The notes beneath the pieces are model-generated. The model made no database searches. It was not told the DNA's origin and saw only the letters and a list, made by a program, of their open reading frames with translations. Source: Anaerolineae bacterium (GTDB lineage Bacteria; Chloroflexota; Anaerolineae; 4572-78; J111). From it: a stretch of DNA of 64,000 bases. Both the position numbers and the translations under genes were made by a program. Below, one piece after another: positions 1 to 64,000 of this stretch (position 1 is its first letter; every line of letters begins with the position of its first letter). Location: NCBI GenBank assembly GCA_016931895.1, contig JAFGDY010000248.1:1-64000 (forward strand), in the 5' to 3' direction.

Positions 1-54
1 AATGCAATGGTTCGCACCCGACAAGCCTGGTCGCCGGCTTGATGTGCGTCGTTT

Positions 55-122
55 TTGATAAAATTAAATCACAGTTGCTCCGAGGAGCAAAGCGACGAGG
101 AATCTCCGGTAATTTTATCCTT
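55..122. repeat. Short inverted-repeat element upstream of gene 1
   Basis: The arms TGATAAAATTA (55-65) and TAATTTTATC (111-120) are inverted copies. They enclose a core (about 72-106) with the GAGGAGCAAAGCGACGAGGAATCTCC type of sequence that recurs in the longer dispersed repeats at 2265, 29097, 39530 and 62559. It is non-coding and looks like a diverged short copy of that family. Confidence 0.4.
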
Positions 123-192
123 CGTCTTTCGTCATCTTGCCCTTAAGTTTCACTGGCGAGGATGAACCAGTAGTTTTTTAGATAATGTTTTG

Positions 193-223
193 GGGAGAAA
201 CAGGACTTTGTCCTGTCTCTCCC
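193..223. other. Perfect-looking hairpin in the leader of gene 1
   Basis: GGGAGA-A-ACAGGAC (193-206) and GTCCTGT-C-TCTCCC (210-223) pair over about 13 bp with one mismatch and a 3-nt loop. It lies 60 bp before the chosen start of the next gene, so it belongs to the 5' untranslated region. A related hairpin with GGACAGGAC/GTCCGTCC arms occurs near 41147-41170. Confidence 0.5.
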
Positions 224-282
224 TGGCAAAAAATCAAAATCTTTTTCTGAATTTCTATAGTCGCATGCAAAGGAGAGTTCTT

Positions 283-2178
283 ATGAAAGCTTTATCTTGG
301 TTGTTTATAATTTGTCTGGCTTTAGCCAGCCTGGGCTTCATTGCGCCGGGTAGTCAGGCTGGCCTGATGTTGGAGCAGAACGTGGCCCAACAAGGTGTAG
401 ATACCAACCCCCCGGCCGAGCCGGTCAAACTCATTTTTATTCATCACTCCTGTGGCGAAAATTGGCTGGCCGATTATTCCGGTGGGCTGGGCCTGGCTTT
501 GCAAAACAACAACTACTTTGTTAGCGATACCAACTACGGTTGGGGGCCGGATGGTATCGGCGACCGCACCGACATTGGCTACTGGTGGGACTGGTTCCGC
601 GGCCCGAGCCGCGACACTTACCTGAACGCGCTCTACGCTGAAAGCAGCCGTCAAGGTGATTACTACTCTCGCTCGCTTGGCGATCCCGGCGGCGAAAACC
701 AAATCATCATGTTCAAGAGTTGTTTCCCCAACTCCTACCTGGAAGGCGGCCCCGGCGACGCTCCAACAGGCGGCGACAATCCCCTGCGCGGCCAGGAGGT
801 CTGGTCGGGGATGCATACGGTGGCCAACGCCAAGGGAATTTATAATGACATTCTGGAATATTTTGCCACACGTCAGGACAAACTCTTTATAGCCGTCACT
901 GCGCCGCCGTTGATGGATGGCGAAACCGACCCGGCGCATGCCGCCAACGCTCGCGCTTTCAACAATTGGCTGGTGAATGACTGGCTGGCCGGGTATCCCC
1001 ACAGCAATGTGGCTGTATTTGATTTTTACAACGTATTGACCAGCAACGGCGGCGATTTTTATACCAACGATGCCGGGCAGGAGAACGGCAACCACCACCG
1101 CATCTGGAATGGTGCTGTGCAGCACCTTCAAACCGTTGGCAATGATCTGTCGGCCTACCCCGACGGCGATAGCCATCCCACGCCGGCGGGCAACCAAAAA
1201 GCCACCGCCGAATTTATTCCCCTGCTCAATTACTACTACAACCGTTGGAATCCCGGCCATTCCGCCCCGGCGGCTTCCCAACCGGCCCCAACCCAGGCGT
1301 CCGAACCTGAACAGGCTGCTGAAGAAGAGGTTGAGCCTGCCGAGGAAGAGGCAGCGGAGGTTTCGGAAGCGGACACTGCCCCGGCTGAAGAGTCGCCGCT
1401 CAGGATTGAGGGGGTGATAGATAGCCTTGATGCCGGGGGTGAAGCTTGGGAAAGTTATACTGAAAGTGAGGGCACTATTCTTGACTGTAGCATTGATAAT
1501 AACGTTTTTTATAGCGGCGCGGGTTCCCTGCGGATTCAATTCAACATTACCCCCGACGGCTGGGGCGATTGCGGCCATCACTTTGAGGTAGTGCAGGATT
1601 GGAGTAACGGGACTGGGCTTTCCATGTGGGTTCGCGCCACCAAAGCGGGAGCCTCCACTTTTATGCTCTTTTCTGGCGAGCAAAGTGAGCCAACCCCGTT
1701 TGAAATGATCCTGGAGATTCCCCCGGAAAGTGTGGATAACTGGGCCGAAATTATTGTCCCCTGGACTGCGCTTGAACGAGCGCACTGGGCCCCAGAAAGT
1801 GGGCTAACCGAGTTCGATCCAACTCGCGTGACCGGCCTGGGTTTCAATTTCTGGGCGGAGAGCAATCCTAATGAGGGCGCTGTTTGGATAGACGAACTCA
1901 GCCTGGCCACCGGCCAGATACAGCCGCTCGCCGTAGCCGAACCGCCCGAAGAACCTGCTCCTCCCGAACCAGCCGAGGAAGAATTAGTTGCCCCTACCGA
2001 ACCGGCTGCAGAAGAAGTTGAGGTCGTTGAACCTGCCGAACCAACCGAAGCGCCTGCCGCTGCGCCGGTTGAGCCTGCGCCTGTGACCGGGGAAGAATCG
2101 GGGAGCGGTCTTTGTCCCCTGTCAACCGTTATGCTGCCCTTGATTTTGGCCGTAGCTATTGTGTCTCGCCGCCGATAG
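283..2178 (+). CDS. Exported SGNH-like hydrolase with CBM-like domain and C-terminal anchor
   Basis: 631-residue secreted protein. The start is the ATG at 283 because AGGAGAG lies 6 bases upstream and a typical signal peptide follows (KALSWLFIICLALASLGF); an upstream in-frame start at 190 would lack both. Residues about 50-320 resemble an SGNH/GDSL-type fold: an IFIHHSCG start and a SHPTPAGNQ end that could supply the catalytic Asp/His. A Glu/Pro/Ala-rich linker follows, then a beta-rich domain (about 370-540) like carbohydrate-binding modules, a second acidic Pro-rich linker, and a C-terminal hydrophobic stretch ending in RRR, as in membrane-sorting tails. Substrate unknown; esterase activity on polysaccharide is inference. 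It appears monocistronic, with a terminator-like hairpin at 2443. Confidence 0.7.
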   Translation: MKALSWLFIICLALASLGFIAPGSQAGLMLEQNVAQQGVDTNPPAEPVKLIFIHHSCGENWLADYSGGLGLALQNNNYFVSDTNYGWGPDGIGDRTDIGYWWDWFRGPSRDTYLNALYAESSRQGDYYSRSLGDPGGENQIIMFKSCFPNSYLEGGPGDAPTGGDNPLRGQEVWSGMHTVANAKGIYNDILEYFATRQDKLFIAVTAPPLMDGETDPAHAANARAFNNWLVNDWLAGYPHSNVAVFDFYNVLTSNGGDFYTNDAGQENGNHHRIWNGAVQHLQTVGNDLSAYPDGDSHPTPAGNQKATAEFIPLLNYYYNRWNPGHSAPAASQPAPTQASEPEQAAEEEVEPAEEEAAEVSEADTAPAEESPLRIEGVIDSLDAGGEAWESYTESEGTILDCSIDNNVFYSGAGSLRIQFNITPDGWGDCGHHFEVVQDWSNGTGLSMWVRATKAGASTFMLFSGEQSEPTPFEMILEIPPESVDNWAEIIVPWTALERAHWAPESGLTEFDPTRVTGLGFNFWAESNPNEGAVWIDELSLATGQIQPLAVAEPPEEPAPPEPAEEELVAPTEPAAEEVEVVEPAEPTEAPAAAPVEPAPVTGEESGSGLCPLSTVMLPLILAVAIVSRRR

Positions 2179-2215
2179 TTAAAAAACACGCGTAGCCCGG
2201 ACGTAGCTGTTCACC

Positions 2216-2390
2216 CATGTCATTTCGACCGCCAGGCAAAGGAACTTTGTAACTATTCAGGGAATGTCATTCTGAGCGAGGAACGAGCGAAGAATCTCCA
2301 TTAAACGGTGAACTTTAACCAAAGAACGCTTCTTTAATTGTCATGCCATAGGGATTTCTCGGCCTATGGCCTCGAAATGACATGCAGGTG
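2216..2390. repeat. Dispersed palindromic repeat, composite copy
   Basis: The block starts with TGTCATTTCGACC and ends with GGCCTCGAAATGACATG, which are inverted copies. Inside, 2265-2301 matches the core (TCATTCTGAGCGAGGAACGA and onward) that recurs in reverse orientation at 29180-29219 and 39596-39634. No protein is encoded. With the element at 2411-2511 it fills the 367-base gap between the first two genes. Confidence 0.7.
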
Positions 2391-2410
2391 AGCAGTTACC
2401 AAAATTTATA

Positions 2411-2511
2411 GGCTCAGTAGATCCAAATTTGGGCTGGGAGTCCGCACTTCAGTGCGTTTTTTTAGGCATTAAAATGCCCCTTCCAAACAAAATTTTGGAT
2501 CTACTGAGGCT
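2411..2511. repeat. MITE-like element with 18-bp inverted ends
   Basis: Left end CTCAGTAGATCCAAA (2413-2427) and right end TTTGGATCTACTGAG (2494-2508) are near-perfect inverted copies. The roughly 60 bases between carry two small hairpins. There is no transposase. The size and layout fit a miniature inverted-repeat element or an intergenic palindromic unit. Confidence 0.55.
2443..2467 (+). terminator. Rho-independent terminator candidate
   Basis: CGCAC-TTCA-GTGCG is followed directly by seven T residues on the plus strand. It lies 265 bases downstream of the exported hydrolase gene, inside the inverted-repeat element, and could end that transcript. Confidence 0.55.
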
Positions 2512-2545
2512 GGATGCTGAATTGCCTGTGGGACAGGGTCTATTT

Positions 2546-3850
2546 TTAATCCCGAAAACGCTGTAAAAATGTAAAAAGCGCATCTGTGCCAAACTGCATG
2601 GCCTCTACCGGGATCCGTTCATCGGCGGCGTGAATGGTGGTGATGAGGCTGTCTGGCAAATCCATGGGATGGAAGCCATACGTTTGGATACCCAACCGGG
2701 CAAAGTACCGCCCATCGGTCACTCCGGCCAGCACCAGGGGGATGGGCGTGCCGCTCGGATCGGCCTGGCGCAGAATGTCGGCCAGCAGGGCAAAATGCTT
2801 CATGTCCGGTTCGCCGGGGCCGGGATCGTAACGGGTCACCTCAAAAGAAACGTTATCCCCTCCCAACTGCCGCAACTCGCGTAACATGTCATCAGGCGTA
2901 AAACCGGGTAACAGCCGGCCGTCAAGGTCCAGGGTCACTTCGCCGGGAATAACGTTGATTTTGTTGCTCCCCTGCACCATAGTTGGGCTGGCGGTATTGT
3001 GCAGCAGCGCGTCAAGTAAACGGCCCTGCTCGCCCAGCCGGTCCAGCAGCCAATTGGTCAAAGCCGGGTTGAGCAACTGCCCCATCGCCAATTTTTGGGG
3101 GAAAGGCAAGGCGTTGCTGATGGCCTGGATCATTTGTTGCACCACGGGTGTAACGTGCACCGGCAGGCGATAGCGGTCCAGTTTGCCCAACAGATTAGCC
3201 AGTTGGGCCATAGCCCCGCCCCGCAGCGGCATGGAGCCATGCCCGGCCCGCCCGCGCAGGGTGGCTCGCAGGGAGCAAACCTGTTTCTCGCTGACCATAA
3301 TGGGGTAAAATTTACGTCCGGCAATTTCAATTGAAAAGCCGCCTCCTTCGCCAATGGCGTAACGAACGCCGGCAAAATGTTCGGCGTGATTTTCAACCAG
3401 ATACTTGGCTCCATATTCGCCGTCCACTTCCTCGTCGCTCACAATGGCCAGGATAACGTCGCCGGGTAGGTCAAGCTGCTCCGCTTTGGCTCGCAGCACG
3501 GCGCAAACCATCATAGCCACCCCGCTTTTCATATCCAACGCGCCACGGCCCCACACCAGGCCATCCACAATGGCTCCGGAGAAAGGAGGATGGGTCCACG
3601 TTTGGCCGGCCGTCGTCACCACGTCAACGTGACCGTATAGCAACAGGGGTGGAGCGTCGCCTTGCCCCGGCAGGCGGGCCAGCAAATTGGGCCGCTGGGC
3701 GGTGCGGGCAATAAGGGTAGTGTCAATTCCTGCTGCGTTCAGCAGGTTATGAAGGTAATTGATGCACTCCGCTTCGTTGCCCGGTGGATTGGTGGTATCG
3801 AAGCGAATGAGGGTTTGCAATAAAGCGAGGGGATTTGGTTGATTATTCAT
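2546..3850 (-). CDS. M20 family metallopeptidase (ArgE/DapE/carboxypeptidase type)
   Basis: 434-residue di-zinc hydrolase of the M20 peptidase/deacylase family. The metal-binding and catalytic pattern is visible: GHVDVV (His74, Asp76), ALDMKSG (Asp106), SDEE (Glu140/Glu141) and a late TIHAADE histidine. The lid/dimerisation domain sits at about residues 190-310. It probably hydrolyses an amide bond of a peptide or acylated amino acid; the exact substrate cannot be read from sequence. It is last in a minus-strand run with the MFS carrier (9 bases upstream) and a GH42 enzyme, which suggests uptake and breakdown of a shared nutrient class. No strong Shine-Dalgarno site precedes the ATG, so coupling to the upstream gene is likely. 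Confidence 0.85.
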   Translation of the reverse strand: MNNQPNPLALLQTLIRFDTTNPPGNEAECINYLHNLLNAAGIDTTLIARTAQRPNLLARLPGQGDAPPLLLYGHVDVVTTAGQTWTHPPFSGAIVDGLVWGRGALDMKSGVAMMVCAVLRAKAEQLDLPGDVILAIVSDEEVDGEYGAKYLVENHAEHFAGVRYAIGEGGGFSIEIAGRKFYPIMVSEKQVCSLRATLRGRAGHGSMPLRGGAMAQLANLLGKLDRYRLPVHVTPVVQQMIQAISNALPFPQKLAMGQLLNPALTNWLLDRLGEQGRLLDALLHNTASPTMVQGSNKINVIPGEVTLDLDGRLLPGFTPDDMLRELRQLGGDNVSFEVTRYDPGPGEPDMKHFALLADILRQADPSGTPIPLVLAGVTDGRYFARLGIQTYGFHPMDLPDSLITTIHAADERIPVEAMQFGTDALFTFLQRFRD

Positions 3851-3859
3851 TGGATTATT

Positions 3860-5077
3860 TTACTCATAAAGCCCGGGGTTGTCATTTCCAGAAATAGGTT
3901 TTGCGGGCGACATTTTAAATAATCCCCCCAAAATGGGCAGCGTGACCAGACTGACGCCGGCCAAGAGCCAGAACACGGCCGCAAAACCGACGTTGTCGGT
4001 TAAGCCCGTAGCCAGCCCCTCCCCAAGGGCTGTGCCAAAATTGGACAGGGCCATCATAATGGCAAACATTGAGGCGGCAATGCGCGTATCCGTCAGCCCC
4101 ATGGCCAGGGCCACAAACACGGTCTCCTGAAAGCCCCAGGCCAGACCCCACACCAGGCCCATCACCAGTAAAAAGTTGAGATTGGTTGACGCGCCAATCA
4201 AAACTGCGCCCAGGCTGATGATAACGGCGGCGCTGTAGGCGCTGGTTCGCCGCCCCAGCCGGTCAATGAGCAGACCGCCGCCAACAGCGCCCATCACCGC
4301 GCCCAGGCCGCGCCACGCGCCGTACTGCCCAATCACTGTTTCGGGCGCGTTAAAACGGCTGCTCATAAAAAACGTTACCAGGCCGTCAACGCCAAATGAG
4401 GCTATGGAATAAACAATGGCGTAAGCGCCAAAGAGCAAAAAGTAGGGTTTGAGCAGGGTTTTAAAGGCAGACCATTGGAAAGTCTGCGCTACGGCCCGCT
4501 GCCGGGGTTCGTGAACCTGGAACACCCACAGCAGGGGCAGCATCATCCCTGCGGCAATAATCAAAAAAATCACCCGGTAGCCTTGGGCCTGGACCAGCAC
4601 CCCAAAAACCAAGGAGAGAAGGATAAAGCCAATGGCCCGCCCGCCGACCATGACGCCCTGGACTGTGCCCTGTTCGCGGCGCGGAGTAATGTCAATGGCC
4701 AGCCCATCGGTGGTGGAGTCGAACAGGGTTACGCTGAAGGAGCCGGCCACAATGAACACGGCAAACAGTGTCAGGTTGACGTCCGGCAGCATCAAGCCTG
4801 CCCCGCCAAAGGCCACCGTTGCCAGGAGCAGGCCCAGGATAATGTATGGCCGGCGATGTCCCCGGCCAAACAGGTTGACCCGGTCGCTGGCCATCCCAAT
4901 GAAAATTTTTAGGATGAAGGGCAGCAGCAGGATGCTGGTCAGCAAGCCGATCACGTCCGGGTCAATGCCCAGGCTGTTGAGGTAGGGTTTTTGGAAATTA
5001 CGAAAGTAGGCCAGGGCCGCTCCCTGCACAAAATAAAGCAGCCCAAACATAGAGAGGCGAAATGAACGAGAGGGCAT
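3860..5077 (-). CDS. Major facilitator superfamily transporter
   Basis: 405-residue inner-membrane carrier with about 12 hydrophobic segments. The loop after TM2, ASDRVNLFGRGHRRPYI, is the characteristic MFS motif A (G-x-x-SDR-x-GRR type), and the C-terminal half repeats it as LIDRLGRRTSA. AAGGACACC precedes the ATG. The substrate is not defined by sequence; its position between a beta-galactosidase-like enzyme and an M20 hydrolase, all on the minus strand with gaps of 71 and 9 bases, points to uptake of a sugar or glycoconjugate product. Confidence 0.85.
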   Translation of the reverse strand: MPSRSFRLSMFGLLYFVQGAALAYFRNFQKPYLNSLGIDPDVIGLLTSILLLPFILKIFIGMASDRVNLFGRGHRRPYIILGLLLATVAFGGAGLMLPDVNLTLFAVFIVAGSFSVTLFDSTTDGLAIDITPRREQGTVQGVMVGGRAIGFILLSLVFGVLVQAQGYRVIFLIIAAGMMLPLLWVFQVHEPRQRAVAQTFQWSAFKTLLKPYFLLFGAYAIVYSIASFGVDGLVTFFMSSRFNAPETVIGQYGAWRGLGAVMGAVGGGLLIDRLGRRTSAYSAAVIISLGAVLIGASTNLNFLLVMGLVWGLAWGFQETVFVALAMGLTDTRIAASMFAIMMALSNFGTALGEGLATGLTDNVGFAAVFWLLAGVSLVTLPILGGLFKMSPAKPISGNDNPGLYE

Positions 5078-5148
5078 AATGGTGTCCTTGAGAAATTAGA
5101 GGTTAGAAATTAGAAAGCCACACAGCTTGCTTCAAATTTTACTTAACA

Positions 5149-7167
5149 TTAATCGATTCGGGTAAGAATAGCCACCCCGTACGGCACCAGTTTGAATTTC
5201 CCCTCAAAAGTTTTGCCACTCAGATGTTCCAGCACGGGCCAGGGAGGTTCAACGATTTTGCCGGCCCGGTGATGGTTGATGACCAGCCAGACCTCTTTTT
5301 GCTCAGAATTCAGCAAAGCGCGAATTTCAACGCCTTCAGAGGCTTTTAGCGGTGGCCCGTTAATGCCGGCGGTCTTGACAAATTGAGCCAGCAGCGCGTA
5401 TTGGGCCGCCTCATCCAAATAGGCCCCCACGTAATATACCAGCCCTGTGCCCTGCGAACGAACGGTAATGGCCGGCTGATCATCCAACCAGCCGTTACCC
5501 GGGCCATAGCGGGCAATGTGGATGGCGCTCGAAGCTGTCGGTAGGAGCAATTCGGCCCAGTAGTGGGCGTGACCGGCAAACCAGTTGCCTTTCACCGGCA
5601 GCGGCTCGTCTAAAGCAAAGTATTCTGCCACTTCCACCCCGGCCAGTTCGGCCAGCAGGCCGGGCTGGCGCAGCGGCAGCAGCGCGTTATTGTCATCCTT
5701 CATGCCGGTGCGGGCCGTCAGCACCAGACGCCCTCCTTTTTTAACGTAATTGCTTAATGTTTCAATCTGGCTCTGATGGAGCACGATCAGGGCCGGTGCA
5801 ATCACCACCTTATAGCGGCTCAGGTCATCAACATCTGCCGAAATGAGGTCAACCGGGATGTTCAACCGGGCCAAGGGTTTGTAATAATGCGCCAGGTGCG
5901 CCACGTAATCAAAATTTTGGTGATGGGGCTGCTCCTGGATAGACCAGCGGCTGGGGTAATGGTTGAGCAAAGCCACAGGGTCTTTGCTGGTGGCTCCGGC
6001 CAGTAAACCGGAAACTTTGGCAAATTCCCGCCCCAAACGCTCGACCTCTTGATAAAACAGTCGCGGCCGGCCCGATGGGTCAAGCAACGTGCCGTGGTAC
6101 TGCTCTTGACCCCCCGGCGCCGAACGCCACTGCCAGTACAGCACGGCCTCTGCCCCGTGCGCCACGGCATGCCAGGCCATGGCCCGCCCCTCGCCTTTGT
6201 TCAGGCTGTTGTTTACGCTTGACCAGTTCACATTGCCGGCCTGGGTTTCCATCAGCCAGAAGTTTTTCTGCTTAAAACCGCGCACCAGGTCAAGACCTGC
6301 GCCGCTTGCCGGAAAATCGTAATGCCCGCTGCCCACGTACCACATCGCGGAGGCCAGGTCAAGGTCTTCATTGAGGGTATAGTGATCAAAGGTATCGGCC
6401 CAGGGGAGAAAGTTATGCGTTACCCATACGCCCGGCGATAAGTGGGGGCGGAGGGCGTTCAGTTGAAGTTGCTGGTAGCGGCGATAATTTTCGGTGACAA
6501 ATTGTTTGAAGGCCAGCTTCAGGCCGGGATTGGCCGGGCCAAGCGGCAGGGGGATTTGGCCCCAATCAGAATAAGTTTGACTCCTATAGCGCGTAGACCA
6601 TTGTTCGTTGAGCGCGCTCAGAGAGCCAAATCTTTCTTGCAAATATTCCTGAAAAAGCTTGCGGCAACGGTCACAAAAACATACGCCATGATAATGGTTA
6701 TCAAGCTGCCAGCCGACGACGTTTTGGTTTGGGCCAAAGTGTTTGCCCATAGCCGTCGCTATCCGTTGCGCGGCGGCGTGAAATTCCGGCGAGTTGACGC
6801 AGTAGGGCCGGTTGTTAGCCAATTGTCCGCGCCGGCCGGTTTCGTCGGCGGGCAAAATATTGGGGTGCTGCTGGATAAGCCAGGCCGGTGGGGCCGCCGT
6901 GGGCGTACCCAGCACGCTTTTGACGTTGGCTTCGGCCAGCATAGCAATGGCCCGCTCCAGCCAGTCGAAATGGAATTCTCCGGCGCACGGTTCCAGGGTG
7001 GACCAGGCAAATTCGGCCAGCCGCACCACGGTAAACCCGGCTTCCTGCATCAGGCGGATGTCTTTGGGCCAGCGTTCCTCCGGCCATTGTTCCGGGTAGT
7101 AGGCCGCGCCCAGGTGAAGGCGGGTAGGATTTATTTCTGTTGTTTCTTGGGCTTGGTTATCGGTCAT
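5149..7167 (-). CDS. GH42-family beta-galactosidase-like protein, acid/base Glu replaced
   Basis: 672 residues, the normal length for GH42. The TIM barrel starts with LGAAYYPEQWPEERW; the four zinc-site cysteines are present (Cys123, Cys163, Cys165, Cys168), and the nucleophile is Glu307 in WLMETQAG. Trimerisation and C-terminal beta domains follow. In the family the acid/base is the Glu of a Q-x-D-N-E motif; here residues 154-158 read QLDNH, so position 158 is His (codon at 6694-6696). It may be weakly active, altered in mechanism or substrate, or the base may be a sequencing change. First gene of the GH42-MFS-M20 run. The start is not well supported by a Shine-Dalgarno site. Confidence 0.88.
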   Translation of the reverse strand: MTDNQAQETTEINPTRLHLGAAYYPEQWPEERWPKDIRLMQEAGFTVVRLAEFAWSTLEPCAGEFHFDWLERAIAMLAEANVKSVLGTPTAAPPAWLIQQHPNILPADETGRRGQLANNRPYCVNSPEFHAAAQRIATAMGKHFGPNQNVVGWQLDNHYHGVCFCDRCRKLFQEYLQERFGSLSALNEQWSTRYRSQTYSDWGQIPLPLGPANPGLKLAFKQFVTENYRRYQQLQLNALRPHLSPGVWVTHNFLPWADTFDHYTLNEDLDLASAMWYVGSGHYDFPASGAGLDLVRGFKQKNFWLMETQAGNVNWSSVNNSLNKGEGRAMAWHAVAHGAEAVLYWQWRSAPGGQEQYHGTLLDPSGRPRLFYQEVERLGREFAKVSGLLAGATSKDPVALLNHYPSRWSIQEQPHHQNFDYVAHLAHYYKPLARLNIPVDLISADVDDLSRYKVVIAPALIVLHQSQIETLSNYVKKGGRLVLTARTGMKDDNNALLPLRQPGLLAELAGVEVAEYFALDEPLPVKGNWFAGHAHYWAELLLPTASSAIHIARYGPGNGWLDDQPAITVRSQGTGLVYYVGAYLDEAAQYALLAQFVKTAGINGPPLKASEGVEIRALLNSEQKEVWLVINHHRAGKIVEPPWPVLEHLSGKTFEGKFKLVPYGVAILTRID

Positions 7168-7290
7168 CTTGCTCTGAGCTTAAATATTTAACGTAATTAT
7201 GGGACGCTATCTTAGCATAGATGACTAAAATCAGCGAATTGAACCCATTTCCCGGCGGGGTTGATCCGGCCCGATGGGGGGTGTCCAAGG

Positions 7291-7332
7291 CTAGGCCGGG
7301 CGAGCAGCTTTTTAGCGACTGCCCGCCCGGTT
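7291..7332. terminator. Hairpin after the 5'-nucleotidase gene
   Basis: CCGGGCGAGCAG and CTGCCCGCCCGG form a strong stem with a short T/A loop, starting 17 bases past the stop of the minus-strand nucleotidase gene. There is no clear T tract, so it may be a transcript-end stabiliser rather than an intrinsic terminator. Confidence 0.4.
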
Positions 7333-7348
7333 ATACAACTGCAAAACG

Positions 7349-9001
7349 TTATCGCGATACACTGCGCCGCGCCGCGGCCAGGCCCAATACCAGCAGCCCG
7401 ATCCCCAAGGCGGGCGCAATCCATCCCTCCGGCCCGCGCCCGCCGCTTTCGGGCAAGGTAAGCGGGGCTTCGCCAATGGTCATGCGGCCATCCAACTGCG
7501 CCGATACCGGGCTGTTGGCCTGCAAATATTTGGTCACTTCTTCGCGGATTTCCAGGCCGGTATCGGTGTAGGGGGCGCCGGCAAAAATATCTTTGTACCC
7601 CCCGGCAAATAAACCCACAAAATTGGAGGTGGCCACTTTGTAGGTGGCGGCAGGGTCAAGCGGGCCATACTCGGCCGGGGTGGCCGGATGGTTTAAAATT
7701 TGGATGTTGCTGGCCCGGTCGGCCGTAGTGTTGAAACGCACGCCGGATACCTGGGGAAAGAAATCGCTGCCTTTACGCGAGAGGCCGTAGTTGAGCAACG
7801 CTTCCACCTGCGCCCCGGTCAGGTCAAACACAAAAATGGGATTGGGATAAGGCATGGCCGAGCGTAATATCTCCGGCGTAATGGGACCCGGAGGCAGCGG
7901 CTGGCGGAACGCGCTCGACGTTGACAGGGCCATGTGCGCCTGGCTTCGTTCGCGGAAAATGTCCATTACAAAATTGCCCAGCAGCCCTTCGCCGGTAAAT
8001 TGACCCTCGGTAGAAAGTTCAATGGCCGCCTCGCCGATGGGTTCAAAAAGCGCGGCATAGTCGGGGTCGGCTTCCAGGTCGGCCTGCATCTGGTTGACCT
8101 GTTGGGCGATGGCCGGGTCTTGCGGCAAATCGTTGCTCATCGGCACTAACCGGCCACTGACCCTGGCCAATTGGCCGTTCCGGTCAAAGGTCAATTCAAC
8201 CTGGCTAATGTAGGTGAGATATTGGAAGGGCGAGATGAAGTAGGTGTTGGTTTCCGGTAGTTGGGTCAAAGCCTCCCGGCGATGGCTGTGCGTGCCAAAG
8301 ATCAGGTCTATGCCGGGCACGGCCTGGGCCAGGGCGATGTTGTCTTCATACAAACCGTGCCCAACCATTACCACCGCCGCCACTTTTTCCTCTTCGCGTA
8401 GTGAGTTGACCACTTCTTGGGCTGCCTGAACAGAGTCGCCAAAGCTGGCCCCGGCCACGGGCCGCACTTCCGGCTTGACCAGCCGGTCAAAATCGGGCCC
8501 GGCCACGGCAAACACGCCAATTTTAACCCCGTTAACGGCGAACACCTGGTAGGTTTTGCCGTTGTATTGGAACAGGGGCCGGCCGTTGGCGTCTAAAATG
8601 TTGGCGCTCAAAATGGGGTAGTCAATTTGGGCCTGGCAGGCGGCAAAAGCGTCAGGGCCGTAATCGGCGTCGTGGTTGCCGTAGGCCATCGCGTCAACAA
8701 TGCCGTTCAACCAGCTCCACTCAACGCACTGGTACTTGTCGGACCAGCCCATTGCGCCAACATTCAGCATGTCGCCCCCGTTGAAAATCAAGGTATTGGG
8801 ATCGCCGGCGTAGGGTTGAAGATAGGCCATAGCCCGGGCAATCCCGGCGGCGTTGGCCTGGCCTTCGGCGTAAAAGGGCGCGGCGTGGGAGTGGTAGTCG
8901 GAAAAGTGCAGCAACGTAACCGTGTTCCCATCTTGGGCCAGGGCCGGCGAGACGGTAAACAGGAACAAAAGGATGGTTAGAGTGAGCATTACTTTTTTCA
9001 T
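7349..9001 (-). CDS. Secreted, anchored 5'-nucleotidase / cyclic phosphodiesterase
   Basis: 550-residue exported metallophosphoesterase of the UshA/5'-nucleotidase family, which dephosphorylates extracellular nucleotides. The ATG at 9001 is chosen because GGAG lies 9 bases upstream and KKVMLTLTILLFLFTVSPALA is a classic signal peptide; an upstream in-frame start would bury it. The metallophosphatase domain shows LLHFSDYHSH, NGGDMLN, YGNHDAD and GTHSHRR. The 5'-nucleotidase C-terminal domain covers about residues 290-470. The tail has LPESGG, a hydrophobic segment and a basic end, an LPxTG-like or membrane-anchor layout. Divergent intergenic space and unlinked function suggest its own promoter. 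Confidence 0.88.
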   Translation of the reverse strand: MKKVMLTLTILLFLFTVSPALAQDGNTVTLLHFSDYHSHAAPFYAEGQANAAGIARAMAYLQPYAGDPNTLIFNGGDMLNVGAMGWSDKYQCVEWSWLNGIVDAMAYGNHDADYGPDAFAACQAQIDYPILSANILDANGRPLFQYNGKTYQVFAVNGVKIGVFAVAGPDFDRLVKPEVRPVAGASFGDSVQAAQEVVNSLREEEKVAAVVMVGHGLYEDNIALAQAVPGIDLIFGTHSHRREALTQLPETNTYFISPFQYLTYISQVELTFDRNGQLARVSGRLVPMSNDLPQDPAIAQQVNQMQADLEADPDYAALFEPIGEAAIELSTEGQFTGEGLLGNFVMDIFRERSQAHMALSTSSAFRQPLPPGPITPEILRSAMPYPNPIFVFDLTGAQVEALLNYGLSRKGSDFFPQVSGVRFNTTADRASNIQILNHPATPAEYGPLDPAATYKVATSNFVGLFAGGYKDIFAGAPYTDTGLEIREEVTKYLQANSPVSAQLDGRMTIGEAPLTLPESGGRGPEGWIAPALGIGLLVLGLAAARRSVSR

Positions 9002-9126
9002 TTTTTTTATCTCCATACATGAGGACCTGGCAGTCGGCGCGCCAACCAGTCCTGGATTGAACAAAGTTGAATTGATTGTACAACCACTGGGGGAAGAATG
9101 GCAACTTTGAGGCGGAATGGCGCGGT

Positions 9127-9465
9127 TCAATTTTCGGCGGTATCGCCGATGATGGTCCATTTGCGCCCGTTTTCCGTGGCGTGGGGCGCGGGCAAGGCCG
9201 GAGGGGGGGAGTATGCGGGCGGTTTGTCGCCGGCGTTGATCACAAAAACGGGCGGCTGGGCAGGCATTTGGGAAGGCAATTTTTCCAGCCGGTTTTGCTG
9301 GCGGGTCAGCACAAATACCAGCAGCAAGGTGGTGGGCACGCCGGCGGCCACACCCAGGATAACGCCAATCACCACGGCCATTGCATCCGGGCTAACCCGC
9401 ATGCCAAAGACAATGGTCAGGGTAACAATAAAGACGATACCAATAATGAGCAGACCGCGTTTCAT
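9127..9465 (-). CDS. Small two-TM membrane protein downstream of FtsK-like translocase
   Basis: 112 residues starting at the ATG at 9465 after a GGTGGTG stretch. Two hydrophobic helices (about residues 3-20 and 28-52) are followed by a basic stretch and a Pro-rich cytosolic or external tail. I recognise no family. It starts 45 bases after the stop of the SOS-promoter translocase gene in the same direction, with no terminator visible between, so it is probably co-transcribed. Small membrane proteins induced by LexA often block division in other bacteria (YneA, SidA); that role here is only a hypothesis. Confidence 0.6.
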   Translation of the reverse strand: MKRGLLIIGIVFIVTLTIVFGMRVSPDAMAVVIGVILGVAAGVPTTLLLVFVLTRQQNRLEKLPSQMPAQPPVFVINAGDKPPAYSPPPALPAPHATENGRKWTIIGDTAEN

Positions 9466-9510
9466 GATCACCACCGTTCTGATGAGAGGCCGGATTACGC
9501 CATAGCCAGG

Positions 9511-10701
9511 CTATTTTATCAACCGTAGTTGTTGGCCAAACATCAATTCCAAACCGCGCCGGCGTTTGGAGCCGGGCGGGGCCAAACGGGCCAAACGTCC
9601 CTCAGTGCCAGTGGCCGCCAGGGGCTGGTATTCCTCCGGTTCAGGCCAGTGACGGCTGGTGCGATGGCCGGTTTGTAATTGCTGCACCACCTGTTTGATT
9701 TCTGTTTCGGAAACGTGCGCCGCCTGAAAACGAGTTACCTGGCCTTTGGCTACCAGCAAAAAGTCGCCCCGGCCCAATAACTTTTCAGCGCCGGTGCCGG
9801 GAATGCCGGCGGCCAGGCGGGCGTCGTCGGCGCTGACCACGCTGCCGACCAAGCGCACCGGGAAGTTGCTGCGGGTCAGCGAGCCGATGGTGGCGGCCAG
9901 GGGCTTTTGGGTGCAGGCGATCAGGTGCAGCCCGGCGCTGCGCCCTCGCTGGGTGAGCCGGGTCATCAGCCGATCCATGGCTTTGCCGCCCTGCTCCATC
10001 AAGTCGGCCAGCTCGTCAATAAAAATGATCAAGCGCGGCTCGGCAATGTGTTCGTGGTCGCGCCGCACCATTTCGCCCACCATTTCGCCAAGTAAAAAGA
10101 TGGCTTGGTGCACGTCGCGCACTACGGGCCGGAGCAGATGGGGAAGAGCAGGCCCGCCGGTCGAAGCAAAAGGGCCAAAGCCGGTGCCCTTGGGGTCAAT
10201 AAAAACCAGTTGCACTTCGCCCAGCCGGTTGTGCATAGCCAGAGAAAGAGCGATGCTGCGGGCCAGCACAGTTTTACCGGAGCCGGTGGTCCCGGCAATC
10301 AGCACATGGGCCACTTCCGGCGAGGCCAGCCGGAGCAACAAAGGCAACCCGGCTTCATCCAGGCCCAGAATAGCGGCCTGGCGCGGGATGTCGTCTAATT
10401 GACGGCAGAGCTGGAGCAAGCGTACGGTTTGGGCGTCGGGGCGCGGGACCTCTATTTGCACGGCAGCCCCTTGCCGCGAAACCCGCACGTCCGGCGCGCT
10501 CAGGTGCAGGGCCACTTCTTCAGAAAGGGCAATAATGTGGGCGATTTTGGTGGTGGCCGCGGGCAGCACGCGGTAGCAGACCCACCGCGGCGTGACCGTG
10601 CCGCCGATAACGCGGCTGGGGGCGCGATGATTGGCCAGCACCATTTCAATTTGATTGGCCTGGTATTCCAGGATGTGTTCCACGGTAAACTGCGGCGGCA
10701 T
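9511..10701 (-). CDS. Soluble FtsK/SpoIIIE-type DNA translocase under SOS-type promoter
   Basis: 396 residues from the ATG at 10701, which has AGGGGA 6 bases upstream. The RecA-like motor holds Walker A AGTTGSGKT (about 136-144) and Walker B LIIFIDELADL with Asp229/Glu230, plus QRGRSAGLHLI and TQKP motifs typical of FtsK motor domains. An N-terminal region of about 110 residues corresponds to the alpha subdomain. Unlike full FtsK it has no N-terminal membrane segments and no recognisable gamma winged helix; the C-terminus is a short basic tail (SKRRR). It likely pumps double-stranded DNA. A consensus promoter containing a LexA box lies 50 bases upstream, so it is probably induced by DNA damage. 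Confidence 0.82.
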   Translation of the reverse strand: MPPQFTVEHILEYQANQIEMVLANHRAPSRVIGGTVTPRWVCYRVLPAATTKIAHIIALSEEVALHLSAPDVRVSRQGAAVQIEVPRPDAQTVRLLQLCRQLDDIPRQAAILGLDEAGLPLLLRLASPEVAHVLIAGTTGSGKTVLARSIALSLAMHNRLGEVQLVFIDPKGTGFGPFASTGGPALPHLLRPVVRDVHQAIFLLGEMVGEMVRRDHEHIAEPRLIIFIDELADLMEQGGKAMDRLMTRLTQRGRSAGLHLIACTQKPLAATIGSLTRSNFPVRLVGSVVSADDARLAAGIPGTGAEKLLGRGDFLLVAKGQVTRFQAAHVSETEIKQVVQQLQTGHRTSRHWPEPEEYQPLAATGTEGRLARLAPPGSKRRRGLELMFGQQLRLIK

Positions 10702-10722
10702 AAAAAATCCCCTTGACAACTA

Positions 10723-10745
10723 TCTTGCCACTTTTGGCAAAGATA
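10723..10745. other. Inverted repeat in the 5' UTR of the FtsK-like gene
   Basis: TTGCCA-CTTT-TGGCAA (10725-10740) is a perfect 6-bp stem that extends outward with TATC/AGATA. It lies between the -10 element and the Shine-Dalgarno site of the translocase gene, so it could be an RNA hairpin limiting translation or a second operator. Confidence 0.5.
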
Positions 10746-10750
10746 AGCTT

Positions 10751-10780
10751 ATTATACTAGAACATACGTTCTAGTGTCAA
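10751..10780 (-). promoter_or_regulatory. Consensus promoter with LexA (SOS) box as its spacer
   Basis: On the minus strand the -35 TTGACA (10775-10780) and -10 TATAAT (10751-10756) are both perfect, and the 18-bp spacer between them is CTAGAAC-GTAT-GTTCTAG (10757-10774). GAAC-N4-GTTC is the LexA operator core of Gram-positive bacteria. Repressor bound there would block RNA polymerase completely. It drives the FtsK-like gene starting at 10701. Confidence 0.85.
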
Positions 10781-10789
10781 GGGGGAACA

Positions 10790-10824
10790 CAAAAAATGAC
10801 CCGGTTTTTAAGGTTGCCGGGTCA
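10790..10824 (-). terminator. Rho-independent terminator of rpsT
   Basis: On the minus strand TGACCCGG and CCGGGTCA form an 8-bp stem with a 12-nt loop, followed by ATTTTTTG. It insulates the rpsT transcript from the SOS promoter just downstream. Confidence 0.75.
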
Positions 10825-10878
10825 CCGGAAAATATGAAAAGATTACTGCTCAGGCCAGGTTATGGTTTGACCATTCTT

Positions 10879-10909
10879 GACCAACGCCCAAGTTTTTTGG
10901 GCGTTGGTC
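10879..10909. terminator. Strong hairpin downstream of rpsT
   Basis: GACCAACGCCCAA (10879-10891) pairs with TTGGGCGTTGGTC (10897-10909) over 13 bp with a T-rich loop. It begins 23 bases after the rpsT stop. With the terminator at 10790 it makes a double transcript end. Confidence 0.6.
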
Positions 10910-10931
10910 CTTCGTCGTTGGTCGTTCGCGT

Positions 10932-11207
10932 CTAACTGGTTGCAGCTTGAGCTTTATTTAAGGTTTTCATCAAGTTTGATTTGCGCCGGGCGGCATTATT
11001 GCGATGAATCGTACCTTTTTGGGCCGCCTTGTCCAGGGCCTGAAGCGCTTTTTGGATGGTGGCTTGCGCCTCTTCTAATTCGTTGGCCTCAATCTGGGCC
11101 TGCGCTCTTTTGATGTAGGTCCGCGCCGTAGTGCGGTAATAACGGTTGTGATCACGCCGCATGATATTCTGCCGGGCGCGTTTGGCAGATGATTTTAAAT
11201 TAGCCAA
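10932..11207 (-). CDS. rpsT: 30S ribosomal protein S20
   Basis: 91 residues, the usual length for S20, which binds 16S rRNA in the body of the small subunit. The sequence is helical and basic with the family pattern ANLKSSAKRARQN near the start and KGTIHRNNAARRKSNLMK in the second half. The start codon is TTG at 11207 with AGGAGG 6 bases upstream. It is monocistronic, with two hairpins downstream and a palindrome-rich leader region upstream. Confidence 0.95.
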   Translation of the reverse strand: MANLKSSAKRARQNIMRRDHNRYYRTTARTYIKRAQAQIEANELEEAQATIQKALQALDKAAQKGTIHRNNAARRKSNLMKTLNKAQAATS

Positions 11208-11270
11208 AATGTTCCTCCTGAAAACTCTGGGTAGGCTGATAATAATTGCCTGAAAATAGCTGTTTTTCTC

Positions 11271-11323
11271 GTTCCCAAACTGAGTTTGGCCCCAAACTCG
11301 GTTTGGCCCAAACTTGGTTTAGG
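11271..11323. repeat. Triple AAACT-GTTTGG palindrome cluster
   Basis: Three successive short palindromes of the form CCAAACT-N-GTTTGG occupy 11275-11323, upstream of rpsT. Related copies sit at 17076-17122 and 36599-36618, all in intergenic DNA. Together with the G/C hairpin at 11438 they are the notable content of the 349-base gap 11208-11556. Confidence 0.55.
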
Positions 11324-11437
11324 AATAAGACTAATCGGCTTGGTATAGTTAATTCCACAAAAAGAAAATATTAGCGCAAAGTGCTGTTTTTGTCCAATTT
11401 GGGATTACTTTTTGGGTCTGTCCGACATTTTAGGAGG

Positions 11438-11477
11438 ACCGGGGGGTGTGGGGGGCGTCCCCCCAATTCCCCCCGGT
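11438..11477. terminator. G6/C6 double-stem hairpin after the cyclase gene
   Basis: ACCGGGGGG (11438-11446) pairs with CCCCCCGGT (11469-11477), and inside it GGGGGG (11450-11455) pairs with CCCCCC (11459-11464). It lies 80 bases past the stop of the minus-strand cyclase gene. It could stop transcription from that side, although no T tract follows; the G runs could also adopt other structures. Confidence 0.45.
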
Positions 11478-11556
11478 GCTTTCCAAAAATTTTGGACGCA
11501 CCCTTACTTTTTGGGGTTTTGTTTGGATAGTAGCCTAAAAATCAAACTATCCCTGT

Positions 11557-12684
11557 TCAGGCGGTTCGCCGTTGTTGATTTTCCACATCAGGGATGCCGT
11601 ACACGTGTACCGGCCCTTGTTTGCCCTTCACCGAAACCAGGCCCAGGTCAACAAATTGCACCGGCTGCCGGGCTTTTTCTCTATCCCCCAACGTACTGTA
11701 TGTATCTGCACTCACCACCCTGATCTGGTCTTTGACCATTTCCTGGAGCGCCTCGTAAACCTCGGTTGTTAAAATAGTCCCATACCCCTCGATGCTGCGG
11801 GTCAGGTCTTGCAGCCGCGCGGCCAGGTTAACGGCATTGCCGATAACGGTGTATTCAAACTGCTCGTTTGAGCCAATTGGCCCGGCCACCACCGGCCCCA
11901 AGCTCAAGCCCATCCCCACCCGAATAGGCGGCAACCCCAAGATCACCCACCGGTCGCTGAGTTGCTCAATGGCCTCTTGCAGGGCCAACGATGTCAACAG
12001 CGCCGCCGTAGCCGACTCCGCAGCCGGCGCGGGGTCCGGCGCGCCAAAATAGGCCAAAATAGAGTCGCCGCCATACTTGCCAATAATGCCGCCTCCCACA
12101 TGCACCTGGTTGGCAATGGTTGAGTAATAATCGTTGAGAAAAAAAACAAGCTGCTCGGTATTGTGCCCCTCGGTGATGCGGGTAAAATCCCAGATGTCAA
12201 TAAACAGGATGCACACCGTTTGCGTGATCCCTCTAAAATCCAAACCCCGCTCTATCAACGACTGCCGCACCGGCGGCGACATGGTGCGGCTCAATAAATC
12301 CAGGCTGCGGTGTAAATTGGCCAGGTTTTTGACCATCTGGTTGAAGACTCTGGCCAGGCGGCCAATCTCGTCCGCACTCTTATCCTCAATGCGAATGCTT
12401 AAATCCCCCTGGGCCACCTGTTCCGCCGCCTCGATGAAACGGTTGATCCGTTGCCCAATCTGCCGGGCAATGAACAACCCCACTCCAATGGCGGCCAGAA
12501 ATGAGATAGTGGCAATCAGGAGCAGTTCTATCAATGGATGAAATGTTCTGAGGGTAGCAATGGCCCAAACCAACACCAGCAGGCCAATCAAAACCAGCAG
12601 GGGCGCGATAATCCCAAATTTCAGGCTGGTCTTGTCCAGGATGTGGGCAAGTCTTTTTGGGGGAAACGATTTTTGCCGGGTCAT
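11557..12684 (-). CDS. Membrane-bound HAMP-containing class III adenylate/guanylate cyclase
   Basis: About 375 residues from the ATG at 12684; the start is uncertain because the frame stays open to a TTG at 12774 and no Shine-Dalgarno site is clear. Two adjacent membrane helices (LLVLIGLLVLVWAI, LLLIATISFLAAIGVGLFI) are followed by a HAMP linker and a class III cyclase domain. Both metal aspartates are present (FIDIWDFT and KYGGDSILAYFG), as is the N-x-x-x-R transition-state pair in NAVNLAARL, so it is probably active. The Lys in KYGGD is compatible with ATP, giving cAMP as the likely product. No cAMP receptor is adjacent. Confidence 0.85.
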   Translation of the reverse strand: MTRQKSFPPKRLAHILDKTSLKFGIIAPLLVLIGLLVLVWAIATLRTFHPLIELLLIATISFLAAIGVGLFIARQIGQRINRFIEAAEQVAQGDLSIRIEDKSADEIGRLARVFNQMVKNLANLHRSLDLLSRTMSPPVRQSLIERGLDFRGITQTVCILFIDIWDFTRITEGHNTEQLVFFLNDYYSTIANQVHVGGGIIGKYGGDSILAYFGAPDPAPAAESATAALLTSLALQEAIEQLSDRWVILGLPPIRVGMGLSLGPVVAGPIGSNEQFEYTVIGNAVNLAARLQDLTRSIEGYGTILTTEVYEALQEMVKDQIRVVSADTYSTLGDREKARQPVQFVDLGLVSVKGKQGPVHVYGIPDVENQQRRTA

Positions 12685-12881
12685 GAGAGATTTTTGGGTC
12701 ACTCCCTGCCGGAAAATAGCCAATTCATAATTCGCCTTTTTCAAAATAATAACACCTGATGAGGCCAAAGACAAATTATCTAAAAAATAGTTTTGGCCCG
12801 CCGACCTTTTATGCTATCATATCACAGCTGCCCAATGTATCCGGTTCAGGCAGAACCAAGTCACCCTGGGGGGATAAAAAC

Positions 12882-14855
12882 ATGCGGATTGATGATCGCC
12901 AATTAGACCGTATTCTGGCAACGGTGCAAAAACCCGCCCGCTACGTGGGCGGAGAATTCAATAGCGTGGTCAAAGATTGGGCCAATCCCCAAATTTTAAC
13001 CAAAGTGGCCCTGGTTTTTCCCGACCTGTACGATTTGGGCATGAGCAACCTGGGCCTGGCTATTTTGTACGACCTGCTCAATGGGCGCGACGATGTTTTG
13101 GCCGAGCGGGTTTACGCGCCCTGGCCTGACCTGGAAGCCAAATTGCGGGACGGCGAGGTGCCTTTGTATGCCCTGGAAAGCCGGCGCGAATTGCGCGACT
13201 TTGACCTCATCGGCTTCAGCCTGCCCTACCCCCAGCTTTACACCAACGTGCTCAATATCCTCAACCTGGGCCGCCTGCCGCTCTTGAGCCGCCGGCGGGA
13301 TGAAACTTACCCTTTGGTATGCGCCGGCGGCAACGCCGCGCTCAACCCCGAACCCATGGCCGATTTTATAGATTTTTTTGTGCTGGGGGAAGGTGAAGAC
13401 GTGATCATTGAAATCATCCAGACCATGCGCCAGGTAACGGGCCAGGACCGAGGAACCCAACTGCGCCGCCTGGCCCGTATTCCCGGCGTATACGTGCCCC
13501 GTTTTTATGCCATTACCACCTATGCCGACGGCACAATTGCCAAAGTTGAGCCGCAGGTTGCCGAGGCCGCCGGCCACATCGTCAAACGAATCGCGCCCTT
13601 ATTGCCCCCGCCGGTCACTCGTTTTGTGGTGCCTTTTGTAGACGTGGTTTTTAACCGGGCCTCCATAGAAATCCAGCGGGGCTGCACCCGGGGCTGCCGT
13701 TTTTGCCAGGCCGGGATGGTCTTTCGCCCCGTGCGGGAGCGTTCGCTGGCCGAGTTGCTGGAAACGGTGGAGCGCATCATGACCGATACCGGCCACGAAG
13801 AAATCGGCTTGCTCTCGTTGAGCAGCAGCGACTACAGCCGGATTGGGCCGTTGGTCCAGGCCATTTCAGAAAAATATGGCGACCAGGTTCTCAATATTTC
13901 CCTGCCCAGCCTGCGAATCGAGTCCTTTTCGGCCGACTTGCTGGAAATGCTCCAGGGCGGGCGCAAAAGCAGTTTTACCTTTGCCCCGGAAGCCGCCACC
14001 GACCGCATGCGCCGGGTTATCAACAAATACATCAGCACCGCCGACCTGCTGCAAACCGCCGAAGAAGTTTACCGCCGGGGCTGGCGGCTGATCAAACTCT
14101 ATTTTATGATTGGCCAGCCCACCGAAACCGAGGCCGACGTCAGGGCCATTGCTCACCTGGCCAAACAAGTGCTGGCAATTGGCCGCAAATATCACGGCGG
14201 GCGGGCCAAAGTGCGGGTGGGGGTCAGCACCTTTGTGCCCCAACCCCACACCCCCTTCCAGTGGGCCGGCCTGGCCCCTCTGGCCGAGATTCGCAGCAAA
14301 CAGGCCCTGCTGCGGCAGGAGTTTGGGGCTGGAGAATCTGGCCGGGGCCTTATTTTTGATTGGAATGAGCCGGAAGAAAGTTTGCTGGAAGCGGTTCTGG
14401 CGCGCGGCGACCGCCGTTTGGGGGTCGTCATCAAGTCGGCCTGGGAGCGGGGCGCTAAATTTGACGCCTGGAACGAATGGTTCCGGTTGGAGGCGTGGCA
14501 GCAAGCCTTTGCCAAACACAAACTCGATCCGGCCTGGTACGCCCACCGGATTCGTCTGGCCGATGAGATTTTTCCCTGGGACCATCTTAGCGTGGGGGTG
14601 GAAAAACGCTGGCTGCTACTGGACTGGCAGGCCGCCGCAGCGGGCGAAACCAAAATAGATTGCCGCCAGCACTGTTACCATTGCGGCATTTTAACCGCCT
14701 TCAAGGGCTTGCGGGCCAACACCCCGCCGGCGGCTTGGGCCTGTCCGCCTGTCCGTAATCCTCGCTGGCAGAAATTGGCGACTCAAGGTGAAGTTATTGG
14801 TCTAACTCCGGTGGTCAAAGCCGCGATGGCTAAAAGCAGAGCGCCCGAAGGATAA
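12882..14855 (+). CDS. B12-binding-fold radical SAM protein (TIGR03960-like)
   Basis: 657 residues from the ATG at 12882, preceded by TGGGGGGAT; the longer frame starting at 12759 overlaps the divergent cyclase region. Residues 1-230 resemble a cobalamin-binding Rossmann domain. The radical SAM core starts at the CTRGCRFCQAG motif (CxxxCxxC, 4Fe-4S) and spans to about residue 500. The C-terminal region contains DCRQHCYHCGI, probably another metal or cluster site. This matches the uncharacterised family often encoded with or fused to a DUF2344 protein; that partner is absent here. The reaction is unknown; RNA or protein modification has been suggested for relatives. Confidence 0.82.
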   Translation: MRIDDRQLDRILATVQKPARYVGGEFNSVVKDWANPQILTKVALVFPDLYDLGMSNLGLAILYDLLNGRDDVLAERVYAPWPDLEAKLRDGEVPLYALESRRELRDFDLIGFSLPYPQLYTNVLNILNLGRLPLLSRRRDETYPLVCAGGNAALNPEPMADFIDFFVLGEGEDVIIEIIQTMRQVTGQDRGTQLRRLARIPGVYVPRFYAITTYADGTIAKVEPQVAEAAGHIVKRIAPLLPPPVTRFVVPFVDVVFNRASIEIQRGCTRGCRFCQAGMVFRPVRERSLAELLETVERIMTDTGHEEIGLLSLSSSDYSRIGPLVQAISEKYGDQVLNISLPSLRIESFSADLLEMLQGGRKSSFTFAPEAATDRMRRVINKYISTADLLQTAEEVYRRGWRLIKLYFMIGQPTETEADVRAIAHLAKQVLAIGRKYHGGRAKVRVGVSTFVPQPHTPFQWAGLAPLAEIRSKQALLRQEFGAGESGRGLIFDWNEPEESLLEAVLARGDRRLGVVIKSAWERGAKFDAWNEWFRLEAWQQAFAKHKLDPAWYAHRIRLADEIFPWDHLSVGVEKRWLLLDWQAAAAGETKIDCRQHCYHCGILTAFKGLRANTPPAAWACPPVRNPRWQKLATQGEVIGLTPVVKAAMAKSRAPEG

Positions 14856-14889
14856 GTCCAACGTCGTTGGTCGTCTTTCCTCCAAATTT

Positions 14890-15444
14890 TTACTCTACCA
14901 CCATCTCCGGTTTAACCACCCCAATAAAGGGCAAATTTCTGAATTTCTCATCCAAATCCAGGCCGTAGCCAAACACAAATTTATTGGGGATCACAAAGCC
15001 GGTGTAATCAATGGCAATGTCTACCTCGCGGCGTTCGGCTTTGTCTAACAGCGTGCAGATTTTGAGGCTGGCCGGTTGGCGGGCAATGAGGTTGCGGGTG
15101 ATATAATCCAGGGTGTGGCCGGAATCAATAATGTCTTCCACAATCAAAACGTGCCGCCCATCAATGGGCTGGTCCAGGTCTTTTAAAATGCGTACCACGC
15201 CCAATGATTCTCTAATTTCCTTGCCGTAACTGGAAACGGCCATAAAGTCAATCTCGTGGGGAATGGTCAGGCAGCGCATCAGGTCGGTTAAAAATAACAC
15301 GCCTCCTTTTAAAATACACAGCAACAGTAAATCTTGGCCGGTGTAATCCGCCGAAATTTGCTCGCCCAATTCCCTGATCCGGGTTTGCAATTGCTCTGCC
15401 GGAATCAATTCTTCCCCCAGGTATTTTGCCCATGGTTCGGTCAT
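14890..15444 (-). CDS. hpt: Hypoxanthine(-guanine) phosphoribosyltransferase
   Basis: 184 residues, normal for HPRT. It salvages hypoxanthine or guanine with PRPP to IMP or GMP in the cytosol. The PRPP-binding loop VLIVEDIIDSGHTLDYI is intact, as are the LLLCILKGGVLFLTDL loop and the late FVFGYGLDLDEKFRNLPFIG hood. The ATG at 15444 has GAGG 8 bases upstream; an ATG two codons earlier is possible. It overlaps by 4 bases (ATGA) the end of a small open frame from 15608 and follows rph on the same strand, which suggests one transcript. Confidence 0.93.
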   Translation of the reverse strand: MTEPWAKYLGEELIPAEQLQTRIRELGEQISADYTGQDLLLLCILKGGVLFLTDLMRCLTIPHEIDFMAVSSYGKEIRESLGVVRILKDLDQPIDGRHVLIVEDIIDSGHTLDYITRNLIARQPASLKICTLLDKAERREVDIAIDYTGFVIPNKFVFGYGLDLDEKFRNLPFIGVVKPEMVVE

Positions 15445-15608
15445 AAACATTGCCTCATCATTTTCTTTTTAAAATCCGCCAAAGCGGCTTCGCACCCCAT
15501 CCAGGGTGGCTTCCGTGCCTGATCCTGCCTCAGCGGGCATCGCCAACCATTCAGGCTCACCTTCAAGTTCTTGCAGCCAATCAGGGTATCGGGTATTTCG
15601 TCAGACAT
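15441..15608 (-). pseudogene. Possible small gene between rph and hpt with frame disturbance
   Basis: An ATG at 15608 opens a 55-codon frame (MSDEIPDTLIG...) whose TGA overlaps the hpt ATG. A second frame, open after a stop near 15596 and closed by TAA at 15469-15471, reads PDWLQELEGEPEWLAMPAEA and onward, which looks far more like protein. The two would join as MSDEIP-DWLQELEGE if a few bases at the near-duplicated ATACCCGAT/ATACCCTGAT (around 15582-15597) were removed. This suggests a short protein with a frameshift, or a sequencing error. Family unknown. Confidence 0.35.
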
Positions 15609-15679
15609 CTCAATTCGTTTTCAGTATGCCTTGGGCCGGGGCGCCTTGTGGCGTTTCTGTCCCCCAAGCAACAGCAGCG

Positions 15680-16396
15680 TTATTTCAATGCCAGCAGCGC
15701 CGCCTGTTGCGCCAACAACTGCTCAATTCCGTGATGCGCCAGGTCAAGCAAAGCCGTCAAAGTCTCCCGGCCAAGCGGCTTTCCTTCAGCCGTGCCCTGA
15801 ATCTCCACAAATTTGCCCCCGCCGGTCATCACCACATTCAAATCTACCTCGGCGGCGGCGTCTTCCTCGTAACACAGGTCCAGCAAAAGCTCATGGTTAA
15901 CCACCCCGGCGCTGACAGCCGCAACCGGCGGGCGTAGCACGTTTGCCGGAACTTGGCCCATCTCGATCAATTTTTGCAGGGCCAGGGCCACGGCTACGTA
16001 TCCCCCGGTAATGCTGGCCGTGCGCGTGCCGCCATCAGCCTGAATCACGTCGCAATCAACAATGAGGGTGCGCGATCCCAACCGGTCCAGGTCCACCCCG
16101 GCCCGGAGCGCCCGGCCAATCAAGCGCCGGATTTCCTGGGCGCGGGCGCTCTCGCCGCCCCGCCGCCGAGAAATCCGCTGGTGGGTAGCGCGGGGCAACA
16201 TAGCGTATTCGGCGGTCAGCCAGCCGCCGCCGGATGCTTCTCGCCAGGCCGGCACTTGCTCTTCAACGGACACGTTGCACAAAACGCAGGTCTGGCCAAT
16301 TTCCACCAGCACGCTGCCCTCGGCGTAACGGGTAAAATTGGGCGTAAACTTAACGGGGCGGAGTTGGTTGTTGGCGCGGTTGTCTAATCTGGGCAT
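15680..16396 (-). CDS. rph: Ribonuclease PH
   Basis: 238 residues, standard size. RNase PH is a phosphate-dependent 3' exoribonuclease that trims tRNA 3' ends in a hexameric ring. Diagnostic features are RPVKFTPNFTRYAEGSVLVEIG, the phosphate-site RR region in HQRISRRRGGESARAQEIRRLIGRALR, and DCDVIQADGGTRTASITGG. It heads a minus-strand run with hpt. The gene usually following rph, an RdgB-type nucleotide pyrophosphatase, is not found here. Confidence 0.95.
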   Translation of the reverse strand: MPRLDNRANNQLRPVKFTPNFTRYAEGSVLVEIGQTCVLCNVSVEEQVPAWREASGGGWLTAEYAMLPRATHQRISRRRGGESARAQEIRRLIGRALRAGVDLDRLGSRTLIVDCDVIQADGGTRTASITGGYVAVALALQKLIEMGQVPANVLRPPVAAVSAGVVNHELLLDLCYEEDAAAEVDLNVVMTGGGKFVEIQGTAEGKPLGRETLTALLDLAHHGIEQLLAQQAALLALK

Positions 16397-16509
16397 TTTT
16401 AGGCACGGTTAATCTTATGCAACTTTTTGAATCTCAGGCCGTATAGGGTTATAGATTTGACCAGAAATAACAGAGATAACAGCTCATCTATCTATATGGA
16501 GGAAAAACA

Positions 16510-16899
16510 ATGAGTATTATCCATCGCGTATTAGATAAAGACATTCATCTGCTAAAATTAAACTGCCCTTTGTATGGCTGTTGGGCCAAAGAATTGGAGG
16601 CCAAGTTTCAAGATGCGTTTGCGCGAGGGGCCAGGCAGATGGTGCTTGATTTGGAAGAGGTGACTTTTGTTGATTGTACGGGCCTGGCCGCCTTGGTGGC
16701 CGGCTACAGACTCTTTGGCAGTCGCCAACAAAACTTTCGCCTGGTTGGGCTGCAAGATCAACCCAAGCTGCTGCTTGAGTTGACCATGTTCGACCGCATC
16801 TTCCAGGTTTTTGACACCGTGTTTGAGGCAACAGGTTCCAAGCCGGTGCGGCCCTTACAACCAACCGTGTCCAATTTTGCCGTACAGCCAACCGTTTAA
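16510..16899 (+). CDS. STAS-domain anti-sigma-factor antagonist-like protein
   Basis: 129 residues with a strong TGGAGG site 7 bases before the ATG. The STAS fold covers about residues 5-110, with the conserved VTFVDCTGLAALVAGYRLF stretch. In SpoIIAA-like proteins this loop reads D-S-S-G and the second Ser is phosphorylated by an anti-sigma kinase; here it is D-C-T-G, so Thr would be the acceptor. No anti-sigma kinase or sigma factor gene is adjacent, so partners must be elsewhere. A terminator-like inverted repeat follows. Confidence 0.8.
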   Translation: MSIIHRVLDKDIHLLKLNCPLYGCWAKELEAKFQDAFARGARQMVLDLEEVTFVDCTGLAALVAGYRLFGSRQQNFRLVGLQDQPKLLLELTMFDRIFQVFDTVFEATGSKPVRPLQPTVSNFAVQPTV

Positions 16900-16968
16900 G
16901 TTGATCCACCTGCTTTGAGGCAACAGCGCCCGGCCAGCGCCGGGCACGCCAAGCCGGAATTCCAATAG

Positions 16969-17056
16969 AAAATGACACCGCAGCCACAGCTAACTTGAAA
17001 ATTCAACTGGCCAGGGTTTGAAACAAAAAGTTGTGGTAATTGCGGTGTCATTTTTT
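16969..17056. terminator. Long-range hairpin with T tract after the STAS gene
   Basis: AATGACACCGCA (16971-16982) pairs with TGCGGTGTCATT (17041-17052), followed by TTTTCTTCT on the plus strand and preceded by A residues, so it can work for both converging transcripts. A smaller GCCCGGC/GCCGGGC hairpin precedes it near 16928-16945. Confidence 0.6.
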
Positions 17057-17075
17057 CTTCTGGGTTTTTTGACCC

Positions 17076-17122
17076 CCAAACTTGTTTGAGTTCAGACTTG
17101 TTTGGGCCCAAATTCAGTTTGG
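17076..17122. repeat. AAACT-GTTTGG palindrome copies
   Basis: Two short palindromic units, CCCAAACTTGTTTGAG and CCCAAATTCAGTTTGGGG, separated by TTCAGACTTG-TTTGGG, belong to the same intergenic family as those at 11271 and 36599. They lie between the converging STAS and SPFH genes. Confidence 0.5.
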
Positions 17123-17149
17123 GGACGAGAGAAATTATTTCTCAATACC

Positions 17150-18211
17150 TTAGCTCTTCATAAATTCGTCAATAGCGGTTTTGCTGATGCGGTATTTGCT
17201 GCCGATTTTTTTGGCTTTCAACTCGCCAGAATCACACAAACCAACCACATCCTCTATTTCAACGCCCATATACTCGGCGGCTTCAGATACGCCCATGATG
17301 TCGGGAATTTCTTTAGCGCCGCCGGCCGGCGCAGCTTGGGCCTGACCCCCGGCCGGTTGCTGCATACCGCTGAACATCCCGGCCATCATCTGGCCCATCC
17401 CCATGCCGGCGCCCATACCCGTGCCCAAGCCAACGCCTGTTCCGGCTCCACCGCCGCCCTGCGATGACTTTTGAATGGTCTCCAAAGCCTGAAGCTGCAT
17501 ATACATCTGCGCATCCAGCAACCCCATCTGCTTCAGTTTGTCGGCGGAGGTTTCCAGTGGGCTAAGGCCGCCAATGGTAATGCTTTTGAGCAGCAGCCCC
17601 ATGGCCTCAAATTGATCCTGGGCCTTGATCTTGATGGCCGTCGCCATCTCGTCCATCATAGACTGGGCCTTCATCAAGTTGCCAGGATTAACCTCGGCAA
17701 ACCAGTCTGTGGCTGCCTGGGTAATTGAGTTGGTGAGCCGCATTTTAACCGCGTTAATGTCTAAAGTAGACTGGCCGCCGCCCACAAAGGTGTCCACCAC
17801 CCGCTTGGGGTCGTTGACCTCAAAGCCAAACGTGCCGTGCGCGCCCAACAGCAGCCAGCCCAAGCCCTGGCCGGGCGTTTGCATGGCAATTGGCTGACGC
17901 GTGCCCCAACCCTCCTGGGGAAACTCACGCACCGCCACGTAAAAAACATTGGCCGCAAAAATGCTGTCTTGGCCGGTGAGGAGTTTGCTGAATAATTTGG
18001 TGATCAGCGGGATATTGGCCGTGGTTAACGTATGCCGGCCCGGCCCAAAAGTATCCAACGATTTCCCATCCCGATAGAAGACCGCGGCCTGGGCCTGATG
18101 AACAATGAGCTGCGCGCCCATTTTAATCCGGCCCTCGCCCTGTTCGGGCCAGCGCTGCACAATTCTATCCTTCATTTCCTGGGTTAGTTCAATCAACTCA
18201 GAAACTGCCAT
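17150..18211 (-). CDS. SPFH-domain protein fused to an excisionase-type HTH
   Basis: 353 residues, AAGGAG before the ATG. Residues about 20-245 form an SPFH/virion-core-like domain (YdjI-type; e.g. VFYRDGKSLDTFGPGRHTLTTANIPL). No membrane segment is present. A Gly/Met-rich flexible stretch (about 255-298) follows. The last 52 residues match a helix-turn-helix of the excisionase/MerR-like class: MGVSEAAEYMGV, then SGELKAKKIGSKYRISKTAIDEF. A scaffold domain fused to a DNA-binding-type domain is unusual; the HTH could also bind protein. Third gene of an apparent YccF-helical-SPFH operon. Confidence 0.8.
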   Translation of the reverse strand: MAVSELIELTQEMKDRIVQRWPEQGEGRIKMGAQLIVHQAQAAVFYRDGKSLDTFGPGRHTLTTANIPLITKLFSKLLTGQDSIFAANVFYVAVREFPQEGWGTRQPIAMQTPGQGLGWLLLGAHGTFGFEVNDPKRVVDTFVGGGQSTLDINAVKMRLTNSITQAATDWFAEVNPGNLMKAQSMMDEMATAIKIKAQDQFEAMGLLLKSITIGGLSPLETSADKLKQMGLLDAQMYMQLQALETIQKSSQGGGGAGTGVGLGTGMGAGMGMGQMMAGMFSGMQQPAGGQAQAAPAGGAKEIPDIMGVSEAAEYMGVEIEDVVGLCDSGELKAKKIGSKYRISKTAIDEFMKS

Positions 18212-18275
18212 GTTGTTCTCCTTAAATTGTGTTTATATTTTACTCTATCGTGCTGTTCGTCAAAAGCAGGCTTGC

Positions 18276-18800
18276 TCAAGCCAAGCCCAATAACTTATCT
18301 TTTCTGGTGTCAAACAGCGTCGTCGCATCGCCAACGGTTTTTACGTAACGGCGCACGGCCGGGGCAACCTTGCCGTCGTCGCCCTCATCCAGGGCGGCCT
18401 GAAGCGCATCAATAGCCTCGGCCACCTCGTCCACCTTCACCAACATGTTGTAATCAAACTCGTAGAGAATGTCCAATTCATTCTCTTTAACCTTGATGGC
18501 GTCAAATAGACCGGCGTAACCCTGCGCCGCTGTTTTGATTTTATCAATTAACGTTTGCAGGCGGGTATTGCCCTTGCCCATCTCGTCGAGTTGCATCATG
18601 CCGGGGCCGGTGAGCATCTGGCTGGCCACCTCTTCGGCCCGCCCCAACTGCTCGCCAAATTGTTTGGCCAGATGCTCGCGCAAAAGCGCGTCGGCTTCGC
18701 GCCGCATTTCTTTTTCCTTGTAGCCTTTGTAAAGAGGAATTTTACCCGTAATTGACTCAAACCACCCCTGGTGGTCAGAAATCGTTTGTCTTAAATCCAT
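18276..18800 (-). CDS. Helical cytosolic protein of unknown function in the SPFH operon
   Basis: 174 residues, AAAGGAGAC before the ATG. It is predicted almost all helical and charged, without signal peptide, membrane segment or cysteine cluster. The layout (long amphipathic helices, acidic C-terminal half) recalls PspA-like or coiled-coil adaptor proteins, but I see no diagnostic motif. It lies 64 bases before the SPFH-HTH gene and 33 bases after the YccF gene on the same strand, so a role in the same process is likely. Confidence 0.7.
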   Translation of the reverse strand: MDLRQTISDHQGWFESITGKIPLYKGYKEKEMRREADALLREHLAKQFGEQLGRAEEVASQMLTGPGMMQLDEMGKGNTRLQTLIDKIKTAAQGYAGLFDAIKVKENELDILYEFDYNMLVKVDEVAEAIDALQAALDEGDDGKVAPAVRRYVKTVGDATTLFDTRKDKLLGLA

Positions 18801-18833
18801 TAAAAAAGTCTCCTTTCAAAACAAAATAGTTTT

Positions 18834-19253
18834 TTATTGTTGATATAAGGTGGTGACAGCCGGCAGCCGGTTGAGCATCCACAACCCAACCGGCAGGCCC
18901 ACGATGATGGCGCATAAAAACCAGCCCACATTGGCCCAGATTAAACTGAACCACCAGCCAATCAGGAGAAAATAAACCGTTCGCCACAAACAACCGGTCT
19001 GTGGCACCTGAGAGGTCCGAATCAACTGTCCGTTTTCATCGTAGATGACCATCACCGGCACTGCCTTGAGCGTTAAAATTTGAGGCGTGCGATTGATCAT
19101 CCACAGGCCAAAAGGTAAACCAATGATACTGGCATTCAAGGCCCAGGCCACATTGATCCAGATCAAACTCAACCACGACCCAACGAATATAAAATAAAGC
19201 GCCCGCAGTAGGCACGATGGCTCTGGCCTGACCACTTCCTGTTTGAGCTTCAT
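18834..19253 (-). CDS. YccF-family inner-membrane protein
   Basis: 139 residues with GGGAGA before the ATG. Two copies of the YccF domain pattern are visible: FVGSWLSLIWINVAWALNASIIGLPFGLWMINRTPQ and, after about 70 residues, IGWWFSLIWANVGWFLCAIIVGLPVGLWMLNRLP, each with a pair of hydrophobic helices. The family is widespread and uncharacterised. First gene of the operon with the helical and SPFH-HTH proteins; its upstream region holds five 17-bp repeats that may be operators. Confidence 0.85.
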   Translation of the reverse strand: MKLKQEVVRPEPSCLLRALYFIFVGSWLSLIWINVAWALNASIIGLPFGLWMINRTPQILTLKAVPVMVIYDENGQLIRTSQVPQTGCLWRTVYFLLIGWWFSLIWANVGWFLCAIIVGLPVGLWMLNRLPAVTTLYQQ

Positions 19254-19278
19254 TTGGCTTGTCTCCCTGCCATGAGTT

Positions 19279-19360
19279 GAGAGGATGCTCTCGTTGAGAG
19301 GATGCTCTCAACGAGAGGATGCTCTCAACGAGAGGATGCTCTCAACGAGAGGATGTTCCC
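19279..19360. repeat. Five 17-bp tandem near-palindromic repeats between divergent genes
   Basis: GAGAGGATGCTCTC starts at 19279, 19296, 19313, 19330 and, degenerate, 19347: exact 17-bp period with GTT or AAC spacers. Each unit is an imperfect palindrome (GAGAG-GATG-CTCTC). They lie in the 222-base gap between the minus-strand YccF operon (start 19253) and the plus-strand ferredoxin (start 19476). The spacing and symmetry suit a multi-site operator, but replication slippage could also create them. Confidence 0.75.
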
Positions 19361-19475
19361 ATTATAACTTATTTTGCCGGAAAAGTGAAGGTGATTCTTG
19401 ACCAATTTCAGGGATAAGATTACAATGAAAATGATTTTTACCAGCAAATAATAAAATCTCAAGGAGGATTTTTTC

Positions 19476-19790
19476 ATGACCCACGTAATCACATCGTTGT
19501 GTACCCGTGAAGGCGATTGTGTAGAAGTCTGTCCGGTAGACTGCATTATCCCCGGTCCAACCGATGACGCAGACTGGAATGATCTTTTCTTTATTGACCC
19601 GGATACCTGCATTGACTGTGGTGCCTGCGTGCCGGTATGCCCCCCGGAAGCCATCTTCCCCGAAGAAGATTTACCCAGCGAGTACGAGGCCGATACCGCC
19701 CGCAATGCGGCCTTTTTCACCGACGGCCCCGGTTATTGGGATTACGACCTGGAAGAAGAGCGGGCCACCTATAAAGGTCAGCCGAAATAA
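19476..19790 (+). CDS. Two-cluster [4Fe-4S] ferredoxin
   Basis: 104 residues, AAGGAGG before the ATG. Eight cysteines in two sets, Cys9/15/19/23 and Cys45/48/51/55, form the bacterial-type double-cluster fold; the second set is a canonical C-x2-C-x2-C-x3-CP. The first set is C-x5-C-x3-C-P, shorter than in 7Fe FdxA proteins, with an acidic insert between the sets. A tail of about 45 residues (acidic, Tyr-rich) follows the second cluster. It carries single electrons in the cytosol; its redox partner is not apparent from neighbours. Terminator at 19858. Confidence 0.92.
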   Translation: MTHVITSLCTREGDCVEVCPVDCIIPGPTDDADWNDLFFIDPDTCIDCGACVPVCPPEAIFPEEDLPSEYEADTARNAAFFTDGPGYWDYDLEEERATYKGQPK

Positions 19791-19857
19791 AACCCGGTGA
19801 TGGCTTTTCAAAAATACCACAATTGAACTACGTTGATTTTTTATAATGATAAAGAGC

Positions 19858-19900
19858 AAAAGCGGTTCGCGTTGATTTTGCAATGAGCCGCTTTTTATTT
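19858..19900 (+). terminator. Terminator after the ferredoxin gene
   Basis: AAAGCGG (19858-19864) pairs with CCGCTTT (19888-19894), followed by TTATTTT. The loop is long (about 22 nt). Confidence 0.6.
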
Positions 19901-19919
19901 TCTTGGTGAGGTATTCAGG

Positions 19920-20627
19920 TTGACCCTTCAAGTTCCCGCTAAAGCCATGGTCATTGTAGCCCATCCCGACGACCCCGAATTTTTCTGTGGCGGTATAATT
20001 GCTTTGTGGTGCAAGCATGGCACTGAGATGAGCTATCTCATCTTGACCAACGGCAACAAGGGCAGCGACGACCCTGAAATGACCCCGGAAAAACTGACCG
20101 CTATCCGTAAAAAAGAACAACAGGCGGCAGCCGACGTGTTGGGGGTTAAGCAGGTAATTTATTTTGACGAACGGGACGGGGAACTGCAACATACCCTGGG
20201 GCTGCGCCAGCGCGTTGTCGCTGAGATACGGCGTCATCAGCCAGATGTGGTTATTACCCAGGACCCCAGTCGCTATTTTTTTGAGAACCGTTACATTAAC
20301 CACGCCGACCACCGCGCCGCCGGAGAAGTGACCATTGATGCCGTGTTCCCGGCGGCCCGCAACCGGATGTATCACCCCGAACTTCTTGATTTGGGGTTAG
20401 AACCACACACCGTAAAAGAAGTTTATTTAACCGGCACCGAACGCGCCAACCTGTGGGTGGATATTTCCGAAGTGTTCGACCTCAAGATCAAGGCTATTCG
20501 TTGCCACGTTAGCCAGGTGCGCGACCCGGACAACCTGTATGAACGGATTAAAGAACGCAACACCACCCTTGACCAGTACGGCCGGGAGGTGCTGCGCGAA
20601 GAATTTAGGGTGATGCAGATTGGTTAA
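19920..20627 (+). CDS. PIG-L (LmbE-like) family deacetylase
   Basis: 235 residues beginning at a TTG at 19920 with GGTGAGGT upstream; an internal ATG at 19947 is less likely because it would shorten the first strand. The zinc-site motif AHPDD (His15, Asp17, Asp18) and the later NHADHRAAG are intact. Relatives remove N-acetyl groups from GlcNAc-type sugars, as in mycothiol, bacillithiol or cell-wall metabolism; the substrate here is not evident. It appears monocistronic. Confidence 0.88.
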   Translation: MTLQVPAKAMVIVAHPDDPEFFCGGIIALWCKHGTEMSYLILTNGNKGSDDPEMTPEKLTAIRKKEQQAAADVLGVKQVIYFDERDGELQHTLGLRQRVVAEIRRHQPDVVITQDPSRYFFENRYINHADHRAAGEVTIDAVFPAARNRMYHPELLDLGLEPHTVKEVYLTGTERANLWVDISEVFDLKIKAIRCHVSQVRDPDNLYERIKERNTTLDQYGREVLREEFRVMQIG

Positions 20628-20860
20628 TCTTTATCGGATAAAAAATCACCATACCCGGGCGCGCCCTGACTTTTTTATTTTTGAGACACTCCCTCTTGCT
20701 TGTGAGAGTCGCTTTCATAGGGTAAAATAATGCCTGGTAAAAATTTGCGCTTCCCGGCGCGCGCCAAAAAACTCAATTGGGAGCATGGTGAACGTTAGAC
20801 CCCTGCCGGCTGAACACCGGCCAAATAACAATTTCTGGCCTACCGTTTACCGTCTGCTGT

Positions 20861-22819
20861 ATGGAACTTCCCGTAGTTTTTAATGACCGTTATCAACTGG
20901 TCAAAAAAATTGGTGAGGGCGGCCTGGCCGAAGTTTACCAGGCCCAGGATATGTCTCTGGGCCGGATGGTGGCGGTTAAGGTGTTGCGGCCCCAATATAC
21001 CCGCGACCCCGGCTTTTTGGTCAACTTCCATCGCGAGGCCCAAAATGCGGCCCGGTTGAGCGATTCTTATATTGTGGCGGTGTACGACTTTGGCCAGGCT
21101 AAAAGCCGCCCCTACATTGTAATGGAATGGGTGGCCGGGTCTGACCTGCGCACGGCTATCGCTGAGCAGGGGGCCATCCCCGTAAACCAGGCCGTTACCT
21201 ACGCCATTCAGATTTGCTCGGCGGTGGGGGCCGCCCACCGGGCCGGAATTGTGCATGGCGATTTAAAACCGGGCAATATTTTGCTGACCCCCACCAATCA
21301 GGCCAAAGTGACCGATTTTGGCCTGGCCCGCGCCCTGGGCGAAAGCACCATGGAGGAGGGCGAAGTGGTTTGGGGCACCCCGGCCTACTTTGCCCCGGAG
21401 CAAGCCTCCGGCGACCGGGCCTTACCCGCCACCGACGTTTACGCCATTGGCATTATTTTGTACGAGATGCTCACGGGCCGGGTTCCTTTTGTGGGCGTAG
21501 ACGACCAGGACGTGGCCCGCAAACAGATTTACGAAGCGCATATTCCGGTTGACCGGCTTGACCCCATCATTCCCGAACCCTTGGCCCGTATTGTTGACGC
21601 GGCCATGGCCAAAAATCCAAACGAACGCTTTTTAACCGCCGACCATTTGCGCGAGGCCCTGATGATGTATAAACAGGGCCGCTTGAGCGCCAGCGGCAGC
21701 CAGTCGCCGATTTCGGCCGTGGTCGGCTCTCCTCTGCAGAACGTGGGCTATTCCGGCGCTGTGCCACCCCCGCCGCCCCCCCCCTCCCCGGCTGCGGCTC
21801 GCCAGCGTTACGTGCCGGCTGCTCAGGCGGCCACGCGCTCTAAAAAGCGCGGCGGGTTTGACGGAATTTTATTGCTGTTGGGTCTGATTGCCATTATTGC
21901 CATTGCCGGCCTGATCCCCTTATTTGTGGCTATTTACCAGGCTTACGCGCCCGAACCAAGCGGTATTTTCCCCACCCCTCTGCCCACCCTGCTGCCCGAC
22001 CAGGTGCGGATGCCCGACATTGTGGGGCTGGATGAAACAGCGGCCCGGTCGGCCTTAACGGATATGGGCCTGGAATTGGTGATAGCGGGCGAAGAGCCGC
22101 ATCCTACCTGGCCGGCCTTTACCATTATCCAACAATCTATTCCGGCTGGCGCGGGCGTGGACCTGGGCAGTCCGGTTAATGTAATTCTCAGCCAGGGACC
22201 ACCCTTGATTGAAGTGCCCGACGTGAGGGGCATGAATTTTGAAGAGGCCCAGCAGGCTTTAACTGCGCTAGACTTGGTGGTGCAGAAATTTGAGGATTGG
22301 AGTGTGGAAACACCGGGCAGAGTGCTTGGGCAAGACCCCCCGCCGGGTTCGCTGGTAGCTAACCGGACCTTGATGACCCTGGTGGTGAGCAGCGGCTCCC
22401 GCGTGCCCATGGACGCCAATTTTGATGGACAAATTCTATTAAAAGCGTATGAAATGCCCCGGGTGCAGTTTAAACCCGGTGAAATAGTCAATCTGACCTT
22501 CTTCTGGCAGGCCATTAAGCCGCCTGTAGCTGATAACAATTTTTTTGTCTATTTAACCACGCCCCAGGGAGGAATTGTCTCTCAAATTGACGCAGCGCCC
22601 CAGGGCATCGCCCCTACCAGCCAATGGCCTGTGGGTGAAGTCAACTTCAATCATTACCAGGTGGCTATCCCCATTACGGCGGCTCCGGGTAATTATCAGA
22701 TTCGTATCGGTTTTTACAATCCGGCTACAAAAGTGCGGTTACCTATTTTGGAACCGGGCCGGGGCGAACAGGATAATCTGGGCGCCTTGATTTTGCGTTC
22801 AGTAGAGGTAGTCCAGTAA
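20861..22819 (+). CDS. Membrane Ser/Thr protein kinase with two PASTA domains
   Basis: 652 residues. Kinase domain 10-270: GEGGLAEVY glycine loop, Lys40 in VAVKVL, catalytic Asp134 in HGDLKPGN (HGD rather than HRD), DFG at 152-154 and FAPE. A Pro-rich and basic juxtamembrane part precedes one TM helix (about 336-359). Two PASTA repeats (about 383-447 and 449-515) follow, which in PknB/PrkC-type kinases sense muropeptides or lipid II. A beta-rich domain of about 130 residues ends the protein. Probably regulates growth or envelope functions. No phosphatase partner is next to it. Confidence 0.92.
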   Translation: MELPVVFNDRYQLVKKIGEGGLAEVYQAQDMSLGRMVAVKVLRPQYTRDPGFLVNFHREAQNAARLSDSYIVAVYDFGQAKSRPYIVMEWVAGSDLRTAIAEQGAIPVNQAVTYAIQICSAVGAAHRAGIVHGDLKPGNILLTPTNQAKVTDFGLARALGESTMEEGEVVWGTPAYFAPEQASGDRALPATDVYAIGIILYEMLTGRVPFVGVDDQDVARKQIYEAHIPVDRLDPIIPEPLARIVDAAMAKNPNERFLTADHLREALMMYKQGRLSASGSQSPISAVVGSPLQNVGYSGAVPPPPPPPSPAAARQRYVPAAQAATRSKKRGGFDGILLLLGLIAIIAIAGLIPLFVAIYQAYAPEPSGIFPTPLPTLLPDQVRMPDIVGLDETAARSALTDMGLELVIAGEEPHPTWPAFTIIQQSIPAGAGVDLGSPVNVILSQGPPLIEVPDVRGMNFEEAQQALTALDLVVQKFEDWSVETPGRVLGQDPPPGSLVANRTLMTLVVSSGSRVPMDANFDGQILLKAYEMPRVQFKPGEIVNLTFFWQAIKPPVADNNFFVYLTTPQGGIVSQIDAAPQGIAPTSQWPVGEVNFNHYQVAIPITAAPGNYQIRIGFYNPATKVRLPILEPGRGEQDNLGALILRSVEVVQ

Positions 22820-22861
22820 AAAATCTGGATAGCTTCCTTTTAAATATCCCCTTTGTTTTGG

Positions 22862-22867
22862 TATAAT
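22862..22867 (+). promoter_or_regulatory. Extended -10 promoter candidate for ftsH
   Basis: TGGTATAAT at 22859-22867 is an extended -10 element, about 57 bases before the ftsH start codon. No good -35 is visible. Confidence 0.45.
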
Positions 22868-22923
22868 TATGGTCAACTTTAGTTGACGGCCAACGCCTGT
22901 TGGCAGTAGTTTTGGAGGAAAGT

Positions 22924-24861
22924 GTGAATTCAGGCTTTTTCAAAAATAGCGGCATTGTTTATCTGCTGGTTCTGTTAGCCGTAGCTGCTATTGTTTTTAG
23001 CATTTTTTCCGGCCCCAGAAATACCAATGAAATAGACCTTAGCACCGTGGCCGAAGATATAAAAGCGGGTAAGGTAGAGAAAATAGAGATTCAGGAAGAT
23101 GAGTTAACGGTAACGTATACCGGCGCTGATAACTCTCCGGTCAAATCTCGTAAAGAAACCGACGTTAGTATTTTTAAAACATTTGAGGACCTAAGTGTTT
23201 CAGCCGAAAATCTGAACAACATCGAGATAACCGTTATTCCTCGCAGCGCCTGGAGTGATTGGGGCACTTTGGCCCTGACCGTCCTGCCCCTGGTGATTTT
23301 GGGCGGATTGCTTTTTTTTATGGTCCGCCAGGCGCAGGGCTCCAACAATCAGGCCCTCAGTTTTGGCAAAAGCCGGGCCAGGATGTTTGCCGGCGACAAA
23401 CCCACCGTGACGTTTGAAGATGTAGCCGGCGCCGAAGAGGCCAAGGAAGAACTGGCCGAGGTGGTTGAGTTTTTGCGCGAGCCGGAAAAATTCATCTCCC
23501 TGGGCGCGCGTATCCCCAAGGGCGTGTTGATGGTTGGCCCTCCCGGCTGTGGCAAAACCCTGCTGGCCAAAGCCGTTTCCGGCGAAGCCGGCGTACCCTT
23601 TTTTAGCATCTCCGGCTCCGAGTTTGTGGAGATGTTTGTGGGCGTGGGGGCCAGCCGGGTGCGAGACCTGTTTGACCAGGCCAAACGCAACTGCCCTTGC
23701 ATTGTTTTTGTGGATGAGATTGACGCCGTAGGCCGCCATCGGGGGGCCGGCCTGGGCGGCAGCCACGACGAGCGCGAGCAAACCTTGAACCAGATACTGG
23801 TGGAAATGGATGGTTTTGAAACCGACACCAACGTGATAGTAGTGGCCGCCACCAACCGCCCGGATATTTTGGACCCGGCCCTGTTGCGTCCGGGTCGGTT
23901 TGACCGCCGGGTGGTGCTGGACCGGCCCGACTGGCAGGGACGAAAGAAAATTTTAGAAGTTCACGCCAGGGGTAAGCCGTTGGCCACCAATGTTAATTTA
24001 GAGGCCTTATCCAAAATAACCATCGGCTTTTCCGGGGCGGATTTGGAGAATGTGATTAATGAAGGGGCCATCCTGGCGGCCCGGCGCGGCCAAAAGCAAA
24101 TCAAAATGGCCGATTTACAAGAGGCTATTGAAAAAGTGCGCATGGGGCCGGAACGCCGGAGCCGTATCCGCAATGAAGAGGAGTTAGAAGTTACCGCTTA
24201 TCACGAAGCCGGGCATGCCCTGGTGTCGCATCTGATTCCTGAAGCAGACCCGGTGCATAAGGTAACAATTATTGCCCGGGGCAGCACTCTGGGCGTTACC
24301 TTATTTTTGCCGGAGGATGACCAGCGACTGATGAGCGTGTCGGAATTTAAGGCCCGCCTGGCCGGCGCCTTGGGGGGACGCGCCGCAGAAGAAATTGTAT
24401 TTGGGGATGTCACGACGGGCGCCAGTCACGACCTGCAAACCGTGACGCGCATGGCTCGGGCTATGGTCACCCAATACGGTATGAGTGAAAAATTAGGCCC
24501 TCTTACCTTTGGCGATAGAGAAGAATTGATTTTTTTGGGAAGGCAAATCAGCGAGCAGCGCAACTACAGTGAAGAAACTGCCGAACAGATTGATTTTGAA
24601 GTACGGCAGTTGGTTGATGAAGCTTACAAGCGAGCCTGCCAGCTTTTGACCGATAATATTGATAAGTTAAAATTGGTAGCCACCCGTTTATTGGAAGTAG
24701 AAACGCTTGAAGCAAAAGAATTTGCCGCGCTGGTAGATGGCAGCGGTGATAATCCAGAAACCGATCCGGCGCCCCCAGGAAATGCTTCCCCAGAAAAAAG
24801 CTCGTCGTCTGATGCGCCGCCAAATGTAGTCCCTCCCTCTACAGCCCCGCTTCCGGCGTAA
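22924..24861 (+). CDS. ftsH: ATP-dependent zinc metalloprotease FtsH
   Basis: 645 residues from a GTG at 22924 with GGAGGA 5 bases upstream; the frame extends back to 22900 but the Shine-Dalgarno site lies inside that stretch. Two membrane helices (about 8-28 and 112-132) flank a small outer domain. AAA+ domain: Walker A GPPGCGKT (205-212), Walker [33 protein letters not shown]. The M41 protease site is HEAGH (427-431). FtsH is a hexameric membrane protease that degrades misfolded membrane and regulatory proteins. Pro/Ser-rich C-terminus. Bidirectional terminator follows. Confidence 0.97.
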
Positions 24862-24881
24862 TAATGGTTGCTCTGAATACT

Positions 24882-24917
24882 AAAATGGCCTCAACCCGGC
24901 GGTGAGGCCATTTTTTA
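24882..24917. terminator. Bidirectional terminator between ftsH and the thioesterase
   Basis: AAAATGGCCTCA (24882-24893) and TGAGGCCATTTTTT (24903-24916) form a 12-bp stem with A and T tracts on the two sides, so it can end both converging transcripts. Confidence 0.85.
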
Positions 24918-25346
24918 ATCTTTGTCCGTTGGCGACGACGACATGCTTTCTTTGAAAAAAATTTGCCACTCGGTGGGCATTTTGGTGACATTGCCTTGCC
25001 GGTCAAGACTGATGAGCGTGGTGTAGGCTTCGGCCAGGATAGTCGCGGTTTTGGGATCAACTACCTGGTATCCAAATTTCACCTGCCGGCTGCGCATTGC
25101 TTTCAGCCAACACCGGATGGTGACTTGTTGGTCGTAATAAGCCGGCTGCCGGTAGCGGATATGCACTTCTGAAACAGCCAGCCGCAAGCCCGCTTTTTCA
25201 AATAGAGCATAAGAACTGCCATGCGCCCGCAGCCACTGGCTGCGCCCCTCCTCTAGCCATACCACGTAGGCGGCGTGGTGCACAATGCCCATCTGGTCGG
25301 TTTCGGCGTAACGAACGTGGAAGGTGGTTTCAACCAAGTTAGGCAT
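24915..25346 (-). CDS. Hot-dog fold acyl-CoA thioesterase (YbgC/FadM type)
   Basis: 143 residues, a normal single hot-dog domain. The signature RYAETDQMGIVHHAAYVVWLEEGR places the catalytic Asp at residue 17, as in 4-hydroxybenzoyl-CoA thioesterases. It hydrolyses short acyl-CoA esters; the exact acyl group is not predictable. It starts 6 bases after the stop of the HAD hydrolase on the same strand, so the two are co-transcribed. Terminator directly downstream. Confidence 0.9.
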   Translation of the reverse strand: MPNLVETTFHVRYAETDQMGIVHHAAYVVWLEEGRSQWLRAHGSSYALFEKAGLRLAVSEVHIRYRQPAYYDQQVTIRCWLKAMRSRQVKFGYQVVDPKTATILAEAYTTLISLDRQGNVTKMPTEWQIFFKESMSSSPTDKD

Positions 25347-25352
25347 GGAGCG

Positions 25353-26030
25353 TTAGAGTCTCTCCATGGGGAGTAGACTTTTGACCACGCCCTCCACGTG
25401 AAAGATAGTGGGCACAACATAATCAATGGCAATAGACCTTTTGCCCCCATTAATTAAGATGGTTGTCATGCGCAAATCTTTAGCCGGCATCAAGTTGCGA
25501 GGCGTATCGTCAACCATAATACAATTCTCCCCCGGCACTTCCAATAAATCCAGCGCTTTCCGATAGGCCATCGGGCGAGGTTTGTTTTCATAGCCCAAAA
25601 CCTTGATGTCAATAATCAGGTTGAAATGAGGGCGTACCCGCAGGGTGTTTAGCACCCGTTCGCAGTGCTCCACATCGGCGTTGGTAAAGATAACCTTGCG
25701 TAACGGAATTTCCTGGAGCATTCGGTCCAGCGGAGGGCTAATGCCCAGAAAGTCTTTCGGATTCACCTCGTGTACAAAATCCAGGTACTCCTGCGGATTG
25801 ATGTGGTATTCTTCCATTAAACCCCGGAGCGCCGTGCCATATTTCTGATAGTAATCGAGTTTTTTGCTGGTGGCGTCATCAGCCGGAATACCAACTCTTT
25901 GCGTCATAAAATACAAAATGCGTTCGCTGATGGCCTTCATCAGCCCGGCTTCTTTGGGATAAAGGGTGTCGTCCAGGTCAAATAAAATATATTCAAATTG
26001 AGAATTATCTTGCCTTTTCACCTTGACCAC
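25353..26030 (-). CDS. HAD-superfamily pyrimidine 5'-nucleotidase-like hydrolase
   Basis: 225 residues from a GTG (26030 or 26021). HAD motif I is DLDDTLYP, motif II FTNADVEHC, motif III Lys in YENKPRPMAYRKAL, motif IV VDDTPRNLMPAK. The DDTLYP variant and the helical cap of about 90 residues place it with SDT1/PHM8-type pyrimidine nucleotidases, which dephosphorylate UMP/CMP; a related phosphatase role is possible. Operon with the thioesterase. Confidence 0.85.
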   Translation of the reverse strand: MVKVKRQDNSQFEYILFDLDDTLYPKEAGLMKAISERILYFMTQRVGIPADDATSKKLDYYQKYGTALRGLMEEYHINPQEYLDFVHEVNPKDFLGISPPLDRMLQEIPLRKVIFTNADVEHCERVLNTLRVRPHFNLIIDIKVLGYENKPRPMAYRKALDLLEVPGENCIMVDDTPRNLMPAKDLRMTTILINGGKRSIAIDYVVPTIFHVEGVVKSLLPMERL

Positions 26031-26173
26031 CGTCGAGATGGACGGTTACCGGGCCATCTCACGCAAAAACCGCCTCTCGTTTTTAATTTAGGATAAAGGG
26101 CAGATTAAAAAATATTAAATCAACATTAACAAATCATCCTCATTCCTTACTCGCCATAAGCGCGGCAATGTGG

Positions 26174-26492
26174 TATACTTCTGTCTCAAAGGAAGGTTAG
26201 GCGTAATTTACAAAGGGTAGTGGCGTGATGCTGGGGACAAATTGGCTTGGATTTGGGGTGAACCGACAACCGCTAACGGCGGTAAAGCGAGGCTAATTTT
26301 TTGAAGGTGCAATGCGGTTCAAATAAAACTACTGGTCAGAATTCTTGTTTAGCCACCCTGGCCAGGTTTTTTCAACCTTCTCCGGGAGGCCATAGCCTGA
26401 TCGTTTTCGGAGCCAACAAAAAAGGAGTGTTATCTAAACCGGCCCAAGATGCGCCCGGCATCTTTGGCCTCAGATACAACACTCCTCTTTTT
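26174..26492 (+). ncRNA. Candidate non-coding transcript with own promoter and terminator
   Basis: In the 586-base gap 26031-26616 an extended -10 (TGGTATACT, -10 hexamer 26174-26179) is followed by about 240 bases without a convincing ORF and then a strong nested hairpin: AGGAGTGTT (26423-26431) with AACACTCCT (26478-26486), inside it GGCCCAAGATGC (26441-26452) with GCATCTTTGGCC (26458-26469), then CTTTTT. A 71-codon frame starting at a TTG at 26301 has no Shine-Dalgarno site and runs through the hairpin. I could not match it to tmRNA, SRP, RNase P or 6S RNA. Confidence 0.4.
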
Positions 26493-26616
26493 AATGAACG
26501 TTTATATCGTTTGTAACAGAAATCATAGTAACATAACCTATTTGAATTGTCCAGTCTAAATGGTAGGTATTTTGGCCTGTTTTGCCCAATTTTAATGCTG
26601 TTAAGGAGGGGTTGCC

Positions 26617-27237
26617 TTGATTATCAAACAGTTACCCGTTGGCCCCGTTCAAGCCAACTGCTACATTGTGGGGTGTGAAGAAACCGGAGAAGGCGTGGTT
26701 ATTGACCCCGGCGACGAGGCGGACCTTATTTTAGCCGAAATTAAAGAATCGGACCTGACCATAAAATACATTTTAAATACCCACGCCCATTTTGACCATA
26801 TTGTGGCCAACGGCCCTCTGGTTGAAGCGACCGGCGCGCCGTTGGCGTTACATCCATTGGATTTGCCTTTACTCAGAGAAAATGGGGGCGCCGGTTTTTT
26901 TGGCCTTCAAGTTCCGCCCGGCCCGGAACCTGACCTGGCCCTGGCCGAAGGGGACACGCTTGTTTTTGGCCGGCATATGCTTGAGGTGCTGTTCACGCCG
27001 GGGCATTCCCCCGGTCACGTCAGTTTTTATGAAGCCAAAGAGGGCGTTCTTTTTGACGGCGACGTGCTTTTTGCCGGCGGCATTGGCCGCGCCGACCTGC
27101 CCGGCGGCAGTTACGAAACCCTGATGGCCAGCATCAATGAAAAACTGATGGTTTTACCCGATGAAACCATTGTCTGCTCCGGCCACGGCCCGGTGACCAC
27201 CATTGGGCAGGAGCGGGCGACTAATCCGTGGCTATAA
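26617..27237 (+). CDS. MBL-fold hydrolase, glyoxalase II-like
   Basis: 206 residues, starting at TTG 26617 with AAGGAGGGG 6 bases upstream. The binuclear metal site THAHFDH (His56, His58, Asp60, His61), GHSPGH, DGDVLFAGGIGRADLPGG and CSGHGP are intact. The length matches short glyoxalase II-like hydrolases, which hydrolyse thioesters such as S-lactoylglutathione; the actual thiol is unknown in bacteria lacking glutathione. Monocistronic, converging on the pstS-like gene. Confidence 0.88.
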   Translation: MIIKQLPVGPVQANCYIVGCEETGEGVVIDPGDEADLILAEIKESDLTIKYILNTHAHFDHIVANGPLVEATGAPLALHPLDLPLLRENGGAGFFGLQVPPGPEPDLALAEGDTLVFGRHMLEVLFTPGHSPGHVSFYEAKEGVLFDGDVLFAGGIGRADLPGGSYETLMASINEKLMVLPDETIVCSGHGPVTTIGQERATNPWL

Positions 27238-27257
27238 CGGGTTTGTTCACGGCCCAT

Positions 27258-28130
27258 TCACTTTGCGCTCCCCCATTCTTCTCTCACAATGGCCTGACCG
27301 GCGGGGCTTAAGACAAACTCAACAAATTGCGTGATTTCTGGCCGGCTCTGCTCCGGCGTAATCAGCGATAGCTCCCGGGTTAAAAAATAGCTTCCTGAAT
27401 CAAGATTTTCCAGGCTGGGCGCAACTCCCTCAATGGGCGCCGCGTAAACCCCTTGCCCTACAAAGGCCAAAGAAACATAGCCGATGGCGTTTGGATTTTG
27501 GGCCACAAAATCAAACACAGCCTGGCTGCTGGGCATTACTATGGCGGTGGGCGTAACGGCCCGGTCGGCCATAACGGCCGTTTCAAAAACTGCCCGCGTG
27601 CCGGAGCCGTCCTCGCGGCTCACTACCTGGATCGTCATCGGCAGTCCCGCCACCTCTTGCCAGTTGAGCAGCCGTCCGCTAAAAATGTCGCGCAGTTCCC
27701 GCAGCGAGAGTCCCTCTACTTTATTCTGAGCGTTGAGAATAATGGCCACCGCATCTTGGGCGATGGGTATCAAGCGAACCTCATTGTTCAGGTCTGAGGG
27801 CGTCCAGGAAACCATGCCTATGTCGGCCTGGCCGGTTTCAACCGCCCATTGGCCCAATTGCGAACCGCCGCCTTGAATATCAAAAGTAACCTGGGGATGT
27901 TCGGCGCTAAAGCGCGTGGTCAGGTTGACCAATAACGGTTTCATGCTGGTTGATCCGGCTACCTTGAGAAAAACGGGCGGCGGAGGCGTAACGGTCGCCC
28001 CGCATGCAGTCAGAAATAGCAGTAGTAGAGCAACAAAAAAACAGAGGGATAGGGGAGCGCCGCTTTGAGTAAAGTTGAAACGTTTTTGCCTACATGAGCA
28101 GAGAAGATATTTATTTGAGGGCAAACACAC
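27258..28130 (-). CDS. PstS-like phosphate-binding lipoprotein
   Basis: About 290 residues from a GTG at 28130 with AGAGGA upstream inside the end of uppP; the open frame runs further but would overlap uppP entirely. Signal peptide with lipobox LFLTAC, then a Pro linker and a type II periplasmic-binding fold: VAGSTSMKPLLVNLTTRF, GGGSQLGQWAVETGQADIGMVSW, SREDGSGTRAVFETAV. This SGTR/GSxS pattern is typical of phosphate binding. No pstCAB genes are adjacent, so it may serve a distant transporter or act as a sensor. Confidence 0.85.
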   Translation of the reverse strand: MCLPSNKYLLCSCRQKRFNFTQSGAPLSLCFFVALLLLFLTACGATVTPPPPVFLKVAGSTSMKPLLVNLTTRFSAEHPQVTFDIQGGGSQLGQWAVETGQADIGMVSWTPSDLNNEVRLIPIAQDAVAIILNAQNKVEGLSLRELRDIFSGRLLNWQEVAGLPMTIQVVSREDGSGTRAVFETAVMADRAVTPTAIVMPSSQAVFDFVAQNPNAIGYVSLAFVGQGVYAAPIEGVAPSLENLDSGSYFLTRELSLITPEQSRPEITQFVEFVLSPAGQAIVREEWGSAK

Positions 28131-28131
28131 G

Positions 28132-28947
28132 TTATCCTCTGCTGATATATAGGATAATGCTGGCAATGCTGACGATGGCGCAATAGGCGGCAAAAACATA
28201 CAGCGAATGGCGTTGCAGATAATAAAGCAGCCAGCGAATACAAAGATAGCCGGACACTGCCGCGGCGATAAAGCCAACGGTAATGGCCGGCAGTTCGGCG
28301 GCCAGCGTGCCCGTATCCAGCAGGTCTTTTAAGGCCATTACGCCGGCGCCCAACAAGGCCGGAATGGACATGAGAAAGCTGAAGCGAGCGGCGGCGGTCC
28401 GGTTGAAGCCACGCAGCACCGCCCCGCTGATGGTTGCGCCGGAGCGGCTAACGCCGGGAAACATGGCTGCGGCTTGCCAGACGCCAACAATGAAGGCGTC
28501 GAGCCAGCCAAATTGTTCTAAATCGCGCAACCGCGCGCCAAAGCGTTCGGCGATAACCAGCAAAAGAGCCGTACAGATAAGAAATACGCCCGCCAAAGCC
28601 GGTGAGTCGTAAGTGGCCTCAAAATAATCCTTAAAAAGCCAACCCAATATCACCGCCGGGATGGTGGCTGCCACCACCAGCCAGCCCAATTTGGCTTCAA
28701 ATGTAGCCAGCGGCCGGCCTTGCCAAAGACCCTGGCTGACGCTTTTGATAATAACCATCAAATCCGGCCAGAAAAAAATAAATACGCCCACCAGCGTGCC
28801 CCACTGCACCAATACTTCAAAGGCAAAGGAGGCGTCGGGCCAGCCCAAAAACCAGGGCACCAGCACCAGGTGAGCCGAGCTTGAAACCGGGATGTATTCG
28901 GTTGCGCCCTGGATAAGACCCAGAATGAGGGCGTGAAATAGATCCAT
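28132..28947 (-). CDS. uppP: Undecaprenyl-diphosphatase
   Basis: 271 residues from the ATG at 28947 with AAGGA upstream. BacA/UppP integral membrane enzyme that dephosphorylates undecaprenyl pyrophosphate to recycle the lipid carrier for peptidoglycan and polysaccharide synthesis. Motifs GATEYIPVSSSAHLVL and PGVSRSGATISGAVLRG with the catalytic Glu, Ser and Arg are intact; about eight membrane helices. It may confer bacitracin tolerance as in other species. The following pstS-like gene starts 2 bases past the stop, so they are translationally coupled. Confidence 0.95.
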   Translation of the reverse strand: MDLFHALILGLIQGATEYIPVSSSAHLVLVPWFLGWPDASFAFEVLVQWGTLVGVFIFFWPDLMVIIKSVSQGLWQGRPLATFEAKLGWLVVAATIPAVILGWLFKDYFEATYDSPALAGVFLICTALLLVIAERFGARLRDLEQFGWLDAFIVGVWQAAAMFPGVSRSGATISGAVLRGFNRTAAARFSFLMSIPALLGAGVMALKDLLDTGTLAAELPAITVGFIAAAVSGYLCIRWLLYYLQRHSLYVFAAYCAIVSIASIILYISRG

Positions 28948-28972
28948 AATTTGAGATGTTCCTTGTTTGATA

Positions 28973-29049
28973 ATAGACCTGTTGCAAAATAAAACTCGGA
29001 CTAATCTTTCCACAGAAGGTGTTATCCCTGTTATTTTGCAACAGGTTTA
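28973..29049. repeat. Short inverted-repeat element (16-bp arms)
   Basis: ACCTGTTGCAAAATAA (28977-28992) and TTATTTTGCAACAGGT (29030-29045) are exact inverted copies around a 37-base unique core. There is no ORF. A miniature element, upstream of uppP. Confidence 0.65.
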
Positions 29050-29096
29050 ATGATAATTTATGAGGTTGTTTGGTGTAGCGCGACTATTCACCTGGC

Positions 29097-29224
29097 CATG
29101 TCATTTATGACCGTAATTCTGAGGCCATAGGCCGAAGAATCTCCATGCGGCCCTACTTTGCTTCGTTTTTGGTATATTGCATGGAGATTCTTCGCTCGTT
29201 CCTCGCTCAGAATGACATGACCTG
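29097..29224. repeat. Dispersed palindromic repeat, full copy
   Basis: The left part (GAGGCCATAGGCCGAAGAATC and onward) and the right part (CATGGAGATTCTTCGCTCGT and onward to AATGACATG) are long inverted arms. It is about 90 percent identical by eye to 39530-39645, including the flanking ACCTGAAT-GTTACG. It lies between uppP and the VWA gene. Confidence 0.75.
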
Positions 29225-29241
29225 AATGGTTACGGTATAGT

Positions 29242-31008
29242 TTAGAAGTAACTGCTAATCAACTCCAACAGTTGTTGAATATCCTCCGGGTTGCCGGATT
29301 GAACCCGCGTGGCGCTGGCCCGGGCAATGGAGTTGAGGGCGTTGATGTCGGCATCGCCGCCATAGGCCACGGGAATAACGATGACCGGGTTACGGTCTTC
29401 CCGGCTGGATTCGATGAGGGCCACCACTTCTTGCAGCGACATCTGGCTGCTGGTGTCCTGGCCGTCGCTCAATATAATGACGGCCTGAATCCGGTCATCC
29501 TCGCCGCTGCGGGAACTTCTCAGGAATTCGATGGATTGGAGAATGGCGTCGTAAAGAGAAGTGTCGCCCTCGGCATACAGGCTATTGATCTGGTTGGTCA
29601 TTTCAGCCTGGTTGCCCTCGGCTGAAGCCAGCGGCACAACCGGGTTGACACTGCTGTCAAACCTGACCAAGCCCACCTGGTTTTGGGGCGGCATTTTGTT
29701 AACAAAAGCCAGGGCGGCTTGTTTGGCCTGCTCAATTTTGTCCCCACTCATCGAGCCGGAGGTATCCATCACCAGCAGCACGTCGGCCTGCTTTTTGACA
29801 AATTGCCAACTGGCCTGCACCTCGGCAATCACTTCGGGGTCGGGCACTTCCAAAATGGCGGTGGGTTGGTTGGGGTCAACGCCCAATTCCGGGGCAATGG
29901 GATAGCCCACGGTCACGCTGGGGTTGACCGGCCGAAAACCGTTTTCCATCACTTTCTGCTGGATCGGCTCGCTGCGAATGAATTCGGTAAATACTTTGGC
30001 CGCCTCTCGCTGCTCATCCGTTACCCAATCGGCCTGGGGAACGGCAAAGGGATGCTCGTGCCAAAACGTGCCTTCTTTGGGGTAAAGGGCCACCAGTTTC
30101 TCCGGCGGTTTGTAAGCGGTTTTACCCTGGTTGATGTAGATGAGGTCGTTTTCTTCCAGGGCCACAAAGTCCAGATAACTTGGCCCCTGGGCAATGTACT
30201 CTTTAAACTCGGTGGTGCGCGAGGAATAATGACGGATTAACTCTTCAATATCGCGGACACCTTGTTGCACGGCGGGGTCGCGCACCTGTTCCAGGGTAAG
30301 GCGGCGAAAGTCGGGGTCGTCGCTGTTGGCGCGGGCGCTGGCGTAAAATTCGGCAATCAGGGTAGAGAGGGCAGTGGAACTGATAAAGGGGTCGGTGTGG
30401 CCGTAGTAAACGGTGGTGCGGTCTCCAGGAATGTTGTAATCGGCCCAGCCGTTGGGCGAATTGAGCACCGCCAGCAGTTCTTCCCAGCCCACTTCGTCGC
30501 TGCCGCTTTTTTCTTGAATGGCTTTGAGCCGGCTCTCCCAAATAGCCATTACCACCGGGGCCAGCGCCGTGGGCGGGCTGTCGGCCAGGTCAAAAATTTG
30601 GCGGCCCGTTTGAAAGTTGACCAGGGCCAGCCAGTGGCTCACCGAGGGCGAAAAAATGGTGGGCCGGGCCACGTTTTCATTGTTGGGCGCAATAATGGCG
30701 TTGATAATGCCCTGGGCAATTTGGCCCGACGAGCCGGGGCCGCCCGTAACAAAAATAGGCCGCTCGCCGTCGGCCAGGGCCTGGCCGGTGAGGGGATTTT
30801 TGCCGTCAATGTAAGCCTGGTTGAACTGCTTAATGGCGTCAACCATGTAAAGCTCTTCTTCCGGGGCGTAAATGATAGAGATTTCAACGGCGTTTTCCGG
30901 CGGCTGTTGTTCGCTCTCACCGCCCAAAATGCCGCCGCTGTCGCCTCCCCCGCCGCAGGCCAGGGCCAGCAATAGTGGGAACAGCATAATTAATAACTTT
31001 TTAGACAT
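29242..31008 (-). CDS. Lipoprotein with substrate-binding-like domain and von Willebrand A domain
   Basis: 588 residues, GGAGG before the ATG. Signal peptide with lipobox LALAC, then a Gly-rich linker. Residues about 40-360 resemble a type II extracellular solute-binding protein (VTGGPGSSGQIAQGI, YINQGKTAY). Residues about 405-588 are a VWA domain with an intact MIDAS: DTSGSMSG, a Thr in EGDTSLYDAI, and LSDGQD. It is probably displayed on the outer face of the membrane as a Mg-dependent adhesion or complex-building factor. No channel or MoxR gene is linked. Appears monocistronic. Confidence 0.85.
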   Translation of the reverse strand: MSKKLLIMLFPLLLALACGGGGDSGGILGGESEQQPPENAVEISIIYAPEEELYMVDAIKQFNQAYIDGKNPLTGQALADGERPIFVTGGPGSSGQIAQGIINAIIAPNNENVARPTIFSPSVSHWLALVNFQTGRQIFDLADSPPTALAPVVMAIWESRLKAIQEKSGSDEVGWEELLAVLNSPNGWADYNIPGDRTTVYYGHTDPFISSTALSTLIAEFYASARANSDDPDFRRLTLEQVRDPAVQQGVRDIEELIRHYSSRTTEFKEYIAQGPSYLDFVALEENDLIYINQGKTAYKPPEKLVALYPKEGTFWHEHPFAVPQADWVTDEQREAAKVFTEFIRSEPIQQKVMENGFRPVNPSVTVGYPIAPELGVDPNQPTAILEVPDPEVIAEVQASWQFVKKQADVLLVMDTSGSMSGDKIEQAKQAALAFVNKMPPQNQVGLVRFDSSVNPVVPLASAEGNQAEMTNQINSLYAEGDTSLYDAILQSIEFLRSSRSGEDDRIQAVIILSDGQDTSSQMSLQEVVALIESSREDRNPVIVIPVAYGGDADINALNSIARASATRVQSGNPEDIQQLLELISSYF

Positions 31009-31109
31009 GTTTCATCCTCCAGATGCTAATTTTTATTGCAGGTTTTCTAAGTCGGCCAAATTTGGCACAATACCATTGTGCCTGAAAGTGGGCCGGTTGG
31101 CAAGTGAAG

Positions 31110-31946
31110 CTAACCCACTCTCCGGCGGAAAGCCTGCTGCAATTTTTGGGTGATGGGGCCGGGTTGGCCATCACCTACGGGCCAATCGTTCACCCGAACT
31201 ACCGGCATTATTTCAGACGTGGTGCCCAGGAGCATCATTTCTTCGGCGGAAGGCAAATCCTTTTCCAGAAGAGGAAATTCTTTAACCGGAATGTTCAGGT
31301 TGGCGCACAGGCTTAAAACAACTTCTCTGGTGATGCCGCCCAGGATGTAATGACTTTTGGGATAAGTGACCAATTGCCCGTTGCGCACGGCGGCAAAGTT
31401 GGTGTGGGTGCCTTCGGTCAGCGCGCCGTCGCGCACAAAAACGGCTTCTGCTGCGTCGCTCTCCTGGGCCTGTTGGCTGGCCAGCACGTTGGGCAGCAGG
31501 GAAACCGATTTAATATCGCAGCGCGTCCAGCGCAGGTCGGGCGTAAGGATAATTTTGATGCCCTGCTCCATTTTTTCGCGGGGTGGGTTGAAAGGAGTAG
31601 CCGTGGCATAAACCGTTGGCGAAACATGGCTGCCGGGGAAGGTGTGCCGGCGGGGAGCTGCGCCGCGCGTTACCTGGATGTAGACCAGGGCGTCGCTATC
31701 TCCAAGTTGGTTGTGATGAAGTAACTGCTGGGCGACTTCTCTGAAAATCTCCGGGTCCGGTCCACCTATTTGTAACTCGCGCAGGCTGCGGGCCAGGCGT
31801 TGCAGGTGCGGGTCTGTTTGGAACAGGCGGCCCTGGTAGGCGCGGATCACCTCGTAAACGCCGTCGGCAAATAGAAAGCCGCGGTCATCGGGAGAGATCT
31901 TTGCTTCTTGTTTGGGGAGATATTGGCCGTTGAAATAAACTATCAT
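31110..31946 (-). CDS. Class IV aminotransferase, D-amino acid transaminase-like
   Basis: 278 residues. PLP enzyme of fold type IV; the Schiff-base Lys is in RCDIKSVSLLPNVLA, and SPDDRGFLFADGVYEVIRAY and EGTHTNFAAVRNG are family hallmarks. The D-alanine aminotransferase pattern (RCDIKS) suggests it makes D-Glu or D-Ala for peptidoglycan; a branched-chain role is less likely. Its ATG overlaps the stop of the deoxynucleoside kinase by 4 bases (ATGA), so they form an operon. Confidence 0.87.
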   Translation of the reverse strand: MIVYFNGQYLPKQEAKISPDDRGFLFADGVYEVIRAYQGRLFQTDPHLQRLARSLRELQIGGPDPEIFREVAQQLLHHNQLGDSDALVYIQVTRGAAPRRHTFPGSHVSPTVYATATPFNPPREKMEQGIKIILTPDLRWTRCDIKSVSLLPNVLASQQAQESDAAEAVFVRDGALTEGTHTNFAAVRNGQLVTYPKSHYILGGITREVVLSLCANLNIPVKEFPLLEKDLPSAEEMMLLGTTSEIMPVVRVNDWPVGDGQPGPITQKLQQAFRRRVG

Positions 31947-32605
31947 TTTGCCTCATCATTGTTGTTTGACGGAAAAACAACATCCTCTTTCCCCGCCAAT
32001 TTATCCTGAATCCGTTGCATAACAATGTCCAGGTGTTTGGTTTGGTTGACAAAATCCAGGTCGTCGGTGTGGATGGTGAGCACCGGGCAGAGGTCAAAGA
32101 TATCTATCCACTCCTTGTAAAATGTTTCCAGCAGCGATAGATACTCAAAGGTGATGCCGCTTTCAATGACCCGACCCCGCTGGTGGATGCGGTTGAGCAG
32201 CACCGGCACGGGCGCGGTAAGATAAAGCAGCAGGTCGGGCCGGGGCAGGCCGGTTATGATCAGGTTAAAAACATTCCGATAAGCCTGGTAGTCCCGCTCA
32301 TTCAAGTTGCCCAGATGATGGAGCGCGCGGGCAAAGATGTAGGCGTCTTCGTAGATGCTGCGGTCGGCGATGGCGGATTTGGGGCTGTGGGCCAGGTCAA
32401 GATGCTGCTGCGCCCGGTGGCCCAAAAAGAAAACTTGCAAGTGGAAGGACCACTGGCGCATATCGGCGTAAAAGTCGGCCAGGTAGGGGTTGTCGGCCAC
32501 GGATTCAAAACTGGTTTGCCAATCCAATCGGGCGCCCAACCGTTCGGTGAGGGAAGTTTTGCCGCTGCCAATATTGCCGGCCACCAGAATGAGGCGTTTA
32601 GTCAT
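31943..32605 (-). CDS. Deoxynucleoside kinase
   Basis: 220 residues, AGGAAAA before the ATG. P-loop VAGNIGSGKTSL, the DRSIYED motif and a lid Arg pair (RIHQRGR) identify the dCK/dGK/TK2-type family, which phosphorylates deoxynucleosides for salvage. Substrate specificity is not obvious. First gene of a two-gene operon with the class IV aminotransferase, which is functionally unrelated at first sight. Confidence 0.88.
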   Translation of the reverse strand: MTKRLILVAGNIGSGKTSLTERLGARLDWQTSFESVADNPYLADFYADMRQWSFHLQVFFLGHRAQQHLDLAHSPKSAIADRSIYEDAYIFARALHHLGNLNERDYQAYRNVFNLIITGLPRPDLLLYLTAPVPVLLNRIHQRGRVIESGITFEYLSLLETFYKEWIDIFDLCPVLTIHTDDLDFVNQTKHLDIVMQRIQDKLAGKEDVVFPSNNNDEAK

Positions 32606-32783
32606 TATTTTTTCCTGTGGTCAAGGTAAATGATTTTCTCATTGTAACACAACAACCGGCTTAATCACAAGAATGATGGATTTGGTCATTCAGCGGGTGC
32701 AGCGGAATGAAGAGTAGTGGCGAGGGTTGCCCGGCCGCTTGGAGATTCGCTGCCGGTCGTCTGATGCCCAAAATTAGGGGCAC

Positions 32784-33779
32784 TCACTTTTGGCGATGTT
32801 GCAATAAGTGGTTGGCGGCGGCGAAGCCAAGCACCAGCAAAACCAGGGTGCCAAAGGCCACCGCCCCCCCCGAAATGTTCTGAGGCAGGGTGGCCCCGGC
32901 ATCCGGCAATTGGCTCTGGCCCGTGATCGGCATATCTGAGGGAGGCGTGCCGGTAGGCGTGGGGGTGAGGGTGGGCAATTTCCGGCGGGTGGGGGTTAAG
33001 CTGGGGGTGGGCGTGGCCGTAGGCGGAACATAGGGGCCAACCATGGAAATATCGTCAAGGTTAAAGTTCAGTTCAGTGCCGGTGGGTTCCAGTTTCATGC
33101 CCCGGATGAAGAGGGTCAGTTTGGTGGCATTGCCGGTAAAAATGGTGTAGACAAAACGTTGGTAATATAAATGGTTGGCGTCGCTGGCGGGGCCGCCGGA
33201 GCCAACGCGGAGTTGTTCATCCACGGCCATTGCCGTCCAATTTTGTACAAAATAATATTTACCCCGCCCCTGGTAATCAAGACCCCAACTCATGGTATAT
33301 TCGTCCTGATTGCGGTCCGCTTCCGGCGCGTCGGAACGCATCAGGGCGTGGATGGTCAACACGTAGTTCATGTTGGGCACCACTTCTACCGTTTGGTAAA
33401 TGGCAATGATGCGCTCCGGCAGATAGGTGTCTACCTGGGCGATTTCCATTAATTGGGCGTGTTTGCCGCTATGAACCGCTTCGGCCCATTCCTCATCGTA
33501 CCAGCCAAAGTGGGCGCCGCCGTTGTTGTAAGGATACCAGTAGGCCGCCACTGCGTTGCCCTGCACATTGTTGCCGGTGTAACGATCCTCAAAATCGCCG
33601 TTTTTGATGGCGTTGGTGAGGCGATAGGTTTCAGGCCCTCCCTGGGGCAATGGGGCAGGGTCGGTTTGGTTGTTGAAGTTGGCGGCGGTAAAGCCTGAAA
33701 TAATAAAGGCGGCCAAAACAAAACTGGCTAAAACAACGGCCGCAATGGATTTGTTTGTTTTGAGCGCCGGTGTCATCAT
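32784..33779 (-). CDS. Secreted protein with CBM-like domain and LPxxG-type anchor
   Basis: 331 residues from the ATG at 33779 with AGGAGG 7 bases upstream. Signal peptide (KSIAAVVLASFVLAAFIISGFTAA), then a beta-rich domain (about 45-250: IKNGDFEDRY, LNFNLDDISMVGPY) of the type found in carbohydrate-binding and galactose-binding modules. A Thr/Pro repeat (PTPSLTPT) forms a stalk, then LPDAG, a hydrophobic segment and a basic end, an anchor layout. Ligand unknown. The proximal hydrophobic tail resembles those of the 5'-nucleotidase and the first gene. Confidence 0.7.
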   Translation of the reverse strand: MMTPALKTNKSIAAVVLASFVLAAFIISGFTAANFNNQTDPAPLPQGGPETYRLTNAIKNGDFEDRYTGNNVQGNAVAAYWYPYNNGGAHFGWYDEEWAEAVHSGKHAQLMEIAQVDTYLPERIIAIYQTVEVVPNMNYVLTIHALMRSDAPEADRNQDEYTMSWGLDYQGRGKYYFVQNWTAMAVDEQLRVGSGGPASDANHLYYQRFVYTIFTGNATKLTLFIRGMKLEPTGTELNFNLDDISMVGPYVPPTATPTPSLTPTRRKLPTLTPTPTGTPPSDMPITGQSQLPDAGATLPQNISGGAVAFGTLVLLVLGFAAANHLLQHRQK

Positions 33780-33856
33780 CAAACAGCCTCCTGGCAGGCG
33801 GTAATTAGACATAACAAGAAGTTATAGTTTTATGATAACATAACTATGGGGATTTT

Positions 33857-34627
33857 TCAATACGTGTAGTAAGTTTCGGCAGGGTTGCGCTGAAGCACGC
33901 TGTCAATAAACTGCCGCATCCGTTGGTAGTGGACCCCTTTCCAGTAGACCCGGTTGCAGGTGGGACAGTGGCAGAACTCATGATAACGCTGCCTGGTTTT
34001 GGGGAGTAAGCGGTGGCTGATGTTTGCTTTGGCCACCGGCTGTAGCAGGCCGTTGCAGTGCAAGCAGCGTTGAAACGGTTTGACCGACCGGTACAGGTCA
34101 AAACGGCGCAGCACCTCTATTAATTGTTGGCGGGGGTTGGTGGCCCGCAGGCAGTAGCCGTGGGTAACAATGCTGCGTTTGAGCAGGCCCCGGTCGCGGG
34201 TTAAGAGAATGCGGCCGTTGCTGCTGGAAATGCGGGCCAGTTCGTCGTCGTTGTAATCATTGCGGTACAGCGTATCAAAACCGAACATACGCAGGTAGGC
34301 GGCCAGCCGCCCCAGGTGAACGTCAAGCACAAAGCGGGTCTCGCGCAGGGGTTCGGGCCGGAGCCGTACCAGGGGGGTGATGTCCAGCGACTCGAAAACG
34401 GGATAAACGCTGATCCGGTCGCCATCCTGCACCGGGTAGGAAAAGTCAACAGAGCGGCCGTTGACCAGGATGAGGTCAATCTCGGTATGCGGCACGCCCA
34501 GCGCCTCGATCATGTCTTTAACCGAGGCCCTGAGCACAAAGGAATGGCTGAAGAACCGTTGTTTTTTGGCCGGGGGCAGGAAGTCATTTAATTCGGCGTA
34601 AAAACGGAAATAAGCCTGTTTTGTCAA
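33857..34627 (-). CDS. Mut7-C RNase with N-terminal ubiquitin/ThiS-like domain
   Basis: 256 residues. Residues about 5-85 form a ThiS/MoaD-like beta-grasp domain (ILVNGRSVDFSYPVQDGDRISVYPVFE). Residues about 95-250 are a Mut7-C PIN-type domain: RFVLDVHLGRLAAYLRMFGFDTLY, then LLTRDRGLLKR, and a zinc ribbon with C-x2-C pairs (CLHCNG and CHCPTCNRVYW). The combination is known as Mut7-C-ubiquitin proteins; an RNA-degrading role is expected but unproven. Last of a three-gene run with the zinc-ribbon and MBL genes. Confidence 0.85.
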   Translation of the reverse strand: MTKQAYFRFYAELNDFLPPAKKQRFFSHSFVLRASVKDMIEALGVPHTEIDLILVNGRSVDFSYPVQDGDRISVYPVFESLDITPLVRLRPEPLRETRFVLDVHLGRLAAYLRMFGFDTLYRNDYNDDELARISSSNGRILLTRDRGLLKRSIVTHGYCLRATNPRQQLIEVLRRFDLYRSVKPFQRCLHCNGLLQPVAKANISHRLLPKTRQRYHEFCHCPTCNRVYWKGVHYQRMRQFIDSVLQRNPAETYYTY

Positions 34628-34639
34628 TTTGTTTTGGGC

Positions 34640-35728
34640 CTAACGCGCCGGTTCGGTATCCATGACGGCGTTAAAGGTATTCACTTTCAATATCCACCGG
34701 CTGCCGAGATCGTACCGTTGGAACTCGGTTTCGCTGCTGGTGGTGTAGGTGTATTGTCCCTGTTCGGTATTGAAAATGATTTTGTATTGTTCCACCCGCT
34801 CTCCCGGCCGTTGATTTCTGCTCAAAACCGGCTCGGCGGGCCATTGGGGATTGCGGTTATTGCCGCCAAGCGAGACCTCGTCAACCTTTTGCCATTCATC
34901 TACGGTGTATTTGCACCACTCCTCATACACCTCGTACTCACAATCCTGCACTACCTCGGCATAGCCGCTGCCTTTGTCTACGCTGTAGGGTGTGCCGCAG
35001 ACTTCTTTGGCGTTGGGCGCGGGATTATCCTGGGTGTGATGCACTTTTTGGGTGCAAACGCCCACAATGGCCTCTGCCGGGATGCTGTCACGCCAATCTG
35101 CATGTTCAACCGGCTGTAAGGCTTCAATGGCAATGGTGCGAGTCCACGAGACATCTTGCACCGTGCCGTTGATGTCGCTGGTGCGGGCGGACAGAATAAA
35201 AAACACAATGGCGGCGAGACAGCAAAGTAAGGCCACTCCCCCGGCGATAACGGCCCATAACCTGTTTTGCGGGCGGCGCAGGGGTTTGGCCGGCACTGCC
35301 CTGGCTTCAGGTTCGGGTCTGGTCAACGGGGCGCCACATTGGGCGCACTTGGGCGCGTTGGCCTCGTTCTCCGCGCCGCAGGCCGAACAGGTGATTTTTG
35401 GCGCCGGGCCGGTGCGGCGCGCGCCTAAAATGCGGCCTTTATCTCTGGCCTTACCCTCGCGCAGGTCGGCCCCACACTGGCTGCAAGTGGCGGCCCCGGC
35501 CGGGTTGCGCGACCCGCAGTAGTAGCAATGAATATCGGGGCCGGCTTTGGCTTTGGCAATTTCAGCTTCGTTTTTGATAATCTCTTCCTGCGCGGCCTGC
35601 TCAAATTGCACGTCGTCGGGCTGGGGCATGCCACAACTGGTACAAGTTTTCTGCGGCCCGGGATTCCTGGTTTGGCAATTGGGGCAGGTCCATTCGGTGC
35701 GGACATAGCCTACTGTTTTTTTGACCAT
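34640..35728 (-). CDS. Membrane protein with three N-terminal zinc ribbons
   Basis: 362 residues. Zinc ribbons at about 13-35 (CPNCQTRNPGPQKTCTSCG), 66-90 (CYYCGSRNPAGAATCSQCG) and 113-135 (CSACGAENEANAPKCAQCG), the first RanBP2-like. A single TM helix (about 158-180) follows. The remaining 180 residues are extracytoplasmic with several Cys, beta-rich, and unlike anything I recognise. It may bind nucleic acid or protein inside and sense or stabilise something outside. The Mut7-C gene begins 12 bases past its stop, so the two are coupled. Confidence 0.75.
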   Translation of the reverse strand: MVKKTVGYVRTEWTCPNCQTRNPGPQKTCTSCGMPQPDDVQFEQAAQEEIIKNEAEIAKAKAGPDIHCYYCGSRNPAGAATCSQCGADLREGKARDKGRILGARRTGPAPKITCSACGAENEANAPKCAQCGAPLTRPEPEARAVPAKPLRRPQNRLWAVIAGGVALLCCLAAIVFFILSARTSDINGTVQDVSWTRTIAIEALQPVEHADWRDSIPAEAIVGVCTQKVHHTQDNPAPNAKEVCGTPYSVDKGSGYAEVVQDCEYEVYEEWCKYTVDEWQKVDEVSLGGNNRNPQWPAEPVLSRNQRPGERVEQYKIIFNTEQGQYTYTTSSETEFQRYDLGSRWILKVNTFNAVMDTEPAR

Positions 35729-35760
35729 GGGGTCTTCCCTTTCTGATTAGAGTATTTCTC

Positions 35761-36543
35761 TCATTGATCAGCTTCATTCAGTTGAACTTTGGTGCCGTCT
35801 TCGGCCACGGTGAGTTTGCCGGGGTAACGATCTTTAAAGGCTTGGATAATTCGGGCCGGTGTTTCGTCAAATTCTGGCCCAATATGGCTAATGAGCACGT
35901 GAGGCACTTTGGCCGTAGCCGCAAAGTCGGCCACGGTTTCGGGTTGGTGATGGGCCAGTTCGTGGATCAGCAGGTCGCAACCGTTCATAAAGGGGCTGAG
36001 TTCTTCCGGCGAGCCTAGATCGCCGCTGTAAACAATGCGCCAGCCCGGGCCGTTGATCACCATACCCAGGGCAACCGCCTTACGCCCAAAGTTGGTTTTG
36101 TAGGCGGTGCTTTCCAGGTGTTGGGTTTTGAAGAAGGTAACTCGAAGGAGGGCTTCTTTGATGCGTTTGCCGGATTTAACGTTGGTGATATTGAGTTCGT
36201 AGGCCAGCCCTTCGAATGATTGAAAGGAGTCGGCCAACAACCGCCTGATTTTGCCGCGCGTGCCGCGCGGCCCGTAGATATTGAGCGGGCCGGGCCGTTT
36301 AAGCAGATGATTTTGGGTTAAAAAAAGACCCAGGCCGGCAATGTGGTCCATGTGCCAGTGGCTCAGGAACACGGCCTGCACGTCGGCCGGGTCCAGGTTG
36401 TAACGATATAACAGAGTGCTCACCGGCGCGCCGCAGTCAAGTAAAAAGAGCTTGCCCGCCGCAGTCAAAGCGTAGGCCGGGGCAAAACGCCGCCGGGTGG
36501 GCTGCCCCGATGAAGAACCGATTACCAAAAATTCATCAGACAT
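35761..36543 (-). CDS. MBL-fold hydrolase, RNase Z-like
   Basis: 260 residues from the ATG at 36543 with GGAG 9 bases upstream. SHWHMDHIAGLGLFL gives the HxHxDH metal site; SGDLGSPEELSPF and LISHIGPEF supply further ligands. The N-terminal LVIGSSSGQPTRRRFAPAYAL resembles RNase Z/ElaC-type and related phosphodiesterases, but the flexible exosite arm is absent or altered, so tRNA processing is unproven. It precedes the zinc-ribbon and Mut7-C genes on the same strand. Confidence 0.8.
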   Translation of the reverse strand: MSDEFLVIGSSSGQPTRRRFAPAYALTAAGKLFLLDCGAPVSTLLYRYNLDPADVQAVFLSHWHMDHIAGLGLFLTQNHLLKRPGPLNIYGPRGTRGKIRRLLADSFQSFEGLAYELNITNVKSGKRIKEALLRVTFFKTQHLESTAYKTNFGRKAVALGMVINGPGWRIVYSGDLGSPEELSPFMNGCDLLIHELAHHQPETVADFAATAKVPHVLISHIGPEFDETPARIIQAFKDRYPGKLTVAEDGTKVQLNEADQ

Positions 36544-36598
36544 AGCGATTGTCTCCATTGACAACTAAATTGTTTGGTACAACAACGATTGACCTTGT

Positions 36599-36618
36599 TC
36601 CCAAACTCGGTTTGGGGA
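36599..36618. repeat. AAACT-GTTTGG palindrome, single copy
   Basis: TCCCAAACTCGGTTTGGGGA lies between the mltG stop and the MBL gene start. It is the same unit as at 11271 and 17076. Confidence 0.5.
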
Positions 36619-36636
36619 CAAAATAAGGCTTTTGGT

Positions 36637-37806
36637 TCACTGCCCCCCGCCACAGGCGGCAACGTTAATTTGGTGTTCTTCATAGGTCACGGCAAACAGG
36701 TGCGCTCCTTCACCGCCGCAGCCCATAAAGAAAAGGTAATCTGTTTGTTCGGGCTGGAGCGTGGCCATAATGGAAGAGGCGGCAGGGTTGGCAATGGGGC
36801 CGGGCGGCAGGCCGGGATTCAGGTAGGTGTTGTAGGGCGAATTGACCTGGGAATACTCTTCCAGGGTAACGGGCGTTTTCCACCACTGGCCTGTGTCGGT
36901 TTGATACCCCATGGCGTACTGCACCGTGGGGTCGGCTTGCAAATACATGCCCTGGGCCAGGCGATTGAGGTAAACGCTGGCAATGGTTGGCCGTTCTTCC
37001 GGGACCACGGCTTCACGTTCAACAATGGAGGCAATGATCAAAATATCGCGGAAGGAATAACCCTGCGCCGCAGCCAGGTCCAGGACGTTGGCCGGAAGTT
37101 TGCCGGCCATGTTGTCGAGCATGCGGATGATCAAATCTTCGGGCGTGCCGTTGGCCGGGATGCGGTAAGTATCGGGGAAAAGATACCCTTCGTAGGAGGC
37201 CCCGGGCGGCAGGTCGGCCAGCAGGGGGTGATCAAGGCCGGTGCCCTGGCGCACAAAGGCCAGGAAAACTGGGCCATCCATGATCCCTTCCTGGGTCAGC
37301 ATGTCGGCAATTTGCTCGGCGCGCCAGCCGGGCAGAACAGAGACGGTCACTTCTTCAAAGTTGGCTTTTTGTAGCGTTTCCGCAATCTCGCGGAAGTTCA
37401 TGTTCCGCCGCAAGATATAGTCGCCAGCTTCCAGCCTGGCGTCCAGGCCGTTGTAGCGTAAGAAGAGACGGAACAGGTCGGCGTCGGTAATAAGGTCTTG
37501 CTCTATCAATTTGTTAGAGATGGAGAAGGCGGTTTCGCCCAGGTCAACGGTAAAGGGCACAGGAGAGGGATCGTTGGAGACGGGCGTATTGATGGTTTCC
37601 GCCTGGGTTTGCAGGTACAGGCCCAGGAAAAATTCTTCAATATTTTGCGGCGAGTGGGCCATCGAGGCATCGCCCACCGAAATGGACGCCGCCGTTTCCT
37701 CGGCCTGCTGGGTAAAGGCCCAGTAACCGGCACCCAAAATAACCACAATGGCGCCAATGGCAATCACAAAAACAATAAACCGAACAATGGCTCTGATGAC
37801 AACCAT
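36637..37806 (-). CDS. mltG: Endolytic murein transglycosylase MltG-like
   Basis: 389 residues from the ATG at 37806. One N-terminal TM helix, then a LysM-like region (VPFTVDLGETAFSISNKLIEQDLI) and the YceG catalytic domain: IIASIVEREAVVPEERPTIASVYLNRL, with the catalytic Glu in IVERE, and SPYNTYLNPGLPPGPIANP. MltG cleaves nascent glycan strands in the membrane and sets their length. It starts 10 bases after the stop of the LysM/M23-like gene, so the two are coupled. Confidence 0.92.
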   Translation of the reverse strand: MVVIRAIVRFIVFVIAIGAIVVILGAGYWAFTQQAEETAASISVGDASMAHSPQNIEEFFLGLYLQTQAETINTPVSNDPSPVPFTVDLGETAFSISNKLIEQDLITDADLFRLFLRYNGLDARLEAGDYILRRNMNFREIAETLQKANFEEVTVSVLPGWRAEQIADMLTQEGIMDGPVFLAFVRQGTGLDHPLLADLPPGASYEGYLFPDTYRIPANGTPEDLIIRMLDNMAGKLPANVLDLAAAQGYSFRDILIIASIVEREAVVPEERPTIASVYLNRLAQGMYLQADPTVQYAMGYQTDTGQWWKTPVTLEEYSQVNSPYNTYLNPGLPPGPIANPAASSIMATLQPEQTDYLFFMGCGGEGAHLFAVTYEEHQINVAACGGGQ

Positions 37807-37816
37807 ACTTGTTCTT

Positions 37817-39394
37817 TCACTCCGTGCGTACAATTAAGTTCCGGTCGGCATCCCAACACTGGCACGCCTCGCGGACGTCAACCCCATTAGTAATGAAACC
37901 CTCGTAAGGAATGAGGTTGGGCTGTACCTGCCAGCCCGACAGGACGAGGGGCACGGGGCTGCCCGCGTCCATCCACTCGCCGTTGTAGCGGCGGGCAAAG
38001 TGGACGTGGCTGGAATTGGACGGCCCCCCTTCGCAAGAGGCGTAGCCAATCACGTCTCCCTCGCTTACATGTTGCCCTACTTGCACCGGCGTGTCAACAT
38101 CCAGGGCCAGGTGTAGATACAACAGCACCCAGCCGGTTTGCAGATAGCCGTCGCCGTCCAGGTCAAGTTGAACTTCGCCCTGACGCGCAATCACAATTAC
38201 GCCATCCGCTGCTGCCGTATTGGGCGCGCGAGAGTAAAAACAATTGCCCAACACATCGGGCGGGCCAAAGTCAATGGCGGCCCAGGCGCTGCCGTCGGCG
38301 TAGGCGGGGTGAGGCGCGCCGCTAAAGTAGAACCCTTCGCCGGGAGACCAGGGCAGGCTGAGGGGCGGCTGGGTGAGCGTAATGGGCACTACCGGCTCCA
38401 CGGCATAGGCAAATGGGTCGCCAAAGAGCGCCCGATAAGTGGCCGCAAAACCATCTGGCCCCAGTTCCTGCGGCCAAGTTTCCCCATCCGAGTGAATGGC
38501 CAGGATGTTTTGCACGCCCACGGTGCCGGCATTGACCCCCTGGGGGGTAATGGCCCGGTTGCGGTCGGCCAATTGGAACACCCAAAAGCCGTCGCGTTTG
38601 TAGCCGTAATAACCGGCGTTAACGCGATTGGCCGTAAAGCTCAAAGCCTGGTAAAGACTGCCCCCCTTGGGATTGCGCGGCCCCAACGGCAGGCGCAACT
38701 GTTCTGCTGAAGGTTGCAGGTTAGTAACCCAACTGCCGTAATGCTCCAGCAGAGCCAGCAGCAGGCGGGGGCCAACGCTGAATTGCTGGGCCACGCGCTC
38801 AACCACCTGGGGGCCGGTCAACTCCTGGCCGTCTACATTTTCATAGTAAGTGGCCAGATAACCGCCCTGGCTGTTGGCAAATTCGGTTATATTAAAACCA
38901 ACGTAACCGGGGCCGTACACCACCTCACTATCGGGCAGTAGCGGCGTGGCCGGGGCAATGGTTTTGATCTGCAACGGGATGCGCAACAATTGGCCCGTTT
39001 GGATGAGCGCCGTTGGCGCGGCCAGGTGATTCATCGCCACCAGTTCTTCAACGGTGGTATTATACAGCAGGGCGATGTAGCTTAAGGTTTGACCCTCGGC
39101 AATGGTGTGGTAAGCATAAGGTGGGCCGTCTGGCACGGGAATGGGCATTGGTTCAAGGGTTGGCGTGGGCGGGGGCGCAGGTTTAGCCAAAACCGGGGCC
39201 TGCGCCGCGGTATCTTTCGGGCTGATTGTAGCGGCAGCCGCAACCACTTGGGGAGTGGAATCCGGAACAGGGGTTTCCTTTTCCTGGATGGGGATCGCTC
39301 CCCCCTCCCCCTGGAAAATAGGGCCACAGCCCGCGCTAAAAAAAAGCAATCCGCCCGCCATGCAGGCCGTTAGCTTAAAGGATATGGGATTCAT
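37817..39394 (-). CDS. LysM lipoprotein with degenerate M23-type domain
   Basis: 525 residues. Signal peptide with lipobox SAGC, a Pro/Thr linker, and a LysM domain at about 95-140 (YHTIAEGQTLSYIALLYNTTVEELVAMNHL). The middle (about 160-350) is of unknown type. The C-terminus is M23/lysostaphin-like: HVHFARR supplies the final HxH, but the usual first ligand HxGxD reads WAAID, so its His is missing. It may be an EnvC/NlpD-like activator without peptidase activity. It precedes mltG, consistent with a peptidoglycan role. Confidence 0.8.
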   Translation of the reverse strand: MNPISFKLTACMAGGLLFFSAGCGPIFQGEGGAIPIQEKETPVPDSTPQVVAAAATISPKDTAAQAPVLAKPAPPPTPTLEPMPIPVPDGPPYAYHTIAEGQTLSYIALLYNTTVEELVAMNHLAAPTALIQTGQLLRIPLQIKTIAPATPLLPDSEVVYGPGYVGFNITEFANSQGGYLATYYENVDGQELTGPQVVERVAQQFSVGPRLLLALLEHYGSWVTNLQPSAEQLRLPLGPRNPKGGSLYQALSFTANRVNAGYYGYKRDGFWVFQLADRNRAITPQGVNAGTVGVQNILAIHSDGETWPQELGPDGFAATYRALFGDPFAYAVEPVVPITLTQPPLSLPWSPGEGFYFSGAPHPAYADGSAWAAIDFGPPDVLGNCFYSRAPNTAAADGVIVIARQGEVQLDLDGDGYLQTGWVLLYLHLALDVDTPVQVGQHVSEGDVIGYASCEGGPSNSSHVHFARRYNGEWMDAGSPVPLVLSGWQVQPNLIPYEGFITNGVDVREACQCWDADRNLIVRTE

Positions 39395-39529
39395 AACTGG
39401 TTTGTAGATAATTGGGATTCAGTACAGGTTTTACCACCGTTTGATAGCCAAAAACAAGTATAGCACCGCTGTTTGGAGAGGGCAAAATGGGGCCGAGACG
39501 CAGGCTGGCCTGCTGCTCACCTTGCCATG

Positions 39530-39645
39530 TTGCTCTGAGGCCATAGGCCGAAGAATCCCCATGCGACACTGCTTTGCTTCGTTTTTGGTAGACTGCATGG
39601 AGATTCTTCGCTCGTTCCTCGCTCAGAATGACATCACCTGAATAG
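39530..39645. repeat. Dispersed palindromic repeat, second full copy
   Basis: Almost the same as 29097-29224: GAGGCCATAGGCCGAAGAATC arm and CATGGAGATTCTTCGCTCGT arm ending AATGACAT, with an intervening TGCTTTGCTTCGTTTTTGG. It fills much of the 315-base gap between the LysM and DUF362 genes. Confidence 0.75.
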
Positions 39646-39709
39646 TTACGCCGCGGCTTTGCTCATTGAGTTTGCAGCCGGTCATCCTGGGACCGAAGGG
39701 CTTAATTGG

Positions 39710-40987
39710 TTATGTTTCTTTAGCGGCGGTTCGGCGCTGGTGGGCGGCAAACTCCGGCGCTTCTTTAACGGCGGTGCCTAATATCCCCAAAGAGCGGAAA
39801 AAGGCGTTCCAGCCCGTGCGCTTCAATTCCGCGCCTGCCTCGCCTACCGTCGGAAAGCCCGACTCGGTGGGCGTGAGTTGCTCCCAATTGCGGAACAGGC
39901 GGCCCCATTCGCTTTGGAGAACTTTATCCATGTGCTTCCGGGCCAGCAGGGGATACCAGAAGCTATCGTGATAAACCACGCTGGCAATGTAAGACCAGGG
40001 GGCCAGCACGGTTTTGAGCGACCACTCGAGGGGTTTTTTGAGCGGCCCCCAGTAAATTTTATGCTGCATGCGCGAGGCAAAGGTCATTTTTTTGAACGGG
40101 CCAACAAAGCGCCAGTTCTCCCCGGCCGCCTGCGGGTCGCCCACAATCTCAATGTCGCGGGGATCGCCGCAACCCAGCCCCATCTCGTGGGCCAAACGAA
40201 TGAACTTAATTGATAAGGGGTCAAGGCCCATCATTTTGGCGGCAATGGCGTCAATGGCCACCTGGTCGTCGCTGGCCAGGATGACGTTTTTAACGTAAGG
40301 CGTCATACAGCGGGGGCCGGGGCCGTCGCCGGCAAAGGCGCCGTCCATCACGGCAAATACGCCGCGATGGATCTTTTTCTGGATCATCAGCAGGTCCACC
40401 AGGGTTTCGTGAATAACGGGGTGGGTCCAGTGCCGGCGTTCGTTGAGCAGGCCGCCAAAGGCGTTTTTCATGGCGCCGGTGGTGGTGGTGAAAATGTGGG
40501 TCTTGACCGTAGGCAAATGGATAATGTTTTCGCCGATGAAACGTTTGGGGATGAAAAAACCGTTGCGGTAAACGTTGTTCAGGCATAAAAACTCTTTGGT
40601 CAGATCGCCCACCGCATCCTGGATGTGGATCCATTCTTCGCCTTCGTAAAGGTGGATGTTGCGCAGGTGGTGGGCTTCAACCACATTGAGTTGTTTGTTC
40701 TCTCTTTCGCCCAGGTGAGCGTCAATTACCACCGTCCGGTTGTGGCAGGCGTGGATCAGGTTGGGGTCGTAGCCATCCTGCTGCATGGCCCGGATAACGC
40801 CTTCCATTTGCCAGGGTGTGGTTGAACTGCCGGGGAAGAAGAAGTGCCAGGAGATGTTGACCTTCAGGGCGGTGTCGGCGTCTTTGGCTATCACGTTTTG
40901 GTAACCGGCCAGGTTCATCAACCGGTGGTAGTCGGCCAGCACGGTTTGCGGCGACGTTTTTAGAACGGCTACTTTGCTTGTGCCCAT
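39710..40987 (-). CDS. DUF362-family protein
   Basis: 425 residues from the ATG at 40987 with AAAGGAAA upstream. The DUF362 core is recognisable (VAVLKTSP near the start, NIIHLPTVKTHIFTTTTGAMKNAFGGLLN, VILASDDQVAIDAIAAKMMGLDP). Many relatives carry a ferredoxin domain; here none is seen, so it is the stand-alone type. No reaction is established for the family. Monocistronic. Confidence 0.82.
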   Translation of the reverse strand: MGTSKVAVLKTSPQTVLADYHRLMNLAGYQNVIAKDADTALKVNISWHFFFPGSSTTPWQMEGVIRAMQQDGYDPNLIHACHNRTVVIDAHLGERENKQLNVVEAHHLRNIHLYEGEEWIHIQDAVGDLTKEFLCLNNVYRNGFFIPKRFIGENIIHLPTVKTHIFTTTTGAMKNAFGGLLNERRHWTHPVIHETLVDLLMIQKKIHRGVFAVMDGAFAGDGPGPRCMTPYVKNVILASDDQVAIDAIAAKMMGLDPLSIKFIRLAHEMGLGCGDPRDIEIVGDPQAAGENWRFVGPFKKMTFASRMQHKIYWGPLKKPLEWSLKTVLAPWSYIASVVYHDSFWYPLLARKHMDKVLQSEWGRLFRNWEQLTPTESGFPTVGEAGAELKRTGWNAFFRSLGILGTAVKEAPEFAAHQRRTAAKET

Positions 40988-41042
40988 TGTGTTTCCTTTC
41001 GTTGTAAGTTTCAGGTTCAATAAAGCTAAATTTGGGCAAAGA

Positions 41043-41060
41043 GGCGGCCCAAGCCGCCCC
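41043..41060 (-). other. Hairpin upstream of the DUF362 gene
   Basis: GGCGGC-CCAA-GCCGCC forms a 6-bp stem 55 bases upstream of the DUF362 start. On the minus strand it is followed by CTCTTTG. It may be a terminator for the upstream rsfS operon or a leader structure. Nearby 41177-41194 shares AATTTTGG-GCACCC with 11490-11508. Confidence 0.35.
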
Positions 41061-41232
41061 CAACTAAAGAGACAAAACGTAATTATAGCTCCGAATTGGA
41101 TGGAGGCAACATCAAGGGGGCAGTTTTAATTTTTAGGCCATCGGATAGGGACAGGACTATGTTCCGTCCCTGCCGCCAAAATTTTGGGATGCACCCAATA
41201 TCAGGCAAAAAGGTTGGCGGATAGGGTTTGAT

Positions 41233-41742
41233 TTATGGCGGCCCCACCCAATTCAACCGGAACTCAAGGCCGTCCGCCGTGGTGGCCAGGCCCACCACCT
41301 CAAAGCCAGGGGGAATTTGTTGGGTAATGGTTTCGCCGGGCCGGGCGCCCAGGGCGATAATGGTTGGGGGCAGCCAATTGGCGGGGATTTTGAGAAACCC
41401 CATTTGCGCCCAGTGCAGTTGGCTGGTCACCTGCGCATCTTGCGCCTCAAGCGACAAACCCAGGTGAACCACCGGCTTCAGCCGGCCCAGGGTGGCCCGC
41501 GTGGTGACCTCCATTTGCCCGCCCGCGTTCAGGTCAACCAGGCTGGGCGTTTGCAGCGCATCGGTGGCGATGTGGCTCAATAGGCGTTCCGAAAGGAACA
41601 GGGTCACATCGGCAGTGGCCACCGAAACCGGTGGGGTAATTGGCGATGAGGCCACTTGCCGCGCCCAGACAAAAAACAGCATGGCCAGCAACAGGCCCAG
41701 CAGCCCGCCCAGGGTTAAACCAAAGCAGCCCCAGCGATTCAT
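41233..41742 (-). CDS. Anchored small protein, second of a paralogous pair
   Basis: 169 residues from the ATG at 41742 (AGGGAGG upstream), overlapping the preceding stop by 4 bases. One N-terminal TM helix (about 5-27), then a beta-rich domain about 125 residues long: DVTLFLSERLLSHIATDAL, TTRATLGRLKPVVHLGL, QLHWAQMGFLKIPANWLPP. It is similar in layout to the gene before it, suggesting duplication. The strand pattern resembles LmeA/DUF2993-like lipid-binding proteins, but that is inference. Confidence 0.6.
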   Translation of the reverse strand: MNRWGCFGLTLGGLLGLLLAMLFFVWARQVASSPITPPVSVATADVTLFLSERLLSHIATDALQTPSLVDLNAGGQMEVTTRATLGRLKPVVHLGLSLEAQDAQVTSQLHWAQMGFLKIPANWLPPTIIALGARPGETITQQIPPGFEVVGLATTADGLEFRLNWVGPP

Positions 41743-42308
41743 TGGGCCTCCCTGGCTTCCAGCCAAAAAGTGGTCTCGTCGCTACCCAGGCCGGTAAAAA
41801 CCAAAGGTATTTCCAGGGCGGCTGACACGTTATCCACGGCGATGTTCAACTCGGTATTGATCTCGGCCAGGGCCTCGTCGAAAAAATGAGTCAATTCGGC
41901 GGGGAGGGTGAGGTCCGAGACCCTGGTATCGAGCAGCCGGATTTCGATAGCCTGGCCGTTTAACTGAAGCTCAAATAAGCCTACTATTTGCACCGGCACC
42001 GACGCGCCCAATACGGACAGGGAGGTGTCAACGGAGAGGTTGAATTGGCGGCCGGGGAGAAGCTCTACTCGCACGTTGTCTTCAGCGTTGTGCTGGATAA
42101 ACCTGTTCAAAAAGTCTTCCCGTATAGTTAGTCGTAGGTCGGGAGAAGCGGTTTGCATCGGAGCGGGCGCCGGCGCAGCCACCGCCACCACCAGGGCCAG
42201 CAGCGACAGCAGGAGTCCCCCGGCCAGGAAACCCAAAATAGCGTCTCCGGCGCAGCCCAGTAAACCGCAACCAAGCGAAGTTTCTAGGGAGGTTTGTTGC
42301 TTGTCCAT
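41739..42308 (-). CDS. Anchored small protein, first of a paralogous pair
   Basis: 189 residues. N-terminal TM segment (about 20-45, with Gly/Leu/Ala/Val), then LRLTIREDFLNRFIQHNAEDNVRVELLPG, a beta-rich central part, and LPAELTHFFDEALAEINTELNIAVDNVSAALEI. Its layout parallels the next gene. Lies 13 bases after the rsfS stop in the same direction, so it is probably in the same transcript. Function unknown; a tubular lipid-binding (DUF2993/LmeA-like) fold is possible. Confidence 0.6.
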   Translation of the reverse strand: MDKQQTSLETSLGCGLLGCAGDAILGFLAGGLLLSLLALVVAVAAPAPAPMQTASPDLRLTIREDFLNRFIQHNAEDNVRVELLPGRQFNLSVDTSLSVLGASVPVQIVGLFELQLNGQAIEIRLLDTRVSDLTLPAELTHFFDEALAEINTELNIAVDNVSAALEIPLVFTGLGSDETTFWLEAREAQ

Positions 42309-42321
42309 TAGGCTGCAAAAA

Positions 42322-42705
42322 CTATAACATCCGCATCATTATTGGCGCATCTTGCCATAATTCTTCCAATTGATAATAAGCCCGCTGTTCCGGCGAGAAG
42401 ATGTGGACAATCACCGAGCCAAAGTCAATCAACATCCAGCCAGATTCAGGCGTGCCTTCCATTACGGCCAGCCTGGCCCCGGCCCATTTGAGCTTCTCCA
42501 TTAATTCATCACTAATGGCCCTGATTTGCCGGGACGACGTGGCATCGCACAAAATGTAATAGTCCGCCAGCAAGGTGATATTCCGCATATCCAACGTTAA
42601 AACGTTGGTGGCTTTTTTGCCGGCAATAATGTCTACCACGGCATGGACTAATTCGTTTGCTTCCAGAACTACCTCCGCTGTTAAAAGTAATGATGGATAC
42701 TCCAT
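42322..42705 (-). CDS. rsfS: Ribosomal silencing factor RsfS
   Basis: 127 residues from the ATG at 42705; an in-frame TTG at 42732 is possible. RsfS binds L14 and blocks 30S-50S joining in starvation. Typical features are LLADYYILCDATSSRQIRAISDELMEKLKWAG, VMEGTPESGWMLIDFGSVIVHIF and EQRAYYQLEELW. Followed in the same direction by two small anchored proteins, and divergent from the Amt-like gene. Confidence 0.93.
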   Translation of the reverse strand: MEYPSLLLTAEVVLEANELVHAVVDIIAGKKATNVLTLDMRNITLLADYYILCDATSSRQIRAISDELMEKLKWAGARLAVMEGTPESGWMLIDFGSVIVHIFSPEQRAYYQLEELWQDAPIMMRML

Positions 42706-42835
42706 GTTATCATAGGTCGGCGTTGTCGCCAAAAGTAGGAGCGGGCTTTTTTTGAAGAAAAAATCCCTTCTGGTATTATTGGGAATAATACAAATCCTGG
42801 AGGCTCATCCTGTAAATTTAGATATCGGAGGGCGT

Positions 42836-44458
42836 GTGTCTAAACGTATTGGAGTTATATTGATCTTGTTGGCACTGTTTCTGGCCGCAGCTAGGCCGGT
42901 CTTTGCCCGGTCGGCTGCACCCGAGGCAGGGAACAACTTTGTTAACCTATTTCCGGTGGCGTTGATGTTGCTGTTGCCTATTGGCCTGATTTTGTTGATG
43001 AGCAGCGTTCTGCCTGAAGAGCAGGCTCCGGCGATGGCTATTAATTTGTTGTTGACGTGGGCGGCGGCGGCCCTGGCTTATTTTGGGGTGGGTTTTGCTT
43101 TTCATTTTGGCGGGATTGCCCAGGTTAGCTCTGAACCGGAGTTGAGCGGCCTGTATTGGGAATGGTATTTGTTGGGCCAATCGGTTGAATGGGAAATAAC
43201 CCGGCTTTGGGGTGTGATTGCCTGGCAAGGTTGGGCCTTAACCGGGGGGGCAATGACGGATAGGGTGTTTCAACTTTTTGCCGGCCATTTATCGTTGGTG
43301 GGGCTGGCGGCCCTGTTGCCGGCAGGGATATTACTCCGGCGAGGCCGGGGGGGGATGGCTATGCTGATGGGTTTATTTACCGGGGCCTTGCTTTATCCGG
43401 TGGGCGGTAATTGGCTGTGGGGCGGCGGCTGGCTTTTTCACCTGGGGGTCAGTTTGGGGTGGGGGCATGGATTGGTGGATTTTGGTGGGGCGAGTGTTAT
43501 TTTTGGGGCCGGCAGTTTAGCAGCCTTGATAGCGTTGCTTCTTTTTAAAGCGCCTATTGCTGAGGATAGGCAAAACGAGCCGGAAGAGGTGGTGGTTTTG
43601 GTGCCTACGGATACGCGCCTGACGGTTTACCATCCTGAAGCCGGTGAGCCGACTGAAGAAGGGTTAGGCCCGGTTACGCCAATGCCCTCGGCCTATCTGC
43701 CTATTTTGGGAATGTTGGGGGCCGGGTTGATGCTGCTGGGTTGGTTTGGTCTGGCCGCCGGGGACCACACTCCCGCTGCCGTTAATTTTAGCCCGGCCCA
43801 GGCTGCGGTCAATGGCCTTTTGGCGGCCCTGAGCGCCGCCTTAGCTACAGCCGGTTATTGCCGGTTTACCACCGGCCGGATTAATGTTTTGATGATTTCT
43901 CGGGGGTTGGTAGCGGGATTGGTGGTGGCCGTGGCCGGCGCGCCGTTTATGCCCCCCTGGATATTGGTCGCAGCCGGCTTGGTGATGGGTCTACTTTTAC
44001 CCTTACTGACCTACCTCTTTAACCAGGGTTTGCGTTTGGCCGATGAACCGGGCATTTTGGCCACTTATGGCGTTAGCGCGATAATCAGTTTGCTGTTGGT
44101 GGCTCTATTTGCCGATGGCCGGGCCGGTTGGGGCTGGAATGGGGTTGGGCTGGCGGAGTATAAGGGCGTGGCCGGACAGGGCGTATCTGGGTTGGTGGTT
44201 GCGCCCGGTTATGTTTCTGATTGGCCAGGGCAGTTGCAGGCGCAATTATTGGGCGCGGGGGCGATTGCGCTTTTAGCGGCGGGGCTGAGTTTTTTATTAC
44301 TCCAAACCATCAAAGTGGGGCAGAAATCTTGGGCGCGCAGCGGTTTGGAATTAATCAGGCCGTCTTTGCCTTTTGCCGGGCGAAGCAAAAAATCTGTCTC
44401 CTCCCCCTCCTTTCCAGAAGAGGGTGAAACGGCGTTTCAAAGCAGGGAAGAGGGGTGA
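42836..44458 (+). CDS. Amt/Rh-like membrane protein lacking the twin histidines
   Basis: 540 residues from a GTG at 42836 with CGGAGGG upstream; the frame opens earlier but without a ribosome site. About 11 hydrophobic segments. The Amt core is evident: GALLYPVGGNWLWGGGWL, and LVDFGGASVIFGAGSLAAL, which in Amt proteins reads D-F-A-G-x-x-V-H. Both twin histidines of the pore are replaced: Phe223 for the first and Tyr411 in LADEPGILATYGV for the second. A hydrophilic insert lies at about 243-285. It may be a non-transporting sensor or carry another substrate. Its stop is 2 bases from the converging adenosine deaminase stop. Confidence 0.75.
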   Translation: MSKRIGVILILLALFLAAARPVFARSAAPEAGNNFVNLFPVALMLLLPIGLILLMSSVLPEEQAPAMAINLLLTWAAAALAYFGVGFAFHFGGIAQVSSEPELSGLYWEWYLLGQSVEWEITRLWGVIAWQGWALTGGAMTDRVFQLFAGHLSLVGLAALLPAGILLRRGRGGMAMLMGLFTGALLYPVGGNWLWGGGWLFHLGVSLGWGHGLVDFGGASVIFGAGSLAALIALLLFKAPIAEDRQNEPEEVVVLVPTDTRLTVYHPEAGEPTEEGLGPVTPMPSAYLPILGMLGAGLMLLGWFGLAAGDHTPAAVNFSPAQAAVNGLLAALSAALATAGYCRFTTGRINVLMISRGLVAGLVVAVAGAPFMPPWILVAAGLVMGLLLPLLTYLFNQGLRLADEPGILATYGVSAIISLLLVALFADGRAGWGWNGVGLAEYKGVAGQGVSGLVVAPGYVSDWPGQLQAQLLGAGAIALLAAGLSFLLLQTIKVGQKSWARSGLELIRPSLPFAGRSKKSVSSPSFPEEGETAFQSREEG

Positions 44459-44460
44459 CA

Positions 44461-45552
44461 TTATGTGTGGGGCAGGCCGGCCAAGCTTTTTTTCAAAGCT
44501 CTTTCAAACCACTCTACCAGCCTTGTTTTTTCCGGTTCGGGTAAAAAGGCGGCTCTGGCCGCGTTCATAATCATCTCGGCCAAACAGCGAAAAGGCACGC
44601 CAATACCGCGATTGGCCACCAGGAACTCATCGGTGAGGGTGGTATTTGAAATGGAGGGATCATCGGTATTGATGGTTACCGGAATGCCCAGTTGATAAAA
44701 AGCGTACAAAGGATGCATGCTCAATTTGGGAATGATGCCGGTTTGCAGATTACTGGTGGGGCACATTTCCAGGACCATTTTGCGTTGTTTCAGCAAATCC
44801 ACAATGGTCACATCTTCCCTGGAGCGCACGCCGTGGCCAATTCTTTCGGCATCCAGTTTTTCAATGGCTTCTCTGACGTGATGCGGCGGACCGGCTTCGG
44901 CGGCGTGGGCCGTGATGTGTAGCCCCTGCTTTTTGGCCCAATCAAACACTTCAATAAAGTCGGTGAGGGGGTAATTTGTTTCGTCTCCGGCAATGTCTAC
45001 CGCCACAATGCCCCTATCCTGCTTGTCGGCGGCTATTTCGGCCAGTTGACGGGCGTATTGTGGCTCGTGCCGGCCCATCTGCACAATCAAACGCACTTGA
45101 ATAGGGTACTCGGCTTGAGCCTGATTGGCGGCCAGGATGACCCAATCGGTTACTTCTTCAAAACTGAACCCCTGGTTAAGGGCCAGGGCCGCCGGATTAA
45201 AACGCAGTTCAAGGTAACGAATGTTGTCTTCGGCGGCATCGGCAATGGCTTCATAGGCTACCCGGATAACGGCCTCCCGGCTGGAATAGAATCTACGCAA
45301 GAGTTTAAATTTGGCCAGAAAACCAACAAAATCAGGCGGATCGTCAATCACCTGCACGTAAGGGCGTAACTCCTCCAAACTCCAGCTAGGTAAGTCTACC
45401 CCGTGCTGATGAGCAATCTCAGACAGGGTAGATAAACGTAAGCTGCCTTCAAGATGGCGATGTAAATCAATCTTGGGCAGGTTAAAAAAAATGCTGCGGA
45501 GATCGCGGAGTTTGAGATTGTTTTTTTCTTGAAAGGAACTTGTTTGGGTCAT
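44461..45552 (-). CDS. add: Adenosine deaminase
   Basis: 363 residues. Zinc TIM-barrel enzyme that converts adenosine to inosine for purine salvage. Motifs: LPKIDLHRHLEGSL, HAAEAGPPHHVREAI, HGVRSREDVTIV, MCPTSNLQTG and INTDDPSI, covering all zinc and catalytic residues. It stands apart from the histidine kinase upstream (26-base gap) but could be the last gene of that operon. Confidence 0.92.
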   Translation of the reverse strand: MTQTSSFQEKNNLKLRDLRSIFFNLPKIDLHRHLEGSLRLSTLSEIAHQHGVDLPSWSLEELRPYVQVIDDPPDFVGFLAKFKLLRRFYSSREAVIRVAYEAIADAAEDNIRYLELRFNPAALALNQGFSFEEVTDWVILAANQAQAEYPIQVRLIVQMGRHEPQYARQLAEIAADKQDRGIVAVDIAGDETNYPLTDFIEVFDWAKKQGLHITAHAAEAGPPHHVREAIEKLDAERIGHGVRSREDVTIVDLLKQRKMVLEMCPTSNLQTGIIPKLSMHPLYAFYQLGIPVTINTDDPSISNTTLTDEFLVANRGIGVPFRCLAEMIMNAARAAFLPEPEKTRLVEWFERALKKSLAGLPHT

Positions 45553-45578
45553 GCTTAAAATCAGCCGATAGAAAATTT

Positions 45579-47744
45579 CTATTGATCAATGGGGAGCCAA
45601 AACGAAAAAGTGCTGCCCTGATTAACCTTGCTTTGCACAGTTATTTCCCCCCCATGCGCTTCCACAATTTGTTTGACAATGGTTAAACCTAACCCGGCTC
45701 CACCATAGGCCGAGGACGAATCCGCCACCTGGTAAAATCGCTCAAAAATCTTGTCCAATTGATTGGCCGGTATGCCTTTGCCGTAATCTTGCACCGAAAA
45801 CTTGATTCTGTCTCCATCTTGCCTGGCCGTAATGTTGATTTTTTCTCCACCCGGGCTAAATTTTAGCGCATTGCCTACTAAATTATCAAATACCTGCCCA
45901 ATTCTATCAACATCTACCCGTACCGGGGGTAAATCCGGCGCGCTATCGAGTACAATTTTTATGTTATACTCGGCTGCGCCGGCAATAGCGCCGGCGGTGG
46001 CGCGGACAATTAAGGTATGGGTGGCTATAGACTCAAACCTTAGATTGCCTGATTCTAACCTTTGTAAAGAGACCAGGTCTTCCACCAGGCGGATAACGGC
46101 GTTTGTTTTGTGAGAAATGATTTCTAATTTTTCCCTGACTGCCGGCGGAATTTGGCCCAGGCTATTCTCCAAAATCAAGGCGATGTAGGCTTTAATAAAA
46201 GTCAGGGGGGTGCGCAACTCGTGCGAAACGTTTTCTACAAACTCTGACCTTAAATGATTAGTGGCGGCCACTTCATTCAAAGCAGCCTCAAGTTCCGTGG
46301 CCCGCTGTTCCAGATTATCGTAAAGCCGGGCATTTTCAATGGCGGTTGATATTTGGGCCGCGGCAATGGTCAATAAACGTCCTTCAGCCTGGCCAAAGGC
46401 ATTGATTTTTTGGTCGTTAATGACTAATGCGCCCAATAATTCTTCTTTGACCAGCAGGGGCATGATCATTACTGAACCTAAGGGCGGCTGTTTTGAGACC
46501 TCCTGGTTATTAAAAGTTTGTTTTGGTTCAGCCAGATTGACATTTTGCAGATAGATGGGGCTAGGTTTGGCGATGAGTTTATTGGCCAATTGCGTAATAT
46601 AATTTATTTTAGCGTCATTTTGTTTTGTCTTTAGCCAGCCGCTACATAATTTAAGCGCCAATGTTTCGGCCTGCTCTGTTTTTTGCTTTAAAAAAAGGCA
46701 ACAACTGCTGCAATCCAAAGCGTGCTTTAAAATCGTTACGCTTGACTCGATCACCCGGTCCAATTCTAATACCTTGGTCAGTTGATCGGCCAGGGTATAG
46801 AGGGTGGAGACCTCGGCCAGGCGTTGGTTTGTTTCCTGGAATAAGCGGGCATGGTGGATAGCCACGGCCGCCTGGCTGGCAAAAGCCGAGAGTAAAGCGA
46901 CATCATCTTCGGTAAACGCTACGCCGTCCGATTTGTGGGTAGCTTCTAAAACGCCAATGGCTTCGCCCTTAACAATGAGCGGGGTGGAGATCAGGTTGGC
47001 AATCAGGTGCGAGTCGGGGCTGACATATAAAAACCGATCATCTTTGGTTACGTCATTAATGCAGAGCGGTTGCCGGTGTTTCAAAACCCACCCCACCGTG
47101 CCTTTTTCAAAGTTAAAGGCCGGGGTGGGCACATGGGCCATATCGGGGCTGCTGTGGGTGGCGGTGGGGTTGAGTTTTTGGGTCTGATAGTCGGCCAGGT
47201 AAACTACCGTATGGTTGGATTTTAGCAACACGCTCACCCTTTGCACAATGGTATTGAGGATATTTTGTAAATCAAGGGTATTGAGGGCGCGGCTGGCCTC
47301 CAGCAAACCTTCCAGGGCTTCAATTTTGGAGGAACTTTCTGGTTGAACAATATTTTTTTGAGCGGGCGCTGCGGGCAAGGGGCGGATGAAGCCAATATAA
47401 TGGCTTTGGGTATTTTCTGCCGTTGTGAGGTACAGAATCAATTCAACCCCTCCCCCCTCGTGATCCTTTGGCCCGGATTGGCGCAAGAAGGCAGTTGCCA
47501 AAATGGTTTGTATGGAACCCGCAGCCAATTGCCGTAATAGCGAATCCAAATTTTTTTGGTCTGTATCGCCAAAAATGTTCAGGAAAGGAGTATTTTCCAG
47601 GATATCGGGGGCAATAGTGGACAATTCGGCCAGGGCAGGAAAGGGTGGAGAAAATTTGAATTGCTCATCCAGAAAAAATTGCCGCCAGCCTGAGTGAATA
47701 AGAAATTCAATAACCTCTTTAGTAAAAACGGCTGGGGTCATCAT
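45579..47744 (-). CDS. Soluble GAF-GAF sensor histidine kinase
   Basis: 721 residues, ATGATG start. The first 130 residues are PAS-like or unknown. GAF domains at about 145-305 and 310-475, then a short coiled coil, HisKA with His508 in SEFVENVSHELRTPLT, and an HATPase_c domain with N box DNLVGNALKFSPGG, DYGKGI and GGAGLGLTI. No TM helix, so it senses cytosolic signals or docks on the two small membrane proteins encoded before it (the gap to the nearer one is 3 bases). No response regulator is nearby. Last gene of the wHTH-KaiC-membrane run. Confidence 0.9.
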   Translation of the reverse strand: MMTPAVFTKEVIEFLIHSGWRQFFLDEQFKFSPPFPALAELSTIAPDILENTPFLNIFGDTDQKNLDSLLRQLAAGSIQTILATAFLRQSGPKDHEGGGVELILYLTTAENTQSHYIGFIRPLPAAPAQKNIVQPESSSKIEALEGLLEASRALNTLDLQNILNTIVQRVSVLLKSNHTVVYLADYQTQKLNPTATHSSPDMAHVPTPAFNFEKGTVGWVLKHRQPLCINDVTKDDRFLYVSPDSHLIANLISTPLIVKGEAIGVLEATHKSDGVAFTEDDVALLSAFASQAAVAIHHARLFQETNQRLAEVSTLYTLADQLTKVLELDRVIESSVTILKHALDCSSCCLFLKQKTEQAETLALKLCSGWLKTKQNDAKINYITQLANKLIAKPSPIYLQNVNLAEPKQTFNNQEVSKQPPLGSVMIMPLLVKEELLGALVINDQKINAFGQAEGRLLTIAAAQISTAIENARLYDNLEQRATELEAALNEVAATNHLRSEFVENVSHELRTPLTFIKAYIALILENSLGQIPPAVREKLEIISHKTNAVIRLVEDLVSLQRLESGNLRFESIATHTLIVRATAGAIAGAAEYNIKIVLDSAPDLPPVRVDVDRIGQVFDNLVGNALKFSPGGEKINITARQDGDRIKFSVQDYGKGIPANQLDKIFERFYQVADSSSAYGGAGLGLTIVKQIVEAHGGEITVQSKVNQGSTFSFWLPIDQ

Positions 47745-47747
47745 CGC

Positions 47748-48071
47748 CTATTCGTTGAGTTCTGTAATCAGCCAACTCCAATAACGCCAGGTAACATAAA
47801 GGCTTATAGTCACACTAATGGCTAATGGAAGATGATAAGCCCCTAACAGGAACCACGAGTTAGAAAACCAGGGGGGTATATTTGAGATCAGGTTTGTGCC
47901 CAAAATAAGATGGACGGCTGCGCTAATGAGGGCCAGGCCAATGGCCAGGTAATAATAACGATACAGGGGGAGCATTTTTACCACAGAGCCGAATCTTTCC
48001 GAAAGTTTGGCTAAAATATAAAAAACAACAATTAGCGACAAAGTTCCCAAAGTGCCTAATGATGATGTCAT
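47748..48071 (-). CDS. Three-TM small membrane protein B of the KaiC cluster
   Basis: 107 residues with hydrophobic segments at about 6-24, 42-60 and 72-94; basic loops face the cytosol. No recognised family. GGAG is immediately before the ATG, too close to act alone, so translation is likely coupled to the preceding gene, whose stop is 6 bases away. Its conserved place between KaiC-like and histidine-kinase genes suggests that it links the kinase to the membrane. Confidence 0.7.
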   Translation of the reverse strand: MTSSLGTLGTLSLIVVFYILAKLSERFGSVVKMLPLYRYYYLAIGLALISAAVHLILGTNLISNIPPWFSNSWFLLGAYHLPLAISVTISLYVTWRYWSWLITELNE

Positions 48072-48077
48072 CTCCGG

Positions 48078-48392
48078 TTAAGCGCGTCCCCCCATCATTA
48101 ACTTAAATAGCAGCAGTCCAAATATTATCACCATCACTCCTCCCGCAAAACGGGCTAGATCTCCCCAAAAATTACCGGTAATGGCCGGGGCTAAAGGTGC
48201 GTAAAAATAGGCAGCAACGGCAAACAGCACAATGGAAACCAGAAAAGCAGGATAGTAAGCCCGCTGTCCTGACTTTTTCTCATAAAATTGGGCAATAAAG
48301 AACAAAAAAAGCAAGAGCGCGCCCGCCGCCCCCCAGGTGTAAATAGTTATCCAAAAGCTGATGAGGTTGATAGAACTCTCCAATTCGGGCAT
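48078..48392 (-). CDS. Three-TM small membrane protein A of the KaiC cluster
   Basis: 104 residues with hydrophobic segments at about 13-34, 48-66 and 78-98. No recognised family. It starts 19 bases past the stop of the KaiC-like gene without a clear Shine-Dalgarno site. Similar in size and layout to its downstream neighbour but not obviously a duplicate. Confidence 0.7.
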   Translation of the reverse strand: MPELESSINLISFWITIYTWGAAGALLLFLFFIAQFYEKKSGQRAYYPAFLVSIVLFAVAAYFYAPLAPAITGNFWGDLARFAGGVMVIIFGLLLFKLMMGGRA

Positions 48393-48411
48393 GAGTGTTT
48401 GAGAAAACGGT

Positions 48412-49170
48412 TTAGCGTTTTACAAAAGCTTCAACAAAAGAATCGGCCATGCGGCGAGGGCTGCCGCTTAAAATGCCCTCCCGTCCTTCAAACTTGGATT
48501 GTACTTCGATGCCGGTAGAAGTAATGTCGTACTGCCGGATATCTTTGGCATGGTCGCTGCCGCGCATCTTTAAAACTAGCAGAGCCTTGTGGATAGCCGA
48601 TTCTATTTCCACATACCGCAGAATAGTATAAGAGTCAACCACAAAGCTGAGGTGGGTCTCTTCTTTGGATTCGCCTAAAAGCACCGGGCTTTCTCGGGTC
48701 AGCACGCTGGTCAGGTCCTGTCGTTTGAGGGCGTTGATAAAGGCAAATTCAAGGCTGCGTAATTCAACCGACTCGCGTGACAGGCGGGCAAAATGGGTCA
48801 TGCTATCTACCACTACCCGGCGCGCGCCCATTTCATTAACGGAGTTTTCAATCATGCCGCCTACGCTCTCAATGTCCAGGCGGCTCACTTCGGGGCTGGT
48901 CATAATGATCTTAAGCAGCCCCTTTTTTTCCAGGTCCATAAAATCCCAGCCAAAGGCGGCCGCGTCGTGATAATATTGCTGGGGAAATTCTTCAAACGTA
49001 ATGATCAAACCAGGCTCGTTGGCTTTGACAATGCCGTTGTAAATAAATTGCATGCCCAGGCAAGTTTTGCCGGTGCCGGGCGCGCCTTCGACAAGATTGG
49101 CGGTTTCTCTGATAAAACCACCGCCTAACATTTCGTCCAGGCCCTTGATACCTGTTTTTACCCTATCCAT
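48412..49170 (-). CDS. Single-domain KaiC/RadA-like signalling ATPase
   Basis: 252 residues from the ATG at 49170 with AGGAG 6 bases upstream. RecA-superfamily domain: Walker A EGAPGTGKTCLGMQF, paired acidic catalytic residues in ITFEEFPQQ, Walker B RRVVVDSMTHFARL. GGGFIRE near the start is typical of KaiC homologues. Unlike clock KaiC it has only one domain and no CII phosphosites. Such proteins act as signalling hubs, especially in archaea. It sits between a wHTH regulator gene and two membrane-protein genes followed by a histidine kinase. Confidence 0.85.
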   Translation of the reverse strand: MDRVKTGIKGLDEMLGGGFIRETANLVEGAPGTGKTCLGMQFIYNGIVKANEPGLIITFEEFPQQYYHDAAAFGWDFMDLEKKGLLKIIMTSPEVSRLDIESVGGMIENSVNEMGARRVVVDSMTHFARLSRESVELRSLEFAFINALKRQDLTSVLTRESPVLLGESKEETHLSFVVDSYTILRYVEIESAIHKALLVLKMRGSDHAKDIRQYDITSTGIEVQSKFEGREGILSGSPRRMADSFVEAFVKR

Positions 49171-49223
49171 TGGTGCTCCTAACATTGTGAAGTAAAGGTG
49201 CTCCTGAAGACTTCTTTTTAACC

Positions 49224-49601
49224 CTACCGCATGCCCCGAATGATGTGGTAAACCGCTTTGACCCGAAAATGTCTGTCCTCACAAGCCAAGATAAACTTAT
49301 CAACCAGGGCGCGCATGGTTTCATCGGTTGAAAGCGAATAAATGGGGGTATCATGCAACACTTTCTTTTGCATAATCCCACTTTCAACCAAATCTTCTAA
49401 CTCTGGCCTGACCGCCTCTGTATTTCTGCCGGCGTATTTGGCAATGTTTTCTACCGTGTCGGCAGTGTGAGGGTTTTCGTAGAAGAATCTTACCAGGTCC
49501 CACTTGATAAATGAATTTACCTTTTTCTTGACAAAGTCAAGTAAAGTGGGATCCATATCATCCATCAATCGAGTTGTGAAGTCATCGTTGTTCGCAGTCA
49601 A
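49224..49601 (-). CDS. Winged-helix protein upstream of KaiC-like gene
   Basis: 125 residues starting at a TTG at 49601 with AAAGGAGGG 7 bases upstream. A winged HTH is likely at about 30-95 (FIKWDLVRFFYENPHTADTVENIAKYAGRNTEAVRPELEDLVESGIMQKKV), followed by a helical end. It could bind DNA in its own promoter or act as an adaptor of the KaiC-like ATPase 53 bases downstream. First gene of the five-gene run. Confidence 0.75.
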   Translation of the reverse strand: MTANNDDFTTRLMDDMDPTLLDFVKKKVNSFIKWDLVRFFYENPHTADTVENIAKYAGRNTEAVRPELEDLVESGIMQKKVLHDTPIYSLSTDETMRALVDKFILACEDRHFRVKAVYHIIRGMR

Positions 49602-49850
49602 AGTTATGCCCTCCTTTGACTAGAAAATTTACGGGATAAGTCCTCCCCACCCGGCAAACTACTACAGGGTAGTCGGATAGAATAAGAATTTTAAATGTTG
49701 GAGTTATTTTGTACTACTTACTGCTGGCCGGTCATACCTCACCGTTAATAAATGGCAAAAGCATTACCGTTCTCTATCTTAGCATCATCACTCAGAAAAT
49801 GCAACAGTATTTATGAATTGTGAGCGGGTATCGGCTCAGGGCAAGGGGGC

Positions 49851-52800
49851 TTAATGCCGGCGCGCTCTGGCCTGTCTCTTTTTTCTGTTGGCGCCGGCAA
49901 CGGCTGAACCGGCCCGGGCCGGTTCTTTTGCGCCGCTTTGACCGTTACCGCCGGCCAGATCCGATTTCATGTGACAGTGTTTGTACTTTTTGCCGCTGCC
50001 ACACCAGCACGGCTCGTTTCGGCCCGGTGTTTTTTGCACGCGCACGGGCGCGGGCGTTTGCCGAACCGCGCCCGGCGTTTCGGCCTGCATGCGGCTGGCG
50101 GCCATTGCGTCCGGGTGTTGGGCCTGCAACTGCTGCGGCCGGGGGGCTTCCACTTGAACGGCCGGGTGATAAATGCGGCGCACCACTTCTTCTTGAATGG
50201 CGGCCCGTAACTGGCCAAACATTTCGTAGGCGTCTCGTTGAAACGCCACCAACGGGTCTTGTTGGCCAAAAGCACGCAGACCAATGCCCTGGCGCAACTC
50301 ATCGAGCGCGGTCAGGTGCCGCACCCACAAGGTGCTGACAATCTGGAGCATTAATCCCTTTTCGGCCCGCCGCAGTTCTTCCGGCCCTAGCACCTTCTCC
50401 ATTTGCTCGTAATTTTTGTCGGCCAGTTCCAGGATTTGGGTTTCAATTTCCTCCGGCGACAGGTTGGCCCAGGCGTTGGTAGTGAGGGTGGGCGGCAAAG
50501 GCATAATGGTGCGCACCGCGTTATATAAAGCGGTCAGATCCCACTCCTCCGGGTCTTCGCCAGCGGTGAAGTTTTGCACCAGCCCGCTCAGATGCGCCTC
50601 AACCATGGTTTGAATGTTCTCTTTGAGGCTGGCGCTGCTGAGAATGCGGCGCCGCTCGGCATAGATTACTTCGCGTTGTTGGTTGATAACATCGTCGTAT
50701 TTGAGCAGGTGTTTGCGGATATCAAAGTTATGACCTTCAACTTTGGTTTGGGCATTTTCAATGGATTTGCTGACAATGCCGGCCTCGATGGGGATGTTGT
50801 CGTCTACGCCAAACCGTTCCATCAAATTGGCCACGTTTTGGCCGCCAAAACGCCGCATTAAATCGTCTTGCAGGGAAACAAAAAAGCGACTGGAACCGGG
50901 GTCGCCCTGCCGGCCGGCCCGCCCGCGTAACTGGTTGTCAATGCGGCGGGCTTCGTGACGCTCCGTGCCCACCACGTGCAGGCCGCCCAATGATTTCACT
51001 TTTTGTTTGTCTTCGGCCACAATGTCCGTCCATTTGGCCAGGGTTTTTTCCCATAGCTCCGCATCAACCTCGGTCAAATCCACGCCGCGTTTACGCAGTT
51101 CGTCGCGGGCCAGGCCCTCTGCGTTTCCGCCAAGCAAAATGTCCACGCCGCGCCCGGCCATGTTGGTGGCAATGGTCACCGAGCCAGGCCGCCCGGCCTG
51201 GGCAATGATGTTGGCTTCGCGCTCGTGCTGTTTGGCGTTGAGCACTTCGTGTTTAGCCCCCTGCCTTTGCAATAAATTGGACAGGTATTCCGAGGTTTCA
51301 ATGGCAATGGTGCCTACCAGCACCGGCTGGCCGGCTTCTTGCAGGGTTTTGATTTCTTCCACAATGGCTTTGAATTTGGCCTGGGGGCTTTTGTAAATCA
51401 CGTCGGGATAGTCCACCCGTTTGTAATAAAGCTGGCCGTTGTCCGGGCTGTGGTAGGTGGTAACGGCCACGCCGTTCTCTTTATGGGTTTCTTCAATGAG
51501 ATCGCCCTGCATGGCCCGGTATTCCACGTTGGTCGGCAGCACGCTCACTTCCAGGTTGTAGATGTTGCCAAATTCTTCGGCTTCGGTTTCGGCGGTACCG
51601 GTCATCCCGGCCAGTTTGTTGTACATTCTGAAGAAATTTTGGAAGGTGATGGTGGCCCAGGTAAAACTTTCGTGCCGCACGCTAACGCCTTCTTTGGCCT
51701 CAATGGCCTGGTGCAGACCCTCGCTGTAGCGCCGCCCGTGCATCAGTCGCCCGGTAAATTCGTCTACAATGATCACTTCGCCGTTTTGCACCACGTAGTC
51801 AACATCAAGTTTGAAGAGCACGTTGGCCCGGAGCGCGTTGTCTAGGTAGGGCGTCATGGCCGCGCTTTCGCCTTCGTACAAGTTTTCCACGCCCAGCACT
51901 CTTTCAATCTTTTCGATGCCCCGTTCGGTGAGGTAAACCACACGCGATTTTTCGTCAACCACGTAGTCGCCGTCCGGCTCCCGGTCTTCAGCTTCCACGC
52001 TTTCTTTACTGCTGGCTTTTAAGGGGCGCACGAGTTGGGCGAATTTCTGGTACAACTCGCTGCTTTCTTCGGCCTGGCCGGAGATGATCAGCGGCGTCCG
52101 GGCTTCGTCAATCAGGATGTTGTCCACCTCGTCAATGATGGCGTAGTGCAGCTCTTTTTGGGTGACCATGCTTAAATCAGGCACCATGTTGTCGCGCAGG
52201 TAGTCAAAGCCAAATTCGTTGTTAGTGCCGTAGGTGATGTCGCAGGCGTAAGCCTCGCGGCGGGTGATGGGTTCCAAATGTTGGTAACGGTCGTCCTCGT
52301 TGTGGTAGGCGGGATTATATTTAAACGAGGCTTTGTCAACGCCGCCGTGCCCGGCGCTTTCAATCACAGCCACGCTCAAACCCAGCAGGTGATAAACCGG
52401 CCCCATCCATTGACAGCCGAACTTGGCCAGGTAATCGTTTACCGTAATCAAGTGCGCCCCATGGCCAAGCAGGGCATTGAGCACCAGCGGCATGGTGGCC
52501 ACCAGGGTTTTGCCTTCGCCGGTGCGCATTTCCACCACCCGGCCCTGGTGCAGCAGCGCGCCGCCAACCACCTGCACGTCAAAATGGCGGTGAGCGATGG
52601 CGCGCCAACTGGCTTCGCGCACGGCGGCAAACACCTGGGCCTGAATCTCTTGCATCAATTGGTCTTCCCACTTGAGGAGACGTTTTTCGGCCTGCTCTAA
52701 TTGCACTTGCAGCCGCTGGCGTTCGCCGCGAACGGCCTCGGTGACTTGCTGGTGTAGATTTTTTACTTCAGCCCTCTGCTCGGCGGTGGCTTCGGCCAAT

Positions 52801-52958
52801 TGCCGGCGAAAGTCGGCCATCATCTGGCGCAGTTCGGCATCGCTCTTGCGCTTCATTTCCTGGCCAAGCGCATTAACTTCTTCAACCAGGGGGGTGAGTT
52901 TTTTGATCTCTTTTTGATGAGGGTCGCCAAAAATAGTTTTTACTACACTTTTAAACAT
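49851..52958 (-). CDS. secA: Preprotein translocase ATPase SecA
   Basis: 1035 residues from the ATG at 52958. SecA drives secretory proteins through SecYEG. Walker A MRTGEGKTLV (about 144-153), DEVD box IIDEVDNILIDEART, the helicase motifs QLRGRAGRQGDPGSSRFF and a C-terminal SEC-C zinc finger (CWCGSGKKYKHCH) are intact. Compared with E. coli SecA the region before Walker A (about 55-110) carries a coiled-coil-like insertion rich in Gln/Arg/Glu. The tail is basic. The minus-strand start region is 125 bases from the glycosyltransferase stop. Confidence 0.97.
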   Translation of the reverse strand: MFKSVVKTIFGDPHQKEIKKLTPLVEEVNALGQEMKRKSDAELRQMMADFRRQLAEATAEQRAEVKNLHQQVTEAVRGERQRLQVQLEQAEKRLLKWEDQLMQEIQAQVFAAVREASWRAIAHRHFDVQVVGGALLHQGRVVEMRTGEGKTLVATMPLVLNALLGHGAHLITVNDYLAKFGCQWMGPVYHLLGLSVAVIESAGHGGVDKASFKYNPAYHNEDDRYQHLEPITRREAYACDITYGTNNEFGFDYLRDNMVPDLSMVTQKELHYAIIDEVDNILIDEARTPLIISGQAEESSELYQKFAQLVRPLKASSKESVEAEDREPDGDYVVDEKSRVVYLTERGIEKIERVLGVENLYEGESAAMTPYLDNALRANVLFKLDVDYVVQNGEVIIVDEFTGRLMHGRRYSEGLHQAIEAKEGVSVRHESFTWATITFQNFFRMYNKLAGMTGTAETEAEEFGNIYNLEVSVLPTNVEYRAMQGDLIEETHKENGVAVTTYHSPDNGQLYYKRVDYPDVIYKSPQAKFKAIVEEIKTLQEAGQPVLVGTIAIETSEYLSNLLQRQGAKHEVLNAKQHEREANIIAQAGRPGSVTIATNMAGRGVDILLGGNAEGLARDELRKRGVDLTEVDAELWEKTLAKWTDIVAEDKQKVKSLGGLHVVGTERHEARRIDNQLRGRAGRQGDPGSSRFFVSLQDDLMRRFGGQNVANLMERFGVDDNIPIEAGIVSKSIENAQTKVEGHNFDIRKHLLKYDDVINQQREVIYAERRRILSSASLKENIQTMVEAHLSGLVQNFTAGEDPEEWDLTALYNAVRTIMPLPPTLTTNAWANLSPEEIETQILELADKNYEQMEKVLGPEELRRAEKGLMLQIVSTLWVRHLTALDELRQGIGLRAFGQQDPLVAFQRDAYEMFGQLRAAIQEEVVRRIYHPAVQVEAPRPQQLQAQHPDAMAASRMQAETPGAVRQTPAPVRVQKTPGRNEPCWCGSGKKYKHCHMKSDLAGGNGQSGAKEPARAGSAVAGANRKKRQARARRH

Positions 52959-53083
52959 AACCGCTTCAGCTCCTATCCGTCCTTTCCTTTCAAGACATAA
53001 TGCAGGGTAAATTGTACCACAATCGGCGGCGCAGCCCAAGAATACAAATTGTATATTTGCTGATTTCTTAAAAAGGGGTTAAT

Positions 53084-54313
53084 TCAGCGATGCGTGGTTT
53101 GTCGCCGCTGGTGATTTTGTTGGTACACTTTTTCCAGTTGCGGCACCAGGGTGTCCCAGCCATAGTTGGCTCTGGCAAAAGCTTCTCCGGCTGCGCCCAA
53201 TCTGATGCGGCGAGAGGGATTGTCCAGAAGATCAAGAACAGCCCGGGCAAAATCCTCCGGCTCATCGGCCAGGATTAATTCTTGCCCGTTCACTACGGGG
53301 AATCCTTCGGCCCCAACGGTGGTTGAGACAATGGGTTTACGCATAGCCATCGCCTCTAGTATTTTCAGGCGCGTGCCGCCGCCAACCCGCAAGGGCACTA
53401 CATATACCGTTGCTCCGGCAATGTAAGGCGGCATGGCGTCAACGTAGCCGGTAATAACGATGTTGGGATTACAGCGTAGCGTATCCAGGCGGGGGTGAGG
53501 CCGTTGGCCGACAACGGCAAAGGTGGTATGGGGGCGTTGGGCCTGGATGAGGGGTAGCACGTGCCGGCTAAACCAGAGCACGGCGTCAACGTTGGGCCGA
53601 AAGTCCATTTTGGCCGTAAAAATCAGGTCGTGCTGAATAGGCGCGCCCCGGAAGCGGCCGAACACGTTAAAGTCAACGCCGTTGGGGACAACGGTGATGG
53701 GCGCGGTGGGGGCCACGTCGCGCAGCACCACTTTATCCGGCGCAGACATGGCCACGGTGTGGTCAACCCGGCGCAGCATATCCGCCTCGTAGCGCCGCAG
53801 GCGATGCCACTGCACCCAGCTATAAGCGGCGGCGGGCCAGCGCGCCGGACTTTTGAGATCGGCCAGAAAAGCCCGCTTTTGCAGAATCCACTCAGCGTTG
53901 TGGGCGTCGTAGATAACCAGGGGGCGAGGCCGGGCGGCGGCGATGGTTGGCAGGTAGGGGGCCATTTCAATGCCTTCAATCTCCACCACGTCAAACGGCT
54001 GTTGGCGCAGGCGTTGGGCCAGGCGCTCGTTCAAATCAGGCGACCAGAGGCGCCAGCCCATATCGGGGCGGGAGGTGGTCAACATCTGGCGCAAGCGGAG
54101 GCTCGTACTGCGTTGGGTGGCGGGAATGGTTTCTAGCCATTCGCACAGGTTGGGCAGAGGGCCGGGATCGTGCGGGTCTTGGTCAGGCTCCAAAAAAGTG
54201 AGCACACAGACGGTGTGGCGCTTGGCCAATTCTTTGACCAGGTTGAAGTTTCTCAGGGTGGTGCCCTGGTGGGGAGGATAGGGCCGTTGGGGCGTTAAAA
54301 GTAAGATCCGCAT
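53084..54313 (-). CDS. GT4-type glycosyltransferase
   Basis: 409 residues from the ATG at 54313; an upstream TTG is less likely. N-terminal MRILLLTPQRPYPPHQGTTLRNFNLVKELAKRH and the C-terminal sugar-nucleotide site (VPLRVGGGTRLKILEAMAMRKPIVSTTVGAEGF with the E-x7-E pattern) are typical of GT4 and of the PEP-CTERM/Eps-associated sugar transferases. It probably adds a sugar to a surface polysaccharide or lipid. A second GT4 gene lies 86 bases upstream on the same strand. Confidence 0.88.
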   Translation of the reverse strand: MRILLLTPQRPYPPHQGTTLRNFNLVKELAKRHTVCVLTFLEPDQDPHDPGPLPNLCEWLETIPATQRSTSLRLRQMLTTSRPDMGWRLWSPDLNERLAQRLRQQPFDVVEIEGIEMAPYLPTIAAARPRPLVIYDAHNAEWILQKRAFLADLKSPARWPAAAYSWVQWHRLRRYEADMLRRVDHTVAMSAPDKVVLRDVAPTAPITVVPNGVDFNVFGRFRGAPIQHDLIFTAKMDFRPNVDAVLWFSRHVLPLIQAQRPHTTFAVVGQRPHPRLDTLRCNPNIVITGYVDAMPPYIAGATVYVVPLRVGGGTRLKILEAMAMRKPIVSTTVGAEGFPVVNGQELILADEPEDFARAVLDLLDNPSRRIRLGAAGEAFARANYGWDTLVPQLEKVYQQNHQRRQTTHR

Positions 54314-54399
54314 GCTGCCACAAATCAGCAAGTTAGGGAATCAGCAAGACCATGAATCGCTTTTTCGCTGACTCGCTGATGCGCCGGCTCGCTGCTCAT

Positions 54400-55512
54400 T
54401 TACTCCCTTCCTATCTTGTGATAAACTTCAAGCGTCTTTTTGGCCGTTTCTTGCCAGGAGAATTTTTGAGCGCGTTTGAAGCCTTTTTGGATCAAATCTT
54501 GCCGCAATTCTTCTTCGGTGAGGGCGCGCCACATGGTCACGGTCAGGCCGTCAATGTCGTGAGGGTCTACCATCAGGGCGGCGTCGCCGACTACTTCGGG
54601 CAGGGCCGAGGTATTGGAGACGATCACTGGCGTGCCGCACTTCATTGCTTCAAGCGGGGTCAGGCCAAAACCTTCGTAAAACGAGGGATGCACAAACAGA
54701 TTGGCGGCGCTATACAGGTAAACCAGGTCATTAGAGGGAACGCGCCCCAAAAAGGCCACGTGTTTTTTCAGGTTTAGTTTGTCCACCGTTTCATAAACTT
54801 CTTCCCACAGCCAACCTTTAACGCCGGCCAGGGCCAAAATCTCGTCTCGTTTGTACTCATCACGCAGGCGGCGAAAAGCTTGCAGCAGGCCGGGTAGATT
54901 TTTGCGCGGCTCAATGGTGCTGACAAACAGGATAAAATTCCGGTTGAGTTTGTATTTTTCTTCGGCCACCTGCTGCGCTTCGGCCTTGGACATGGGGCGG
55001 TAAATGGGATTGGCCGCTTCGTGGATAACGGTGATTTTCTTTTCGGGCACGCCCAGCATGTTGATGCTGTCTTGTTTGGTGGCTTCGGACACGGCAATGA
55101 TGTGATCGGTATTGCGCCAGGCATGGTCAATTTGGCCGTAGTAGCGGGCGCTTTCTTTGGTCAAAAAATGCGGGTAAAGTAAAAAGGCCAGATCGTGGAT
55201 GGTGATGACCGATTTGCACTTGCGCTTGAAAGGGGGAATAAAGTCGGGGCTGTGGAGCAAGTCCAGGCCCAATCTGGAAATCTCAAATCTTAGCCCGGTC
55301 TGTTCAAAACGATTGTGGCTGGGCGTCCACACTGATTTTCGTTCAAAGCCATTGCTGTGGATAATAGAGGATTTGTCTTTTCTGCTTTGCAAAAGGATGA
55401 ATCTATCGTCTTTGGGTTCAAGGCTGGCCAGCGCCTCTATTAATCGGATAATATATTGACCAATTCCTGCTCGGTTGTAAAATACCAGTCGTGCATCAAT
55501 GCCAATGCGCAT
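54400..55512 (-). CDS. GT4-type glycosyltransferase, mannosyltransferase-like
   Basis: 370 residues with AAGGGA 10 bases upstream. N-terminal [25 protein letters not shown] and the central [24 protein letters not shown] are hallmarks of mannosyl-type GT4 enzymes, with [40 protein letters not shown] carrying the E-x7-E. Its donor and acceptor are unknown. A terminator-like hairpin lies in the region just upstream. Confidence 0.9.
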
Positions 55513-55549
55513 ACACCAGCTTCCCTTCTTTGTTCAACAAAAAATAAAA

Positions 55550-55580
55550 CCCCCTATCCTGCCTTACCCGGCCTAGGGGG
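55550..55580 (-). terminator. Terminator-like hairpin just upstream of the glycosyltransferase
   Basis: On the minus strand CCCCCTA (55580-55574) and TAGGGGG (55556-55550) form a stem followed by TTTTATTTTTT. It precedes the glycosyltransferase start (55512) by 37 bases, with no minus-strand gene near upstream until 60853, so it might be a leader attenuator or an antisense stop opposite the trp promoter region. Confidence 0.55.
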
Positions 55581-55688
55581 CACCGTTGACCCAAAATTAC
55601 TATACCACCAATTCAGATTGGGGTCAAAATAGATAATTTGTCTTGCTTGGTTTATTTTGCCTGGGAAACCGGTTTATGTCAAAAACTT

Positions 55689-55717
55689 CTTGACAAATCC
55701 AAACTCATGTGTTACAT
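55689..55717 (+). promoter_or_regulatory. Promoter of the trp operon
   Basis: TTGACA (55689-55694), 17-base spacer, TACATT (55712-55717). It lies just before the T-box leader and no other promoter of this quality is close. Confidence 0.75.
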
Positions 55718-55769
55718 TGTGTTCTCATTTAATAATAAAGACTGTGACCGGGAAAAGTAACCGCTCAAA

Positions 55770-56112
55770 CGACGTTCAGAGAGCCGCCGGTTGGTGTGAA
55801 CGCGGCACGCGCGTGAGCGGTGAATGGCCCCGCGAGTTGCGCCCCAAAAACCGGGCTGAACCGGCCTGGCAAGTAGGCGGCGACGGAGACTCCACCGTTA
55901 GCCGGGAGCCGGATATTCACGTTTTTGTTGGCAAACAAAAATGGCGTATCTGTTGAGTGAGACTGGCCCACCGAGCAAACCTCGTGTGTTTCACGCGAGG
56001 TTTTTTGTTTATCTTGGCGCGGCGGTCTAAACAGGGTGGCACCGCGAGAAATAAACCTCTCGTCCCTGGGGAATCTTTAAACAAAGAATTTCCAGAGGGC
56101 GAGAGGTTTTTT
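55770..56112 (+). promoter_or_regulatory. Tryptophan T-box riboswitch leader
   Basis: Stem I begins with the K-turn motif AGAGAGC and GGTTGGTG-TGAACGCGG. The specifier loop reads GTGAA-TGG-CCC, giving TGG (55825-55827), the Trp codon. The T-box bulge AGGGTGGCACCGCG lies at 56033-56046, complementary to uncharged tRNA ends. The terminator is CCTCTCG (56056-56062) with CGAGAGG (56100-56106) and T6. Uncharged tRNA-Trp would favour the antiterminator and switch on trpE-GD-C. Confidence 0.95.
55979..56014 (+). other. Hairpin with T tract inside the T-box leader
   Basis: CCTCGTG-TGTTT-CACGCGAGG followed by TTTTTTG lies between stem I and the T-box bulge, in the place of stem III. Its T tract makes it look like an additional terminator. 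Confidence 0.6.
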
Positions 56113-56141
56113 GTTTTGTTGAATAAACAAAGGAGCCAAAT

Positions 56142-57635
56142 ATGTACAAACCAACTTTAGAGCAGGTAGAAACAATGGCGCAGCAGGGAAACCTGGTCCC
56201 GGTTTATCGCGATTTACCAGCGGATATGGAAACGCCGGTCAGTATCTATCTTAAATTGCAAGATGAGGGACCTTGTTTCCTGTTGGAGTCGGTTTCGGGC
56301 GGCGAACAGGTGGCCCGGTACTCTTTTATTGGGGTGCGGCCGCGGGGGGTGATGACGGCATTTGGTAATGAAGTCTACATGGCCGGCGGCGGGCACGGCC
56401 GGATGGTGCGCCTGGAAAACGGGTCTGACCCCCTGGACGTGCTGAAAGCCGAGATGGCCCGGTACAAACCCGTGCGCCTGCCCGATTTGCCGCGTTTCAT
56501 TGGCGGCGCGGTGGGTTTTGTCAGTTATGATGCGGTCCGTTACTTTGAGCGATTGCCCGACGACAACCCCGACGCTTTGCACATCCCCGACATGGCCTTT
56601 TTGATTGCGCACACCATTGTGGTTTTTGACCACGCCCGCCAGCGATTGCAGGTGGTCTCCAACGCCGATCTGACCCGCGGCGACGTGCGCGCCGCCTACC
56701 GGCGCGCGATTTCCCGGATTGACGAGGTGGTGGCCCGGCTCAACGCGCCGTTGCCGGAAGTGCCGCCTCCCGGCCACGTGCCTCACAATGGCCTGGAAGC
56801 CAATTTTACTCTGGACGAATACAAGGCCATTGTGAAAAAGGCCAAAGCATACATTGCCGCCGGTGATATTTTTCAGGTAGTGCTATCGCAGCGTTTGTCG
56901 CGCCGTACCTCGGCGCATCCGTTTGGCATCTACCGCGCTTTGCGGATGCACAATCCCTCACCCTACATGGTCTTTATGCGTTTCCCCGGCGGTATTGGCA
57001 GCCCGCCGCTGCACATCATTTCGGCCAGCCCGGAGATGCACGTGCGGCTGGAGGAAGGTTTGGCCGAATTGCGCCCTATCGCCGGCACCCGCTGGCGCGG
57101 CCAGAGTGTGGAAGAAGACGCGGCCCTGGCCGAAGAATTGTTGCAGGATGAAAAGGAACGGGCCGAGCACGTAATGCTGGTTGATTTGGGCCGCAACGAT
57201 TTGGGCCGGGTGTGCGCTTATGGTTCGGTGCGGATGGAAGAGATGATGGTGATTGAGCGTTACTCCCACGTGATGCACATTGTTTCCGACGTGCGGGGCC
57301 AGATCAAACCCGGTCGGGATGCGTTTGATTTGTTGCGGGCCACGTTCCCGGCCGGTACGGTTAGCGGCGCGCCCAAAGTGCGGGCCATGGAAATAATTGA
57401 CGAACTGGAAAATACCCGCCGGGGACTTTACGCCGGGGTGATTGGCTATATTGGCTACGACGGCCGGATGGATTCCTGCATTGCCATCCGCACTGTGGTG
57501 ATGCAGGGCGATACCGTGCACATCCAGGCCGGCGGCGGCATAGTGGCCGATAGCGATCCGCAGCGGGAATATGAGGAAAGTTGGAACAAGGCCAAAGCTC
57601 TGGCCGAGGCGGTTGATTACGCGGAAAACGGGTAA
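56142..57635 (+). CDS. trpE: Anthranilate synthase component I
   Basis: 497 residues, AAAGGAG before the ATG. It converts chorismate to anthranilate with ammonia from TrpG. Tryptophan-binding site LLESVSGGEQVARYSFIG (LLES-type feedback motif), and the catalytic half with PSPYMVFMRFP, ISASPEMHVRLEEG, RPIAGTRWRG, and GTVSGAPKVRAMEIIDELE. All chorismate-enzyme motifs are intact. First gene after the Trp T-box; trpGD follows 69 bases later. Confidence 0.97.
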   Translation: MYKPTLEQVETMAQQGNLVPVYRDLPADMETPVSIYLKLQDEGPCFLLESVSGGEQVARYSFIGVRPRGVMTAFGNEVYMAGGGHGRMVRLENGSDPLDVLKAEMARYKPVRLPDLPRFIGGAVGFVSYDAVRYFERLPDDNPDALHIPDMAFLIAHTIVVFDHARQRLQVVSNADLTRGDVRAAYRRAISRIDEVVARLNAPLPEVPPPGHVPHNGLEANFTLDEYKAIVKKAKAYIAAGDIFQVVLSQRLSRRTSAHPFGIYRALRMHNPSPYMVFMRFPGGIGSPPLHIISASPEMHVRLEEGLAELRPIAGTRWRGQSVEEDAALAEELLQDEKERAEHVMLVDLGRNDLGRVCAYGSVRMEEMMVIERYSHVMHIVSDVRGQIKPGRDAFDLLRATFPAGTVSGAPKVRAMEIIDELENTRRGLYAGVIGYIGYDGRMDSCIAIRTVVMQGDTVHIQAGGGIVADSDPQREYEESWNKAKALAEAVDYAENG

Positions 57636-57704
57636 CAGAGGAGAGAAGGGAGAGAAGAGGAAACTCTCTAATTTCTAAATTCTAATTCATTTAGGAGATC
57701 AACA

Positions 57705-59357
57705 ATGATTTTAGTAATAGACAATTACGACTCTTTCACTTACAACCTGGTCCAATACCTGGGCGAGTTGGGGCAGGAGGTGGAGGTGCGCCGGAACGAC
57801 GCCATCACCCCGGACGGAATTACGGCCTTAAAACCAAACCAAATCGTGATCTCGCCGGGGCCGGGCACGCCCGACGATGCGGGTATTTCGGTGGAGTTGG
57901 TCAAACGGTTTTATCGAGACATCCCCATTTTGGGCGTCTGCCTGGGCCACCAGGCCATAGGCCAGGCTTTTGGCGGCAAAATTGGGCGGGCTGGGCAATT
58001 GATGCACGGCAAGGTGTCGCCGATTGAGCATGACCAAACCGGCCTTTTTCATAATTTACCCAGCCCCTTCACGGCCACGCGCTATCATTCATTGATTGTG
58101 CGGGAACCGCTGCCCGGCTGTTTGGCCGTGATTGCCCGCAACAAAGAGGGGGGGGAAGTGATGGCCCTACGGCACAAGGAATATCCCACCATTGGCGTGC
58201 AGTTCCACCCCGAATCAATTTTAACCGAATATGGACACGAGTTGTTGCGTAATTTTTTGGAGATCGAAGCGCCCAAACTCGGTCAAGTAAATGCTATAGC
58301 CAAAATGAGCGAAGCAGGAGTGATCATGCCCATTAAAACTGCCATTAACAAAGTAATGAGCGCCGAGTCGCTCAGCGCGGCAGAAGCCGAAGCAGTGATG
58401 TCCCAAATTATGGCCGGTGAGGCCACGCCGGCCCAGATTGGGGGGTATCTGATGGCCTTGCGGCTCAAGGGTGAAACGGTAGAGGAAATCACCGGCAGCG
58501 CCCGCGCCATGCGCCATTCGTCGGTAAAGGTGACCCCGGCCACCCCGCCGGAAGAATTGGTAGATACCTGCGGCACCGGCGGCGACGGCTCCGGCACGTT
58601 CAACATCAGCACCACGGCCGCGTTTGTGGTGGCCGGAACCGGCCAAAAAGTAGCCAAACACGGCAATCGTGCGGCCAGCAGCAAGTGCGGCAGCGCCGAC
58701 GTGCTGGTTGCGTTGGGGGCCAATTTAGACCTTGCCCCGGAGCAGGTGGCCGAGGCCATTGATGAAGTGGGCATTGGGTTTCTCTTTGCCGTTAAGCACC
58801 ACCCGGCCATGAAACACGCTATCGGCCCGCGCCGCGAGTTGGGTGTCCGCACCATTTTTAACGCCCTTGGCCCGTTGACCAATCCCGCCGGGGCGTTAGC
58901 GCAGGTGATTGGAGTGTACGATGAGGCGCTGACCGAACTTATGGCCAAAGTATTGGGTCAGTTGGGCAGCCGGGGCGCTTTGGTGGTGCACGGACACGGC
59001 GGTTTGGATGAATTGACGACCACCGGCCCCAACAAAATAAGCCGCCTGCAAAACGGCCAGGTGACCACCGAAATGCTGGACCCCCTGGCCCTGGGACTTA
59101 TACAAGCCGACCCTGCCGAGTTGCTGGGGGGCACCGCCGAAGAAAATGCTGAGATTACTCGCGGTATCTTGGCCGGTAAAAAGAATGGCGCCCGGCGAGA
59201 GGTGGTGGTTTTAAATGCGGCGGCGGCACTGTTGGCTGCGGGTCAAGTTGCCAGTTTTGCCGAAGGAATTAACCGGGCTAATGAAAGTATTGATAGCAGT
59301 GCAGCCTTAGATGTATTGAATTGCTTTGTGGAATTCACCCGGCAGGTGAGAGCTTGA
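57705..59357 (+). CDS. trpGD: Fused TrpG-TrpD: amidotransferase and anthranilate phosphoribosyltransferase
   Basis: 550 residues with TTAGGAGA before the ATG. Residues 1-190 are a class I glutamine amidotransferase with Cys79 ([10 protein letters not shown]), His168 and Glu170. Residues about 208-550 are TrpD, with [17 protein letters not shown] and [17 protein letters not shown] binding PRPP and anthranilate. The linker includes an internal CAGGAG and ATG (58326), the expected start of a separate trpD, so independent TrpD could also be made. The fusion occurs in some bacteria. It ends one base before the trpC ATG. Confidence 0.95.
58315..58328 (+). promoter_or_regulatory. Internal ribosome site and ATG at the TrpG-TrpD junction
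   Basis: CAGGAG at 58315-58320 and an in-frame ATG at 58326-58328 (codon 208) form a normal translation start within the continuous trpGD frame. The text just before resembles an intergenic spacer read in frame. Confidence 0.5.
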
Positions 59358-60167
59358 ATGACCATTCTTGATGAAATTGTCCAATATAAACGTACCGAGG
59401 AATTACCGCGTCAAATGGAGACTCGCGTAATGGCGTTAGTGCAGACTGAGGCTGCCCTGGCCCCCAAGCCCAAAAACTTTGTGGCCGCCTTGCGAGCCGC
59501 CGGCCGGGTAGCCTTGATCGCGGAGATCAAAAAAGCTTCGCCCAGCCGGGGGCTTTTGCGCCGCAACTTTGATCCGTTGGCACTGGCCACAATTTACGCC
59601 CAAAATGGCGCGTCGGCGCTATCGGTGCTGACCGACGAAAAGTACTTTCAAGGCCGGTTGGAATATATCACCCAAATCAAAAACCATTTGCCCCAAAACG
59701 GCCCGGCGCCGCCGGTGCTGCGCAAAGACTTCATCTTCCATCCCTACCAGGTTTACCAGGCGCGAGCCGCCGGAGCCGACGCCCTGTTGCTCATCGCCGC
59801 CGTGCTCAATGATAAGGAGCTGGCCGGCTTGCTGGCCTTGTCCCGGCAGTTGGGAATGGCGGCTTTAATTGAAGTCCACACCCGGGCCGAGTTGGAGCGC
59901 GTATTGCCCTTGCAGCCCCGCCTCATCGGGGTCAACAACCGCGACCTGCGGGATTTTTCGGTTGACTTGAATACCTGTATCAAGCTTCGCCGGCGCGTGC
60001 CCGCCGATGTTTGTTTTGTGGCCGAAAGCGGCGTCCATAACGCGGCAGACGTGGCTCGTTTGGCTAAAGAAGGCATTGATGCCGTTTTGGTGGGTGAGGC
60101 TTTGGTCAAGGCCAAGAATGTGGGGGCAAAAGTGAGGGAGTTACTGAGTTATGACCTTCCGGTATAA
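59358..60167 (+). CDS. trpC: Indole-3-glycerol phosphate synthase
   Basis: 269 residues, a normal TIM-barrel length. It closes the indole ring from CdRP. Family residues: IAEIKKASPSRGLL, ALSVLTDEKYFQG, VLRKDFIFHPYQVYQARAAGADALLLIA, LIGVNNRDLRDFSVDL and FVAESGVHNAADVARL, which contain the catalytic Lys and Glu pairs. It begins right after the trpGD stop (TGAATG) and overlaps the next gene by 17 bases. trpF, trpB and trpA are not in the window. Confidence 0.96.
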   Translation: MTILDEIVQYKRTEELPRQMETRVMALVQTEAALAPKPKNFVAALRAAGRVALIAEIKKASPSRGLLRRNFDPLALATIYAQNGASALSVLTDEKYFQGRLEYITQIKNHLPQNGPAPPVLRKDFIFHPYQVYQARAAGADALLLIAAVLNDKELAGLLALSRQLGMAALIEVHTRAELERVLPLQPRLIGVNNRDLRDFSVDLNTCIKLRRRVPADVCFVAESGVHNAADVARLAKEGIDAVLVGEALVKAKNVGAKVRELLSYDLPV

Positions 60168-60840
60168 CAACGTAGTGCCCTGGGGCAGAAATTATGACGA
60201 ATATGTGCGGATGTTCGATTTGCGCGAAGCTGAATTGGCCTTAAAAATATTGGGTTGTGGTGATGGCCCGGCCAGTTTTAATTATGAATGTACCCAACGC
60301 GGCGGGCGAGTGGTGTCGGTTGATCCCATTTACAACTTGACCAGAAATGAAATACAGCAAAGAATTGATGAAACCTACGCCGACGTTTTGAGGCAAACCG
60401 GGCAAAATCAAGAGAAATTCAAATGGGATAGAATTAAGTCTGTGGCCGAACTTGGCCGGATGAGAATGGGGGCGATGAAATTATTTTTAGACTCTTACGA
60501 GCAGGGTAAGCTTGACCGCAAATACATCCCCGGCGCGTTACCCCATCTTCCGTTTGCCGATAACGAGTTTGACATTGCGCTGAGTTCACACTTTTTATTT
60601 CTATATACGGATAATTTGTCTTATGAATTTCACGTTGAGGCTATTAACGAAATGTTAAGGGTTTCAAGGGAAGCAAGAATATTTCCCCTGTTAGACGTTA
60701 ATGCAAATAAATCAGCTTATGTTGAAAGGATAACGGCAGACTTTGAGGCAAACGAGATAGAGGTGAGAAAGGTCAATTACGAATTTCAAATTGGTGGAAA
60801 TGAAGTATTGATCATCAGAAAAGGGATCTTTACCCGTTAG
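60151..60840 (+). CDS. SAM-dependent methyltransferase-like protein at the end of the trp operon
   Basis: 229 residues, GAGGGAG 9 bases before the ATG inside the trpC end. A weak Rossmann motif I (ALKILGCGDGPASFNYE), VVSVDPIYN and LPFADNEFDIALSSHFLFLYTDNLSYEFHVEAINEMLRVSR are typical of class I methyltransferases. The gene is visibly more AT-rich than its neighbours, perhaps acquired. Substrate unknown; trp linkage by overlap may be incidental. Confidence 0.75.
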   Translation: MTFRYNNVVPWGRNYDEYVRMFDLREAELALKILGCGDGPASFNYECTQRGGRVVSVDPIYNLTRNEIQQRIDETYADVLRQTGQNQEKFKWDRIKSVAELGRMRMGAMKLFLDSYEQGKLDRKYIPGALPHLPFADNEFDIALSSHFLFLYTDNLSYEFHVEAINEMLRVSREARIFPLLDVNANKSAYVERITADFEANEIEVRKVNYEFQIGGNEVLIIRKGIFTR

Positions 60841-60852
60841 GCGTCGCCTCGA

Positions 60853-61398
60853 TTATTTCGGGTTCAAGCCCAGGTGCAGCCCGGCCACCATCAAGCCGGC
60901 AATGGTTTTGGCATCCTCAATCTCGTGGCGACGGATCATGGCCATAGCCTCGGCCCAGGGTACGGTGATCACCTCAATATGCTCGTCGAACTCAGCGGCG
61001 TTGGGGCCGGGGGTCAGGTCTGTGGCCAGGTACAGGTGCAAAAATTCGGTCAAAATGCCGGGCGCGCTGTAAAAACCGTGCAGTTTTTGCCAGGTGGCCG
61101 CCTGGTCGCCGGTTTCCTCTAACAATTCGCGGGGAGCGGCCAGGTCGGGGTCCTCGCCGGGTTCCAGTCCGCCCGCCGGAAGCTCAATGATCCACTTCTC
61201 TGCGGCGGCGCGATATTGCCTGAGCAAACGCACTTCGTTGTTCCCGGTCAGCGGCACAATTACCACCGCTCCTTTGTTAATCACAATTTCGCGGCCGACC
61301 ACCTGGCCGTCAGCCAGACGAACCTGGCGCAGGCTGAAGTCAAGCACGTGGCCGGTGAATATTTTCTCTTCGCTGATAATGGTTTCAGGTTTTGTCAC
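60853..61398 (-). CDS. Nudix hydrolase, ADP-ribose pyrophosphatase-like
   Basis: 181 residues from a GTG at 61398 with GAGAGGG upstream; an in-frame TTG at 61419 is less likely. The Nudix box is complete: G-x5-E-x7-REL-x-EETG, in GGLEPGEDPDLAAPRELLEE followed by TG. ELPAG precedes it as in ADP-ribose/NudF-type enzymes, which cut ADP-ribose to AMP and ribose 5-phosphate. It follows aroB on the same strand by 22 bases, so they are probably co-transcribed. Confidence 0.9.
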   Translation of the reverse strand: MTKPETIISEEKIFTGHVLDFSLRQVRLADGQVVGREIVINKGAVVIVPLTGNNEVRLLRQYRAAAEKWIIELPAGGLEPGEDPDLAAPRELLEETGDQAATWQKLHGFYSAPGILTEFLHLYLATDLTPGPNAAEFDEHIEVITVPWAEAMAMIRRHEIEDAKTIAGLMVAGLHLGLNPK

Positions 61399-61420
61399 GC
61401 TTTGCCCTCTCTTTTCCAAA

Positions 61421-62470
61421 TTAACCCGTCAAAATTGCCCGCACTTCAGCCTCGGTTACATCGTTAAAAATATCCACCTGGCCAATGGCCCGGGGTAAAA
61501 TGAAACGCACGGTGTTGCCCTGGCGTTTTTTGTCGGTGAACATCACGGCCCACACGTCGGCAAAAGCGTAAGGGGGGGGCTGGAACGGCAAATGCAATTG
61601 CTCCAACAAACTGATGATGCGCTCGGTGGTAGCGCCGGAACAGTAACCCAACCGGGTGGCCAGCCGGGCCGCGCAGGCCAGGCCAATGGAGACCGCCAGG
61701 CCGTGGCGCAATTCAAAATTAGACAACAACTCAAAGGCATGGGCAAAAGTATGGCCCAAATTCAGCACCGCCCGCCGGCCCTGCTCAAAAGGATCCTCCT
61801 GCACCACGCGCACCTTCACCCGAACCGCTTCGTCCAGCAGGCGGATCATATCGTAATCACCTTCTTCCAGCATGGCAAACAATTCCGGTCCGTCAATAAT
61901 CCCATGCTTCACCACTTCGCCCAGCCCGGCCCGAAATTCCACCTCCGGCAGAGTGGACAGCACATTGGGGTCCATTATTACCATTTCCGGCTGTTTGAAC
62001 GCGCCCACCAGGTTTTTGCCCTGGGGCAGATCCACCCCGGTTTTGCCGCCCACGCTGGCGTCTACCATGGCCAACAGAGTGGTTGGAATTTGCACAAACG
62101 GCACGCCGCGCAAAAAAGTAGCCGCCGCAAAACCGGCCAGGTCGCCAACCACGCCGCCGCCCAGGGCAATAACCGGGCTGCGCCGGTCAAGCTTGGCGGC
62201 CACCAATTGGGGATACAGCCCGGCAACGGTCGCCAACGTTTTGAATTGTTCCCCGTCCGGGATGTCAAAGCGGGTTGGGGCAAAACCGGCCTCGCGCAAA
62301 CCGGCCAGCAACGGTTCCGCGTGCAGCGGGCCAACGGTTTCATTGCTGATCACGGCGCAGCGGCCCCGGTAACCCAACTGGGCCAAATATTGGCCGGTTT
62401 TGGCCAGCCCCCCCCTATCCAGGTAAATGGGATAACTGCCGGCGGGATGAGAAACGTTGATAATGCTCAT
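61421..62470 (-). CDS. aroB: 3-dehydroquinate synthase
   Basis: 349 residues, AAGGAG before the ATG. Second shikimate-pathway step: DAHP to dehydroquinate with NAD and Zn. The NAD/metal patterns IALGGGVVGDLAGFAAATFLRGVPFVQIPTTLLAMVDASVGGKTGVD, GLGEVVKHGIID and LNLGHTFAHAFE are intact. Followed by the Nudix gene; aroK lies upstream on the same strand but 324 bases away. Confidence 0.96.
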   Translation of the reverse strand: MSIINVSHPAGSYPIYLDRGGLAKTGQYLAQLGYRGRCAVISNETVGPLHAEPLLAGLREAGFAPTRFDIPDGEQFKTLATVAGLYPQLVAAKLDRRSPVIALGGGVVGDLAGFAAATFLRGVPFVQIPTTLLAMVDASVGGKTGVDLPQGKNLVGAFKQPEMVIMDPNVLSTLPEVEFRAGLGEVVKHGIIDGPELFAMLEEGDYDMIRLLDEAVRVKVRVVQEDPFEQGRRAVLNLGHTFAHAFELLSNFELRHGLAVSIGLACAARLATRLGYCSGATTERIISLLEQLHLPFQPPPYAFADVWAVMFTDKKRQGNTVRFILPRAIGQVDIFNDVTEAEVRAILTG

Positions 62471-62558
62471 TGAATGCTCCTTGAATTGCTAACTTGACAG
62501 CCTATTGTGGAACGCATGTAACCGTGGGGGGATTCACCTGGACGGGATTTCCGGCGAT

Positions 62559-62690
62559 CATGTCATTTCGAGTGGAGCGTAGGAAGCGTAGCGGCTGTAG
62601 CGGAACGAGAAATCCCCTTAAAATGTTCGGTTTGAGCAGAGTCTGGGGAGATTTCTCGTCACTTCGTTCCTCGAAATAACATGTCGCAAA
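62559..62690. repeat. Dispersed inverted-repeat element
   Basis: TGTCATTTCGAG near 62561 and CTCGAAATAACATG near 62673-62686 are inverted ends, with AACGAGAAATCCCC and GGGGAGATTTCTCGT as inner arms. It is a variant of the TCATTTCGA-type repeats at 2216-2390. It fills most of the 324-base gap between aroB and aroK; nothing else is seen there. Confidence 0.65.
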
Positions 62691-62794
62691 GAGCCTCCCC
62701 CAACCTCTACATACACCCCCTATTATGGTATCTTCTCAAAATTTCAGGGCTAACGCCTGTCGAAGACCGTAGATTTCGACAAGCTCAACCAACA

Positions 62795-63343
62795 TTATGC
62801 CGCAAATATCTGGCGGGCCAACGCGCAAATTTGCTGAGCGTTTTCTTTGGCTGAAAAGCCGGTAACATCCAGATGATGGGCGATGCGGCTATAGGCAGGG
62901 CTACGTTGTTCTAGGAGCGCGGCCAAGCGGGCAAAACGCGCCTGGTCGCGGGCGGCCAGCATGGGCCTATCCTGGCTCTGGCCGATGCGCTGCCAGAGCA
63001 CGGCGGAATTGCAATCCAAACAAACCACCAGCCCGCTCTGCTCCATCACCCGCAAATTCTCTGCCGATACCAACGTGCCGCCGCCGGTAGCAATCACCAA
63101 ACCCTGTTGCGCAGCCAGCTCCCGGCACAGGTTGGCTTCCAACTGCCGGAAATAAGCTTCTCCCTCATCGGCAAAAATTTGATTGATCGTCCGGCCTTCT
63201 CGCTCTTCAATGAGGTGGTCCATGTCCACAAAGTCACGCCCCAGTTCAGCCGCCACCAGGCGGCCAATGGTGGATTTGCCCACTCCCATAAAGCCGGTCA
63301 GGATGATATTGGGCAGCTCTTTTTCTGGTTTTCGGGTCATCAT
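62795..63343 (-). CDS. aroK: Shikimate kinase
   Basis: 182 residues, ATGATG start overlapping the tyrS stop by 4 bases. It phosphorylates shikimate with ATP. P-loop GFMGVGKSTIG, DMDHLIEEREGRTINQIFADEGEAYFRQLE with the shikimate-binding DxD and Arg, IATGGGTL, and the lid RPMLAARDQARFARLAALLEQRSPAYSRIAH. It is co-transcribed with tyrS. Confidence 0.95.
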   Translation of the reverse strand: MMTRKPEKELPNIILTGFMGVGKSTIGRLVAAELGRDFVDMDHLIEEREGRTINQIFADEGEAYFRQLEANLCRELAAQQGLVIATGGGTLVSAENLRVMEQSGLVVCLDCNSAVLWQRIGQSQDRPMLAARDQARFARLAALLEQRSPAYSRIAHHLDVTGFSAKENAQQICALARQIFAA

Positions 63344-64000
63344 TTCAAACGCAAAAATTTTCGCTTCCCCACCTGGATAATCGTTCCGATCCCAGGCTCC
63401 ACCACCCTTTCGATGCTCTCTACCCGTTGCCCGTCAACCCGAACCCCGCCTTGCTGAATTAAACGGCGGGCTTCGCTTTTGCTGGAGGCCAGGCCGGCCT
63501 GGGTCAGTAGGTCCACAATGTTGGTGGGATGGGCCAGCCCAAAATCAGGCATCTCTTCCGGCAGTTGTCGCTCTTGAAAAACGCGCACAAAATGTTCTTC
63601 CGCTTCCGCCGCCGCTTTGTTGCCGTGGAAAATGGCCACAATCTCCCGGGCCAGTTCCATCTTTACGTTCCGGGGATGCCGGGAGCCATTCGCCAGAGCA
63701 GCCTCCACCTGGGCCACCTGCGCCGGGGAATAGCGGGTGGCCAATTTGAAATAAATGGGCATAGCAAAATCCGGGAGACTCATCACTTTGCCGTACATAT
63801 CCTCCGGGGAAGCCAAAATAGGAATATGATTGCCCAGGCTTTTAGACATTTTGACCACCCCGTCCGTGCCGGGCAGCAGACCCATGATAATCGCCACTTG
63901 CGGCTTCTGCCCCATGGCCGTTTGCAATTTGCGCCCCGCCGCCAGGATATTAAAAAGCTGGTCGGCGCCGCCCACTTGCACATCGGTTTGCTGGGCCACC
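63340..64000 (-). CDS. tyrS: Tyrosyl-tRNA synthetase, C-terminal part (cut by window end)
   Basis: The C-terminal 220 residues are visible and the gene continues past 64000. DVQVGGADQLFNILAGR-like tyrosine/ATP-site text, the KMSKS loop (GVVKMSKSLGNHI), and an RNA-binding S4 domain (SKSEARRLIQQGGVRVDGQRV) identify it. It charges tRNA-Tyr. The stop overlaps the aroK start by 4 bases. Confidence 0.95.
   Translation of the reverse strand, partial: VAQQTDVQVGGADQLFNILAAGRKLQTAMGQKPQVAIIMGLLPGTDGVVKMSKSLGNHIPILASPEDMYGKVMSLPDFAMPIYFKLATRYSPAQVAQVEAALANGSRHPRNVKMELAREIVAIFHGNKAAAEAEEHFVRVFQERQLPEEMPDFGLAHPTNIVDLLTQAGLASSKSEARRLIQQGGVRVDGQRVESIERVVEPGIGTIIQVGKRKFLRLK

Follow-up and report, generated by a model that had tools for sequence, protein, structure and literature searches.

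KaiC-like ATPases are widespread outside the cyanobacteria, and their roles there are mostly obscure. In the window studied here, a stretch of 64,000 nucleotides from the Anaerolineae contig JAFGDY010000248.1 (assembly GCA_016931895.1), the gene for one such ATPase stands in a close-packed run with genes for a winged-helix protein (wHTH), two small membrane proteins (MP1 and MP2) and a GAF-domain histidine kinase, which raises the question of which of these partners the ATPase works with and where the output of the system lies. The original prediction was that the ATPase and the membrane proteins may gate the kinase, with the wHTH protein as an autoregulator.

Organization of the locus

An ORF check of the window found the five predicted ORFs in place, all on the minus strand and separated by 38 or 53, 19, 6 and 3 bp, in keeping with the proposal of five codirectional genes with gaps of 3 to 53 bases. 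The first, wHTH (positions 49224-49601; 125 aa), has a TTG start codon, which a clear AAAGGAGGG Shine-Dalgarno sequence precedes. It is followed by the genes for the single-domain KaiC-like ATPase (48412-49185; 252 to 257 aa), whose start is probably at 49170, the alternative to 49185 used by most relatives, and then by those for MP1 (48078-48392; 104 aa), MP2 (47748-48071; 107 aa) and the predicted cytosolic kinase (45579-47744; 721 aa). The original prediction ended at the kinase and did not include an adenosine deaminase gene (ADA; 44461-45552, minus strand; 363 aa) that scores 310.6 bits with TIGR01430, against an equivalog cutoff of 216.6. Because ADA lies on the same strand only 26 bp downstream of the kinase gene and ends 3 bp from a convergent ammonium-transporter-like ORF, we treat it as the last gene of a block of six.

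Upstream of wHTH lies a probable sigma-70-type operon promoter (TTGCAT, 17 nt, (TGC)TAAGAT; 49776-49804, minus strand). The element is weak relative to the consensus and fell below listing in a simple consensus scan; its support comes from conservation, as it recurs with equal spacing 5' of wHTH in eight other loci of the same GTDB family (L033 to L035, L037 to L039, L042 and L043), and TTGATT-16-TAAAAT-like promoter forms stand upstream of wHTH in the f2 loci. Besides the promoter, no conserved operator was recognized upstream of wHTH in the comparison across relatives. An Rfam scan across the locus returned no matches, and a scan with a defense library returned generic kinase and ADA-domain matches only.

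Co-inheritance of KaiC with the membrane proteins

A neighborhood survey showed that the membrane genes are kept beside KaiC. In a class sample of 396 Anaerolineae genomes, MP2 occurs in 94, in a single copy each and across 24 family-level groups, and the KaiC orthologue occurs in 76; MP2 accompanies KaiC in all 76, as a same-strand neighbor in 75, with the one further pair split between contigs. No genome of the sample has the KaiC orthologue without MP2, KaiC being absent from all 302 genomes that lack MP2. Since this co-occurrence is complete across the class sample, the opposite finding, that the membrane genes are not conserved beside KaiC homologues, does not hold, and the KaiC-centered signaling module that had been proposed is plausible. 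MP2 without KaiC was seen in 18 genomes, 15 of them from a single family (f21); in at least one of the remaining genomes (G101), a contig end truncates KaiC.

The remaining genes follow the same pattern. wHTH is close to MP2 in 85 of the 88 genomes that hold both, and in a GTDB contig scan its relatives, among the matches listed, were all from Chloroflexota, mostly Anaerolineae. In the GTDB family to which the window belongs, MP1 and MP2 lie side by side in 12 of 12 genomes, and the order wHTH-KaiC-MP1-MP2 is kept in all 12. A phylum-wide search for MP2 was positive in 3 of 400 genomes, all of them Anaerolineae, and found no MP2 outside that class in the sample. The gene set stays together in about a quarter of Anaerolineae, Thermoflexus-like MAGs (L167 and L196) included, and in its genes, their order and their co-inheritance it is a conserved module. 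It has no clear tie to aerobic life: 56 of the 88 genomes with the module carry a cytochrome oxidase, as do 214 of the 288 without it (p 0.06).

The conservation extends beyond the block. In most loci, across many families, secA lies upstream and ADA downstream; ADA follows in nearly all genomes of the window's family in which the contig continues, and it lies within 300 bp after MP2 in 28 of the 36 loci called kinase-less (in 3 of these 36, the kinase gene is cut or split). Some of the conservation therefore reflects ancestral gene order, and frozen synteny is the most likely explanation for secA and perhaps for ADA. The same explanation could be extended to the whole, such that secA, the block and ADA would be one inherited syntenic stretch whose members do not act together, and the shared flanks and the single copy of the locus per genome would suit it. 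For the block itself, however, this explanation is already disfavored, and we consider it improbable, because co-occurrence at the genome level is complete and reading frames are coupled: the association of KaiC with MP2 is asymmetric, 4-bp overlaps are frequent, and wHTH and MP1 are separated by just 6 to 40 bp where KaiC is absent. Furthermore, genome G013 carries a second wHTH-KaiC gene pair elsewhere, without membrane genes, which ties wHTH to KaiC independently of MP1 and MP2.

A fixed core of wHTH, MP1 and MP2

Flanking DNA was sufficient in 73 non-redundant loci, and 59 of them have the order wHTH-KaiC-MP1-MP2, far beyond chance. A kinase gene stands directly behind MP2 in 37 of these 59, after a gap of a few bases, and none was called in the other 22, of which 3 are probably kinase-positive (L096 and L170, at contig ends, and L145, with a split kinase), giving a kinase in about 37 to 40 of the 59 KaiC loci. 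Twelve loci have wHTH-MP1-MP2 with KaiC absent, and two have MP1-MP2 alone. A tree built from the core proteins calls for two changes in KaiC and about 11 in the kinase. Because the census shows both KaiC and the kinase to be dispensable, wHTH-MP1-MP2 is the fixed core of the module, with KaiC as its usual partner and the kinase as an optional one. A fusion search of the loci found no ORF that joins two module parts.

The kinase of the window carries two GAF domains, HisKA and HATPase_c (the last two above the Pfam cutoff), and no Pfam domain is assigned to its first ~140 residues. The locus kinases range from 572 to 1738 aa and vary in GAF number; they are alignable with one another and distant from other kinases of the same genomes, the sequences labeled "other" in the kinase tree including duplicate copies of the same loci, such that the true outsiders are only L116, L111 and L036. 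As judged from these alignments, the locus kinases are a recognizable family of their own. This family, its place directly behind MP2 and the presence of a kinase in none of the 14 KaiC-less loci (Fisher p 1e-5) would all fit a system in which the kinase is the output and is gated by KaiC together with the membrane pair, with wHTH autoregulating the operon only, although the last of these patterns stems from about two losses of KaiC and does not hold up in a test that takes the tree into account, the events being too few. Yet many loci keep the other four genes without a kinase, and the roughly 11 changes on the tree imply repeated gain or loss. Within the window's family, the kinase is found only in the window, G006, G001 and G002 and is missing from 8 of the 11 other genomes. 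The original prediction was right that a cognate response regulator is absent, none being conserved among the neighbors of the block, which also speaks against the kinase as output. Its view of the kinase as the gated component was not borne out, and we consider it unlikely. The absence of a response regulator matters less if, as we favor, the kinase is an optional input.

MP1 and MP2 are probably paralogues

Both small membrane proteins had been described as unrecognized three-TM proteins, and this was confirmed: neither is assigned to a Pfam or NCBIfam family, Pfam scans of 44 to 45 members of each gave scattered weak matches only, and each has three helices, by hydropathy in MP1 and in an AlphaFold (AF2) model of MP2 (pLDDT 93; long helices at residues 2-31, 38-58 and 72-106). 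MP2 has a conserved YWxW near its C terminus, and a PDB fold search with it gave no match below E 1. Because the first loop is basic in both proteins, in MP1 as a pattern across 44 homologues, the positive-inside rule predicts an N-out/C-in topology for each. In 49 of 89 loci, the MP1 stop codon and the MP2 start codon overlap, by either 4 bp or 1 bp, suggesting that the two are often translationally coupled. In a profile comparison, MP1 and MP2 are collinear through TM1-loop-TM2, beginning at residue 1, and match with a probability of 82 to 92%, whereas reversed, locally shuffled and unrelated membrane protein controls did not exceed 6%. One MP1 protein also matches the MP2 model. Thus compared, MP1 and MP2 are probably paralogues that form a heteromer.

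Such a pair might itself be the effector, for example a small channel or a membrane-integrity or secretion-related complex, the amount of which would be set by wHTH and the activity by KaiC. The persistence of the pair without KaiC, the few loci without a recognized wHTH (L108 and L113) and the position of the block behind secA in most loci are what such an effector might lead one to expect, but the proteins are small, their TM helices contain no conserved charged or catalytic residues, and neither Pfam, NCBIfam nor the PDB fold search with MP2 revealed any likeness to transporters, channels or secretion parts. We therefore doubt that MP1-MP2 is the effector.

wHTH as the likely output

wHTH is conserved in 12 of 12 family genomes (54 to 95% identity), and its AF2 model has a winged-helix fold (pLDDT 87.6). 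The top PDB match is 3r0a, an uncharacterized Methanosarcina regulator (profile E 6e-4, fold E 2.7e-4), and the fold also lies near MarR/ArsR proteins, with Foldseek matches to 3r0a, CadC, CzrA and MftR. No curated family cutoff was exceeded, the best score being 19.2 bits for DUF7342, against a cutoff of 31.6. On the strength of the model, wHTH is a putative DNA-binding regulator.

Among the most conserved parts of wHTH are its first core helix, SFIKWDLVRFF, and its C-terminal helix, DRxFRVKAxYHIIRG; the recognition helix is less conserved. These constraints are nearly unchanged in loci without KaiC, which suggests that wHTH interacts with some protein besides KaiC, the simplest candidate being MP1-MP2. 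Because the invariant unit is wHTH together with the membrane pair, wHTH is more likely to be the main output than a mere autoregulator. When wHTH, MP1 and MP2 from loci with and without KaiC were compared, scarcely any conserved position differed (wHTH T46 and MP2 R38 and P82, in groups not corrected for the tree), and no KaiC interface could therefore be read from them.

A KaiC-like ATPase that has lost the clock phosphosites

The KaiC-like protein matches PF06745 (E 2e-55), is closer to the CII than to the CI domain of KaiC (191 versus 165 bits) and has a CII-like C-terminal ILSGSPRRM stretch. Across 39 orthologues, the Walker A K, the catalytic E65, the Walker B D127 (Asp-Ser), K206 and R208 are invariant, the trans-acting Lys and Arg sitting in KMRGS, and these residues are compatible with ATP hydrolysis and hexamer formation. 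The position of T432 is occupied by F in 37 orthologues and Y in 2, and that of S431 by A in 23, G in 7, S in 6, P in 2 and H in 1. KaiB (PF07689) gave no match in the genome, which is 97.4% complete. With the ATPase residues intact, the phosphosites lost and KaiB absent, the protein is expected to hydrolyze ATP, whereas no KaiC phosphorylation cycle is expected at the known sites.

Two more specific identities were rejected. The KaiC of the KaiABC clock has two domains rather than one, and the protein scores 156 bits against the circ_KaiC cutoff of 546. As an ArlH, it scores 45.7 bits against the NF052589 cutoff of 215, and no archaellum genes lie alongside.

A proposed membrane-coupled transcription switch

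The reading that we favor, with a probability of roughly 45%, is that the block is a membrane-coupled transcription switch in which the membrane pair acts on wHTH, with KaiC as an ATP-dependent switch between the two and the kinase as an optional source of cytosolic input. In the mechanism that we infer, including all physical contacts, the direction of signaling, the signal and the regulon, MP1 and MP2 would be made together and assemble into a heteromer of the cytoplasmic membrane that exposes short, basic loops and tails on the cytosolic side, and this heteromer would hold or release wHTH. As the output, wHTH would control its own operon and further targets. A single KaiC ring would bind the MP1-MP2/wHTH assembly and render the state of that assembly dependent on ATP or ADP, through conformational change and not clock-type autophosphorylation. 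The GAF kinase, where present, would add a cytosolic signal, probably via KaiC, and ADA, unless it is simply a cotranscribed neighbor, may connect the circuit with purine turnover. We propose only tentatively that the module, apparently restricted to Anaerolineae, is one in which a heteromer of paralogous three-TM proteins controls wHTH and a clockless KaiC ring serves as the ATP-dependent coupler.

If the switch operates in this way, KaiC would be a membrane-to-gene energy gauge, not a timekeeper or a part of a motility system. Because KaiC has here a fixed set of partners throughout the 24 family-level groups, being invariably accompanied by the two unassigned membrane protein families, and because nature offers variants that lack KaiC or lack the kinase, its role without a clock is directly testable by comparing the variants and by making deletions in a carrier.

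The output kinases of the cyanobacterial KaiABC clock are SasA and CikA, the latter of which carries a GAF domain. The present module resembles the clock in having a CII-like KaiC ATPase together with a histidine kinase, but it differs in its one KaiC domain, its lost phosphosites, the lack of KaiB in the genome and the presence of membrane proteins. The phage-shock system (PspB, PspC, PspA and PspF) likewise joins an ATPase and a transcription regulator to two small membrane proteins, as an analogy of design only; no module protein matches a Psp family. Among the papers searched on KaiC with Anaerolineae or Chloroflexi, we found no description of the operon, and we regard it as a variant of KaiC-linked signaling with two new membrane families.

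ArlH, as part of the archaella that occur in some Anaerolineae (PMC12488501), is likewise a single-domain protein with the KaiC fold from this class of bacteria, but the present protein scores far below the ArlH cutoff and has no archaellum genes beside it. Nearest in concept, as conveyed by the papers that cite it, is the proposal that archaeal KaiC-family ATPases are central signaling nodes (Makarova, Galperin and Koonin 2017, cited in PMC5847659 and PMC13286277). Both involve a KaiC-family ATPase in a proposed signaling role; as far as those citing papers describe the archaeal hubs, the present module differs in being bacterial and in forming a fixed, conserved operon with two probably paralogous three-TM proteins. 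In Haloferax, the KaiC-like protein CirA works together with CsmR, a transcription regulator (PMC13286277).

Surroundings of the operon and its kinase

At most of the Anaerolineae loci, the block was found to be preceded directly by secA in the same orientation, as it is in the window (secA at 49851-53039), and secA and the block may be functionally linked. Elsewhere in the window, a mostly minus-strand run of genes (29242-39394) includes those for VWA-domain, zinc-ribbon, and LysM proteins.

Residues 1 to 142 of the locus kinase (window 45579-47744, minus strand), which lie before the GAF domains, had no Pfam match and were recognizable only in the three family relatives having the kinase, at 46-49% identity. 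At locus L145, overlapping pieces (9041-12181) make up an apparently split locus kinase, perhaps a frameshifted or decaying copy.

Paralogues of KaiC and the wHTH protein

A second KaiC-like paralogue (loci L207-L210 and L214, and L117 in the window's own genome) occurs in over half of the genomes that carry KaiC. It is preceded in several genomes by a single-TM-like protein bearing a motif of the FNPF type, and in two genomes an rsmI-like gene adjoins it. Genome G013 carries an additional wHTH-KaiC gene pair (L201, 5983-6351 and 6354-7070) that is without the membrane genes and whose KaiC is a paralogous one.

A second, shorter wHTH paralogue of the same superfamily as the block wHTH was found in many genomes of the class. 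In two genomes (G000 contig C268, locus L116, 7798-8130 and 8392-9024; L202, 4476-5636) it is followed by a metallo-beta-lactamase-like ORF with the sequence ITWYGHACF..., and a divergently oriented GAF kinase adjoins it in the genome of the window.
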